64,000 nt of DNA from Limonium bicolor (taxonomy: Eukaryota > Streptophyta > Magnoliopsida > Caryophyllales > Plumbaginaceae): positions 42,600,171 through 42,664,170 of the forward strand of contig CM041776.1 in NCBI GenBank assembly GCA_023374045.1, in the 5' to 3' direction. Within the stretch, counting starts at the first letter, position 1, and the number at the start of each line of letters is the position of its first letter. This document shows positions 1 to 64,000 of this stretch, piece after piece. Below the pieces are notes generated by a model. The model ran no database searches. It saw nothing but the letters and a program-made list of their open reading frames with translations, and was not told the DNA's origin. The translations under genes and the position numbers were made by a program.

Positions 1-310
1 TCCGTTGGTCTACACGCAAAGTTATTCCCAACCACACGTACACACTTTATTCATGCCGTTAATCGATCCGAAACAAACAGATAAACAGGGGTATATATGT
101 TCCCGATTAACAAGTTTGGTTTGCAAGCACACATAGGTTAACAACAAATGCGCGCGCCACAGTTTGTTTGCATGCAAAATTATTCCCAAACAATACACAC
201 ACAATATATTTCACGCCGTAATCACAAACAAACAGACGCCTTAATCCTTAATCCCAAACAAACAGAGCATGTATATTTTTCCTGATTAAGAAGTTCGGTT
301 TGCAAAATTA
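1..310. repeat. Degenerate tandem direct repeat, two units of about 156 bp
   Basis: Two consecutive units share the same order of blocks: GCAAARTTATTCCCAA, a CACAC-rich stretch, CGCCGTAAT-like, AAACAAACAGA, GTATATAT and GATTAASAAGTT followed by GGTTTGC. Unit one runs from about 17 to 165 and unit two from about 173 to 300. Only short fortuitous open frames occur. The repeat may belong to the CACTA element that ends at 1137. Confidence 0.6.
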
Positions 311-829
311 CCTCATCAACACAAGCATAGAGCCGATAGATCTAGCGCGCATGTATGTTGTTCCTTTCGCTACTTGGGGCCGGTTGTAATCCAGACGCCG
401 CCGTGCGTACGACAGGGGTCTGTTCCCTGTTCGTGCGATTTGCAAAATCAAAATTAATTATTGAAGAGTATATATATGAAACTAAAGGATCGATAGGCAT
501 ATATGTGTTCGCAGCTCAATAATATTACCGATAGCAAGAGAGCTCGAGGCGCCTACGATTGATATCGACGCATGCATGCATCAACAGTTTGGCCGCCGGG
601 TTGCAGAGAAATGTTAGAAGCTAGTGAAGATGGCGAGCGCATATAGAAGAAAGGAGAAGAGAAGAGGCGTGCCGTGGCGGAATCGAAATGAAATTTAATT
701 TGGGATGGTTTGGATTGAGATCTAGCTTAGCGTGTTTACAGAGAGCGTTTGTGGTAGGGGAACAGTCGCGATTTGATTGATGAGAAACTGGGCGGGAGGG
801 TGAAAAGATCTGAGTGTATTATAATTTAG
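311..829. other. Unassigned; weak hint of a minus-strand gene start
   Basis: No recognisable coding sequence or repeat. Read on the minus strand, 520-690 has a pyrimidine-rich leader, an ATG and a plausible splice donor near 535. No protein family is recognisable, so a host first exon or the interior of the CACTA element are both possible. Confidence 0.25.
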
Positions 830-1137
830 GTAACATAAAAAACGCTTCACTTAAGAAGCGTTTTTATGCTAGCATAAAGAACGCTTCTTAAGTGAAGCGT
901 TTTTTATGTTATCGCGCCTAAACACATAAAAAACGCTTCATTTCTGAAGCATTTTTTATACATGTCTCTTTAAAGAACGCTTTGTAGCAAAGCGTTGTTT
1001 TTTACTTTGGGCTTGATAACAAAAACAACGCTTTGTAAACAAAACGTTGTTTAAGATGTCCGGCCTATGATAAAAAAACGATTTACAATATAACCGTTGT
1101 TAAAGGGGCATTGTTTATTCTTTTTTTTCCAGCAGTG
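830..1137. mobile_element. CACTA transposon terminus with subterminal hairpins
   Basis: The right edge reads as CACTGCTGGAAAAAAAAG on the minus strand (end at 1137), a known variant of plant CACTA ends. Inside it lies a series of inverted repeats built on ACGCTTC/GAAGCGT and ACGCTTTG/CAAAGCGT. One nearly perfect hairpin covers about 832-910. Such repeated subterminal palindromes are typical transposase binding regions. The element extends leftwards. Its other end is not visible, so its length and coding content are unknown. Confidence 0.65.
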
Positions 1138-1139
1138 TA

Positions 1140-1318
1140 TATTCCGTTAACTCTTTGTTAATATCCTTGGAAAAGTCTAAAATACCTCTGTTATTAGTGA
1201 ACCACCTAACAGAGATCTGTCTTTTCCATAAATACCATAAGTAACTTTCAGGTGGTTAAATAATATAACAAGTGTATTCTAGACTTTTTCTAAGTATACT
1301 AACGGAGCGGTTAGGGAA
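1140..1318. mobile_element. MITE-like imperfect inverted repeat
   Basis: The left arm (about 1147-1212) pairs with the right arm (about 1247-1308). Both contain CCGTTA, AAAAGTCT and GTTA blocks in mirrored order and end in AACCACC/GGTGGTT next to a short loop. There is no coding capacity. The superfamily is not assignable because a clean target-site duplication was not found. Confidence 0.55.
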
Positions 1319-1559
1319 ATATAAGACAAAGTGTTATCTGTTTAACTAATTATCCTGTGTAATTTTAAAAGCAAAGTGGTATATCATGAATTAAACAAAA
1401 AACTCAATGGGATTTGGTGAAATTCCCTGTATTAATATGTGTATATTTGTGAGAGCCTCTAAAAGTTAGACATATAACATGAAATTTGTCAAACAAATGT
1501 GGAATGTTTGAAGGTGAATTTGGGTGTGATATAAAGAAGTTTTTTGTCACTGGAAAAAT
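1319..1559. other. Unassigned AT-rich stretch before the LINE fragment
   Basis: No convincing open frame. The last part may already be degraded LINE sequence, because recognisable reverse transcriptase coding begins just downstream on the plus strand. Confidence 0.3.
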
Positions 1560-2000
1560 AGAAAAATGGTATGAACATGATTTGGAATACATTAATTCTA
1601 AAACGAGCTGAAGGTGCAGAACTGAATTATAGACCAATCACTATGGTATTGTGCACATATAAGGTGATTACAAAGCTAATAACAAAGCGATTAACCACTG
1701 CGCCGTTGCTATTAATTTGGGACCATTCATAGCAAACGAAGTCATACGTTGGTTGTGAAAGTCAAAGATTCAAAATCAATTTTAGGAATGCTTATGACTA
1801 TGTATCCTGAAGCTTCATCGATATGATGATGAATAAGTTTGGCTTTGGATACAGGTGGCGGGAATGGATAAATCAATGGCTTTCCCACAAAACCTTTTGC
1901 TCCAAACAGAGAACTCAGACAAGGTGACCCACTGTCACCCTCTTTGTTTATAATTTTTGTTGAAGCTCTGAATTGGATGACTAAAAAGGCGATTGAACTT
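1560..2000 (+). pseudogene. LINE reverse transcriptase, fragment 1
   Basis: Plus-strand frames with stops and shifts encode diagnostic non-LTR reverse transcriptase blocks in order: an NYRPIT block near 1630, a KVITKLITKRL block, a GFGYRWREWINQWL block, and RQGDPLSPSLF near 1916-1950. These are the palm and fingers segments of an L1-type ORF2 protein, which would copy LINE RNA at the target site. Frameshifts and stops make it dead. It is cut at 2000 by the chromovirus insertion and resumes at 12633 after the AACTT duplication. Confidence 0.8.
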
Positions 2001-2285
2001 TGTTAGGCGCTGGGGTCAGGTCTATCATAGACGTTAGTATTGTTTTATTGTTGGAATATTATGTTATTGCTTTTTGCTGTACGGAAGATTGGTTGTTACG
2101 CCAGCTGTGAGGTTGGTTATAGGGAGAGAATGTTGTTATGTCAGAGAGGGTACCACGCTACTACTTAAGGGAAGCTTCCTATATTGTAATGGTTATCGAA
2201 AGGAATGAGAAAAATAAGATAGGCCCTCTCTGTTGAGAGTGGAGTAGGAGGTGAACCTGTCCAGGGGATCCTATCGTTTCTATCA
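2001..2285 (+). repeat. 5' LTR of chromovirus
   Basis: Starts TGTTAGGCGC and ends TTTCTATCA. It matches 12348-12632 over its whole length apart from a few substitutions. Both copies are 285 bp. Confidence 0.95.
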
Positions 2286-2288
2286 ATT

Positions 2289-2298
2289 TGGTATCAGA
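2289..2298 (+). other. Primer binding site (tRNA-iMet type)
   Basis: TGGTATCAGA lies three bases after the 5' LTR and matches the usual plant initiator-methionine tRNA primer site. Confidence 0.9.
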
Positions 2299-2324
2299 TT
2301 CACCGATCCTGCTAGCTGTGGTGC

Positions 2325-3194
2325 ATGGTCTTCACGAGACATCAGGCTATGGAACACTTGGAGGCGGAACACTTGGTGATGAAAGGGGAGCTAACCGACC
2401 TGACTGGGACGGTGAACACTCTCGCTGGACAACTTGAGAATCTGACAGCGATGGTTTCACGGATGCAAAAGGATGTTCAATCCTTGGTATTACGTGTGGA
2501 TGAGCAAGGTGTTCCTGCTAGGCGGGTCCCGTGGCGGCGCCGAACTGACGTCACCGATGGAGAGTTAAGGGTGCACAAGTTGGAATTGCCGATTTTTGAT
2601 GGCGATGACCCCCAGGGTTGGATTTATAAGGCTGAACGATACTTTGCTTATAATGGTGTTGCCACAGTTGACAAGGTGCAGGCGGCCGCGGTGTGTATGG
2701 ATGGAGCTGCTCTCCATTGGTACGAATGGTTTGGTAATCATTTCGGTGTCCCCGATTGGGTGGAGTTCAAGTCCCTGATTCTGGATCGTTTTCGGTCAAC
2801 TCAGTCCCAGAATCCCTTGGAGTCTCTGTGTGCGCTTCGTCAGACTACATCGGTGGAGGAATACCGGCGTAGCTTTGAGTATCACTCTGCCTATCTCACC
2901 AACATCTCCGACGAAGTGTTACGTGGGATATTCAAGAATGGGCTGAAGGATATCATTCATAGGGAGTTATCCTTCTACGAACCACAAACGTTGCGTGATA
3001 TGATGACCATGGCTAGAAAAATAGAAGAACGTGAGAATTTGTGTGTGACGGAAATTACAAATCGCCAAACAGGGTCACGTGCGCACTATGCGTGGGGTGG
3101 CCTGTGGTCGACTTCTGGCGGTGGTAGTCGCACGACACCTGGAGAGGGAAGCAGCAGCCAGATTGAGCGCATTAAGGAAATCCCCAATTCTTAG
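2325..3194 (+). CDS. gag: Chromovirus Gag (N-terminal part)
   Basis: 289 codons from the first ATG after the primer site. Residues about 8-55 form a heptad-rich coiled coil. Residues about 85-245 are the retrotransposon Gag capsid domain, with FDGDDPQGW, AERYF, ALHWYEWF and SVEEYRRSFE blocks. It would form the virus-like particle shell in the cytoplasm. It ends at a TAG at 3192-3194, but the same frame stays open beyond it into the zinc knuckle and pol. The TAG is therefore either a nonsense mutation or a suppressible stop; the first seems more likely. Confidence 0.88.
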   Translation: MVFTRHQAMEHLEAEHLVMKGELTDLTGTVNTLAGQLENLTAMVSRMQKDVQSLVLRVDEQGVPARRVPWRRRTDVTDGELRVHKLELPIFDGDDPQGWIYKAERYFAYNGVATVDKVQAAAVCMDGAALHWYEWFGNHFGVPDWVEFKSLILDRFRSTQSQNPLESLCALRQTTSVEEYRRSFEYHSAYLTNISDEVLRGIFKNGLKDIIHRELSFYEPQTLRDMMTMARKIEERENLCVTEITNRQTGSRAHYAWGGLWSTSGGGSRTTPGEGSSSQIERIKEIPNS

Positions 3195-6100
3195 TCGTTC
3201 AAAATCCCTAGCTCCTTAGACCGCACGTCATCAGTTTCTTCCCCTCAATCTTCTGCGGGCTCCACTTCTGCAGTGAAAACAAGTTCATTCCGCAAAATTC
3301 CAGACACCGAAGTCCAGCGCAGGCGGGCGCTAGGACTTTGCTTCCGGTGCGGTGAGAAGTGGGCTCCCGGCCACCGGTGCAAGAACGCTGGTCTGCAGGT
3401 GTTGTTGACTGATGGGGCGGACGGTGGTGAGGAAGCGTTCGAGCTTGTCCATGACTCGGGCGAGGATACTGGAGGGGAAATTGCCGAAGCTCAACTATCA
3501 CTGCTATCCTTACGGGGATTTCCATCAGGCAAAGCAATGAAGTTGGAAGGATCCATTTTAGGCAGGTCAGTTTTAATACTAGTGGACAGTGGGGCCACTC
3601 ATAATTTTATTCGTACTACTATTGTTGATGAGCTAAAGTTATCAGTGGATAAGGGAGTCTCTTTTGGAGTCACTATAGGAAACGGGAAAGTCGTTTCTGG
3701 TACTGGTGCCTGTTTGGGGTTACCGCTGTTACTGCAGGAAACCCAGTTTCTCATAGATTGCCTGCTGTTTGATATTTCGGGAGTCGACGTAATACTGGGA
3801 ATGGACTGGCTTATTTCACTTGGGGAGACAAGAATTAATTGGGGGCAGTTTTCTATACGATTTGATTGGGAAGGGAAGCCCGTTCACTTGTTGGGTAACC
3901 CAAACTATCATGCTAAGGATGTTGGCTACAAGTCCATGCTTAGGACTATCGAATCTCAGGGTGAAGGATGGTGGTTATACCAGTGTGACTTAGTTACTCA
4001 TACCCCTGACCCACTGCTCTGTTTGGATGAACCTTTGCGTATTCTGTTGGCTGAGTTTCAGGGTGTGTTTGAGCCACTGGACTCATTGCCGCCTGAGCGG
4101 TTTCATGATCATTCGATAGTTTTGCAGGACGGGGCAGTTCCTCCTAATAGCAGGCCCTATCGTTATCCATACTATCAAAAGAATGAGATCGAACGAATTG
4201 TGCAGGAGTTGTTCACTGCAGGGTTTATTCGTAACAGCACCAGCCCCTTCTCAAGTCCAGTTTTATTGGTGAAAAAGAAGAATGGTGAGTGGCGCTTTTG
4301 CGTGGACTATAGGGCACTTAACAACATCACTGTTCCGGATAAATTTCCCTTACCCACGGTGGATGAACTTCTAGATGAGTTACATGGTGCAGCTGTGTTT
4401 TCCAAGCTAGATCTCAAATCCGGTTATCACCAGATTCGTGTTCGTGATTGTGATATTGAGAAGACTGCTTTTAGGACTCATGAAGGACACTACGAATTTC
4501 TTGTTATGCCTTTCGGTCTTAAGAATGCCCCAGCAACCTTCCAAGCTTTAATGAATGATGTGTTTAAGCCTTTCCTACGAAAGTTCATCCTTGTATTTTT
4601 TGATGACATCCTGATCTACAGCAAGGATAGTGATGAGCATTTGCAGCACTTGCGCATGGCACTGCAGTTACTGCATGATCACCAGCTGCGGGTAAATTTC
4701 AGTAAGTGCAGTTTCAATCAGCCTCGTTTGGAGTACCTTGGTCATTTCATTTCTGGTGCTGGGGTGGAGGTGGATTCCTCCAAAGTTCAGGCAATGTTGG
4801 ATTGGCCAACTCCTAAATCAGCAAAGGAGCTTCGTGCATTTCTGGGTCTAACTGGCTACTACCGCAAATTTGTGAAAGGATATGGGATTATTGCTAGCCC
4901 ATTAACGGCTCTATTGAGGAAGAATTCATTCTGTTGGTCTGCTACTGCACAAGTTGCTTTTGAGTCCTTAAAAGCTGCCTTGTCTTCGGTGCCTATCTTG
5001 GCAATGCCTGACTTTAATGAACCTTTTGTGGTTGAGACAGATGCATCCGGAGAGGGATAGGTGCGATTCTGATGCAGAAAGGTCGTCCTCTAGCCTTTCT
5101 AAGTCAAGCTTTCTCCCCTCGTGCCTTAGCAAAATCTGTCTATGAGAAGGAGCTGATGGCGGTAGTGTTTGCAGTTCAGAAGTGGCGCCACTACTTACTT
5201 GGCCGCCACTTTCTTATCCGGACTGATCAGAAAAGCTTAAAACATCTATGGGACCAGAAATTGATGACGGAGGACCAGTACAAATGGGTTACAAAACTGT
5301 TGGGATTCAGTTTCGACATTGTGTATAGACCGGGGAAGGAAAATGCTGCTGCTGATGCGTTGTCCCGTGTGGATCTCTCTGTTACCTTGTCACCTTTGTC
5401 TGCTATTGTTTTTGAGGGTTGGCAGTTGGTGGATGAGGAAGTGTTTAATGATGTAAAACTTCAACGAATAGTCCAGGATCTGCTGGTTTCTGCTGATTCT
5501 CATCCGGGTTACCAGCTGCAGAATGGCCATCTCTTTTTCAAGGGACGGGTGGTATTACCAGCATCCTCCTCTCTGATTTCCTCACTGCTTAAGGAGTTCC
5601 ACAGTTCCCCTACAGGCGGCCATTCTGGATTCTTACGGACTTTTAAGCGCCTTTCTGCGGTGGTCTTTTGGCCCGGTATGCGGTCTGTTGTTAAGAGTTT
5701 TGTTGCGGCTTGTGATGTTTGTCAAAGAGTGAAGTACAGTTCACTCTCACCTGCTGGGTTACTTCAACCTTTGCCGGTTCCTACCAAGGTGTGGCAAGAC
5801 ATATCGATGGATTTCATTGGTGGGTTGCCCCGTGTTCAACACATTGATACGGTTCTGGTGGTAGTAGACCGTTTGACCAAATATGCTCATTTCATTCCTG
5901 TGAAACACCCTTATACTGCTAAGGATATTGCTGATATTTTTGTCCAGGAAGTGGTGCGATTACATGGGATTCCTAGTACTATTGTTTCGGACAGAGATGT
6001 TGTCTTTGTTAGCAGATTTTGGAAGGAAATTTTTCGCTTGGCAGGCACCACTCTGCGCATGAGTTCTGCATACCATCCTCAAACTGATGGCCAAACTGAG

Positions 6101-6255
6101 GTGGTCAATCGTTGCTTGGAGGACTACTTACGATGTTTTTCATTTATGAAACCTAAAGGATGGCTTAAGTTCTTGCCTTGGGCAGAATTCTGGTACAACA
6201 CCAGCTTTCATAGTAGCACCGGCACCACTCCCTTCCAAGCTGTGTATGGGAGAGA
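3195..6255 (+). pseudogene. pol: Chromovirus Pol: knuckle, protease, RT, RNase H, integrase
   Basis: Continues in the gag frame. A zinc knuckle (CFRCGEKWAPGHRC, CX2CX7HXC) lies near 3339-3380. Protease LVDSGATHNF is at about 3578. The reverse transcriptase has FCVDYRALN near 4300 and FFDDILIYS near 4597. The RNase H first aspartate is in ETDASG at about 5035. A one-base loss near 5055 shifts the frame. The rest of RNase H and the integrase then read from about 5058 in another frame, with a zinc-binding region, SMDFIGG, VSDRDVVF and a QTDGQTE block. Coding stops at 6255, where the nested element splits it. The remaining C-terminus is at 11730-12384. Confidence 0.93.
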
Positions 6256-7885
6256 TGATAAGCCGCAGACTTATCATATTTTATGTGCTAGATTTAGTAT
6301 ATTTATCTAAATAAGGTTAAATATATGCTATTTATGCTATATCATGTATAAAGTCTATTATTTGTTCAGATTGATGTTTTTATATGTTTTCCATGCAAGG
6401 AATGAATTTCTAATCAAAAGACCAAGTGGTGCCGGGCTTGGTGCTGGCTGTCCAGTTCACGACACAAGTTTGGAGCAAAACAGGAGAACTGCCGGGTGGC
6501 GCGCTGGGTGTCTGGTGTCAGGCGCATTCAAAGTCTGTGAGTGTGCCTAGCATCTGATGTCCGGCAGGACATCCGGCACATACTGAAAAGTCACCCCAGT
6601 TCGCCTGAAGTTAGCAGTTAGTTACCGTTAGCATACCAACCGATGCCGGGTGTGGTGCCGGGCATCTCATGTCCGGCACAAGCGCCTTTTCGCGCGGATT
6701 TAGCGGTTTAATTAACGGTTAGACAACACATTTTGCACGTGGTGCCGGGTGTGATGCCGGGTAGCTCCTGCCCGGCATATACACTGTTTCGCGCAAATTT
6801 GGCGGTTTCGACCGTTAACAGTTGGGCGCATTTATCACGTGTGCCGGCTATTGGTGATCCGGCACGACGCCCGGCAACGACACATTTGATGCCTATAAGT
6901 AGGCCGAGGAAGGCAACAATTTGACACACTTCAACACCATACTACACTCCATTCATTACTCCAATTCCGCCCACATCCAGTGTTGGTGTCCAAGGCATTT
7001 CTACGGATCCATCCACAAGAAGAAGAGAAGATCCTTCGGGTTAAGGCTATGACCATCTCCTTCTCCCTTTGTATTTCTTCTTTATTTGTGGATGGTGAAG
7101 TAGAATCCTTGTTATTCTTGGTTAGGGATGAATTCCTTCTTGTAAACATATGATTTTCAATATAATTTTCAAGTTTATTAAGAGTAGGTTCTTATTGAAA
7201 GAGAATAGGTTGATCTCTTTTTCTCTTCATGCAATTCTTACTTGTGGAAGACAAGTCCCAAGTAAGATAGGTTAGACTCTCTTAATGGTCTTTCTACTCT
7301 CTTCTTATGAATTAAGAGTTAGTAGTGAGAGTGAAGATTAACCCACATTTCCCATTACTTTGTTCATTTCGTGGCATGATATATGCTCGATTGTTAATAG
7401 GTATGAGTCTTCTGTTTTCTACTCGGAAACTGGAGAAAGAATATGCATTATGACTATGCCGGATGCACTGCCGGGTGGCCAATGTCCGGCATATTCAATG
7501 TCTTTGAATATGCCGTGCAAGTGGTATCCGGCAGGACACCCGGCGTGTTCATTGTTGGTTAATTCGAAGGCTTGTGTTATGTTTAGAGTTCATATTGATA
7601 CTTAGATGGTTTCACACCCTGGATCAAGATAATTTCATTGTAATTACCACTTAGTTTAGTTAGTTTTAATTAGGATTAGAAAACATTTCAATTTCCCCCC
7701 TTGTTTAGAATAGGCTTTTGCCCGGATTAGGACTAATTTTCTATAAGTCCCTTGGGTACGATACTCTCGGTCGTAATTATTTACACTATACTCCGACCGG
7801 GTTTATTTTGCTACCCGTAGTAGAGTTGTAGGAGATTTATTATTTTATTTTGTATATAGTTTATCCTAACAATTTCTCGTTAGCA
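6256..7885 (+). repeat. 5' LTR of nested Tat-like element, with CCGGCA palindromes
   Basis: 1,630 bp matching 10097-11729. From about 6430 to 6880 and again near 7458-7545 it is packed with GCCGGGT and CCGGCA motifs in opposing orientation. Near 7738-7830 lies a block (GGTACGATACTC, GACCGGGTTT) that is shared in reverse with the solo LTR at 55285-56860. Small open frames here look fortuitous. Confidence 0.92.
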
Positions 7886-7887
7886 AA

Positions 7888-7906
7888 TTGGCGCCGTTGC
7901 CGGGGA
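7888..7906 (+). other. Primer binding site of nested element
   Basis: TTGGCGCCGTTGCCGGGGA lies two bases after the 5' LTR. This primer-site type is common in plant Tat/Athila-lineage elements. Confidence 0.85.
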
Positions 7907-8007
7907 CTTGGAATTAGTCCAAGTCCTAAATTCGGTAAAAACGCCCTATTCTTTATTCTTTAATTCTATGATTCTTTAATTTAATTTGTTAATTTTATTT
8001 TCAGTTG

Positions 8008-8563
8008 AAAATGCCGGGTACACTGCCGGGTGTTCTACATCCGGCATCTTTGGAGGAAGTCCTGCGCCGGATAGAGTTTACTCGGCGCACGACCCGGCAT
8101 AATCAAACTTCAACTTTTACTTCGCATTGTCTTTTTTTTTTATCTTTTATTTGTCTATAAATATTCTTTTCCATTGATCTTTTATGTTAACTTCCCTTTC
8201 CCTTTCCCATTTTTATTATTTTTTATTATTTTTATTTTCAAGTTTGAACGCGCCGGGTGGCATACTGGGTAACTTCAACCCGGCAGTATTGGAGAAAGTC
8301 CAATGCCGGGTAGTTCCCACCCGGCACCGCGTCCGGCATGTTCAAACTATTTATTTTTTTTTTTATTATTTTTTTTGTAAAATATTAATATTCTGTATAA
8401 TTTGTCTTTATCCCTCCCTTCTAATCCTACCTATTCTTTATTCCGTTTATTTTATTCTCGGATTGATTACGCCGGGCCTGATGCCGGGTTTTATACATAC
8501 GGCATAGTTGGAGAAAGTCCAGTGCCGGGCACCTCATACCCGGCACGAGTCCGGCACAACCAA
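8008..8563 (+). repeat. Three diverged units with a GCCGGG palindromic core
   Basis: Units at about 8008-8114, 8247-8348 and 8468-8563 share the order GCCGGG, CCGGCA, TTGGAGRAAGTCC, GCCGGR and CCGGCA. They are separated by AT-rich spacers. The same core motif fills the LTRs of this element. Confidence 0.75.
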
Positions 8564-10096
8564 TTTTTTTTCTCTTTTCATTTTCGTAACTCTAATTATG
8601 TAATCATCTTAGTTTTTTTTATTATTATTTACAAAATATTATAGTGTTTTTGTGTTGCTCCTCCTGAGTTAAATAGGTGAATGCATCTCCGATTGCATAA
8701 TCTTCATGAAGATTTGTGTGTCCGCAATCATGAGACAAAGAGGACATCGATGAAACCAACAAACGTACTCCTACACAATGGAAGCCAATACCAAAGGCGA
8801 ATGGCAAGAACTCTCTTCCTCAGCAGGCGAATGTGGAAAAGTTTGCGACTACACGCCCAGTGCTCCGAAATGCCAGATTTTATACCACCTGAGGAAGCAG
8901 AACTGGCAGAGACATCAACCATTCGCATAGAGCATAAGTCAATGACGTTGTTAATGTAGCAACATTTTGCTCAAACTATGACCACTTGGTCAACTCCCGT
9001 CTCCAACACTAAATTGATCAACGGGAGTATGCGAAATCGATCTTCGTTTCTATCAAGATCTTTAATCATTCGCCAAGTAGCCAAAAGGCTCAGTGTAGGG
9101 CAGCCCCCACGCGTCTAGTCTTCTTGCACCACAGGGGAGTCATTTTCTTCTTAATTACTTTTAATTTTCTTTATTAAAAGTCTTTCTTTATTTATTTTCT
9201 TTTTCTTTTGAACACTGGGGACAGTGTTCCTGCCAAGTGTAGGGCAGGGACCCCCCTTAAAAAAAATAAGTTTTTATTAATATGCATAAGTTGTGAGTTT
9301 TATCGATGTTTTACTAAACTTTTTGCATGTTTTTGATTAAGATGAGATTCGGAATGAATAAAAGCTTGTTCTCTCAAAAGGTAAGCTTTCTAATGACTTG
9401 TAGATTCCTGTTTTTAACTTTTTGATTCTCTTTATTAACATGAGTATATGATCTTTCTCCTAATTCTTTCCTTTATGTATTTCTGGGTATTTATTTCTTT
9501 TCTTTTCAAATTGTGAAAAATCTTTTGGGTGAAAATCTTAAAAAGGGTTTTTGTGCAAAAGAAAGAAGAAGAAAAAGAAAAAAGAAAGAAAAAAATCTTC
9601 TTCCAAAGGAAAAGCATTATATTCCTTGAGGTTGCAAAAATGCCTCAGAATAAAAGCAAGAAACGAGAGTTTTTCCTTTTATTTTTCTCCTAAATTCCCC
9701 GTTCTTCAATGTAGAAAAAAATCATGGTTGATTCAGAAACCCTTGCAAAATAGGGCTGAATAATAAAAACCAATGATGAGTGTCTTGGCCACATTCAGAA
9801 ACTCTTGAAAAATAGAGCTGAATGATGGAAACCGGAAAAAGGAGAGATTACAAATCCCTTATGCAAAATAGCCCAAAAGTTTTTGATCGATTTGAAAGTC
9901 TTTATTTTATACCCATTAGTATGTTTATGTGATAAGTTTTTGATGGATAAGGATGATTAAGTGATATTATGAAATAGAGTCAGGGAGTTAAGAATTTATC
10001 TTATGTCATTCTAAAGTCTATCTGTTTTGTGCATAAGTAATTACTCCTTTCTAATCTTGTTTTGCTCGAGGACTAGCAAAGGTAAGTGTAGGGCCT
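8564..10096 (+). other. Non-coding interior and polypurine end of nested element
   Basis: No supported coding sequence. A perfect palindrome GAACACTGGGGACAGTGTTC occupies 9210-9229 and lies in a TTTTCTTTT context. A GTGTAGGGCAG motif occurs twice nearby. The end, GCTCGAGGACTAGCAAAGG then GTGTAGGGCCT, acts as the polypurine region just before the 3' LTR at 10097. Confidence 0.7.
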
Positions 10097-11729
10097 TGAT
10101 AAGCCGCAGACTTATCATATTTATGTGCTAGATTTAGTATTATATTTATCTAAATAGGTTAATATATGCTATTATGCTATATCATGTATAAAGTCATTAT
10201 TTGTTCAGATTGATGTTTTTATATGTTTTCCATGCAAGGAATGAATTTCTAATCAAAAGACCAAGTGGTGCCGGGCTTGGTGCTGGCTGTCCAGTTCACG
10301 ACACAAGTTTGGGAGCAAAACAGGAGAACTGCCGGGTGGCGCGCTGGGTGTCTGGTGTCAGGCGCATTCAAAGTCTGTGAGTGTGCCTAGCATCTGATGT
10401 CCGGCAGGACATCCGGCACATACTGAAAAGTCACCCCAGTTCGCCTGAAGTTAGCAGTTAGTTACCGTTAGCATACCAACCGATGCCGGGGGTGGTGCCG
10501 GGCATCTCATGTCCGGCACAGCGCCTTTTCGCGCGGATTTAGCGGTTTAATTAACGGTTAGACAACACATTTTGCACGTGGTGCCGGGTGTGATGCCGGG
10601 TAGCTCCTGCCCGGCATATACAATGTTTCGCGCAAATTTGGCGGTTTCGACCGTTAACAGTTGGGCGCATTTATCAGTGTGCCGGCTATTGGTGATCCGG
10701 CATGACGCCCGGCAACGACACATTTGATGCCTATAAGTAGGCCGAGGAAGCAAACAATTTGACACTTCAGCACCATACTACTCCATTCATTACTCCATTT
10801 CCGCCACATTCCAAGTGTTGGTGTCCAAGGCATTTCTACGGACCATCCACAAGAAGAAGAGAAGATTTCCTTTTCGGGTTAAGGCATGACAATCTCCTTC
10901 TCCCTTATGTATTTCCTTCTTTATTTAAGTGGATGGTGAAGTAAGAATCCTTGTTAGTCTTGGTAGGGATGAATTCCTTCTTGTAACACACTATGATATC
11001 TCAATATAATTTTCAAGTTTATTAAGAGTAAGGCTCTTATTGAAAGAGAATAGGTTGATCTCTTTTTCTCTTCATGCAATTCTTACTTGTGGAAGACAAG
11101 TCCCAAGTAAGATAGGTTAGACTCTCTTAATGGTCTTTCTACTCTCTTCTTATGAATTAAGAGTTAGTAGTGAGAGTGAAGATTAACCCACATTTCCATT
11201 ACTTTGTTCATTTCGTGGCATGATATATGCTCGATTTGTTAATAGGGATGAGTCTTCTGTTTTCTACTCGGAAACTGGAGAAATAATATGCAATAAGGCT
11301 ATGCCGGATGCACTGCCGGGTGGCCAATGTCCGGCATATTCAATGTCTTTGAATATGCGTGCAAGTGGTATCCGGCTGGGCACCTGGCGTGTCAAGTTGG
11401 TTAATTCGAAGGCTTGTGTTATGTTTCGAGTTCATATTGATACTTAGATGGTTTCACACCTGGATCAAGGATAATTCATTGTAATTACCATAGTTTAGTT
11501 AGTTTTATTTAGATTAGTAAACATTTCAATTTCCCCCCTTGTTATATAGAAAGGCTTTTGCCCGGATTATGACTAATTTTCTATAAGTCCCTGGGTACGA
11601 TACTCTCGGTCGTAATATATTTACACTATACTCCGACCGGGTTTTATTTGCTACCCGTAGTAGGTTGTAGGATTAGTTATTATTTATTCATTTTGTATAT
11701 AGTTTATCCTAACAATTTCTTCGCTAGCA
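10097..11729 (+). repeat. 3' LTR of nested Tat-like element
   Basis: 1,633 bp paired with 6256-7885. The two differ mostly by one- and two-base insertions or deletions, many in short homopolymers. Confidence 0.92.
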
Positions 11730-12384
11730 AGAGAAACCTCTTGTTCTAATACAACAGCCCTCAGGGTCCCTAATTCAGGAAGTTGATGTCCAGCTCTCTG
11801 ATCGTGATGCTATGTTGGATGAGCTAAAGGAACAGCTGTTGAAAGCCCAGCAACGTATGAAACAGGGGGCTGATAAGAAGCGTCGGGATGTCCAGTTCCA
11901 AGAAGGGGATATGGTGTTCCTTCGCATTCATCCTTACCGCTTCAAGTCCTTGGCTGTGAGGCGAAATGCCAAATTGAGTCCTCGTTATTTTGGCCCATTT
12001 CGGGTGGAGAAGAGGGTGGGACCCGTGGCTTACAAACTGGAACTCCCTCCCGCTGCTAAAATTCACCACACGGTACATGTGTCTCTGTTGCGCAAGGCCC
12101 TGCCTGGTGATGCCACTCCTGTATATGCTCCTTCTGATCTAACTGGTGAGCTGGAGATGTTGATGCGCCCTGCTGCTGTGCTGGACACTCGCAAGGTGGA
12201 TGGTCAGGCTGAAACTGAAGTCCTCATTAGTTGGGAAGGACTTCCTGCTCATGAGACCTCCTGGGAGCTGCTGTCCTTCATGAAGGAACAATTCCCTGAG
12301 TTTTCTTCTCACCTTGAGGACAAGGTGCTAGTGCAGGATGGGGGTAATGTTAGGCGCTGGGGTCAGGTCTATCATAGACGTTAG
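11730..12384 (+). pseudogene. pol: Chromovirus integrase C-terminus and chromodomain
   Basis: After the AGAGA duplication, coding resumes exactly where 6255 stopped. It includes the integrase C-terminal region with GDMVFLRIHPYR and KLSPRYFGPF blocks and an HHTVHVSLLRK block. A chromodomain at about 12200-12310 has VLISWEGLPAHETSWE, including the aromatic residues expected of the fold. Chromodomains direct integration toward particular chromatin marks. The stop at 12382-12384 lies 37 bases inside the 3' LTR, a usual overlap in this group. Confidence 0.92.
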
Positions 12385-12632
12385 TACTGTTTTATTATTG
12401 GAATATTATGTTATTGCTTTTTGCTGTACGAAAGATTGGTTGTTACGCCAGCTGTGAGGTTGGTTATAGGGAGAGAATGTTGTTATGTCAGAGAGGGTAC
12501 CACGCTACTACTTAAGGGAAGCTTCCTATATTGTAATGGTTATCGAAAGGAATGAGAAAAATAAGATAGGCCCTCTCTGTTGAGAGTAGAGTAGGAGGTG
12601 AACCTGTCCAGGGGATCCTATCATTTCTATCA
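12348..12632 (+). repeat. 3' LTR of chromovirus
   Basis: 285 bp, paired with 2001-2285. A short purine tract (GGATGGGGGTAA) immediately precedes it and would be the polypurine tract. Confidence 0.95.
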
Positions 12633-12746
12633 AACTTTAATGATTTAGCGATCTGATGATTGGTAGTCAACTGACCCACCTACCGTTTGTGGATGATACA
12701 ATGCTTTTAGATCAACAGAGATAGAGGAAATTGTTGTCCTACATCG
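12633..12746 (+). pseudogene. LINE reverse transcriptase, fragment 2 (catalytic box)
   Basis: Encodes LTHLPFVDDTML, the catalytic FADD-type box of LINE reverse transcriptase, directly continuing fragment 1 after the AACTT duplication. It is interrupted at 12746 by a copia-derived insertion whose CATCG duplication is at 12742-12746. Confidence 0.8.
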
Positions 12747-13476
12747 TGTTGTATTTCTCACGAACACTTGATAATATTTAAGAGGAAACAACCTTATATT
12801 ACTTTCAAGAATAGAATTACAAGAGTATAACCAACTCTTATACAAAAACCTCTTAAACTAACTCTCTCATGGAGCTACTAAACTCTACTGGTTTTTCTCT
12901 GTTTTATGTTGTGTTTGAGAGCTCTTCCAATGCTCTTATTTATAGCAAGGTTTGGCTCACAACATCCACCTAAGTCAATGAAGTTTGGTGAAAGATTGGT
13001 GAAGGTTTGGTGAAGGTTTGGTGAGGGTTTGGTAGGTGGTTCACCTACCATACAGCTGGAACCCCTTCAATTCTCCCCCTCCAGCTGCATCTGAATCGAT
13101 TGTCATCTACAATCCATCCCAATTATGTCTCTGCATAACTGTAGCTTCTCTCGAGGAACCATCTTTGTTAACATGTCTGCAGGATTCTCATTCGTGTGGA
13201 TCTTCGCTAGTCTCAATAGTTGTTTGTCCATCACTTCTCGTATCCAATGATAACGAGTGTCGATATGCTTTGTACGGGAATGATACATTGGGTTCTTGCT
13301 CAAATCTAGAGCACTCTGACTGTCACAATGTATCTTGTACTCTTTCTGTTTGATTTCTAATTCTTCTAGAAACCGTTTTTGCCATAACATTTCTTTACCT
13401 GCTTCTGCTATTGCAATGTACTCAGCTTCTGTTGTGGATAATGCAACACACTTTTGTAATCTTGACTGCCATGACA
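12747..13476 (-). mobile_element. Copia 3' fragment or long LTR (copy A), in the LINE
   Basis: A 730-bp minus-strand insertion flanked by CATCG at 12742-12746 and 13477-13481, with TG at one end and CA at the other. Joining the LINE across one CATCG keeps a LINE reading frame. On the minus strand it has an RNase H C-terminal region, a purine tract (GGAGGGGGAGAAT), and then a 323-bp LTR-like segment (12747-13069). It is either a 5'-truncated copia copy or a solo LTR of a family whose 730-bp LTR includes the end of RNase H. Confidence 0.75.
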
Positions 13477-13477
13477 C
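13103..13477 (-). pseudogene. Copia RNase H, C-terminal part (copy A)
   Basis: About 124 codons, open, with VSWQSRLQKCVALSTTEAEY, CDSQSALDL, KHIDTRYHWIRE and NPADMLTK blocks typical of Ty1/copia RNase H. The N-terminal part of the domain, which holds the first catalytic aspartate, is absent because the insertion begins just before VSWQ. It would be inactive alone. Plus-strand open frames over the same bases are shadows. Confidence 0.85.
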
Positions 13478-13787
13478 ATCGTGTACTCATATCATCTATG
13501 GAGATGAATGGGCTACGTTTGAAGAACGAAAAAACTGTTGCATAATGTATAAATCTATGTATAGAGAGAATCTCCTCTCACTATTTCAGGATCCTTAATC
13601 AGAACATGTTGCAGGCTGCTACAAGCTGATGACTTCTTAAATTCGGATATGCCAGCAGGACCAGATGATACTGCAGTAACACACGAGTGATTATGAACTA
13701 TATACGCTGAAGCAGGCCTTCTCTATTGCAAAAGGCGAGAGTGTCTTCTAAAGGAAAAGTGCTGTGATTTTTAGTCTTTCAGTTAGC
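13477..13787 (+). pseudogene. LINE fragment 3 (left copy of a duplication)
   Basis: The first about 60 bp continue LINE coding (an EMNGLRLKNEKT block). The remainder is not recognisable. The whole stretch is near-identical to 24280-24590. Similarity stops abruptly after TTTCAGTTA at 13787, where the next element begins without a target-site duplication. Confidence 0.6.
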
Positions 13788-16700
13788 CGGATGTAACGGC
13801 ATGATTCAAAGCACTCAGGAGCAATCCTTGAAGGGTGTCTGAGATAACAACAATTGAACAAGCGTCATGATAAAAGCACACGAGCTAGAACGAACATTCG
13901 GCTAGGATACCGAAGGGATTTCACTTAACAGGAAATACCCTAAATTACCGGAAGGCATTGATCAGCACCAGATTGCCTAAGAGTCTCCTATGAACGGAAG
14001 CGTGATGCCACGACTTACCATGGAGCCCAATAATATCTCCAACCTATGACGGCATACATGGAGTGGAAACATGTATAAGCAGCTTGCAAGGAGCATAGCT
14101 CGTAGCAATACGGCTCAGAAGCCGTAAACCAAATAAGTTATATAACCTTAAACGGTTGCAGACCCACACCGTTACTAACAAGACTTGCAAGAAATATTGT
14201 CTCATACGACAAGAAATCAACAACTGGACCATCAATTCAAACCCAACTTTATGAGTGGATGGGACTGATGGCTACCTCAATGTCACTGACGCTAGAGCAT
14301 CACCCTAGTATACAGTAGACAAACTCTTAATTCTTATTCATGCCTTCTGTAGCAATGGTAGCACAGGGGCATAAGAATGATGATGATGCCAACATTGGCC
14401 TAGTCCACACTTGGACACTACGAGAAACCCAAAGGAAGGTACCCCTCGTTAGCCAAAGACCACCAATGTGGTGAAGATGTGAACCCTTAGAAAGGCTTTC
14501 ATCTATTATAACAGTAAGCCTACGCTTATGAATATTGTCAAGGGGCGATGGAATAAGGAAATGAGATTTCCAAACCATTACGACTTAAGGAGTAAGCATA
14601 CTCCATATGCACTCAAGCATGTGGTGAACCATTGTATAAACACCAACATGGTAAACCTGGTCATGAGACCTATGAGCGGAGATAACCCCTCAACAAGAAC
14701 CTTCACTTACCAGTGATGAAATACTCTTCAATTGAAGAACGGGACCGGAAAACCCTCGAAGTTTCTTGGGATGTCCCGGTGATGTACATACGAGTAGAAC
14801 TACACAGCTAGAGCCTATAACCAATGCTCAGCACTATGGAGACAGTAACTGTCAAAAACAATCAATGTGGGTGCACACTACACACCATGAATGACCAACG
14901 CTCAAGAGAGCTTGTAACCCGATAAACCAAGTTATTTGGCAAACTATATCATGAATAAGGAAGTAATGTGAGGTAAGCTAACCTGCACATGAAACCTAAA
15001 TGGAAATAAAACATCCCCACAAGGGAAAGATAATAGGATTGCGGTATACCACGACAACCGTCATACATATGAACTAGGAACCTCCTAGTGTATGTGCACC
15101 ATAAGGAAATGGTGCCAATGATAATGGCAATAAGTAAAGAGGAACTACCACAGTAACAGAAACAGTAAAAACAATGTTGTACAATGAGTAAGAATACGGC
15201 GCACAACAGGCGACCGCTATGAGGAAATAACAGATAATAGCACGGAGTATAAGCATGGGATGACAGGCAGAAATATTCCTTCATATCACATAAGTGACTT
15301 ACTGTCAAGCGTTTACGCCTCTGCACTCTGTATGACTGAGTGTTTTGGTATGGCACTTGTGCAGCTAATGATCTAATGGGATGGCTAGGGATATGGAGAA
15401 TGTAAACCGTAGTAAATCCTTCTTTTCACCACAAACATGGCATAAGCCAGTCAAGCATTCTTAGCAACAGACCGTGCGGCCTAAGGCCAAAGGAGCACGA
15501 AGAGTGTGAAACACACTAACAATCACAGTTGTGAATTCCAGTGGAATAAAAGAGTGAAAAGGGACTTAAGAAAGTCACAAGGACCGACGCATAGAAAATG
15601 CAAGGTTATACAAGTAAAGGACACTTGTACTGAACCAGAAGAACTGGTATAATTCAAAAGCTATTGACAACAAAGGAAGCACTACAACTGAGTAGTGACT
15701 TAACCTCGCCCGACAATAAGCCAGAGGAACTTAACGAATAATCGTAGAAGCACGAATAGCATGTGGAGTAGATTACCAGAGAGCTGGTTATAAATCTTAA
15801 ACTCATTGAGTTCAAACACGGTAAAAGAATACCGCATTTGTCTGGTAAACCTTATTCCCATAATAGACGGATAAGAAGGTGAGGTATAACACATTAAGGA
15901 TAACAAGAAGGGTGAATAACCCGAGTATCAGGGTCGCGCAGCAGAAGCTAGTCGGCCCTAGCTAGGAGATAATATACCTAGTGAGTATAGCAAAATGGCT
16001 ATTAATGCCTTGAAGCCTAATAGGCTAGAACCGAATTAATGATGAGTTAAATAAACTCATATAGAAATCCTTGGTGCAAAGACTAAACCATTGGTATGGT
16101 TAAGACCCTGTTGACCAGAGCATGTTATATAGTATACCGTAGCGAAGCTAAACGCTTTAGTTTGCCCAAATTGATTAAACCAATGTTTAATAATAATAAC
16201 ATATGGTAGATTACGTGGGCGTAATCCCTTTTAAGGGGGGTAGAGCAAAAACCGCTTAATATAAGTTTTGTGAGTAAAACACATAAACCGTAATGTGCAT
16301 AGCACAAATGAGAACCAAATTGATGATTGATACTATGTTAAATAAACATAAGTACTCATTTATATTGTAATTATGGTAATTAGGCTTTAGACATGCAAAT
16401 ACCATAGGAGGAATATACCCATCTTGTAACACCAATGTAAGAGTATTAGTAAAAGAAAAGTAATGAGTAGTGGATGGAGCTCCACAAGTATTGTAGCCTT
16501 TGAAGAAGTAGTACGAAAGGAATGAGGATAGTAGATGAAAGAAGTTTATGAGTAGTGGAATCGTAAGTAAATTATTTGAAGCAATTGAAGTCAACTAAAT
16601 CTTATAAGTATAGTATTCCTTAGTTAGAATATTGGAGATGATGGTGAGTAATGGATGGAAGTAGAGAAGGTTGATGAAATGAGCATTAGGTATTGAACCA

Positions 16701-17488
16701 TGGAGTAAAGCATTCGGGAAGTAGAGTGAGGATGATCGATGGAGTGATTCCATCCTTTGGAGATGTATGAATTCGTATCACGACTAGAAAGAGTAAAAAG
16801 ATAGAAAATGAAAACAACTAATTAATTGCTTGTTTGAAACTGATGTGGGAAGTCGAACTTGATCCTGATCAGATCAAGGGAAACCAAACACAAATTGGGG
16901 GTGGAAAGATAGTTCAACACTGGTGCTGATCACATCAGGGTCGAACGATTCTTGAAGCTCCCCTCAAGTGGTCACAAGAATCACGCATAGGATAGAAGTA
17001 ATGAATGTAACTTGGAACTTGGAGTTGGATGCTTTAGAAAGAATTCTAATTAGCTGTTGGGAAGGATTCTCCTTAGACTGAGAGTAAGGATTTGGCTAGA
17101 AGCTTATACCGGAGAAGATAGTGGTGTAGCAGGTTGTATTATTCCAAGGGCAGCGGGACATAGAGGAGTCCTGTGTCTAGATGACCTGAGTGCCTGCGGG
17201 ATTGTAATGTGTATTGCATTGCTTTGGGGATAGCTTTGCACTGTATGTATGTATAAATTTTGTAATAAGGAACCGGATGGTTGGTAGTAATGCGGATTGG
17301 AGTAATTATAGTACATTGGTATGGTATGGTATGGTATGGTATGGTATGTAGAGACCCTGAGTAATGGATTTGGGAATTGTAAGGAGGAAGAAGGTATGGC
17401 TTTGGTATTAGACACGTAAGAATGAGTAAGCATTGTAAACCTATAACCTCGAACAACTTTAAGGACAAAGTTCTTAAGGGGGGTAGAT
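13788..17488 (+). other. Non-coding interior of the LARD-like element
   Basis: No Gag or Pol motif seen in any frame. Contains a short GGTAT microsatellite (about six units near 17318-17346) that gives a repetitive spurious open frame on the minus strand. It ends in AAGGACAAAGTTCTTAAGG plus a G tract, the polypurine tract, and the same motif precedes the 3' LTR at 49703. Confidence 0.65.
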
Positions 17489-19699
17489 TGAAATACCCCG
17501 AACTTAAATATAGGGATTTAAAATTAATCTAATACGTATTTAAGGGCCTAATGGTACCTAATTAATACTAGTAAGGAAAAATAAATCCAAAAGAATAAAT
17601 AAACTCTTAAAAAGCGGAAAACGCTAAATAAGCGTTAAATAACCATAGGAGGTATGAGACCTCGGTTAGAGTATTAAATGGATTCTAAAGGTTTAATAAG
17701 ACCTAAAAATATATGGGAACAACTCCCGAAGAAAACGGATCCAAATAATGTATTAAAACGCTAATAGAGCTTTAATGCACGTTTTTCGAGAAAACCCGAA
17801 GACGTGATTTTAAGTGGTCAAACGAACCTGTAAAAATTATAAGTCATTAAATAAATATTATTAAGCATTTATGAAAGCTTAATAACCAATAAAAATAAAG
17901 AAACGAGAAAATTCCGGAAAACGGGCCCGGTTAGTGAACAATACCTAAACCGGGTAAAATAACGAGCGTTTTCTGTAAAAGACGAAAACCGCTCCAGCTA
18001 GTGTAACAGTAAGGGGGCCGGTTTTATCAGTCAAATAACTCCCTCACACACACATGTAACTAGCTAATTAAATAAGAGAGCCAAAAACAAAAAGTAGTAA
18101 AGTAAAAAGTTACTTTACCTTCCTCTCTCACCTCACTCTCTCTTTTCCTCATCTCTCTCCTACCCTCTTCTTCCCCCCACCGATTTCTCTCTCTCTTCTC
18201 TCCCTCTGTTGGGCGATTTTGGAGAGCTTCAAGAAACTCCAATGGCAATTCTCACTTCTCTCCCATGCTCTACCTCCATTTAAGCTCCAATCACAAAAAT
18301 AATTACATATTTGTAATCCCCTCATCATCCTCTACACTTCTCTCTTTTCAAAATCCAAAAAGGAGGAAGTTCATCTCCATGGGTTTTCCTCATTCAAAGA
18401 GAAAATGGCACCAATGTAAAGCTTGGAGTCCCCTCTCTCCATTAAGGTAAAAATCTACATGAAAAACTCATGTTCTCTCCATTTTCCTTCATAGCCAATT
18501 TTTGCCCATTTGTAACACTCCATTTTCTCTCTCTCTTTTGAGCATATTATCAACCTTGCAATGGTGGTGGATCCACCTTCTTGAACCAAGGGCTAAAACC
18601 CCTTCTAAAACTCTCCAAAGGTAAACCCTAGAAATTTCATTTCAAACACTTCAATGAATTGGCATTAATTTAAGGGTTAGTATATTAATTGTAGTGTTTT
18701 GTGTTCATTGGGTGATGGGGATGGAGTTGGGCAACTCCATTCCCCACATGGCCGATTTGGGCAAGAAAGGAAGAAGGAGGAGAAATGAGAAAGAGAGAAG
18801 GAATTAAAAGCTCAAGGTAAGAGCTCCTTCCTAATGTTAAGTTCTAATTGCATTAAGTAATGGGAATGGGTGAACTAATTAAGGAACCCAAAATAATGTA
18901 TTAGTAATGTCACTTTGGAAGTTTGAGTATTTGTGAATTAGTATGTGGATTGTAGGCCTTGGAGCCAAGTATGTTGTGTATGAGTATTAGTGTTGATGTT
19001 GGATGGAGTATTGGTGTATTGGGATGGATTTATTTGTATTGATTGCTGGTAGGACCCTTGTAAGGGTGTGGCTAGACTAGGAATGAATTTGGTGAGAATT
19101 GGTATGTGTGGCCAAGTAAGAAAAGTAGATGAATTATGGCAAAATTTTGGTAGGAATATGTGCACTTGTGAATGACTTGGTGGATGGGAGAACCAAGGTG
19201 TGTATTGGGGATTGTAGGGATGTCTAATGACCATGGAATGGTATTTGAAGTATGGGAATACTAGGATGCAAAATCTGTAGCAAAGAGTGCAAGGAATGCC
19301 TTGGAGAAACTAGGAAGAACTAGAGTATAAGATTTGGTAAAGTAAATGTTGGGCTTGGGTATAGAAGGTGCAATTGCTTGGAAATGAATTGGCATGGTGA
19401 GATGAGGTATTTGGGATGCTAAAAGTGGCATTGGTTGAGAAGTAATGGATGGTAGAATGGAGTTTGAAAATCTGTAGCATAAGAGAATGAAAAAAAAACT
19501 GTTGTAAGTGTTAAAAGGAAGTGAGGAAATTTATAAATTGGTTGATGGATTTAGTATAGGGTTTATGTAATGAACTAAGAAATGAATTAGCATGATATAG
19601 AGTGTTTAAATAGTACTAAAACATGTTAGGATGTGTGTAGGAAGATTGGGGAAGCAATGGGTGAAATTGGGAAAAGAAAATAAGGGCTGTAGCAAGGTT

Positions 19700-20050
19700 C
19701 TGCTACCGTCCGACCCAGAGTCTGGATCGGACGGTGGGTCGGACGGGGCTTAGGCAACGGCAATAAATCTTTCTGGAACGGTCCGACCCAGAGCCGTGGA
19801 TCGGACGTGGGTCGGACAGGCAAAAATTTTCACGGTCGAAGTTTCTGACTTCGTCCGACCCAGAGTCTGGGTCGGACAGTGGGTCGGACGGAGCTTGGAC
19901 ACGGGACCGAAGCCTTCTGGAACGGTCCGACCCAGAGGGTATGGGTCAGACGGAATAGTTTTGGGTCGGACGGGGAGAATTTTAGAGAATGGTAATCTAC
20001 TGGAATGGTCCGACCCAGGGCTTGTGTCGGACGCTGGGTCGGACGACCCA
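19700..20050 (+). repeat. Five-unit CCGACCC/GGGTCGG palindrome array in the LTR
   Basis: Five units spaced about 72-82 bp. Each has GGTCCGACCCAGAG, a spacer of a few bases, GGGTCGGAC (or a variant), and a second GGGTCGGAC. Most are introduced by TTCTGGAAYGG or CTACTGGAATGG. Each unit can fold as a hairpin. Confidence 0.9.
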
Positions 20051-21232
20051 TAACTTACAAAAAAAAACTATAGGATTATAACTAGTATATATATATATGT
20101 ATACCCACCTATACATATGTATATATCTATGTAAGTAAACCATGGATAGGTAATGAAAAGAAAGTAAATGAAATATAAGTGTAAAGAATGCAAAGACTTA
20201 GTAAGTATGAATTAGGAAATGTAAGAGTAATCGAATTAAGTTCATGATAGTTAGAGTAATCATTCAATTATATGTATATCATAGGAACTTGATTTGTGAA
20301 CACCGGAGGAACGTTGGGATACAAGTACAACGGTGAAAGGTATGATTTCTTCATGCCCTGTATCCTAATCTGGTTACCTCGATTTGTGTGCTTATTTGAC
20401 CACCTAATAAGATAAATGCATGAATCGGATTATATTGCACTTACTTGTGCTTGTTTACATTGTTCTCGATATCTGTCTTGAACAATAGTTTGTATAATTC
20501 ATGAAATATATGAATGATGATGATGTGTAATTGTACCTTGTAGTGTACTTGTTATTGTATTGTGTTGGTATGGATGTGTATATGAATAATGTATTTGTGT
20601 ATGTGGTTGGATGTTGACTTCTACTAATTCCTAACTACCTAACTCCTAACTTAAGTGAGTAAATTGGAATGAGTAGAAGTCCGATATAGCTTCGGCCACG
20701 CGTGAGGATGCGGAGTCACAAGAGGTTGGCTGCAATTCCTGACTCTTAAACTGGTCCGCGGCCCAAATCCCTTAAGTGGGTAGCATCCCGGATTGGTGAG
20801 TCAAGTAAATCCCGGAGGTGGGACGGAGTAGTCCCCAGGGCCGGAGGTCCCGACGACTTAACATGAGTAAGAGTAGGAGTAAGTAAGTATGTATGGGTAT
20901 GAGTATGAGTATGAGTATGTATGCGTATGTATGAAGTAACGAGTAAAAGAGTAATCTCCACCCGATTAACCCGGGTGGACCAATAAAGCTAATAAGAACT
21001 GTACTTGTGTATGTAATGAGCATGTGTATTCGGAAGAAGGTAAGTATGTTTTGGATGGTTACATCGTATTCCTTGTATGAAATGAAGTGTATGTATGTAT
21101 GTGTGCGTAAGTATTATTGCATTGTGTATAAGAGCATGTATGCATGTATGTTTGAATGAAAATGAACCGCATGTATTCGACCAAGTGGTCGGCGTACCCT
21201 CACTAGTACGCGGGGTATGCGGTTATCATGCG

Positions 21233-21278
21233 CAGCGAAAGCTGACCCCCTAGGGGAAACGTTTTTAGTGTGCAGGTA
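21233..21278 (+). promoter_or_regulatory. Conserved LTR hairpins and CAGGTA site
   Basis: Stem AGC-GAAA-GCT (21233-21242), then CCCCCTAGGGG (21246-21256), a T run, and CAG/GTA with GT at 21276-21277. The same arrangement occurs near the end of the other Tekay-like LTRs. Likely an RNA-level signal; its function is not established. Confidence 0.5.
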
Positions 21279-21707
21279 CCCGGAGCGGATGTGGTCAAGG
21301 TAAGAGACCGGCGGCACACACTTGTACTTAGAAAGTAAGTAGTTGTGAGGAATGGGTAAATGTAGACTCTTAGTGAGTATGTATGAACTTGGGAGAGATA
21401 TTATAATTGTATAAGGATCCTAGTAGACTCGGTTAAGTATATGGTATTGTATGAATTATGGAGGAGCAAGTATTGAATGGAGCATTGTTGTATTTGATTG
21501 ATGTATGGAGTATGTATTATAGATGTGTAGTACTCGGGATTCCGGTCCATCAGACTGATGTTGTATGTAGAAGAAGTAGCCTTGTTAGTCACGTGGGTGA
21601 CTAACGGCATTGTATCACCCACTGTATGTAAGTATGTATCCGCTGCGTGTATCTGATGTGTAAGGAGATTGGACGGTAAGCACTGTATTAATGGTAGAGG
21701 TGTTACA

Positions 21708-22130
21708 GATTTTGAGACTTCTCACCTTCCACAACATTGAGGCTGCTCTCACATATTTTCATATGTGTCTTGTAAAGAGTACCACATGTATGTCCTCGGG
21801 CGACAACCAAGGAACCTCTTGACATCTTCCATGTGCCATTGCTGAAAAAACTGTCATACCCTTGCTTGTCAAAAGCTGAACCTGAAAGTAGATTGAGCCG
21901 AAAATCTGGTACATGTCGCACATCCTTCAGTGTGATAGTACAACCAACATTCGTTTTTACTTGAATGTCACCAATCCCTTTAATCTCGGAAAAACTGGTA
22001 TTTCCCATCTTTACAGTGCCAAAGTCTCCACCTTTGTACGTTGTGAAGAAGTATTTGTGTGGAGTGACATGGTAAGATGCTATAGTATCAACAATCCACT
22101 CAACATCTTGAGTTGCTGTATGAAGACATC
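21708..22130 (-). pseudogene. Copia protease region, truncated
   Basis: Minus-strand coding with WIVDTIASYHVTPHK at the protease active site, then GIGDIQVKT, LKDVRHVPDFRLNLLS and GTLYKTH, as in Ty1/copia. The usual D-[ST]-G-A catalytic motif reads D-T-I-A, so the key glycine is missing. A frameshift separates it from gag. Coding ends at 21708 at the edge of the Ty3 LTR. Integrase and reverse transcriptase do not follow. Confidence 0.85.
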
Positions 22131-22997
22131 CTCCTTACTTGAGAATAATGCTACTTCCCCTGTGACAGTGACAAGTGTGTCTCCATTCTTTTCCGTTGAT
22201 TGCTTGTTATTCTGCTTCTGTTCTCGTAATAGTTTCCTGCAATTCTTCTTCATGTGGCCTTCTAAGCCACACTGATAACAACTATAAGCGGCCTTTCTTC
22301 CATCTGTTGATTTACCTCTACTCTTGCTTCGGCCTCTCCATTTGCCTTGATTTCTTCCATGTGATCTCCCTCGGTGTTCAGTGACAAGAGCTTCTGTCTG
22401 CTCTGAACTTGTATCATTTCTCCTGGCCTCTTCATTGAACAAGGCTTCTTTTACCATTCCCATGGTAAGTGTACTATTAGGAGCTGAATTTCCAAGGGTG
22501 ATAACAAGTGTTTCCTGGCTGTCAGGGAGTGAACTAAGAAGTAGGAGAGCCTGCACTTCATCTCCAAGGTTGAATTCAACTGATGTTAATTGGTTTAACA
22601 AGCTTTGAAAATCACTGGCATGCTCGGCAACTGACTTCCCGCTCCGTAGCTTCAGATTTACTAATCGCCTCATTAGTAAAGCTTTGTTCCGAGCTGTCTT
22701 GGGCTGATACATATCCTTCAACTTCTTCCAGAGTGTATATGCATCAGTCTCCTCAGAAACATGATGGAAGACACTATGATCGATCCACTGACGGATTTGA
22801 CCGATCATTTTTCTATTCATTTTCTTCCATTCTTTTTCTTTAGCGGGCTCAGGATTCGTACCTTGAAGCTCAATTGGATTGTACAAATCTTTGCAACTAA
22901 GGAGATCTTCCATCCGAGGTCTCCAAAGTGTATAGTTTGTAGCGGTCAGTTTGAGCATAGCTCCATGGCTCCAAGATGATGAGTCTTCTACTGCCAT
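22080..22997 (-). CDS. gag: Copia Gag
   Basis: 305 codons with an intact frame. It has the Ty1/copia UBN2-type Gag (LTATNYTLWRPRMEDLL near the N-terminus, DAYTLWKKLKDMYQ, and LLSSLPDSQETLV). A basic RGRSHGRN-type linker follows, then a zinc knuckle CYQCGLEGHMKKNC (CX2CX4HX4C). It would assemble particles and bind element RNA. The start is the first ATG after a leader of about 540 bases from the primer site. The frame ends at 22080 just after the knuckle region, and protease reads in another frame. Confidence 0.9.
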   Translation of the reverse strand: MAVEDSSSWSHGAMLKLTATNYTLWRPRMEDLLSCKDLYNPIELQGTNPEPAKEKEWKKMNRKMIGQIRQWIDHSVFHHVSEETDAYTLWKKLKDMYQPKTARNKALLMRRLVNLKLRSGKSVAEHASDFQSLLNQLTSVEFNLGDEVQALLLLSSLPDSQETLVITLGNSAPNSTLTMGMVKEALFNEEARRNDTSSEQTEALVTEHRGRSHGRNQGKWRGRSKSRGKSTDGRKAAYSCYQCGLEGHMKKNCRKLLREQKQNNKQSTEKNGDTLVTVTGEVALFSSKEDVFIQQLKMLSGLLIL

Positions 22998-23535
22998 TCT
23001 GACTTGATTTATACTTATCGAATTTTAGGAGCAGAATTTGACAAAACGGAGTGCACCGTTGCGTCCGGAACGATCGAAAATGGTAGGATAGACCTTTTCT
23101 GGACCAAAAACGATGATATAGAAGGAAGTGACACGTGGCAAAATAAAGAATGCCTACTTGATGACGTGGCGTTATGTGGCGGCAGGGGTGCTGATGTGGT
23201 GCTGACGTGGATGCTGACTGGGATGATGACGTGGACTGCCACGTCACTATGGACCCGAAAAAACTACTAACGTGTCGCTGATGTGGCGATGACGTGGCGC
23301 TGACTGGGTTGTCTTCAGACTGGTTTTTTTTGTTTACTATTCATGTAGGTTTGACCTCAACTTTGACCGGCGATTTGAGGACCTTCCCGATGTCAAAAAA
23401 TTCTGGAAAAAATATTTCCGGAATCCTTGAAACGAGACCTTTCCAGTGCTGTGCCTAGAATTTGATTTGGAGACAAAAAAGTTTTTGGCTAAAATAAAAA
23501 TAATTCGAAAATAAATCTTCTGGACACCACCTCAA
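22998..23535 (-). promoter_or_regulatory. Copia leader with clustered TGACGTGG motifs
   Basis: Untranslated stretch between primer site and gag. From about 23129 to 23300 it has at least five ACGTGG/CCACGT cores, most as TGACGTGG, amid GCTGATGTGG repeats. ACGT cores with TGACG are classic bZIP binding sites. Whether they act here is not known. Confidence 0.55.
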
Positions 23536-23547
23536 GCTCTGATACCA
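23536..23547 (-). other. Copia primer binding site
   Basis: Reads TGGTATCAGAGC on the minus strand, two bases from the LTR edge at 23550. It fixes the minus orientation and makes 23550 the end of the 5' LTR. Confidence 0.92.
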
Positions 23548-23549
23548 CT

Positions 23550-24279
23550 TGTTGTATTTCTCACGAACACTTGATAATATTTAAGAGGAAACAACCTTCT
23601 ATTACTTTCAAGAATAGAATTACAAGAGTATAACCAACTCTTATACAAAAACCTCTTAAACTAACTCTCTCATGGAGCTACTAAACTCTACTGGTTTTTC
23701 TCTGTTTTATGTGTGTTTGAGAGCTCTTCCAATGCTCTTATTTATAGCAAAGGTTTGGCTCACAACATCCACCTAAGTCAATGAAGTTTGGTGAAAGATT
23801 GGTGAAGGTTTGGTGAAGGTTTGGTGAGGGTTTGGTAAGTGGTTCACCTACCATACAGCTGGAACCCCTTCAATTCTCCCCCTCCAGCTGCATCTGAATC
23901 GATTGTCATCAACAATCCATCCCAATTATGTCTCTGCATAACTGTAGCTTCTCTCGAGGAACCATCTTTGTTAACATGTCTGCAGGATTCTCATTCGTGT
24001 GGATCTTCGCTAGTCTCAATAGTTGTTTGTCCATCACTTCTCGTATCCAATGATAACGAGTGTCGATATGCTTTGTACGGGAATGATACATTGGGTTCTT
24101 GCTCAAATCTAGAGCACTCTGACTGTCACAATGTATCTTGTACTCTTTCTGTTTGATTTCTAATTCTTCTAGAAACCGTTTTTGCCATAACATTTCTTTA
24201 CCCGCTTCTGCTATTGCAATGTACTCAGCTTCTGTTGTGGATAATGCAACACACTTTTGTAATCTTGACTGCCATGACA
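23550..24279 (-). mobile_element. Copia LTR plus RNase H end (copy B)
   Basis: Near-identical to 12747-13476. The 323-bp LTR segment is 23550-23872, followed by the purine tract and RNase H coding. CATCG (24280-24284) and LINE sequence follow, as in copy A. Because a primer site and gag adjoin it on the left, this copy acts as the 5' LTR. Confidence 0.8.
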
Positions 24280-24289
24280 CATCGTGCAC
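23909..24289 (-). pseudogene. Copia RNase H, C-terminal part (copy B)
   Basis: Same open C-terminal RNase H segment as at 13103-13477, and again lacking the N-terminal catalytic aspartate. The extra codons upstream of VSWQ are LINE sequence across the CATCG junction. Confidence 0.85.
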
Positions 24290-24590
24290 TCATATCATCT
24301 ATGGAGATGAATGGGCTACGTTTGAAGAACGAAAAAACTGTTGCATAATGTATAAATCTATGTATAGAGAGAATCTCCTCTCACTATTTCAGGATCCTTA
24401 ATCAGAACATGTTGCAGGCTGCTACAAGCTGATGACTTCTTAAATTCGGATATGCCAGCAGGACCAGATGATACTGCAGTAACATACGAGCGATTATGAA
24501 CTATATACGCTGAAGCAGGCCTTCTCTGTTGCAAAAGGCGAGAGTGTCTTCTGAAGGAAAAGTGCTGTGATTTTTAGTCTTTCAGTTATA
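24280..24590 (+). pseudogene. LINE fragment 3 (right copy)
   Basis: Duplicate of 13477-13787 with only a few substitutions. This copy runs on into further sequence at 24591, so it is likely the original arrangement. Confidence 0.6.
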
Positions 24591-24789
24591 TCTGATTGCT
24601 GTGTTGGTAATTTGTTTATTGTATTTGTGTTTATGACATGGACTAAAGGTTGGGGCTTGGTACTCTTTTTCCTCTTTTGATTTTTTCCATCGGTTTTGTC
24701 AAAAGAGGTTTTAACGAGGCCCAGATTTTGTATACACCCCTTTCGTCACTGCTTTCTATTAATATAGGACTAAAGGCTAAAGCCTAATT
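24591..24789 (+). other. Unassigned, retroelement-tail-like
   Basis: T-rich sequence with TTCCATCGGTTTTGTC and TTTTAACGAGGCCCAG motifs, of the kind seen at the 3' ends of plant retroelements. It splits LINE coding between fragments 3 and 4. No clear ends were found. Confidence 0.35.
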
Positions 24790-26200
24790 ATCCTAAAAAA
24801 TCATGGTGGCCCAAACAATCCAATGTCAAGTTCAACCACTGCCCTCCACGTACCTTGGGTGCCCTCTTGGTGCTGATCCAAGAAAGGCTGCAACATGATT
24901 ATCGGTAATTCATAAAGTTGAAGCAAGGCTGGCAAAATGTAAGGCTACTAGTCTTTCAAAAGCGGGCAGGGCAGTTCTTATTTGATCTATTCAGGGATGT
25001 ATTACGCTAGCTTGTTGGTAATACCAAAGCAAGTGAGAAAGAAATTAGAATCCTTTTGGAGGAGATTCTTTTGGGGCAAACCAAACGAAAAGTACCAAGC
25101 ACCCGTAACGTGGTCAAGGCTGACATGACAAAGAAGTGGGGAGGTTTGGAATCCAATAAACTCCAGGCAAAAAAAATCAATTTTATGACAAAGTGCGATG
25201 GAATTTTTGCTCAAAGCAATAGCTCCCTTTGGAAGAAAGTAGTAGTGTCTATTTATGAGATGAATGAAGGATTAAACAGCGGAGTAATCAACCAGCAAGT
25301 CCGTAGAGTCATGGGTATCTTGACTGATATTTTGCAAGTCGACACATGATCCACACACGAAGGAAAAATCGAGCGAGCAGCAACTCGTAGTTCAAATTGG
25401 TGATGGGAGGAATACAAAAAGTTATGGGCAGACATCTGGGTGATATCAGGTTCACTGAAAGACCAATTTCCAAGATTGTACTAGATCAACAATTAATAAG
25501 ATGCTTTTGGGAGGAGTTGGGGAGTTGATCTGCAGTTGTGTGGCCGTAGAACTTCGCCCGGAGAAGATGATTATTCATGTATGAAGTCAACATGCTAAAT
25601 GATCTTATTTCTGTACTAGCAAATCGCTATCTCTCTTACTCATCTCCAGACGCGTCGACTTAGGGAGGACTGAGGAACAAATTTTCCACGTGGAACATGT
25701 ATACTTACTGAATTGCTAGAGTGGACAAATATTGAGCACCTGGATGTGAATGTCAAGCTGTTATGGGAAGGGATAGCTGAAGCGAGAGTGGATATATATG
25801 TTGACATGGTTTGTAATGTTTGGAAAGCAGAAAAAACGTGACATTCTTTTTGAATGAAATGTAAACCCAATCAAACAAAGCCTTGGCCCTTGCTGCAATC
25901 GTGCCATGGAAACAGTAGAATATCTATTTTTTGTGAGGACTCTCTGAAAATCTAGAGCAAGCTAGTGGGATGGAGGGATGTCTCCTTTGTTTTCGGTGTT
26001 AACCCCTTAAATAACCTTCTCATTGGTTTGTTGTGGTACTAGGAAAGAAGGCGAGGAAAGTATGAAGATCTACCACGTACTACGGAGCCTGGAGTATATG
26101 GTGTAGTAGGAACAACTTGATCTGTAAGGGTGAACAAATCACAGTGGACAAGGTGGTGCGTATGGCTAAGCTAGGTGTTTGGTGATGGGAATGTTGTACC
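24790..26200 (+). pseudogene. LINE ORF2 3' region, fragment 4
   Basis: Broken plus-strand coding after the reverse transcriptase core: LPSTYLGCPLGADPRKA near 24835, SKAGRAVLI near 24957, a RKKLESFWRRFFWG-like block near 25040, KKWGGLES, NSSLWKKVVVSIYE near 25220, and GDGRNTK...LWADIWV near 25400. These are the connector and C-terminal segments of L1-type ORF2. Frameshifts and stops are frequent, so it is an old copy. It completes the interrupted LINE that starts near 1560. Confidence 0.75.
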
Positions 26201-26379
26201 TCGAGGATAAAATGATCTTTATAAAAGTGTAAGCAGATATCCAAGAGATAGATGGCAACAAAGTTGGAACCTGATTCTCATAGTGAGTTCCCTCATTTTC
26301 AGAGCCTGACTTGAACAATCTGCGAGGAAAATTATTTTCCACATCTGTAGGAACAATACTAAAATTATAATTTCTCCAT

Positions 26380-26672
26380 ATTGAAATCATTACTAAACTA
26401 ATTTTTTAATGATAAAAGTGGTTACATGTCGTTGCACTTGATGACGTAATGAAAGATCAAAGTAATTATAACGACTTTTATTTGTTATTAAAAGTTATAT
26501 CGTTACATAAATATTATTTTGTAACAATTATATTGTTACTTTAATCTCAAATTTATTCAAGTCTTTAGTACTATATTTGGTAACAAAATACTTTTAACTA
26601 ATAGAATATGATAACGATTTAAAATCGTTACAAAAACCTTCATAACCAAAAAACGGGTTTTTACTAGTGGAA
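26380..26672. mobile_element. CACTA-like terminus
   Basis: The right edge reads CACTAGTAAAAACCCG on the minus strand (ends 26672). The preceding 280 bp carry repeated AACGACTTTT, AAAATCGTTAC and TCGTTACA motifs in both orientations, typical of CACTA subterminal regions. A partner end is not seen. Similar sequence recurs at 35850-36075. Confidence 0.6.
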
Positions 26673-27104
26673 GATCCTAACTTTTTTATTTAGTGGTCAC
26701 TAGATCTTATCTATTAGATTGTTCTATAATCTAGACACATTGCTTCCTATGACTCATTGTATTTGAACCATGCATATATAGGAGTATATAGCTAAATCAG
26801 AATTGAGGCTATTGAAAAAGTTTACAACACAGTATTTTCATACTAAGAGTCAATTAATATAGGTTTTGGGAGTTTTCTTGTAGCAAAGCTATGTGCTTGT
26901 TGAATTAGAGTAAGAATTTTTTCAATTGTAAGTGTTCCCTCTTATATTCCGCATTTGGGATCAAATTAACAGTATCTGGTTAGTGTTATTTGAGTCTGGT
27001 GTTTCAACATCAACATTCTTTTGTACATGAGTGGTGATTAGAGATAATTGTGGGAAAATGAGGAGTTTCATTCTACTAAAATTAAGATTTTTGGTAACCA
27101 TAGA
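26673..27104. other. Unassigned
   Basis: AT-rich, with no gene or repeat recognised. The last bases (ATAGA) flank the Tat element. Confidence 0.3.
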
Positions 27105-27521
27105 TGGAGTAGAATTCGTGCTTGGGCAAAGGTTGCAAAGAGAATGCCCAATGGTGTATTGATTAAAGCCCGTCCAATTACATAGCTGATCACTCTATTT
27201 ATAGGCCCCCCTATAGAGTTAACCGTTTCTGTGGGCCTACACTACTCTAGAATATTCTCCAATATACAAGGTTTTCCTATAATTTACTCCTTTTGCCGAA
27301 CAGTCACTTCCAATCTACCGGAGAGGGCCTTGTTTCGCTTTGCTTCGGTGGTGGGGAAGACTATATGGCCTATCATTCTTCCGCAGTCTATCCAAAGAAT
27401 GGTTCTCTGGACGCAAGGGTCCAATCGTTGGGGTCGGTAGGAGACTCTTCTGTTGCCTCCGCAGGCGGCATGTATCCTTCGCTAGTCACTTGGTTACTAC
27501 GCGTGGTGGAACCCCACTTCA
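27105..27521 (-). repeat. 3' LTR of Tat element
   Basis: 417 bp, near-identical to 35427-35843. On the minus strand it starts TGAAGTGGGG directly after the purine tract GATCTTGTGGGACTGA (about 27522-27538). Confidence 0.92.
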
Positions 27522-28087
27522 TCAGTCCCACAAGATCTTTTCTTGTTCTGCAAGGAAAGATCTTCTTGTCGTTTCTTAAAAATTTTGGCGTTCTGCTCCA
27601 CTCCTCCTAGTCCCACAAGACCTCTTTTTTTTAAAAGAAAAGGAAAGAGGTCTTAGAATTGTTTCTTTTTGTTTGGATTTCCTTCCGTTGGAGATCTACC
27701 GGAGGCTCAGCAACGCGCCTTGCTTTAACTATCGCCTCCTCATCTTCTGAAGCTACTTTCCCTGACACACTTGCAGTAGTAGGCTATGATTACTTTCTGG
27801 TAGAGCGTGCCCAATTTCGCCTATTTAAGTCCATTTTCCCCCCTTCTTCTCTTCCCTCTGCTCTTTCAAACTTTCGAACTTCTCTGAGCTTTTGCGCATT
27901 TGTCCTCCATTTTCTTCCTTGCTCCCTGATCTCGATCTTTCGTTTTCTTGCTTATATAGTGGTCAGTTTTTCTCTCTCTCTTCTCTTTCCTGCTCCCCAA
28001 TTCCCTACTTTCCGTTCTTGCGTCTTCCCTCTTTCGTGCCTTTCCCTGTCTTTTGTTCGCCTGAATCTTCGGCTTTCTCTGCTCGTA
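27522..28087 (+). other. Upstream region of the antisense gene
   Basis: Between the LTR and the antisense gene's ATG. It is CT-rich from about 27830, with TATTTAAG at about 27820 as a possible TATA region. The open frame that begins at 27659 is more likely leader than protein. Confidence 0.45.
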
Positions 28088-31000
28088 ATGGATCTGTCAA
28101 ACCCAAGCTCTTCCACCCCGGCGCCGGCGGGATCGACACTTTTTGCTGACGGGGGAAATTGCGTTGTAGAAGATTCTGCCATTCCTTCCGAAGATATCGG
28201 CGGGGACTACCCTCGCCAGGGCACCGGCTCCAGTCTTTTCGTGAAAGACTTGAGGAAACTCATGAAAGGTGTGCAAGTCCCATTGGGGTCGAAGGTTCGC
28301 GTGCCAGAGCCGACGGCGCATCCCTTCAACTACTTCGGGGATGGTTTCGTTGTGTACCGGGAACACCTTCACCGTGGCTTGCGCTTCCCTCCGCACCCCT
28401 TCGTTCTTGGCTTTCTCTCGCGTCGGCGTTGCACTCTCGCCCATCTGAATCCCAATGCCCTAGGCTGTTTGCATGCCTTCCTCACCATCTGTGCGGAGAA
28501 CGACATTACCCCCGATGCGCGGGAATTTGTGAATTTTTTCACAACTAGGGTGAACACTACTACGGAGGAGGAGGACATATCCGTCCTGGCCGTGTCCGGA
28601 TATTCCTTTTTCAAGCGCGTGAGCCTGGAGAGCGGCTGGTCCTCCAACTAGTTCGTTTTTTATCCACCGAGGGGGACTTTTATCGGAGTCTCCCATATCG
28701 GAGACATAGCTAAGGGGCAGCTTGCCGCTCCGTTACCCTCTTCAGCCAATTCCTCTCTAACTGGAGACATACTCAAGAAGTTGAGCTCATCGGCGCTCCA
28801 TCCCATCACCTTCTTCCTTTCCGAAGAGAAGTGAACAAGACCCGGAGGAACATTGATCGTACGTATTTTTCCTGAGTGCCCCCTTTCTTTATTAGTTTTC
28901 GGATGTTTTCTTACTTCCTCTTTGGACCGCAGCTTTTGTTCAATCGGGCGGAAAATTCTCCCTCCGGTACAGCTGGGAGCTTGTCGATTACAGGGCTACC
29001 GAAGAGAAAAATGGAGCTCCTCCTGCTTCTTCTGATGGAAAAGTTCGAGTCCTTCCGGTAGCAAAACTACTGGTGCTAAGAGGAAAGCCCCCGAGGGGCC
29101 CAAGAAAGTCGATCAGTCTAAAATAAAATTAGTACGAAGGGAAAAGCATGTTACCGAAACTGGTTCCACCGGTCCCCTTGCTGTTGTCCCTTCGGAAACA
29201 GGTACTCCCATGTCCACTCCTGCCTGCAGTCCGGGTGGAGTTAAAAAAGATGTGGATTTAACTCTCATATCATCCCTCTTCCTGATCTGCATGGCTTTTT
29301 TTGCGTAGATGAAGCTTTAACTCAAAATATCGATTCCATTTTTTCCACTGGTATACCTTTCCACGGCCTTTTTTTTCCCTTTTCCGCTTTAACTTTGTAT
29401 TTGCTTGGTTACTTATGACTCTGCCTCTCGTAGCTGCTGCTCCTCCCTCCGGAGATCCTGAGCCTGAACGGGCGCGTCGACCCGTGCGCGGTGTCGTAAT
29501 AAAGGAAGGCGGCGCCCCGGAGGGAAAAATGGCTCTCGAAATTCCGTCTGGTAAAGGCAAAGGTATCGCTGAGGGTAGTGCGGAGGGAGGCTCTTCTTCG
29601 GAGTCGTCCGACGCTCCTTCCCAAGAGGCCCCTCAGTCCGGAGCCAGGAGCATGCATGCGGGCGACAGATCCTCCCCTCCACCGCGAGCTGATCCTTCGG
29701 TCCGCGGCCCTTCTTCAAAACCGGATTGGGGCTTTCACCGGGGAAACCCGATTCCTCGCATTCCATACGTCCGCGGTATGGGGTACAAGACCTTCTGGTC
29801 TACTGCTGCGGAGACAGCCAAAAATGACAATGGCATTTTTGCCCCTGCATCTCTTCCGACTCCCTTAAAACAAAAACTCTGGATTGGGGAGGGTAGCTCT
29901 GACGCCATCGTCCGCCACTCTCTTCCGAAGAGAGAGGCTTTTGACCGCCTCTAGAGTGCCTTAATTCAGGTTTGACTTCTTTATATACATTTATCTTATA
30001 TTACCTTTTGTTTTTTATTCTAATACTCTTGCCTTTTAGGCCATGGCGATGGCCCAATGTGTTGAGACCCAGTCTCAATACTCTTCCCAAGCCCTTCGCT
30101 CTTACGAGGCCCGTGCGGAGAAACATAAGAAAGCTGCCGATGAAGAGAAGGCCAAGGCTCAAGAAATCCTTACACGAGCGGAGGCTCAATTTGAGGCTGA
30201 AAAGGCCGCCCTCCGGGAGGAACTCCAAGAAGCTGCGTCCATCGACCGAGAGGACGCTATCAACAGATTGCAGGCTTTTTTTGACGATCAGAAGCGGGTG
30301 TTGGAAGAGGAAGCTGCAGACGTTCAGAAAGTTGCTGAAGAGATCCGGAGATCTACTGAGGATCTTCGGTCTTCCTTTGAATCAGAGTTAGAAAAAAGGA
30401 ACCAACTCTTGCAAGCTGAGGCCAAACAGAATGATCTCCAAGCCAGCCTTGAAACGGAGAGGGAAAAGCTTACGCAGGCAACTTTTCGAATTAAAGAGCT
30501 TGAGGAAGAGCTGGAAGCACAGAAGAAAAAGGCTTCCAAGTAATTCATACCACTGAAAGCTTCCATTTTTCCCTTTCTTTCATATTATTCTGCTAATCCT
30601 TTGTATTTTATGCAGAAAACCCAAGTCTTTCGTCGGAGACTGCCAGAAGTTCCGACTTTTGGCTTAAAAAGGTGTCTGGTCTTAAAGCTTCATTAATCAC
30701 TTCGGAGTCGGAGAGGGAACGATACCGGAGTCTTGCCTTATCCTTCGAGAGCCAGGTTGCGAAGTTAAAGGGGGTTCTCAAAGAGACGAAGTCGTAACTC
30801 CAAGCGAAGGATCGTACTGTTTCAGGTCTCAAAGAGACACTCTCTTCTCAGTGCCGTAAACTTGCCGGGGAGAGCCAACGAGTTGTATCCGAGTTCTTCT
30901 CCGAGAAGCAACAATCCGTGGACGAAGCCCTTTACGATAGCTTAGAGTTTGAAGCTCTTGCTCGTTCCACCGGATATCACGAAGAGCTGGCAAGGTTCTC

Positions 31001-31190
31001 ACGGCCCGCAGGGAATACATGTTTTGCCCCATCTTTTATGGGATCAGCTATTGTGCGGGCCCGAAGTGATGCTGCTCTTACTCCGGTAGGCGAGAACAAG
31101 GGAGACTCCGGAGGAAGCACCTCAACCCCTGTGAAGCGGACACAAGAATCCGAGAAGCTTGCGGAAGATCCTGCAGAGCCTGCATCATAA
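28088..31190 (+). pseudogene. Antisense additional gene of Tat element (gypsy-type domain)
   Basis: Likely five exons. Exon 1 (28088-28858) encodes a domain like the 'putative gypsy type transposon' family: VYREHLHRGLRFPPHPFVL, LNPNALGCLHAF and ENDITPDAREF. An intron spans 28859-28932. Further exons lie at about 28933-29250 and 29434-29969, at 30040-30539 (a long coiled coil rich in Glu, Lys and Ala), and at 30616-31190 (coiled coil, then a Ser/Pro/Glu-rich tail). Several GT-AG junctions preserve the frame. In-frame stops at 28649, 29952 and about 30796 suggest decay. Function unknown. Confidence 0.75.
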
Positions 31191-31399
31191 ACTATGTTTT
31201 TTTGTTACAGTTTTTGTTACAGTCATCATATACTTTGTTCCGGAGTACTTTTTCTTTGTAAATCACATCCCCCTTTTTTTTAAATGGATCAGCCAGATCT
31301 TTCGGGCATGACCAAGCGACCGGTCTCCCAAAAGTTGGAGACTTTTGTTAACGAGGAACCTTTAATTGCTTTTTACTTTTGCCAAGATTTCTTTTCGGT
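31191..31399. other. Unassigned, between antisense gene and array
   Basis: T-rich, probably the 3' end of the antisense transcript. No coding seen. Confidence 0.35.
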
Positions 31400-31650
31400 A
31401 ACCTTTTAGTTACACACACTCTACCACTGTACACATGGTGAGATCGTCGATTTAACACTCTACCGACTTCGAGACGGTGAGATCGTCGGTTTAACACTCT
31501 TTTGTCTTTAAGACATGAGATCGTCGGATGAAATACACTACCATCGTTGATGGTTAGATCATCGAATACAAAGCACTCTACCATCGCTGATGGTGAGATC
31601 GTCGGATACAAAACACTCTACCATCGCTGATGGTGAGATCGTCGGCCATA
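31400..31650. repeat. Tandem array, about six units of roughly 45 bp
   Basis: Units follow the pattern ACTCTACCATCGCTGATGG, then TGAGATCGTCGG, then an A/T-rich joint. The last units are nearly identical and the first are diverged. CCATCG-CTGATGG forms a small stem. It lies between the two convergent transcription units of the Tat element. Confidence 0.85.
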
Positions 31651-31880
31651 TTCTTTGTCTTTCTTTTTTTTCTTAAAACTCTTTGTTTGCAATGTTTTTT
31701 ACTTTTGTCCGAAAACTTTATACATCATTTCCGGAGAGTAAAACGTTTTGAAAACAAGACAACCGTGATCGTTGGGTAAAACACCTCATCGCTACTGATT
31801 GTGAGATCTTCAGACATCCACATGAGATCACTCCTGCGCTTTTAACAAACAATCCATTAACTTGTAGTCAAAAAAAGATA
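31651..31880. other. Unassigned, 3' of pol
   Basis: AT-rich; a few diverged traces of the neighbouring repeat (GATCGTTGGG, TGAGATCTTC). No gene. Confidence 0.35.
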
Positions 31881-33330
31881 TTACACATAGAACTTTTTAA
31901 GGCACTCAGCGTGCCAGGAATGTGGCAGATCACTCCCATCCACATTTCGGACCCTATAAGATGCTCGGTCTGTCTTAGCCTGAACGATATATGGGCCTTC
32001 CCACTGAGGTTGCAATTTCGCTGGTTGTTTTACCTCCCGAAGTACCAAGTCACCCGCGGAAAAAACCGTTCCCTTACCCTTTTATTGAAATGACGTTCAA
32101 TTCTCAACTTGTCATTTTGATTTTTTAAATCAGCGATCATTTGTTTTTCATCCAAGACATCCAACTCATCTCGGATGCCTTCGTCGTTCTCTTCTTCTTC
32201 TTCGTATCCTTCAATCCTTTTTATGGTCTCATAATTTCCGCCGGCACCACCGCCTTCAGGCCGTACGTCAATCTATAAGGGGTTTCTCCAGTTGGCCCCT
32301 TGACAGTCGTTCTGTTAGCCCATAGGACTTGCGGTAGCACCTCCGCCCACCTTCCTCTTTTACTTTCCAACTTTCTTTTCAGAGCCTTCACGATTTGCTC
32401 ATTAGTATTTTCAACCTGGCCATTTGCTTGTGGATGAGCTACAAACGCAAATCTCAAGTCAATCTTCCATTCTTTGCAAAACTCCCTAAAGCTTTTGCAA
32501 TTGAATTGTGTGCCGTCCGTTATGATTACCCTCGGTATGTCAAACCGACACACGACGTTCTTCCAAACAAACTCCTCTGTCTTTCGCGCAGTTATACTTA
32601 CTACCGGAAGAGCTTCTACCCATTTGGTGAAGTAGTCCACCGCCACATACAAGTATCTATACCTTCTGGGAGAAGCCTCTGGAAATGGCCCGACGATATC
32701 CAATCCCCATTTCGCAAAAGGGATCGGGGAGGTGATAGACTTCATCTCCGCAGGTGGGTTTCCAACCTTGGGCCGTGTAACTGGCGCTGCACACATTTTT
32801 TGACATAGTCTCCGCACATCTTTTGGATTGTCGGCCAAAAGTAGCCCATCCTTAAAATTTTATGCATTACCACCGCCCTTCCTCCTTGGTGATTGCCGCA
32901 CACCCCGTTGTGGACTTCGCTGACAAGCTCTAGTCCTTGGCTCTCTGTCACACACTTTAGCGATGGTCTGCCAAAAGATCGCTTGTACTGCTGGCCGTTT
33001 TCAAAAAAGAACGATGTTACCCTTCTTTTTATTGTTTTGGCCTCTTTTTCTTCCTCCGGTAGTGTCCCTTGCTGGATGTACCGGACAATCGGGGTCATCC
33101 ATGATTCACTCAAATCGGTTATTTCAACTGCCATTGTCTCCATCTTTCCTATACTTGAGAATTTTTTTAATTGTAGCTGGACTTCCGCCGTTACTCCTTC
33201 CGTTATACTTGCTAATTTAGCCAGTACATCAGCCTCCGAATTTTGGTCTCTGGATACATGTCGGAGATTGCATTTTGAAAATCTTGCCCTTAGATCTTGT
33301 ACCCTTCCGTGCTCTGGCCTCTCCCTCTCC
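31881..33330 (-). pseudogene. pol: Tat Pol C-terminal half: RNase H end and integrase
   Basis: From about 33330 down, it starts with the end of an RNase H (CNLRHVSRDQNSEADVLAKL). The integrase zinc-binding region (HNGVCGNHQGG and CGDYVKKC) lies near 32800-32960. The catalytic core has GLDIVGPF, ITDGTQFN and NGQVENTN, so all three acidic residues are present. The C-terminal region ends LPHSWHAECLKKFYV at 31881. Frameshifts near 32780 and around 32220 break the frame. Upstream, protease is joined directly to the RNase H tail. Confidence 0.9.
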
Positions 33331-33972
33331 GTATTCTCGATTGGAGCCGACCTCTTTGACTACGTCCTCTTCCGGAAAATCCTCGGTGATTCGTACCTCG
33401 CACACCCTTGCTGTTTTCTGACTCCCGGGGATGGATACCAACCTTCCGCCCCTTGTCAGGTATTTGAGCTTGAGATAATAGGTGCTACAAACAGCTCCGA
33501 AAGCATTGATCCCGGGTCGCCCCAAGTAGATGTTGTACCCGGACAGGTCTCGCACGATGTACAAGGTTATTTTTTCTGTTCTCCGGTCATCCTTTTGGCC
33601 TAACGTCATTGTGACATCGACACTTCCGTTGGCCTGAGCTGTGATTCCTCCGATGAACCCTCCGAAAGTAGCAGTAAATGGTTTGACCTTTTCGTCCGGG
33701 ATTTCCAGTTTCCGGAACGCCGCTAGGGAGATCACATTTGCTCCTGCTCCGCTGTCGACAAGGATGTTTCCTACCATCCTATCATTGACCTGAGCCCGAA
33801 TGACGAGAGGGTCATTATGGGGGTAGTAAACTCCCACCTCGTCTTCCTCCGTGAAGTAGATAGGCGGTAAGGGCTCCCTTCTTTGGATCTTCCTCTCCGG
33901 TAGCTTCTCATGGACTTCGTGTACATGCCTTTTCTTTTCTTTTGCCGTGAATGGCCCCTTTTCTGAGAACAA
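33229..33972 (-). pseudogene. Tat protease region
   Basis: 248 codons. The catalytic motif LVDSGAGANVISL is present, followed by the second-lobe block YNIYLGRPGINAF, both typical of Tat proteases. The frame then runs out of register where the reverse transcriptase should start, and ends inside RNase H sequence read in the wrong frame. The protease core looks intact. The polyprotein it should cleave is not. Confidence 0.88.
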
Positions 33973-33999
33973 ACCAGTTATGACCCAAAATCGAAAGAT

Positions 34000-35337
34000 T
34001 TGCTATGGTCTAACTCGGGGTGATCCTCGTTCCTCATGCCACCTCCGCTATACCCGTAACGAGATCGATTCTGGTAGTCGTTGTTACTCTTTTGCTGTTT
34101 GGAAGCTTCATGTCTCTACTTTTCTTGCTTCCTTTTCTACTCATCGATTTTGTTCAGCTCTCTTGACAATGTCACACAATTGGTCGTCCTGTGGTTGTAG
34201 TGCCCGTGGAATTCACAATACGCCAATGTGTTTTCCCCTGAGGCAGGCTTCTTAGGGGGCGGAAGATAGCCTTCCCTTACTGCGGCTGCATACCTCCCTG
34301 GAGCGATAGTAATAACTTTTGCTCCATATGTCGACTTGCCTCCAGTATGGGAAGTTGTGACCGGATCCTTCCTATACATCCTGTATCTTGCTCCCCAAGG
34401 TTTTGAAGCAGACGTCTCCCCATAACTTGCGCCAACAGACGCTCCTCCCTGCTTCTTCTCGTTGCCAGTTTGAAACTATTGGCCAATTCTTTTGCATTAT
34501 TTTCCGCAATCTCCGATTTCAAGAAATCGTGCAACATTTCTGCTAGCTCCCCGTGAGTTTGTGGTGCTTTGGTAGCAATTTTCCCTGCCAATCTTGGATT
34601 CGCCAATCCATTTCCAAAAGCTTTTACTAGTATTTTTTCATCCACATCGTCTACCTCAGCCACTTTCTTATGGAAACGTTCGATGTACTCTTTCACCGTC
34701 TCGCCACTCCTCTGCCTAATGTCCATCAGTTCGATCGTATCTTTTCGGATCTTTTTACTCGCTGCAAATTAAAGTTGAAATTCCTCTGTAAGCTATTTGA
34801 AGCTTGAGATGGATTGTGGTTTCCGAGAGGAGATCCAATTTTGAGCTCTTTTAGCAAGTGTTCCCGGAAACAGATTGCAGAGTGCCTGGGAGCTGATCCC
34901 TTGAGTGTTCATCGCGAAGATGAACTTCTTGATATGTTGAGCGGGGTCCCCAGTTCCATCGTACTTCTCTATTGTCGGAGCGACAAAGAACGGTGGGAGC
35001 TTCGCCTTCGAATATTTTCAGGGAAGGGATATAGCGACATGTCGATGAGGTCCTCATCTGCATCTTTTGGCGGTGACTTCTCTTTCCGGCTTTCTTCACT
35101 CTTTGATCCGCTCTTCGCTTTCAAGTTCTCAATTACGCCCGCCATTTCGTCGATTTTCTTCTGTTGCTCTAGATCTCTATCCGTCAGCTCCTGTTGGAAC
35201 CATTCATTGTTTTCAGCGATCTTCTCATTTACTTCCTGCGCAAAACTCCTCATCAGATCGGTGAGGTCTTCCTTTGAGAACGAGCTTTCTCCGATTGCAG
35301 TCATCTTCCCCTTTCCTTTGCTTGATCGTGGTGCCAT
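34000..35337 (-). pseudogene. gag: Tat Gag
   Basis: Starts at ATG 35335-35337 (MAPRSSKGKGKM), about 65 bases from the primer site. It has an N-terminal coiled coil (EVNEKIAENNEWFQQEL), a capsid region with RQRSGETVKEYIERFHKKV and AFGNGLANPRLAGKI blocks at about 34560-34730, and a zinc-finger-like CEFHGHYNHRTTNC at about 34180-34220. The pieces lie in different frames with shifts near 34980, 34740 and 34380, so the gene is broken. Confidence 0.85.
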
Positions 35338-35401
35338 GGTCGAACGAGAGACAAGAAACGTGACTCTGTGGATTGGATCGTGGTTGTCTTTCGACGTTTG
35401 T

Positions 35402-35421
35402 TTCCCACAGACGGCGCCAAA
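35402..35421 (-). other. Tat primer binding site
   Basis: Reads TTTGGCGCCGTCTGTGGGAA on the minus strand, a few bases inside the 5' LTR. This primer-site form is common in plant Ty3 elements of this group. Confidence 0.9.
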
Positions 35422-35426
35422 TGAGA

Positions 35427-35843
35427 TGGAGTAGAATTCGTGCTTGGGCAAAGGTTGCAAAGAGAATGCCCAATGGTGGATTGATTAAAGCCCGTCCAAT
35501 TACATAGCTTATCACTCTATTTATAGGCCCCCTTAGAGTATAAACCGTTTCTGTGGGCCTACACTACTTTAGAATATTCTCCAATATACAAGGTTTTCCT
35601 ATAATTTACTCCTTTTGCCGAACAGTCACTTCCAATCTACCGGAGAGGGCCTTGTTTCGCTTTGCTTTGGTGGTGGGGAAGACTATATGGCCTATCATTC
35701 TTCCGCAGTCTATCCAAAGAATGGTTCTCTGGACGCAAGGGTCCGATCGTTGGGGTCGGTAGGAGACTCTTCTGTTGCCTCCGCAGGCGGCATGTATCCT
35801 TCGCTAGTCACTTGGTTACTACGCGTGGTGGAACCCCACTTCA
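35427..35843 (-). repeat. 5' LTR of Tat element
   Basis: 417 bp, paired with 27105-27521. The primer site lies immediately to its left. Confidence 0.92.
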
Positions 35844-35849
35844 ATAAAT

Positions 35850-36075
35850 ATCTTTACCAAAATTCAAAATCGTTACTATACTAATTTTTTGTAATGTGAT
35901 AAAAGTCGTTACATGTCGTTGCAGAAGATAGTGTAACGAAATATCAAATTATTTATCATAACGACTTTTATTCGTTATTAAAAATTATGTCGTTACTAAG
36001 TCTCAAATTTATTCAAGTTTTTAATACTATCTTTGCAAACGAAATACTAGTAACTAATAAAATGCATGTATAATG
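35850..36075. repeat. Second copy of the CACTA-like subterminal sequence
   Basis: Aligns in the same orientation with 26385-26610: AATCGTTACTA, GATAAAAGT, GTTACATGTCGTTGCA, ATAACGACTTTTAT, and TCTCAAATTTATTCAAG. It has no recognisable terminus here. It may be the sequence the Tat element inserted into. Confidence 0.65.
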
Positions 36076-36497
36076 AACTTTACAGATATTGAGAATAACC
36101 CTGAATAGCTAGTGGGTTTTAATGGACCCAAGATTATGTGAGACTAGCTTAATTAAATGTGTGATATGGGCCTTATCTCTAGTGGGCCTTAATGGACCCA
36201 AAGACTATGTGAGACTATATATGCTAGATGATTTGGGTGATTCTGCGATATGGGTCTCCCATTGTAACGTTAATACAATCATGGACTTTGATGTAGTGAA
36301 GATGATTTGCGGGATCTGGGGTTGGTACCTGATGACAAAAGCAATGTGTTACCCTGAGGCATACTCAAGGTGTCCACCTCGGTAGAGACTGTTCTTGCTG
36401 GCTTTTGGAATCCATTTTTCTTTTGATATTGATTGGCAATTGTTGGCAACCTAGATCGCGTTTAACTCTTCAAGCTTAGCGATCTAAGAAATAAAAG
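36076..36497. other. Unassigned, with a short duplication
   Basis: Two similar stretches (about 36110-36150 and 36178-36215) share AGTGGG, TTAATGGACCCAA and TATGTGAGACTA. No supported gene. Confidence 0.45.
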
Positions 36498-36642
36498 CTA
36501 CTCTGGTTTATTTATAGTATATCTAATGTATTCCTTATAGTACAAGAATTGATATATAGGCACATATTTTCTTGACCCACGACACTTGGCGATATGATTT
36601 GTAGGTACAAAACTACTCATATTTAGAAACGTAATTTTAATT

Positions 36643-37058
36643 ATAGGGTGACTGGCTCCCACCTCCTCTACGACCAAAGTCACTACTCCCACCACTGCCA
36701 CCGCCAGCCTCACCCTCAGCACCACCACTGTAACCTCCTCCTTGACCATACCCACTGCCACCATATTCACCAGCACCACCTCCACCCCCTCCTTCACCCC
36801 CTCCACCACCACCACCAATTCCTCCTCCACCAAATCCTCCTCCAAACCCACCATTAAAGCAGCCGGTATACTGGAACCCTCCTCCTCCGCCTCCACCAAA
36901 ACAACACCAGACCCAGGGTCAGTGAAAAACGTCTTCTGTTCTCCAAAGGCAGTAGGTGATGCCCTACTGCCTGCTATCATCCTCGCGTTTGCAGCGGTGC
37001 AGACGAGTAGTAATAAGCACAATACACAAAAGATTAAGAATCTAGGAATCAACATCAT
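36643..37058 (-). pseudogene. Secreted glycine-rich protein, frameshifted
   Basis: The start at 37058 opens with a clear signal peptide (MMLIPRFLIFCVLCLLLLVC, then TAANA as a cleavage site). About 50 codons later the reading frame turns Val/Glu-rich. Read one base off from about 36905, the same DNA encodes a typical Gly-rich repeat tail with GGFGGGFGGGG and YGGSGYGQGGGY blocks, ending in SQSPYN and a stop at 36643. The family is usually cell-wall associated. It is a frameshifted gene or carries an assembly error. It is the only host-like gene seen. Confidence 0.65.
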
Positions 37059-37170
37059 AAATTATTGATGATGATTTGGAAGGAATGACAACAAATTCAG
37101 CTCTAGCTTGTGTTACGGCCGGTTATGACACAAGTGACACCGGCGGGCGGAGGGTGCTTTGATTTGGAGG

Positions 37171-37180
37171 TAAATTTATA
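37171..37180 (-). promoter_or_regulatory. Candidate TATA box for the glycine-rich gene
   Basis: TATAAATTTA on the minus strand, about 115 bases upstream of the ATG, with CCACGT just upstream. A second TATATAG lies near 37224-37231. Either could set transcription start. Confidence 0.45.
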
Positions 37181-37761
37181 GAACGTGGAAATATATTGTG
37201 TCAAACCAGAGTGAGGCAGTGAGCTATATAAGGTCTGGCTGGCTGGCTATTCAGTATTCAGCGCGGCGCGGCAAAAGCAAATTTAGCGGTGAGAAAATTA
37301 AAAAAATTGGGCTTGGAGGGACCCTGTCCAGCCGGGGTAGGTGGATGGGTGACTCTTGTTCTATCTAAATCTTTCTCCTTTGTGATATGGAGGCTTCTCT
37401 TTTATATATCTGGCCTACGGAACTTCATGAAATAAGCTAAAAAATTACAGTGATCAGTTATTGTAGATAAAACATGTCATATCGTATGAAGGTGCGCTTC
37501 GTACTTACGTATGGTACACAATAAATTTACAAGTTCGTGCATGGAGTTATGAAACAATTATTAACTGCTGGGAAAATTAGCTCGTCAAATTTTGTGTACA
37601 AACAATGAATGTTGTCGGATATCATTTGACTCATCTATGAAGCAGGACTAGGAACTAGCTAGGTCAGCAGGTTCATGGCTCGCCTTTCCACTTTGTGGAG
37701 TTCTTCCAGGGTGAAGCAATCGTAAGATTCTGTTCGTTCATTTAAAGGCTCTCTCAAAGTT
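37181..37761. other. Unassigned
   Basis: Upstream region of the glycine-rich gene, with no coding sequence. The left end holds a GCGCGGCGCGG stretch and CTGGCTGGCTGG. Confidence 0.35.
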
Positions 37762-38180
37762 CACTAGTAAAAAAACAGTTTATTTCAGCGGTTTCAAATA
37801 GTCTATTTCGGTGATTGTGAACCTCTAAAATGAAGACTGTAAAAATAGGTGTACGAGTCTATTTTGATGGTTGTACAGCAATCGAAAATATGTCCATCTA
37901 TTTTGGTCGTTCTTAAACAACCACCAAATTAGGTGTCCGACCCATATGGGTCGGTAGTTTTTGGGTAGGAAAAAACCCAAGAGTTTAGAAATTGTGGGTC
38001 GTCCTTTTGGGTCGGTCAATTCCAAAGAGTTTGGGCTATTGATATCCGACTCATACGGGTCGGACGTGTGGGTGGGTCCCTATTTCGCGGTTATGAGATA
38101 AAATCGCCGAAATAGGTTGTCCAAACATTCCTATTTCAGTAGTTTTTATCTAAACTACTGAAATAGACATAATTTTTTTC
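37762..38180 (+). mobile_element. CACTA terminus with CTATTTCGG and GTCCGACCC motifs
   Basis: Starts CACTAGTAAAAAAACAG. Subterminal motifs related to CTATTTCGGYGGTT alternate in both orientations up to about 38170. From 37937 to 38065 it has GTCCGACCCATATGGGTCGG and two similar palindromes. It resembles the CACTA end at 58899. No coding is seen, and the other end is absent, so this may be the left part of an element split by the solo LTR. Confidence 0.7.
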
Positions 38181-38545
38181 ATCCTACCTTATATATGCAT
38201 TATACACACATCAATGTTCAAGCAAACCTGAATAAAAATTATACAATTTTCACACAAACATTTTATCAAGTACCTTATGTGCACATGCAATTCTACTCAT
38301 TTAATATAATACACACATTTTATACACCAAATTACATTCATCATCCAAAGTCATTTTACAATCTAAATCTCCACAATTATCACAACAGATAGACAGTTTT
38401 AACCTAAATGCAAACTCACCTCGCTAAAATTAGGGTTCAAAATTATGGGAGGGAAATATATTTCAATGTGGAGTCGAACTTGAGGTATCCTGCACCACCA
38501 CATGCTACTTAAAAGGGCATTCCTACATGTGATCTTGATCATCAC
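38181..38545. other. Unassigned
   Basis: AT-rich, possibly interior of the CACTA element. It ends in ATCAC (38541-38545), the target-site duplication of the following LTR. Confidence 0.35.
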
Positions 38546-41500
38546 TGAAATACCCCGTAATTAAAAACAGTGATTAATTAGGCTAATAAGTAATTTAGAG
38601 GCTTAATTAAGTATAAATAATCATAAGGGAACAAATCCCGAAGAAAACGGATCCTTAAAACGGATTAAAATCACTACCGAACCTTAAAGCGCGTTTTTCG
38701 AGGTAACCGGGAAAACGTGTCTTTAAGCGGGTCAAATAGACTCGTAATAATTTTTGGTCAACTAAATAATCATTAATGAATATTAGCGAAGCTTTAGAGC
38801 CAATAAAATCAATAAAACGAGAGATTAGTAAAAACTGTCAAAAACGGGAAGTTGTGGGGTAGAAATATAAATAACACAAACTTATGTGTCCAATAATGTA
38901 AAAAGAATTTTTGAAACCCTTGTGGGGCTGTGTGCTGTCCGATTTTACCACTCACACACACACACTCCACTCTCTTTTTACTCACAAAAGACAAACATAA
39001 TTAAAAACAATAAAGTAACCCCCACCCTCACTTTCTACTCTCTCTCCTCTATTCTACTCTCTCACTCACGTACCCATCTTCTTCCTCCTCTCTATTTTTC
39101 TCCTCCTCAACCGACACCAATGGAGAAATAAGAAAACACTCACAAACTCCATCTTCTTTCCTCTTGAAACTCCCTCAAACCTCTTCCAAAAATTATAAAA
39201 AGTATACCATTGGAATCCTCTCATCAAGAGCTACATTTCCATCTTTCCAAAATCCGAAAACCAACATTTTCGTTTTTATGTGAAATACCCCAAACTTAGA
39301 TATGGTGTTAAATGATAAACTAAGGTACAAGGAGGCTAAATAATGCCTTAGAAAACATTAAGAAACATTTCTAATCAAAGAAAATATAAGGAAACACCAA
39401 AAGAGCAGTTTTAACAAAACGTGCTCTAAGCTTGGAGAGACTTGGGAGAGTACCCAAATATTGTTCTAAGACCTTAGAATATCCTAATGGTCATTTTAAA
39501 TCAATTACCAAAGAAAACCAAGCTTGAAAACAAGTTAAAACACAAAATGTGCTTTAAGGAGTCTTAAAGCACGTTTTTGAAAAATTTGTGTTGTAAATGA
39601 GTTTTGAATGGCTAAATGTCCATCATTACTCTTTAATTAACATGTGTACTATATAGTATCACATTTGGAAGTCTATATCAATGGGAAATCAAAAATTTCA
39701 CAACAATGTGCCTTGTTTTGGTGAATAGTGAATTAATTAAGCTAGTTTATAACATAAGTCTATATAAGTGAGACATTTGGTCAACAAAGACTTAAGTACC
39801 CTCATTATTAAAAGGGGGCCGGTTTCTTAGGAGGTGAGTCACCACTTCATGAGTCATTAAGCAAATAAGAAAGCAAATGAGAGTTATAAAGTAAAATCAC
39901 TATCACCTTTTACATAAATATACACTTTATTAGTTCCTCTCCTCACTTCTTCATTCTCCTTTGTTTTCCCACGGTTTGAGCTGCTCTCTCCCTTCTCCAT
40001 TCACGTAAACTCAACCTCCATGAAAGCTCCATCCTTCCTTGGTCACATCTTACTCATTTTAGCTCCAAATCCAAAACAAATACATACTCTTCTTAGTTAG
40101 CTCAAGCTCCTTCTTTCTATCTTTTCAAAACTTCAAGAGCTTCATTTTGGTGCCAAGTCAAACCATTAGAGGAGGAAATTCAAGTTTGGAGACTCCATTG
40201 GCATCTCCATTCTCTTAAGGTAAAGAAAGTGTAAGAAAATCTAGGTTTCACCATTTTCTTCACATGTCCGAAAATATATACTCATGGAACTCCATGTTTA
40301 TGCCTTGTTCTAGCTTGTTTCTACTCTTCAAAGGAGAGAGGAGGTCCTTCTTGCTTCATATCCAAGTTTGTCTTGAGAAACCAAGGTAAACAATCACATT
40401 AATACCTTAAAGCATATTTTTAACCTAGGGTTTGTTCCTTAGGGTTAATGTGTTATCTAGTACTCATTGGAGTCATTGGATATTGGTTAGAACATTGGCA
40501 AGGAGATACACATTGGTGACCGAGATTGAACAAAGAAAAACCTAAGGAAGAAAGCTTTTTAAGCTTGTAAAAGAACAAGGTAAATTACTTACCTTAAGAT
40601 GTCTTGTTGTTTAAGGGAATGGGATTTAGTAGTATATGATGAGTTTAGTGTAGAGTTTATATTGGGAAGGTGTTATAAAACCTAGAAGAAACAATGACTA
40701 TACTTGTGAACTTTTGACTAAAGAGCAAATGAGAAGAAGAGATAGTTAAAACAATGTGGAAATGAATTACAAGAAGCATTTTATTTCAATGGGAGCCTTG
40801 TTGAGTGTATTCGCAGGTTGAAGGCAAATATATGTGGAAATTCAGTGGTTAAGATTATTGTCATTTAAGGGCCTAAGTGCCAAGCATTTTGAGTTTAAGC
40901 AATATATGATGATGTGGTGAAGTTTTAGTGTGTAAATTGTGTGTTAAGGTGTTGTGATGAGAATTTGTGGTATTGGTTGTTTGATGGAGAAAAACCATGT
41001 GTTAGGAGGTACTATATACTAGAGAACCCATGGCAAAATTTAAAGGAGAGCTTAAGTGTTTAAGATATTCTAAGGGAATTTAATGACTAAGGAAGTACTA
41101 GGATGTTCTATAGGTTGTCTTGATGAAAAAGGGTGAAGTTAAGGTGTTCTAATGACTTATAATGACTTAGGTATCACCATGGAGGATTTAGGAATCAAGA
41201 GAATGTATTTGAGTATTTAGGACTTAGGCAAATGTTGGTAAACAACTAGGAAGGAAATAATGTTGATGATGGAAGTTTAAGTTGTGAAGGAACATTAAGT
41301 AAATGCAGAAGAGAGTGGTTATAGTGGTGGTGAGGAAAACATTTGGCATAGTGGTTACATTAGGTATGAACCACCACCTAGAAACCTAGAGGAAAGCATT
41401 ACAAGTGTTAGCATAATTACAAGGGAAAATGTATAATGATTAAGGTGAAACTTGGTGAATGATTTAATGTGTTTGGAGGATGCTCTAAGGTGGGTTTAAG

Positions 41501-41583
41501 GTCTAAATGATGTTAGAACACATTGGATGGGAGGCTTGAGAAAGGTTTAGTGAAGATTTGGCAAAGTTTGGGCATTTTAGTGG

Positions 41584-41917
41584 CGTCCGACCCAGGGGTC
41601 CGACCCAAGTTTGGGTCGGACGGCCTCTGTTTAACGCCAGGGAAAGGTTCTGGAATGGTCCGACCCAGAGGTCTTGGGTCGGACATGGGTCGGACGGGTG
41701 ATTTTTAAAGGGCAAATAAGTTTCTGGAATGGTCCGACCCAGAAGGTTGGGTCGGACGTGGGTCGGACATGAGAGGTTTTAGAAGACGGAAAGTTTCTGG
41801 AATGGTCCGACCCAGTTGGTTGGGTCGGACATGGGTCGGACATGTAGGGTTTTCCAAACCCGAAAGTTACTGGAATGGTCCGACCCAGAGGGTGGGTCGG
41901 ACGGTGGGTCGGACGGC
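41584..41917 (+). repeat. Five-unit CCGACCC palindrome array, 5' LTR
   Basis: Five units at a period of about 73 bp, each GTCCGACCCAG, spacer, TGGGTCGGAC, then a second GGGTCGGAC, introduced by TTCTGGAATGG. Short open frames over it are artefacts of the repeat. Confidence 0.92.
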
Positions 41918-43002
41918 CCTTAACACTTAAAAAAAAAAAATTAAATTCTAAGAATGGTACTAGGTAATAAGGTATACCTTTGGTAGGGTGGTAATGATTG
42001 GGACACTAAGAACTTAAGGAACTAAGTTAAGTTAAGTGTAAGTTTTAATGTTTAAAGTTAAGATTGTAAGCTAAGTGGCAAAGACTTGAGAGGTTGTTAA
42101 ATGGGAATCTTTAGAGACTAAGTGAGTTAAGTAGGTGCAAATAACTAATGACCTAAAAATGAATGAATGTTTTAGGTTTGTGAATTGGGACCCCGAAGAA
42201 GGTTAAACAAACAACGATCGACGGTGAACGGTACAATCCTTCTTGTGACCTGCTTGCTAACGAGGTGTCCCTCGGCTTGTGTGCTATCTGTTTAATTGCT
42301 ATGACTAAAACAAGATAAAGCATGCAACCGGTTATATTTATTCTCGTTGTGTTTGTGTTATCTTTACACTAACCCACGAGACTTGAGATTGTTACTAACC
42401 AAGTTTAGTACTTACTGAGTTAAGAATAAGAGTTAAGTTTGATGGTTGTTGGTTAATGCCCGTTAAGGCTTAGCTAGCACATGGTGTTTAAGATGTCTAC
42501 TAACTGGAACTTGAGTGAGGAAACCCGGGACCGATCTCCGGTCATGCATGCTAAGGAAAAAGGGGGACGGTATCTGAATCAGATCCGCCCTCCGCTTAAG
42601 GACTTGTCTTCGGACTTGTAGCCTAGGGCCGGTTGCCGGCTCAGCTACGCTGGACTCCCGTCCAGAGTAGGTGGCATTAAGATGGTGCGGTGGGATCACC
42701 TAAATCCCAGGTTCGAATTAAGCTACAACCAATCCCTTCCAGGAAAGGTTTGTATACTGAGATTAAGATTAAGATTAAGGTAAGGTAAGGAAATGAGATT
42801 AAGGAAATGAGGACTAAGGAGGGGGTTACTAACCCACTTGATAAGGGAACGCTTGAGTCGTTCATTGTTTGTGAACTATATATGTTCATCTGTGGTTATT
42901 GTTATTGCACTTCATATTATGCTTGTGTATGTAATCAATTTCCATGCTATCGACAATTAGTCGTCGTAGCCCCGTTAGCTTGGGGGCCATGAGAGGGTGT
43001 AC

Positions 43003-43049
43003 CAGCATTCGTGCTGACCCCCTCGGGGGCTATTTTTACACTTGCAGGT
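43003..43049 (+). promoter_or_regulatory. LTR hairpin pair and CAG/GTAAG splice-donor-like site
   Basis: CAGC-ATTCGT-GCTG, then CCCCCTCGGGGG, a T run, and CAG/GTAAG with GT at 43048-43049. The site matches a strong plant 5' splice site. An acceptor-like TTGTTCAG ends at 43607, just before the gag ATG, so a leader intron is possible. Confidence 0.5.
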
Positions 43050-43383
43050 AAGACCCATGAGGACGCACTACGAGAGTAGGAGCGGTTAGACTTAGGGTGG
43101 GATTTATTTTGAGTTCGGGTTGCGCCTGTGCACCCGACTGTTTATATTAAACTGATGTAAGTTTGGGATTATGTTTAAGATACTTGTACTCGGTTGGTTG
43201 TGGTATGGATGTGATGTTTTGAGTTGGATAAGTATTTTGGTTAAGTATTGTAAATGTTAAAGCCGGTATATTCTAACGATCAGACCGTGGCAAGGTCCAG
43301 GTGTTATTATCTCCGCTGCGACGTATTCGTTAAGTGTTCAGTTTGATAACCACGATTGGCTTTGGATGGGGTGTTACAAAAAG

Positions 43384-43395
43384 TGGTATCAGAGC
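43384..43395 (+). other. Primer binding site (tRNA-iMet)
   Basis: TGGTATCAGAGC, five bases after the 5' LTR. Confidence 0.95.
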
Positions 43396-43607
43396 GTAGT
43401 TACGCTCTGATCAAGAAATACCGGACATGAGTAACCACCGAGTTAGGATATAAGTTAAGGAATAAGTGTGGGTTAAGGGTGTGAGAAGTTAGAGTGAGTA
43501 GAGTCAGATGACCACTAATAAGTGTGGATCGTCTTTATCGTCTACGGACGTTATAAATTCTAACCAAACAGTGGTGAATACGAATCTAATGAGTTATGCT
43601 TGTTCAG

Positions 43608-45000
43608 ATGGCAGGACGCCTAGGGAGGCCGAGGTCGCGGCCGGGGTGAGGATACTTCAGGAATACCTGGAGGGCAGACGATCGCAGAGATCGTAGCTGC
43701 CGCTTTAGGGCACATGGGCTACCAGCCTGGTGTGGGTGCACCACCTCCACCGCCACAACCTAGGGAACCAAACTGGGTGAAGAGTCTAGCAGATCTTCGA
43801 CCCGCGCATTTTAAGGGGGAGACCGATCCCGCCAAGCTTGAGGCGTACATCTCCGAGCTGGAGACCGCCTTCGAGACCCTTGATGTCCCTGTTGGGATCA
43901 AGGTGCGCTTAGCTGCTTTCTATCTGAAGGGGGCGGCAGGCGATTGGTGGAAGCTGGTGAGGGCCGAGCATGTGGCCAATCCAGAGTTCGGCTGGGAGCA
44001 GTACACCGCCTTGCTACGAGCAAAGTACTACCCCGCCCATGTCCAGACGAAGAAGCGCTTGCAGTTGGATGCGCTTAAGCAGACGGACAAGATGACAGTG
44101 GACGAGTATTACTCAGAGTTCACTGCCTTGCTCCGTCTTCTGCCAGGTCTAGGGTATTCTGACCAGATCTTGGTGGACCGCTTCTATGGCGGGCTTAGCC
44201 ATCGACTCCGCTACGGCATGGGGCCGACGAGTTACACTACCTTGCAGGTAATAAGAATGATTGAGATTTGAGTAAGTGATGAATAAGATTTAGATTATGA
44301 GAAATAAGTGACTAATACTATGGAAAAGCAGGAGTGCTATCATGCCGCTGCTAAGGTTGAGATTACCGTCCAGCTGAGGGACGAGGAGAATGCAAAGAGG
44401 AAGAGTGCTGGTAAGAGCTCAGAAAGTCAGGGCAAGGAGGGTACAAGAAACAAAAGTACCAGCCTCAGGCCCAGAAAAATCAGAACCCAAAGGGGAGGAG
44501 GAAAAGGAGAAGGCTTCGGAAGAGCCATTGAAGCTGACATATGCTATTGCAGCTACACCCTGCGCTCTAAGGCGCCAAAGGGTAAGGAAATTGATATTGA
44601 ATGAGTTAAGAAATAAATTAGTAACCGTTTGAGATATGAGAATTGACAATATCATCAGGATCTGAGACTGAGAAGGGAGCCGGTGGTGGCTACCAGCGAC
44701 GCTTCATCTGTAGATGGTGTCACAAGGACCACCCCGGGCTCGACTGTAAGGGGAATAAGGTGGAGTGCAACTTTTGTGGAGTCTACGGGCATCGAGCATA
44801 TGAGTGTTACCGGAACCCTGCTAGCAGAGCCTATAGGCCCGATACCAGGGGCAAGGGCAAGACCGATCAGGGAGCTGGATCTGACGGTCAGAGGAAGGTG
44901 CAGCAGCCGGCGGACAAGAACCCACGGGTGACCCAGAAGACGGGGCCCACTTTACACATGGTGGACCGGGACGATGAGCCTGAGCCCTCATCGAGGCCAG
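43608..45000 (+). CDS. gag: Tekay-like Gag, three exons
   Basis: Start proposed at ATG 43608 (MAGR, then an RG-rich stretch after a one-base shift near 43622). Exon 1 runs to 44247 and carries the capsid domain: WVKSLADLRPAHFKGETDP, AAFYLKGAAGDWWKL, YYPAHVQTKKRLQLDALKQ and DEYYSEF. Exon 2 is 44332-44581, mostly basic and low complexity. Exon 3 is 44659-45000 and has two zinc-knuckle-like motifs, CRWCHKDHPGLDC and CNFCGVYGHRAYEC. The last exon ends in phase 1 at CCAG/GTACC, which can join either downstream exon. Splicing is inferred from frame. Confidence 0.8.
44248..44331 (+). other. Gag intron 1, 84 bp
   Basis: CAG/GTAATA donor and AAAAGCAG/GAG acceptor. Removing it joins exon 1 to exon 2 in phase 0 and removes an in-frame TGA at 44269-44271. 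Confidence 0.75.
44582..44658 (+). other. Gag intron 2, 77 bp
   Basis: AAAGG/GTAAGG donor and TATCATCAG/GATC acceptor. Removal joins the exons in phase 1 and restores the frame leading to the zinc knuckles. The unspliced frame hits a stop within the interval. Confidence 0.75.
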
Positions 45001-45133
45001 GTACCACTATAACCATTTAGTAATAAAAACTACCTGCTTACCGCATTATCATGCATGTTTGGTGAATAAATGAGTTAAGTAAGAATAAGATGAGATTAGA
45101 ACTTAAGTAAGATATAACCTACTACCACTTTAG

Positions 45134-45870
45134 GAGATTCAACATTGCTACCCAATACCATCTACACTAACCCGGAGCACACCGACATCGAAACCATAGA
45201 CTTTCCAACCGAACAATGTCAGGTTATCCGCCCAGGTATGATTTTATTAAGGGGATACCTGACACCCGAAGCACAAATAGCCATCATCAGGAGATGCAAT
45301 CAACTAGGAATGGGACCGGGAGGTTTTTACACACCGGAGTACCCAGGGGGAGCAAGGATGAAATTAAAGATGATGAGCTTGGGCAAGGATTGGAATCCGT
45401 ATGCCAAGAATTACCAAACCATGAGGGAGCAAGATGGAGTCTCACCACCGGGAATACCCGAAGAGTTCCATCCAGTTATTACACAAGTCGTGGAAATCGC
45501 TCAGCAGTTGGAGGCTGAACCGATTCCAGACATCCAAGCAGACATTTGCATTGTAAACTTCTACGAGAAGGACGGGAAACTGGGACTACACCAGGATAAG
45601 GACGAGACAACGAAGTCTCTCGAAAGAGGGATACCTGTAGTGTCTTGGTCCATTGGAGATGATGCGGAGTTTTTATACGGCGAGCAGAAGCGTGCGGACC
45701 GTGCAGATAAGATAGTACTTAAGTCAGGTGATGTATTAATTTTGGGAGGAGAATCAAGGATGTTATACCATGGGATTAAGAGAATCAAGCTGAATACAGC
45801 ACCATCAGCAGTAGTCAATGCGACCCATATGAGACCAGGAAGATTAAACCTAACCTTTAGACAATATTAG
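45134..45870 (+). CDS. AlkB-like Fe(II)/2-oxoglutarate dioxygenase exon
   Basis: An open frame of about 245 codons ending TAG at 45868-45870. No ATG lies at the start; the first in-frame ATG is 45238. Numbering from 45145, it has VIRPGMILLRGYLTPEAQ, MSLGKDWNP, ADICIVNFY and the Fe(II) ligands H149-Q-D151 in LGLHQDKDE. The distal H209 is in RMLYHG, and R233/R239 in GRLNLTFRQY bind 2-oxoglutarate. This set defines the AlkB family, which removes methyl groups from N-methylated bases, and it looks most like plant ALKBH1-type proteins. The preceding acceptor joins in frame to gag. A host-gene capture is inferred. Confidence 0.9.
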
Positions 45871-45942
45871 CCATGTAATGTTAGAATGAGATGAGAAATG
45901 AGATGTAAGATTGAAGCACATGTTGTAAACAGGATGGTCATG

Positions 45943-45948
45943 AATAAA
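45943..45948 (+). terminator. Candidate poly(A) signal after the AlkB exon
   Basis: AATAAA about 73 bases after the AlkB stop, with TGTAA motifs upstream. It could end a Gag-AlkB transcript inside the interval. The sequence is AT-rich, so chance is possible. Confidence 0.35.
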
Positions 45949-46068
45949 ATAACAGTGTTGTTCATATAAATTGATTACGACTCTTGTTATACCATCAATA
46001 CTCATGGAGCTTGTGAACACAATTAGGTTATGGACTCGGTACGGAAGGTGCACTAAGCATACTTACAG

Positions 46069-49000
46069 AGGCACAGGCCGACGCCAGCGGTACTATCCTC
46101 ACCGGCACCTTTCCGATCAATGGGATTGAGGCATCAGTTCTCTTCGACTCAGGGGCCTCGCATACCTTTGTCTCTGCATCATTTGCGAGCAGGTTGGGGC
46201 TAGACGCTGATGAGCTACCCGACTTCACGGTTACGCTCCCGTCTAAGGAGAAGGTTCGTTGCACTCGTTACTACCGAGGAGCCATTATCAGAATTAAGGG
46301 AGAAGACTTTCCAGTCAGTTTCATTGAGTTCAGTAAGCTAGGATTTGATGTTATCTTCGGGATGAACTGGTTGGAGCGGCACAAGGGACGTATCCTCTGC
46401 GCCGAGCATAGATTGCTGCTCAGGAGTCCGTCTGGGGTAACATATCATACCGCCAGAGGCCCAGAGAGCCTTCGACTAAGATCATCACCGCCATGGCAAT
46501 GCATAGAGAATTAAGGAGAAAGGAAGAAGTATACCTCTGCTATGTACAGGACATAGAGAGAGACCCTGAGTTCGACCCCGACTTACCGGTAGTGTCGGAG
46601 TTCCCCGACTTATTTCCACGGGAACTGCCCGGCATGCCACCCACTCGGGAGGTAGAGTTCACCATTGAGCTGCTACCTGGTACCGGACCGATAGCCAAAG
46701 CACCATACCGTATGGCTCCGGCAGAAATGACTGAGTTAAAAGAACAATTGAAAGATTTGTTGGATAAGGGATTCATTAGACCAAGTGTGTCACCATGGGG
46801 AGCGCCAGTCCTCTTCGTGAAGAAGAAGGATGGTAGTCTCCGCCTCTGCATCGACTACAGAGAGCTGAATGCAGTGATGAAGAATAAGTACCCACTACCC
46901 CGCATTGACGATCTGTTCGATCAGTTGAAGGGAGCATCTGTGTTTTCCAAGATTGATCTCAGATCGGGGTATCATCAGATAGCCATTAAGGAGGGAGACA
47001 TTGAGAAGACGGCATTCCGGACACGATACGGCCACTATGAGTTTACAGTGATGCCGTTCGGTTTGTCGAACGCACCGGCGAAGTTTATGGATCTGATGAA
47101 CCGCTTGTTCCGGGAGCAGCTGGACAAGTCGGTTGTGGTTTTTATTGATGACATTCTGATATATTCAAAGTCTAAAGTTGAACATGAGGAACATCTGAGG
47201 AGGGTATTGGAAATACTGAGGGAGAACCAGCTATATGCTAAGTTCTCCAAGTGTGAGTTTTGGCTTGACCAGGTTTCCTTCCTAGGTCATGTCATCTCAG
47301 ATGCTGGGATCGCAGTGGATCCAGCAAAGATTGATGCCGTACGTACTGGCCAAGGCCGAAGACTGTTACCGACATCCGGAGCTTTCTCGGTCTGGCAGGT
47401 TACTACAGGAGGTTTGTTAGAGATTTCAGCAAGGTCGCGAAACCGATGACAGTCTGATAAGAAGGACGCACCATTCTTGTGGACATTGACTGTGAGAGAT
47501 CATTTCAATTTCGCTTGAAGGACTCACTACCACTGCACCGGTTCTGACCATTCCAGACGGTACAGAGGGCTTTGAGGTTTATTGTGATGCATCCGGCAGG
47601 GGCTGGGTTGCGTGCTCATGCAACATGCAAGGTGTTGCATATGCCTCACGCCAGTTGAAGAAACATGAGGAGAACTACCCCACACATGATTTAGAGCTGG
47701 GAGCTGTAGTCTTCGCTTTGAAGATATGGCGCCACTACTTATATGGGGTTAGTGTCACGATCTACACCGATCACAAGAGTTTGAAATACATATTCACTCA
47801 GAAGGAGTTAAATCTTCGACATAGAAGATGGTTAGAGTTTCTGAAAGACTATGACATTGACCTCCAATACAAAGAAGGGAAGGCCAATGTTAGCATGCCC
47901 TGAGCCGTCGAGCACACTCACTCCATTCGCTAGTTTTTCTTTCTCCAGCTTGGTTGATGAAGTGCGAGAGGCTCAGAGGACAGATGAGTACATGAGAGAG
48001 GTCAGACAGAAGCTGACAGATGGTACCTTTGAGAGTCAGAAATACGACTTCAGACTTCATGATGATGATCTGATCAGACTTAAGGGCCGATTATGCTACC
48101 ACGGGGCAACACGATCTGAAAGACCGTATACTTAGAGAATCACACTGTTCTTCAGTTTCCATCCATCCGGGAGCCTCTAAAATGTATAAAGACATGAAGA
48201 GATACTTCTGGTGGTCGGGGATGAAGACAGATGTTACCGAGTTCGTCTTGAGGTGTCTCACATGCCAGAAGGTGAAGTTTGAGCACCGACGACCGGGCGG
48301 AATGGTACAGTCATGCCAGTTCCAGTTCCGGAGTGGAAGTTCCATGATATCTCCATGGACTTCGTAGTTGGGCTTCCACCTGCTAGGGGAGGTCTCAACA
48401 TGATATGGGTGGTGGTGGATCGCCTTACCAAAGTAGCCCGATTCATACCGATGAAGGATACTTGGAAGGTGACCAAATTAGCTGAGTTATTTGAGAAAGA
48501 AATCATGAGACACCACGGTATACCAAAGACCATAGTGTCAGATAGAGATACCAGATTCCTTTCGAGGTACTGGAGAGCTACCAGAGAAGCGTTGGGTACA
48601 AAACTCAAGCTGAGTACCGCGTTTCATCCTCAGACAGATGGTCAACTGAGCGTACTATTCAGACACGAGGACATGCTGAGAGCATGTGCCTTAGACTTCC
48701 AGGGCAGTTGGATCGACAGATTGCATCTGATCGAGTTTTCATACAACAACAGCTATCACGCTTCGATCAAGATGGCACCTTTTCAAGCGTTGTATGGTAG
48801 ACCATGTCGTACACCGCTCTGCTGGGATGAGTCGAGTGAGACGGTCATTATAGGACCAGAGTACTTAGAACAAGTTAAGGCTGAAGTTCAGCAAATCAGG
48901 GAGAACATGAAAGCTGCTCAAGATAGGCAGAAGTCGTATGCTGATGTTCGACGACGGACCTGGAGTTCGCAGTGGGCGACCAGGTATTTCTGCGAGTTTC

Positions 49001-49393
49001 ACCGATGAAGGTGTATTCAGGTTTGGGCAGAAGGGCAAATTAAGCCCGAAATTTGTTGGTCCATATGAGATTACGGAGTGGGTGGGCCCGGTTTCTTACA
49101 GGTTGAATTTACCTGCTGAGCTGGGTAAAGTGCATGATGTTTTTCATGTTTCACAGCTAAAGAAATACATGCACCACCCCTCCCATGTGTTAGAACCTGA
49201 GAGGTTGACTTTAGAACCAAATATGAGATCCGTGGAGACTCCTCAGAGAATCTTGGACAGCAAGACTAGGGACACTCGCCACAAGTCAGTGCGACTGGTG
49301 AAGGTTCTCTGGTCTAACCAGGATGTCGAAGAGGCCACGTGGGAATTAGAGGATAAGATGAGGGCGAAGTACCCTTCTTTATTTACTGACTAG
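46069..49393 (+). pseudogene. pol: Tekay-like Pol: protease, RT, RNase H, integrase, chromodomain
   Basis: Begins at the predicted acceptor. Protease LFDSGASHTF lies near 46140 and GFDVIFGMNWL near 46345. The reverse transcriptase has LCIDYRELN near 46845 and [10 protein letters not shown] near 47140. RNase H YCDASG is near 47580. The integrase zinc region (HPGASKMYKDMKR and CLTCQKVK) lies near 48165-48275. The core has SMDFVVGLP, VSDRDTRF and the glutamate before DMLRA. A chromodomain ([17 protein letters not shown]) precedes the stop at 49393. Frameshifts near 46480, 47345, 47450-47620, 47890, 48130, 48310, 48640 and 48980 make it non-functional as written. Confidence 0.93.
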
Positions 49394-49702
49394 ATCGTCT
49401 GTATAGGGTACGGGGCGTACCCCTTTTTAAGGGGGTAGAGCTTCCTCGCTTTTGAGTTAGGAAACGATCATGTTTGTCGTTTGTTTGGTTGTTTAAGATG
49501 TGAATTTGTGTAAGTTGCTACACTTCGGTGTAAGTTTGAGTTATGTATAATACTTATGTATTGTATTTGAGATTGACCTTTGAGTCTTGAGATGTATGAA
49601 TGTGAATATAAGATGTGGTATTAAGATTAAGAGAACTGTGTACCGTGAATGGTTAAGCACATGTGTGAACCTTAGGACAAAGTTCTTTTGAGGGGGGTAG
49701 AT
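49394..49702 (+). other. 3' untranslated region and polypurine tract
   Basis: No coding sequence. Ends in AGGACAAAGTTCTTTTGAGG plus a G tract and TAGAT, the plus-strand primer just before the 3' LTR. Confidence 0.75.
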
Positions 49703-52700
49703 TGAAATACCCCAAACTTAGATATGGTGTTTAAATGATAAACTAAGATATAAGGAGGCTAAATAATGCCTTATAAACATTAAGAAACATTTCTAATCAA
49801 AGAAAATATAAGGAAACACCAAAAGAGCAGTTTTAACAAAAACGTGCTCTAAGCTTGGAGAGACTTGGGAGAGTACCCAAATATTGTTCTAAGACCTTAG
49901 TAATATCCTAATGGTCATTTTAAATCAATTACCAAAGAAAACCAAGCTTGAAAACAAGTTAAAACACAAAATGTGCTTTAAGGAGTCTTAAAGCACGTTT
50001 TTGAAAAATTGTCTTGTAAATGAGTTTTGAATGGCTAAATGTCCATCATTACTCTTTAATTAACATGTGTACTATATAGTATCACATTTGGAAGTCTATA
50101 TCAATGGGAAATCAAAATTTCACAACAATGTGCCTTGTTTTGGTGAATAGTGAATTAATTAAGCTAGTTTATAACATAAGTCTATATAAGTGAGACATTT
50201 GGTCAACAAAGACTTAAGTACCCTCATTATTAAAAGGGGGCCGGTTTCTTAGGAGGTGAGTCACCACCTTCATGAGTCATTAAGCAAATAAGAAAGCAAA
50301 TGAGAGTTATAAAGTAAAATCACTATTCACCTTTTACATAAATATCACACTTTATTAGTTCTCTCTCCTCACTTCTTCATTCTCCTTTGTTTTCCCACGG
50401 TTTGAGCTGCTCTCTCCCTTCTCCATTCACGTAGAACTCAACCTCCATGAAAGCTCCATCCTTCCTTGGTCACATCTTACTCATTTTAGCTCCAAATCCA
50501 AAACAAAATACATACTCTTCTTAGTTAGCTCAAGCTCCTTCTTTCTATCTTTTCAAAACTTCAAGAGCTTCATTTTGGTGCCAAGTCAAACCGCCATTAG
50601 AGGAGGAAATTCAAGTTTGGAGACTCCATTGGCATCTCCATTCTCTTAAGGTAAAGAAAGTGTAAGAAAATCTAGGTTTCTACCATTTTCTTCACATGTC
50701 CGAAAATATATACTCATGGAACTCCATGTTTATGCCTTGTTCTAGCTTGTTTCTACTCTTCAAAGGAGAGAGGAGGTCCTTCTTGCTTCATATCCAAGTT
50801 TGTCTTGAGAAACCAAGGTAAAGCAATCACATTAATACCTTAAAGCATATTTTTAACCTAGGGTTTGTTCCTTAGGGTTAATATGTTATCTAGTACTCAT
50901 TGGAGTCATTGGATATTGGTTAGAACATTGGCAAGGAGATACACATTGGTGAACGAGATTGAACAAAGAAAAACCTAAGGAAGAAAGCTTTTTAAGCTTG
51001 TAAAAGAACAAGGTAAATTACTTACCTTAAGATGTCTTGTTGTTTAAGGGAATGGGAGTTAGGTATATGATGAGTTTAGTGTAGAGTTTATATTGGGAAG
51101 GTGTTATAAAACCTAGAAGAAACAATGACAATACTTGTGAACTTTTGACTAAAGAGCAAATGAGAAGAAGAGATAGTTAAAACAATGTGGAAATGAATTA
51201 CAAGAAGCATTTTATTTCAATGGGAGCCTTGTTGAGTGTATTCGCAGGTTGAAGGCAAATATATGTGGAAATTCAGTGGTTAAGATTATTGTCATTTAAG
51301 GGCCTAAGTGCCAAGCATTTTGAGTTTAAGCAATATATGATGATGTGGTGAAGTTTTAGTGTAAATTGTGTGTTAAGGTGTTGTGATGAGAATTTGTGTG
51401 GTATTGGTTGTTTGATGGAGAAAAACCATGTGTTAGGAGGTACTATATACTAGAGAACCCATGGCAAAATTTAAAAGAGAGCTTAAGTGTTTAAGATATT
51501 CTAAGGGAATTTAATGACTAAGGAAGTACCAGGATGTTCTATAGGTTGTCTTGATGAAAAAGGGTGAAGTTAAGGTGTTCTAATGACTTATAACGACTTA
51601 GGTATCACCATGGTGGATTTAGGAATCAAGAGAATGTATTTGAGTATTTAGGACTTAGGCAAATGTTGGTAAACAACTAGGAAGGAAATAATGTGTTGAT
51701 GGATGGAAGTTTAAGTTGTGAAGGAACATTAAGTAAATGCATAAGAGAGTTCTAGATAGTGAAAGATGCTTGGGAGATGATGTTATAGTGGTGAGGAAAA
51801 CATTTGGCATAGTGGTTACATTAGGTATGAACCACCACCTAGAAACCTAGAGGAAAGCATTACAAGTGTTAGCATAATTACAAGGGAAAATGTATAATGA
51901 TTAAGGTGAAACTTGGTGAATGATTTAATGTGTTTGGAGGATGCTCTAAGGTGGGTTTAAGGGTCTAAATGATGTTAGAACACATTGGATGGCTTGAGGA
52001 AAGGTTTAGTGAAGATTTGGTAAAGTTTGGGCATGATTTAGTGGCGTCCGACCCAGGGGTCCGACCCAAGTTTGGGTCGGACGGCCTCTGTTTAACGCCA
52101 GGGAAAGGTTCTGGAATGGTCCGACCCAGAGGTCTTGGGTTACATGGGTCGGACGGGTGATTTTTAAAGGGCAATAAGTTTCTGGAATCGTCCGACCCAA
52201 AAGGTTGGGTCGGATGTGGTCGTCCGACCCAAAGGTTGGGTCGGATGTGGGTCGGACATGAGAGTTTTTGAAGACGGAAAGTTTCTGGAATGGTCCAACC
52301 CAGTTGGTTGGGTCGGACATGGGTCGACATGTAGGGTTTTCCAAACCCAAAGTTACTGGAATGGTCCGACCCAGAGGGTGGGTCGGACGGTGGGTCGGAC
52401 GGCCCTTAACACTTAAAAAAAAAAAATTTTAAATTCTAAGAATGGTACTAGGTAAGTATACCTTTGGTAGGGTGGTAATGATTGGGACACTAAGAACTTA
52501 AGGAACTAAGTTAAGTTAAGTGTAAGTTTTAATGTTTAAAGTTAAGATTGTAAGCTAAGTGGCAAAGACTTGAGAGGTTGTTAAATGGGAATCTTTAGAG
52601 ACTAAGTGAGTTAAGTAGGTGCAAATAACTAATGACCTAAAAATGAATGAATGTTTTAGGTTTGTGAATTGGGACCCCGAAGAAGGTTAAACAAACAACG

Positions 52701-53860
52701 ATCGACGGTGAACGGTATAATCCTTCTTGTGACCTGCTTGCTAACGAGGTGTCCCTCGGCTTGTGTGCTATTTGTTTAATTGCTATGACTAAAACAAGAT
52801 AAGCATGCAACCGGTTATTTATTCTCGTTGTGTTTGTGTTATCTTTACACTAACCCACGAGACTTGAGATTGTTACTAACCAAGTTTAGTACTTACTGAG
52901 TTAAGAATAAGAGTTAAGTTTGATGGTTGTTGGTTAATGCCCGATAAGGCTTAGCTAGCACATGGTGTTTAAGATGTCTACTAATGGAACTTGAGTGAGG
53001 AAACCCGGGACCGATCTCCGGTCATGCATGCTAAGGAAAAAGGGGGACGGTATCTGAATCAGATCCGCCATCCGCTTAAGGACTTGTCTTCGGACTTGTA
53101 GCCTAGGGCCGGTTGCCGGCTCAGCTACGCTGGACTCCCGTCCAGAGTAGGTGGCATTAAGATGGTGCGGTGGGATCACCTAAATCCCAGGTTCGAATTA
53201 AGCTACAACCAATCCCTTCCAGGAAAGGTTTTATACTGAGATTAAGATTAAGATTAAGGTAAGGTAGGAAATGAGATTAAGGAAATGAGGACTAAGGAGG
53301 GGGTTACTAACCCACTTGATAAGGGAACGCTTGAGTCGTTCATTGTTTGTGAACTATATATGTTCATCTGTGGTTATTGTTATTGCACTTCATATTATGC
53401 TTGTGTATGTAATCAATTTCCATGCTATCGACAATTAGTCGTCGTAGCCCCGTTAGCTTGGGGGCCATGAGAGGGTGTACCAGCATTCGTGCTGACCCCC
53501 TTGGGGGCTATTTTTACACTTGCAGGTAGAGGCCCATGAGGACGCACTCTAGATAGTAGCGGTAGACTTAGGTGGGACATTTATTTGAGTTCAGGTTGCG
53601 CCTGTGCACCCGACTGTTTTATTAAACTGATGTAAGTTTGGGATTATGTTTAAGTACTTGTACTCGGTTGGTTGTGGCATTATGGATGGTGATGTTTTGA
53701 GTTGGATAAGTATTTGGTTAAGTATTGTAAATGTTAAAGCCAGTATATTCTAACGATCAGACCGTGGCAAGGTCCAGATGCTTATTATCTCCGCTGCGAC
53801 ATATTCGTTTAAGTGTTCAGTTTTATGATAACCACGATTGGCTTTGGATGGGGTGTTACA
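49703..53860 (+). repeat. 3' LTR of the AlkB-carrying element
   Basis: 4,158 bp, paired with 39281-43378. It has the same array, AAGGTAA triplet (near 50648, 50816 and 51010) and hairpin block (53480-53526). Confidence 0.93.
52044..52405 (+). repeat. Six-unit CCGACCC palindrome array, 3' LTR
   Basis: Same family as 41584-41917 but with an extra partial unit near 52190-52255, showing unit gain or loss since insertion. Confidence 0.88.
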
Positions 53861-53865
53861 TTATG

Positions 53866-55284
53866 GGTATGTCCCATTTGGAGCTTCAACACCACCATTA
53901 GAAGGCCCTCCTTCTCCTTGTTCTTTTGAGGTAAAAATATTCTCAAAACTCCATCTTTTTCTAGCCTTAAAAGCAAAACGAAATTTGAGCTAAACTCTTG
54001 CTTGCTCCCTTGTATTCTAGCCGATTTTTGGCATTGTTGGAGTGTGAGAAGTCTTGTTCTTGAGCTATCCCAAACAGCACTTACACCCTTGGAAGGTAAT
54101 GGATTTTCTAAACCCTAAAACCTATATTAGAACTTACATAATGGTTAGGGTTAAATTGTGTATTAGAATGGTGTATTGAAATGTGTACATCAATGGGTTG
54201 TACTGTGAGAGGAATTGTGTTTGCTAAACCGGTGGGAAGAGGAAGAGGAAGGAAAGAGAGAAGAAAGAAGCAAGAAGAGAAAGAAACTAGAAGAAGAAAA
54301 CAAGGTAATTAAGCTCATCTTTGTGTAGCTTTGTAAATGACTATGTTACAGATTTTTAGTAATGAAAATGATATTGTGTAGTAGTGTAGTGTATAAGAGA
54401 ATACAAATGTTTTGAAACCTTAAAAGACATGTAAAACTGATTGAAACCTAGTTGGGGATAAGAGGTTATGTGCAGAAATTTTTATGAGTGTTTAGTAGTT
54501 GATATTGGTATATGAGAGCTTGGATATTATTGCTGTTTTGAAACAGGTGAAATGGGTAACAAAATGTGAATACATGATGTGGTGAGAATGTAAGATTTTA
54601 GGGGAGGTTATGTCAAAATTTATCTAGAATTAGAACACTTAAGAAAACTAGAAACTAGGTGAATAATGTATGTTGTAACAGATTTTGATTAAGATAGGTA
54701 GAGGGTAAGTTGAGAGAGATGGATAATGCAATCTAGATACATTAGAGGTGCTAGAAATGTCAATTGAAGAGGGAGATGTAGAAGAGGAGTGTAAATGTTA
54801 AAATCTGTAGCATAATGCAACTAGAGGAGAAACTAGGTGAGTGTTGAAAAGAAACTTGGAAAATTATGTGAGTGAATTGGTGTAGGATTGTGTAAGGAGT
54901 TAAGGAGTGAACTAGGGTGTATTAAGAGGTTTAATTAGTGTTAAAACATGTGGGATTAAGTGTAGGAACAATGGAGAAGTAATGGGAAAAAGAGAGGACC
55001 GAAAACAAAAATTAAAATGCAAATACTGGGGCGGACCGAACTTACGACCGGACTTGCAAGTTCGGTCGAGCCCAGAATTACAAAGACGGGAAAGCTTCTG
55101 GAATCGACCGGACTTGCGACCGGACTTGCAAGTTCGGTCGGATCAGAAAAATTTCCCCGTCTGTAACCTACTGGAATCGACCGGACTTGCAAGTTCGGTC
55201 GAGCCAGAAAAATTCACCGATGAAACCTTCTGGAATGGACCGAACTTGCGACCGGACATGCAAGTTCGGTCGGCCAGAAAAATT
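53866..55284 (+). repeat. Solo Tekay-like LTR, middle part
   Basis: Continues the LTR interrupted at 39280. Contains AAGGTAA-type motifs near 53930, 54094 and 54303. Ends with a different palindrome array (55032-55284) built on GACCGGACTTGCAAGTTCGG. Units are introduced by CTTCTGGAATGG or a close variant. The array resumes after 56865 with two more units. Confidence 0.88.
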
Positions 55285-56860
55285 TGCAGACGTTGTGATC
55301 TGAGTGGTTGAAATGGTGTAAAATTAAAAGAAAAGAAATTAAAAACTCAAAATAAACGTCGGGCTGCAAACAAATCCCGGTCGCAGTAGTATAGTGAAAA
55401 TGTAAGCGACCGGATATCGAACCACGGGACTAATGTACATATTGTAGTACCTAAGCGTGTCACAGGAGGGGGGATTAATTGACTTGTTTATATAAATAAA
55501 AGGAAAGATAAAATGACTAAATTAACAGATAAACTAAACGGGACTCTGGTTCACATTAATATAATATCTGTTCTTTCATGCTAGGTCTACTGGTTTAATT
55601 ATAACTGTTTGGCAAGATTCCTGATATTTTCTTAAGGTTCGATGAAAACTCATAAGAACTCGTTCACCTGTAATGCAAGGTCCGATGAAAACTCAAGCAA
55701 AAGCCTGCGAACGGCAGAGGAGTGTTGAGGGATTACATTTGCAACTGAGTACTAACTTAAACGATGAAAATAAGTTTCCCCCAGTTTTACGGCTTAATCA
55801 ACCCATCTGTTTCCAACCGATGAAATCAAAAACAGACTTAGTAAAGCATTTTAATAAATTCATGAGGTTTATTAAAAAGATGGCGAGAAAACCTTTAACC
55901 GTAACAAACTTTATTAAAATTAAAACCAGTAAAACATATTGCATAATTAATACAGAAACATAATAATTATTCCCAGAGTATACGTAAACTAGCCTAACAT
56001 ATTAAATAGATAGACAGAGACAAGAGTAATAGAAATCATCCGTAATCACTCCGGCTCACTCTGCTATTTTGTATACGTAGGCTAGAGGTGGATTTGGTGG
56101 ACTGTAAAATAAATAAAATGGAGAAGGCGGAAGGAGAGAAATGAGATGGTGTGTGAATTGGAACTCCAGAGGAACCACGGAAGGAGCCTCCGGAAGGACA
56201 CCGAAGAAGGTAAGCTGAGCGTTGTATTTATAGAGGAAGAAGATGAGCAGAGGAAGAAGAATCAGCAGAGGAGCAGCTCATTGATTGAGCTCGTTGATTG
56301 AAGCTTCACTGATTGCAGGGGACAAGAACAACGCGTGAGTAATTTCAGGTAGGCGTCGTCTGAATCAAGTTGCAGAGCGAGTCGGCGAAGAAGATAACCC
56401 GTTTCAGATCTGTATTTTTAGTCACGTCCGCCTCCTCAAATGAGGCGGTTGCATGGCGGTATGAATTGTGTCCGCCTAATACTCATGCGGTTGTTGTAAT
56501 TCACGTCCGCCTGTCTCCTTCCTCTCACGTCCGCCCTGGTTTTAGGCGGTTGCAGTGTTTTTGTCCGCCCCCTAATGAGGCGGTTGCCTCTATCTTCTTC
56601 ATTTCTAGTGTCGTCCGCCCCCTAATGAGGCGGTTGCATGCAAATCACGCTGCATGTCCTTCTCCACGTGACCTTCTTTAATCCTTATAAACATATATAT
56701 GTTTTAGGTATTTTTCCTACAATTTAACACATAAAATACATCAGTTAATATAACAACATATTTATAGGAAAAACCCTAGATAAGTGAGAAACATTACTAA
56801 AAATGCTACAAATAATAGGGTGATAAAACCCTAATAAGTCTATATGTTTTGCACTTATCA
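55285..56860 (-). mobile_element. Tat-type solo LTR inside the array
   Basis: On the minus strand it starts TGATAAGTGCAAAACATATA and ends CAACGTCTGCA, and it is flanked by AAATT (55280-55284 and 56861-56865). 1,576 bp, close to the 1,630 bp of the LTR at 6256. A block near 55355-55440 is the reverse complement of a diverged match to 7738-7830. Joining the flanks restores one palindrome-array unit. It carries its own GTCCGCC array. Confidence 0.9.
56420..56640. repeat. GTCCGCC...GGCGGTTGC palindromic repeats
   Basis: About six copies of GTCCGCC, four followed by a short A/T loop and GAGGCGGTTGC or similar. Two copies contain GTCCGCCCCCTAATGAGGCG exactly. Confidence 0.85.
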
Positions 56861-56865
56861 AAATT

Positions 56866-58589
56866 CCCGTAATGCAAGCTACTGGAATGGACAGAACTTG
56901 CGACCGGACTTGCAAGTTCGGTCGGCCAGAAAAATTCGGTAATGTGAGCTACTGGAATGGACCGGACTTGCAAGGTCGGTCGCAAGTCCGGTCCGGTCAA
57001 AAAAATATTTAAATTAAATATATATATGTATATATATATACACACATATATATAGGTACATGTATGTAAGCATGCCAATGTTAAGTAAGGAAGTAAACTT
57101 AAGTAATGAAAAATAAGTAAGTAAAGTGGAAGTGTAAGAAGTATAAGGACATAGTAAGTAGGAGTTAAGTTGATGATAGGTATATTAATCATTCAATTGT
57201 ATGTACATAATAGGACTTGATTTGTGACACCGAAGGACATTTGGAATCACGTACAACGGTGAACGGTATGGATTCCTCATGCCCCGTATGCTATCTTGGT
57301 TACTCTGATTTGTGTGTTGTGTGCTAATTGATCACCAAATAAGATAAATGCATGAATCGGAGTTAATATACATACTTGTGAATATGTAGTGTTGTATGTT
57401 GTGAATATTTTCTTAAATCTTAGTTGGTATAATTCATGAAATGTATGGATGAATATGAAGGCTTGTATGAATGTTACAATGTACTGTGACCGATTGTGAA
57501 TGTGTTTTGGGCTTCTAACTTATTCCTAACAAGCTAACCAATCTAACTTAAATTGGTAATTAAATTGGAATGAGTAGAAGTCCGATATAGTTTCGGCCAC
57601 GCGTGAGGATGCGGAGTCACGAGAGGTTGGCTCCAATTCCTGACTCTTAAACTGGTCCGCGGCCCAAATCCCTTAAGTGGGTAGCATCCCGGATTGGTGA
57701 GTCAAGTAAATCCCGGAGGTGGGACGGCGTAGTCCCCAGGGCCGGAGGTCCCGACGACTTAACTTGAGTATAAGTAAGTAAGTAAGAATGAGTAAGTAAA
57801 GTAAATGAAAGTAAGTAAGAAAAAGTAAGTAATGAGTAAAAGAGTAAAAGCATTCCGATTAACCCGGATGCATAATTTGGCTAACCTTGTGAAGGTAAGT
57901 ATTGTGAGCATTATTGTATTGTTGCCTTGGAATGAATAATATTTGTGAATGAATGTATGTTGTATGCAAGCATGTATGTATGAAATAAATGAACAGCATG
58001 TTTAGTGGACGTCAAATAGTCGGCGTGCCCTAGCTAGCACACGGTATATGCGGAGTTTATACGCAGCGTTTGCTGAGCCCCTTGGGGCACCATTTTTACT
58101 ACACGCAGGTACTCGTGAAGGATGAAGACTAGGAGAGTTGTAAGTTTAATTTTCCTGTCTTTCTTTTGGTTGTAAACAATGAATTTAGGATTGGTGTATT
58201 GAGTAGTACATGGCTGTAGTTTTTGAATAGCTGGTGTACCATGGGGTACACCTTTTTGGATAGTGGAAGTATTGGATTGGGGTATAGATGAGTAGCTTGT
58301 AGAAACTCATTCTTTTGGAACTTAGATATGATGTAATCGAATACACTTAAATACTCGGTGATCCAGGATGTAAGTATTTGGCATATGATATTTTGGTAAG
58401 TAATTTAGTAGCTCGGTATACTATGATCATCAGACCGTGACTGTAAGTAAGGTAAGCCTAGCTAGCCGTATGGGCGGTTAGCGGCGTTGTACCACCCGCC
58501 GTAGTAAGTAGTAATATTTCCGCTGTGAACTCGTAGGATTAACAGGACGATTAGACGGTAAGCATGGGATTAACGGTTGGGGTGTTACA
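56866..58589 (+). repeat. Solo Tekay-like LTR, last part
   Basis: Two further array units (to about 57000), an AT microsatellite near 57020-57050, a block at 57570-57755 near-identical to 20680-20865, and the hairpin block: AGC-GTTT-GCT (58064-58073), GCCCCTTGGGGC (58077-58088) and CAGGTA with GT at 58109-58110. Confidence 0.88.
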
Positions 58590-58594
58590 ATCAC

Positions 58595-58898
58595 TCATAC
58601 GATCACATACATGCTTCCAAGCATCCAGTCATTCACCCGTGCAATTGTGATGTCCCAATCTAAAACCCAACACCCAAAGTCATGGATTATACGGTTACAT
58701 CCTAGTTAAAATTATCAATTGGCTGCGACAATCCATCATAGAGTGGGTGAATAGTCCGCACCTGCAGCAAATCCGTGGGAACTTCTCATAGGTAAGCCAT
58801 CATATTGATTCCACGCCTTCTAGGACAATCTTAAAACATCACAGAATTGGTTTATGGACCGAGATTTGGACCTTGATTCTAAGAAAGTCACCGCCAAA
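58595..58898. other. Unassigned
   Basis: Sequence between the solo LTR and the CACTA element. No gene seen. Confidence 0.3.
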
Positions 58899-59105
58899 CA
58901 CTAGTACAAAAATAGTCTATTTTAGCGCCCCTATTTCGGCGGTTGTAACATAATCACCGCATTATGTGGCTTTCTGAAAACGGTTGGGTACCTATTTCGG
59001 CAGTTCCTAAGTAGAAACCGCCGAAACAGGTTCTTGATATCTTTTAAAAATAAAAAGGATCTATTTCGTCGATTTCTATTTAGGAACCGCCAAAATAGGT
59101 AAAAT

Positions 59106-60393
59106 ATTACCAGCCATTTTGCCTAGTTCTTTGCACTCTCACCACTGAAAGCTTCTTCCCTCCTCTTTTCCAACCCGCGACCGCAAAAGCGACTGTGGCC
59201 TCCCTTTCTCTACCGTCGTGGCCTCGACTTCTCAACTGATGCAGTCTTCCTCCGTCTTCGTTGACTCTACACTTTTCGTCGGCCGCTGTCTTCTTCCCTA
59301 CTGTGCAATAGAACACCCACAAGAGGGAAGTTCGAATTTAGGGTAAAATTACATATTTATTGTGATAATTGCTGAAATTGAGATTGTTAAGTGACGGTGG
59401 ATGATTATATTAGTAGAGTATGTAAAACTTGTGTATATACATAGTATTAAATAAGTAAAATTATATGTGTACATAAGGTGCTCAATAAAATATTTAAGTG
59501 AAAAATTATGTTTTTTTACTCATTTTGTGTGGTTGTGCTTTTGTAGAGAGAAATCACTAAGCGGGCTCACCAGATTGAAGTCGTATGGGTTGAAAACAAT
59601 TCACTTGTGAACCCGTAATATACTCAACCTACATCTTCATCTTTTTAGCTCATTATAATTTTGCAATCCTAATTACGAACAGTTAATATACACAAGCTAT
59701 TGAGTTTCTCTTTGATCTACATGTGTTCGTGCCTCTTTAGAGAAGTACTTAAGAAACTCCTCAACCATTGCACAGTAGATTGAAAGAGGAACGGAAAACA
59801 ATTCATTTAGGAACCGGTCATATAATCTAGCTTATCTTTTCTCTTTTATGATTCACTTTATATTTAATTTCCATAAATTGTTGAAATTTGGTTTGATTAA
59901 TGAATTTGGTATTAGTTTGATTTGTGATGGAAATTTGTGTTGTTGAATGATTGGTGAATGCTTAATAATAAGCATGGGATAGGTAAAATTATGCAAAGGT
60001 CATGCCGATTTTTTTACAAAATCGCTTCATAATTAATATTGTTTGTTGTCTACGTATACGTATAATAATATCTAATTTTTGGCTTTATCAGGTCTCACTA
60101 CATTTAAGTCCACGAACCTCCTCTCTTGTTTCCCGCCTTCTTCCATCACCATTCTAGTTTCCTCTTTTATGTACAAGTAAGTAATTGAACCTTGGTTTTT
60201 GTTTAGTAAATGCAATGATTTATTGAAGTATAAGTGCTAGTATATAATTTAGGTTGAAACCTTAGAGTTAGGCTAGCTAGCTTATTTAATACGCATCCAG
60301 TCACGCTTCATTAGAGTATAAACACATAGAAACGAATACAATCATGGTACAAAAACATTTTTGTTTTAAGTATACGATAATAATCATACTGCT
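59106..60393. other. Non-coding 5' region of the CACTA element
   Basis: AT-rich leader or introns; no supported coding. A stretch with the CAGTCACGCTT motif near 60300 matches, inverted, the first codons of the transposase near 60410. Confidence 0.45.
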
Positions 60394-60946
60394 GTGTATT
60401 TCACATATAGGATTAAGCGTGACTGGATGTACGGTGATCGAGGGGATAATTTTGACAAGATGTTAAAAGAGTTTTGCAAAGCGGTAGTGCAACACAAGGA
60501 CATGACAAAGGTGGTGAAAATACCTTGTACTTGTGATAACTACGGTGTCATAAGGAAATTTTCACGCATTGAGGAAATTGAATTTCATTTGAAGACCCGC
60601 GGTTTCATGCCACACTACAAAAGATGGACTTTTCATGGAGAAAGTGTTGAACATAATGACGGGTCCTTGTACATTTTTAATAGGAAGAGGATGAGAATTG
60701 TCCACACATTTGGTTGTTGAGTCGGAACTCCCAAGTGCTTCCAGAGTCAATGATTGTGAGCTAACTTATCACGATGAGCAAATAGACGAGATGTTTGATA
60801 ACATTGAGGATAATTTTGTTGACCGGCCGAATGATTATCAAAGGTTGTTGGACGCATCCAAGACGGCTTGTACCCTACGTGTATCACACGAAATTGACGG
60901 CTATATTGAAGTTGTTCGAGATGAAGGGAAGATACGGATGAAGTGA
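60394..60946 (+). pseudogene. CACTA transposase N-terminus (transposase-associated domain)
   Basis: Encodes RDWMYGDRGDNFDKMLKEF, IPCTCDN and a HLKTRGFMPHYKRWTFHGE block, the N-terminal zinc-binding domain of plant CACTA TNP2-type transposases. The frame ends at 60720. A second frame (60698-60946) carries the acidic linker (DEQIDEMFDNIEDNF), so there is a frameshift. Confidence 0.88.
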
Positions 60947-61790
60947 TAAAAGTTTCACGTCACTTCTCGAGCTGCTTTATGGTATGCTAGCGGATGGGAA
61001 TGGTCTCCCTACCACCACCTATGAAGCAAAGAAATGGATGTGTCCAATGGGAATAGAGTACAAAAAAATCACGCTTGTCCAAAAAACTATGAGTTGAATA
61101 GGGGTGATTACGAAGATCGAGACAATTGCCCAAAATGTTCACTATCTTGGTATAAGCATAAAGATGGTGAATCCTCCTCCGTTTAGAAAAAAATCCCTTC
61201 AGCTAAACTATTGAGGTATTTGACAATAATACCCAGATTCAAATGGATGTTTGTGAATCCAAAAGATGCAAAGAACTTATGATGGTATGTAGAGGGTAGA
61301 AAGAGTGATGAGAAATTAAGACATCCAATAGATGACCTTAGTGGAGAAACATCAATAGACGGTTCAAAGAACATTTCAGAGGTGAAGATAAGAATATGAG
61401 GCTTGGGCTATGTACTGATGGAATTAACTTGTACAGCATGTTAAGCAGTCAACACGGGACTTGGCCCGAGTTGCTAGTGATCTATAATTTTTTGTCGTGG
61501 TTGTCTATGAATGCAAGTACATAATGTTATCACTTTTTATATCTGGCCCCAAGCAGCCAGGTAATAACAATGATGTATACCTCGCCCTATTGACTGATGA
61601 TTTGAAGATACTATGGAATGAGGGAACCATGGTGTAACATGCTTATGCAAGAGAAAATTCACGCTCAAGGTGTTGTTGTTATGTACGGTCAACGACTTCC
61701 CTACATAAGGGAACTTCTTTGGATACACTGTGAAAGGAACATTTGCATGTCTGGTGTGCGAGGATAACACATGTTTGGACTGTTTGAAAA
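60947..61790 (+). pseudogene. CACTA transposase core, N-terminal part
   Basis: Broken coding with ELLYGMLADGNGLPTTTYEA near 60965, GIEYKKI, YEDRDNCPKCSLSWYKHKDG near 61120, LRYLTIIPRFKWMF near 61210, KLRHPIDD near 61315 and GPKQPGNNNDVYLALLTDDL near 61545. This is the Transposase_21 family core. Multiple stops and shifts; certainly inactive. Confidence 0.85.
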
Positions 61791-63193
61791 AATGTTGTAA
61801 GAATGTTTACATGTATATCGACGTCTTCTACCTGAAGATCACCCTTATCGTAAGAAGAAAAGACTGTTCAATGGTGAGGCCGAGACTCATGTGGCCCGTC
61901 TACCTTTGACCTGTGAGGAAGTGTATGCAAAGGTTAAGGATATTGTGAACGTATTTGGAAACACATCAAAATCAGTAAAGAAACATTTGGAAAAAATGTT
62001 CTATCTTTTAGGATCTATTGTATTGGCGTCATCTGCCTGTCAGACAGTGTTTAGATATCATGCACATCGTAAATGTTGATGAGGCAATGAGCATGACTTT
62101 AATCAACATACCCGACAAAACGAAGACGGATTGAAAGTGAAAAAAGACATGCAAGCCATGGGTATAAGAAAACAGTTACACCCACAAGAGAATGGAAAAT
62201 GAATATACCTACCTTATGCATGCTATACACTTTCAAAGATTGAGAAGATCAACTTCTACAAATGTCTACACTCGGTAAAAGAACTGTCCGAATATTCTTC
62301 ATACTGAAAGAACATTGTATCGGTGAAGGATTTAAAACTGATTATCATGTGTTGATGTTGTATCTTCTTCCAGTTGCAATCCGTGAGATATTGCTAAATG
62401 ATGTCAGAAATGCGTTATCCAAATTATGTTTCTTCTTCAACGTTGTCTGCTGCAAGGTAATTGATGTAAACTCTCTCGTTGATATACAACGTGAAATTAT
62501 GGTCACATTATGTCAACTAGAGATGTATTTTCCACCATCATTCTTTGACATAATGCTACACTAGACAGTACACATTGTTCGAGAGATCCTATATTATGGT
62601 CCAGCCTACTTATGCTACATGTTCCCTTTTGAATGATACATGGGTATTCTAAAGGGTAGAATGAGGAATAGATATCAACCAGAAGGGAGTATAATTGAAG
62701 CAATGGTGACTGAGGAAGTCATAGAATTTATGACGGATTATTTGAATGAAGTAGAATCAATTGGTATCCTAAAAGCATGACACTATGGCGGATATAAAGG
62801 CAAAGGTGTCATTGAAAGAAAGATTGTGCAAGTACCACGTCAACTGATTCATCAAGCACATCTATTTGTGTTATAACATCTTGAGGTTGTTGAACATTTC
62901 TTTGATACTCATATAAAAGAGTTGAGACAATAAAATCCTACTAGAGACCACATTTGGCTTACGAAAGAACAAACTGAATGTTTGTCCAATGGTTCAAAGA
63001 TTATGTGTTTGAAAAAGTATCATCAAATTCAGAAGTTGTCAGTCAAGAAATCAAATGTTTAGCAGTAGGACTTGAACCTAATATTATATCATTTGAAGGG
63101 TATGACATTAGTGGGTATACTTATTACACTGCACGCCAAGATGTTAAAATCAATAAACTAGAGGAGTGGAGTAGAATTAGAAGCGGCAATTAA
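61791..63193 (+). pseudogene. CACTA transposase C-terminal region (DUF4218-like)
   Basis: LPLTCEEVYAKVKDIVNVFG near 61900, CLDIMHIVNVDEA near 62050, then at about 62365-62570 a DUF4218-like segment with LPVAIREILLNDVRNALSKL and TLCQLEMYFPPSFFDIMLH. Further broken coding reaches 63193. Order and content match the C-terminal half of plant TNP2 transposases. Confidence 0.82.
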
Positions 63194-63656
63194 TGAGTAC
63201 CAAATGGGTAATCATTCTCTACTAGTGATGAGCTTTAGTTGGTATTACAATGTTATCGAGGACATTTGGGAGCTTGATTACCATATTGATTCGTTTCTAG
63301 TGTTTCATTGTAAATGGGTGGACAACCGACGTGGAATCTAAAACGACGGAGGGCTTACCTTGGTTGATCTCACACGTGCCGGTTAAGGATGATCAATTTG
63401 TTATGGGAAAAGATTGTGACCAAGTGTGGTATGTTCAGAATCCAAAAGACTGTAGATGGTTTGTTGTTCTTCTATAGGTAGAAGACTGATTCTGATTGAA
63501 AATGAAAATGAGGATGATGATGACAATGAGACGATTGGAGGAACCACAGTATTTTGTACACGGTTGTGGGATTTGAACGAAGATATCCAAAACGACTTGA
63601 TTTACGCACGGCCAGACCATGATGAGGGTGTTTGGGTTGATAACACCAAATCATAG
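63194..63656 (+). pseudogene. CACTA transposase tail (DUF4216-like)
   Basis: Encodes SWYYNVIEDIWELDYHIDSF, CKWVDNRRG, GLTLVDLT and QVWYVQNPKDCRW, a DUF4216-type segment. An acidic tail (ENENEDDDDNE) follows, and the frame ends at 63656. Frameshifts near 63330 and 63470. Confidence 0.8.
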
Positions 63657-64000
63657 AAGTTTTTATGTTAGTTGGCTAGTGCTAGTAGTTATACATTTGT
63701 TTTAAGTTCGACTATTTTTTGGTTTATGGTAATGTTATGTTAAATATTTTTCCTTGACTAGTTTAACATTTGTCTTTACATTATAAATTCATCCAATTAA
63801 TTTGACTAACTTATCTTTACTCCAGTGGAAGATCACCCTATGGACCTTCCCATTGGAGAAGCTAAGCCTCATCGAACGAGGCCAGCTAATTGGGTCACAC
63901 AAGGAGGAAATAAGGGGAAGACAGCTCAACCACAGGAGGATGAGGCTTGTTCATCACAATAGGTGACATAGCCAACAGCTGCCTCCTCCTTCGGACAGAA

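Follow-up and report, generated by a model that had tools for sequence, protein, structure and literature searches.

A chromovirus-like Ty3 retrotransposon family of Limonium bicolor with introns in gag and a predicted ALKBH1-type AlkB exon between gag and pol

Structure and classification of the element

One complete LTR retrotransposon, Ty3 chromovirus-like in its organisation, occupies positions 39281–53860 of the window, i.e. of the whole 64,000-nt stretch of Limonium bicolor contig CM041776.1 that was analysed. Its LTRs are about 4.1 kb long, have TG..CA ends and are flanked on both sides by TTATG. The following features were assigned (window coordinates):

39276–39280, unstranded: target-site duplication TTATG, left copy
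39281–43378, plus strand: 5' LTR, 4098 nt, starts TGAAATACCC, ends GGGTGTTACA
43384–43395, plus strand: primer-binding site TGGTATCAGAGC, a motif which we take to be of the tRNA-Met type
43624–44247, plus strand: gag exon A (capsid; Retrotrans_gag, E 5.4e-18; relative P0122 71% identical)
44248–44331, plus strand: intron i, 84 nt, phase 0 (low-GC island, splice scores, exact loss in copies)
44332–44581, plus strand: gag exon B (open frame; phase fits exon A in 9 of the 11 copies that allow the comparison)
44582–44658, plus strand: intron ii, 77 nt, phase 1 (low-GC island, splice scores, exact loss in copies)
44659–45000, plus strand: gag exon C, containing the CCHC zinc knuckles (E 0.0034 for zf-CCHC_3, a weak match under the Pfam cut-off)
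45001–45133, plus strand: predicted intron iii (Gag to AlkB), phase 1 (GT and AG in 60 of 60 copies)
45134–45870, plus strand: predicted AlkB exon with its own stop at 45868–45870 and codons from 45136 (Pfam, PDB, AlphaFold, copies)
45001–46026, plus strand: predicted alternative intron skipping AlkB (Gag to Pol), 1026 nt, phase 1 (AG 46026 in 60 of 60 copies)
46027–49393, plus strand: pol with protease, RT, RNase H, integrase, SH3 and chromodomain (about 49241–49369)
49690–49697, plus strand: polypurine tract GAGGGGGG
49703–53860, plus strand: 3' LTR
53861–53865, unstranded: target-site duplication TTATG, right copy

The order of domains found with Pfam is gag, zinc knuckle, AlkB, protease, RT, RNase H, integrase, SH3 and chromodomain, where the matches of the zinc knuckle, the integrase core and the chromodomain are below the curated cut-offs. 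The chromodomain (PF00385, E 2.4e-5, 24.6 bits compared to a cut-off of 25.1) directly follows SH3_Tf2-1 (E 4.5e-22). In the window copy, pol is broken by several frameshifts.

LTRs, target-site duplication, primer site and the order PR-RT-RH-INT place the element in Ty3/gypsy, and the chromodomain at the integrase end, with its match just under the Pfam cut-off, is the character of a chromovirus. The long LTRs and the tRNA-Met-type site are only consistent with the Tekay clade, and the element is not filed as Tekay here. It shares LTRs of several kb, a 5-bp duplication and a chromodomain with the Bongo elements of beet, which are Tekay-clade chromoviruses (PMC3605345). The same source describes one continuous gag-pol frame for beet chromoviruses, whereas in the Limonium element introns i and ii split gag and AlkB separates gag from pol; a continuous frame may, however, not be what defines the Tekay clade.

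The two LTRs differ at 35 positions (blastn), with a K2P distance of 0.015 (MAFFT). Since this difference is small, the insertion is young; at a substitution rate of 1.3e-8, its age is roughly 0.3–0.6 million years. Both LTRs hold four units (41629–41911 and 52090–52397), which in the left LTR (TTCTGGAATGGTCCGACCCAG...) are spaced by about 73 nt; they resemble a stretch at 19694–20067.

Other elements were observed in the window. Positions 2001–12633 hold a Ty3 element that has a chromodomain and 286-nt LTRs of 98% identity and that served as the control for intron islands. Sequence with direct repeats (6256–7886 and 10097–11730), perhaps a nested element, interrupts it. Direct repeats at 12747–13785 and 23550–24588 (98.9%) enclose a minus-strand gag of the copia type (22086–23024), and repeats at 27102–27521 and 35424–35843 (97.6%) enclose a frame with Transposase_28 (27635–28645), a domain reported from Retand elements (PMC11963269). 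Rfam yielded nothing at gathering scores.

The AlkB domain

The AlkB frame extends from stop to stop over 45118–45870 (250 aa) and matches PF13532 over the full profile (E 1.7e-45). An open AlkB frame between the Gag zinc knuckles and the protease, inside TTATG-flanked LTRs, had been proposed from the sequence alone and was found as described. The best PDB match by sequence is 5xeg, rice OsALKBH1 (E 1.9e-74, 52% identity), followed by E. coli AlkB (4e-24) and ALKBH1 entries (from 5e-12), values far beyond chance. The proposal that a Ty3 element, here one with a chromodomain, carries an ALKBH1-like gene is supported. An AlphaFold model computed with 33 bacterial relatives as input reached a pLDDT of 90.5 and a pTM of 0.88; the single sequence alone gave a pLDDT of 38.7. 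The best fold match of the model is again OsALKBH1 (E 2e-29, TM 0.84).

The iron ligands H152, D154 and H212 and the 2-oxoglutarate ligands R236 and R242 are kept (counted from codon 45136). The original prediction had recognised the HxD...H and RX5R residues, but its numbering was three too low. Its bounds of 45134–45870 agree with the predicted exon, but not its reading frame: translation from 45134 runs into stops, because the predicted 3' splice site interrupts a codon and 45134 is the first base downstream of it.

Given the HxD...H and RX5R ligands, the jelly-roll fold and the closest similarity to ALKBH1 and bacterial AlkB, the domain is, judged by sequence and modelled fold, of the ALKBH1/bacterial-AlkB type with an intact active site and a predicted demethylase. 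It resembles OsALKBH1 (5xeg, 5xoi) in fold, sequence and active site, but the rice protein is encoded by a cellular gene, whereas the AlkB of the element is placed in a separate clade. In plant RNA viruses, too, a parasite bears an AlkB fold; however, the viral fold matches show identities of 10–23% among the 50 rows listed and are not the closest relatives.

Relatives and origin of the AlkB

In a tree with 32 of 80 bacterial loci, one IMG/VR locus and E. coli AlkB, the AlkB of the element pairs with that of rice (100/98), and both join two Acidobacteria (100/99). The latter are the MAGs L001 and L002, whose AlkBs join the plant ALKBH1 type. A viral or bacterial origin was rejected on the basis of this tree and of the matches listed in the fold search and the protein search. 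IMG/VR yielded no relatives when searched with the AlkB and RT proteins, and one distant locus when searched with the profile.

The closest proteins among the best 120 of 667 matches are P0002 (74%), P0003 (65%), P0004 (69%) and P0005 (63%). After these, identity drops to at most 56% among the matches listed, those with names being plant AlkB or of ALKBH1C/D type. The element and P0002–P0005 form one group on a long branch, supported with 100% in two trees of 49 and 41 hand-chosen rows without an outgroup root. A faster evolution of the element AlkB, hinted at by branch lengths, was unsupported in a relative-rate count (11 versus 9). The predicted protein P0124 of Artemisia annua, whose AlkB domain is partly repeated in tandem, ranked high in the profile search because of this repetition, but does not join the clade of the element in the tree.

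The gag search gave two matches only, the better one being P0122 (71%). The contigs of P0122 and P0002 are both 26,621 bases long. The two proteins therefore seem to lie on one contig, and a second element carrying a related gag (71%) and AlkB (74%) is probable. An FDIC motif in the N-terminal part of P0003 is also present in P0006 and P0087; hence, the group may include cellular genes.

Copies in the host genome and selection on AlkB

A search of the 2.92-Gb host genome scored 150 candidates, all of which match AlkB with 93–100% identity, the window's own copy included; 137 of them are without an internal stop (counted from the table). As there were 52,185 first-look candidates, 150 is a lower bound. 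The element is thus a family and not a single copy, an outcome that would have refuted the original prediction.

Sixty other copies (L090–L149) were fetched, ranked by AlkB protein similarity; all copies were found through AlkB. They span window positions 43600 to at least 46683, except for L130, which has nothing before 44496. The order gag-AlkB-pol was retrieved in 59 of the 60, again with the exception of L130. No gap of 25 bases or more was found in 52 copies; apart from intron losses, such gaps occur in L092, L109, L126 (which lost part of the protease), L130 and L139. Identity to the window ranges from 0.957 to 0.996 (median 0.980), and pairwise identity over 45001–46500 from 0.939 to 1.000. 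Many small indels were seen among the copies, coding exons included, which may be assembly error or decay.

Over the window and the 60 copies, AlkB yielded a dN/dS of 0.184 (95% 0.103–0.292), not near 1 and close to the values for two gag exons (0.206 and 0.092) and the protease (0.204). The wrong-frame controls on the same DNA gave 1.14 and 1.93. Sampling by AlkB similarity lowers dN and favours open frames in AlkB, with no direct effect on gag or protease. D154, H212, R236 and R242 are present in 60 of 60 copies and H152 in 59. Purifying selection appears to keep AlkB intact in the sampled copies.

Introns in gag

Three low-GC islands, found without reference to reading frames, interrupt gag (44249–44327, 44583–44655 and 45008–45146), an addition to what the original prediction had observed. 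There are none inside pol, and in the control chromovirus (2001–12633) neither the gag nor the pol frame has any, apart from a 34-nt AT-rich end. With splice scores based on plant splice-site preferences, the top-scoring donors and acceptors at a distance of up to 15 or 20 nt from the ends of the islands form the pairs 44248/44331, 44582/44658 and 45001/45133, with a joint p for the fit of 0.0006 (15 nt) and 0.0022 (20 nt). At 8 nt, donors alone gave a p of 0.0002 and one acceptor was out of range; acceptors alone gave 0.058 at 15 nt, 0.11 at 20 nt and 1.0 at 8 nt (one outside). All three predicted pairs are phase-compatible in the window copy.

Individual copies lack these introns exactly. 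The 84 nt of intron i are missing in L143 and L145 of the 60 copies and in L156, one of ten shorter stretches, of which two reach this intron. The 77 nt of intron ii are missing in L104 of the 60 and in L157 of the ten. In total, 5 of 70 copies are without intron i or ii at boundaries predicted beforehand from composition, and the gap placements were checked and are equivalent to these boundaries. Such losses are the trace expected of spliced RNA after reverse transcription; the DNA copies thus show, if indirectly, that introns i and ii are removed. On this indirect evidence, the element is an intron-bearing LTR retrotransposon. Intron iii was lost in none of the 70 copies.

Whenever one of the 60 copies retains a splice site, its GT or AG is intact, and the AG of the AlkB acceptor (45133) and AG 46026 before the protease occur in all 60. 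Open exons agree in phase in 9 of 11 cases for A-B, 16 of 20 for B-C, 18 of 26 for C-AlkB and 17 of 19 for C-Pol, compared to an expected one third. The frame of P0122 ends with TTLQVLS, where exon A of the window meets its GT. In a homology test, 44332 ranked first of 50 AG-preceded starts, but fourth of all 372. Among the ten shorter stretches, L150 and L152 align poorly upstream of about 44499.

The stretches flanking AlkB (45001–45133 and 45871–46026) vary less among the 60 copies (0.029 and 0.020) than introns i and ii (0.039 and 0.089). The idea that the four AT-rich gaps are copies of one another was not convincing (best pair p 0.003, ten pairs tested).

Proposed expression of AlkB

The first in-frame ATG of AlkB in the window copy is codon 45238, which lies inside the conserved domain start. 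With no earlier in-frame ATG, a start joined from upstream would be needed for the whole domain in this copy. Two acceptors match donor 45001 in phase: 45133 (Gag-AlkB) and 46026 (Gag-Pol). Because there is no ATG before the domain start and the phases fit, we take AlkB to be an alternative exon fused to Gag.

The unspliced transcript would serve as the genome, and the AlkB coding sequence would be an exon between gag and pol, within what is otherwise an intron. After removal of introns i and ii, exon C would be joined to AlkB, giving a Gag-AlkB fusion that ends at the AlkB stop; alternatively, it would be joined past AlkB to the protease, giving Gag-Pol. Through its fusion to Gag, the demethylase would reach the packaged RNA and its cDNA, on either of which a Gag-borne AlkB could act, and AlkB may strip methyl groups (m6A, m1A or DNA 6mA) that the host or damage has put there. 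The use of the AlkB and pol acceptors in splicing, the packaging, the substrate and the benefit are what we infer here. The pol acceptor 46026 scores weakly (rank 159 of 578), and the chain A-B-C-AlkB is open in only 4 of 60 copies, the chain A-B-C-protease in 3 of 60. The strongest donor-like site of the inner part of the element is 45236, inside AlkB; by position it has phase 1, so that a cassette exon 45134–45235 between gag and pol is conceivable.

Taken together, the reading which we moderately favour is that of a recently active, amplified chromovirus family with a selected ALKBH1-type AlkB exon between gag and pol that is fused to Gag by splicing and demethylates packaged RNA or cDNA. 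We give about even chances to the wider claim that AlkB is an alternative terminal exon, that one splice switch both sets the Gag:Pol ratio and loads the demethylase, and that Ty3 elements captured AlkB at least twice, from different subfamilies.

Regarding the substrate, a main activity on DNA (6mA or alkylated cDNA), i.e. a role in repair rather than in the removal of RNA marks, is a tentative possibility that we rate somewhat below the balance. OsALKBH1, the closest solved relative, points in this direction, as the rice enzyme reportedly demethylates 6mA when the DNA is single-stranded (PMC10469495), but family membership does not fix the substrate and an orchid enzyme of another subfamily has m6A RNA activity in vitro (PMC9289625).

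It is rather unlikely that AlkB is made as a separate protein from an internal start or a subgenomic RNA. The orchid AlkB does have its own ORF (PMC9289625) and the relative P0002 is predicted to start at an internal ATG in the same place; however, a start at 45238 would remove the beginning of the conserved domain in the window copy, and an acceptor and compatible frame precede this ATG in most testable copies (18 of 26).

Plant elements capture gene pieces and the copy sample is biased to intact AlkB, but the dN/dS of 0.18 compared to 1.1–1.9 in the wrong-frame controls, the catalytic residues kept among copies and the separate clade of AlkB relatives make it very improbable that AlkB is passive cargo. 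Least probable of all is that the gag interruptions, although purine-rich and with weak pyrimidine tracts, are AT-rich insertions instead of introns, in view of five exact losses at predicted GT..AG ends, conserved splice sites and phases, and the control chromovirus of the same window without such islands inside its gag and pol frames.

Comparison with known systems

A Ty3 element with an AlkB has been described before, in Phalaenopsis (PMC9289625), and the present family is a second, structurally different case. The original prediction knew of no Tekay family with this cargo; none was found among the papers listed, but AlkB in another Ty3 lineage was published in 2022 (PMC9289625). The orchid element, Gypsy_Pa_2799, likewise belongs to an amplified Ty3 family and encodes an AlkB-fold 2OG-Fe(II) oxygenase with conserved ligands. 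It is, however, of the Tat/Ogre lineage, 25 kb long and with a tRNA-Arg primer, and its ALKBH5/9/10-like AlkB is located in a separate 565-aa ORF2 and active on m6A in vitro (PMC9289625). The Limonium element, in contrast, features a chromodomain, a tRNA-Met-type primer site and an ALKBH1-type predicted enzyme, encoded by a putative exon between gag and pol. These characters set it apart from Gypsy_Pa_2799.

In a screen of 121 plant genome assemblies, the AlkB domain was reported from two Phalaenopsis species only (PMC9289625). AlkB in a chromovirus, or capture of an ALKBH1-type gene, was not found among the open-licence PMC papers listed. The accessible part of PMC11963269 contains no AlkB, and a term search of the available text of PMC7264820 found none of Tekay, chromovirus or oxygenase. 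The tobacco m6A demethylase of PMC12736721 has no bearing on the element.

Splicing that sets the protein output from one RNA would be shared with Ogre and EVADE (PMC12786077, PMC6317226). These belong to other lineages and have their introns in other places, and the accessible parts of both sources mention no AlkB exon. The 2025 review PMC12786077 names the orchid AlkB case, with Ogre and EVADE as the intron-bearing exceptions, and the Ogre intron is also described in PMC6317226. Precedents in plant elements are hence available for the enzyme activity (PMC9289625) and for splicing control (PMC12786077).

A second AlkB capture, from another subfamily and in a differently built Ty3 element, would, if true, make chance a poor explanation, and would make it possible to test whether plants hold transposons in check through the methylation of nucleic acids. 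The predicted splice layout would offer a concrete route for the enzyme to the packaged RNA, and possibly a new way for a chromovirus to control its output of Gag and Pol.
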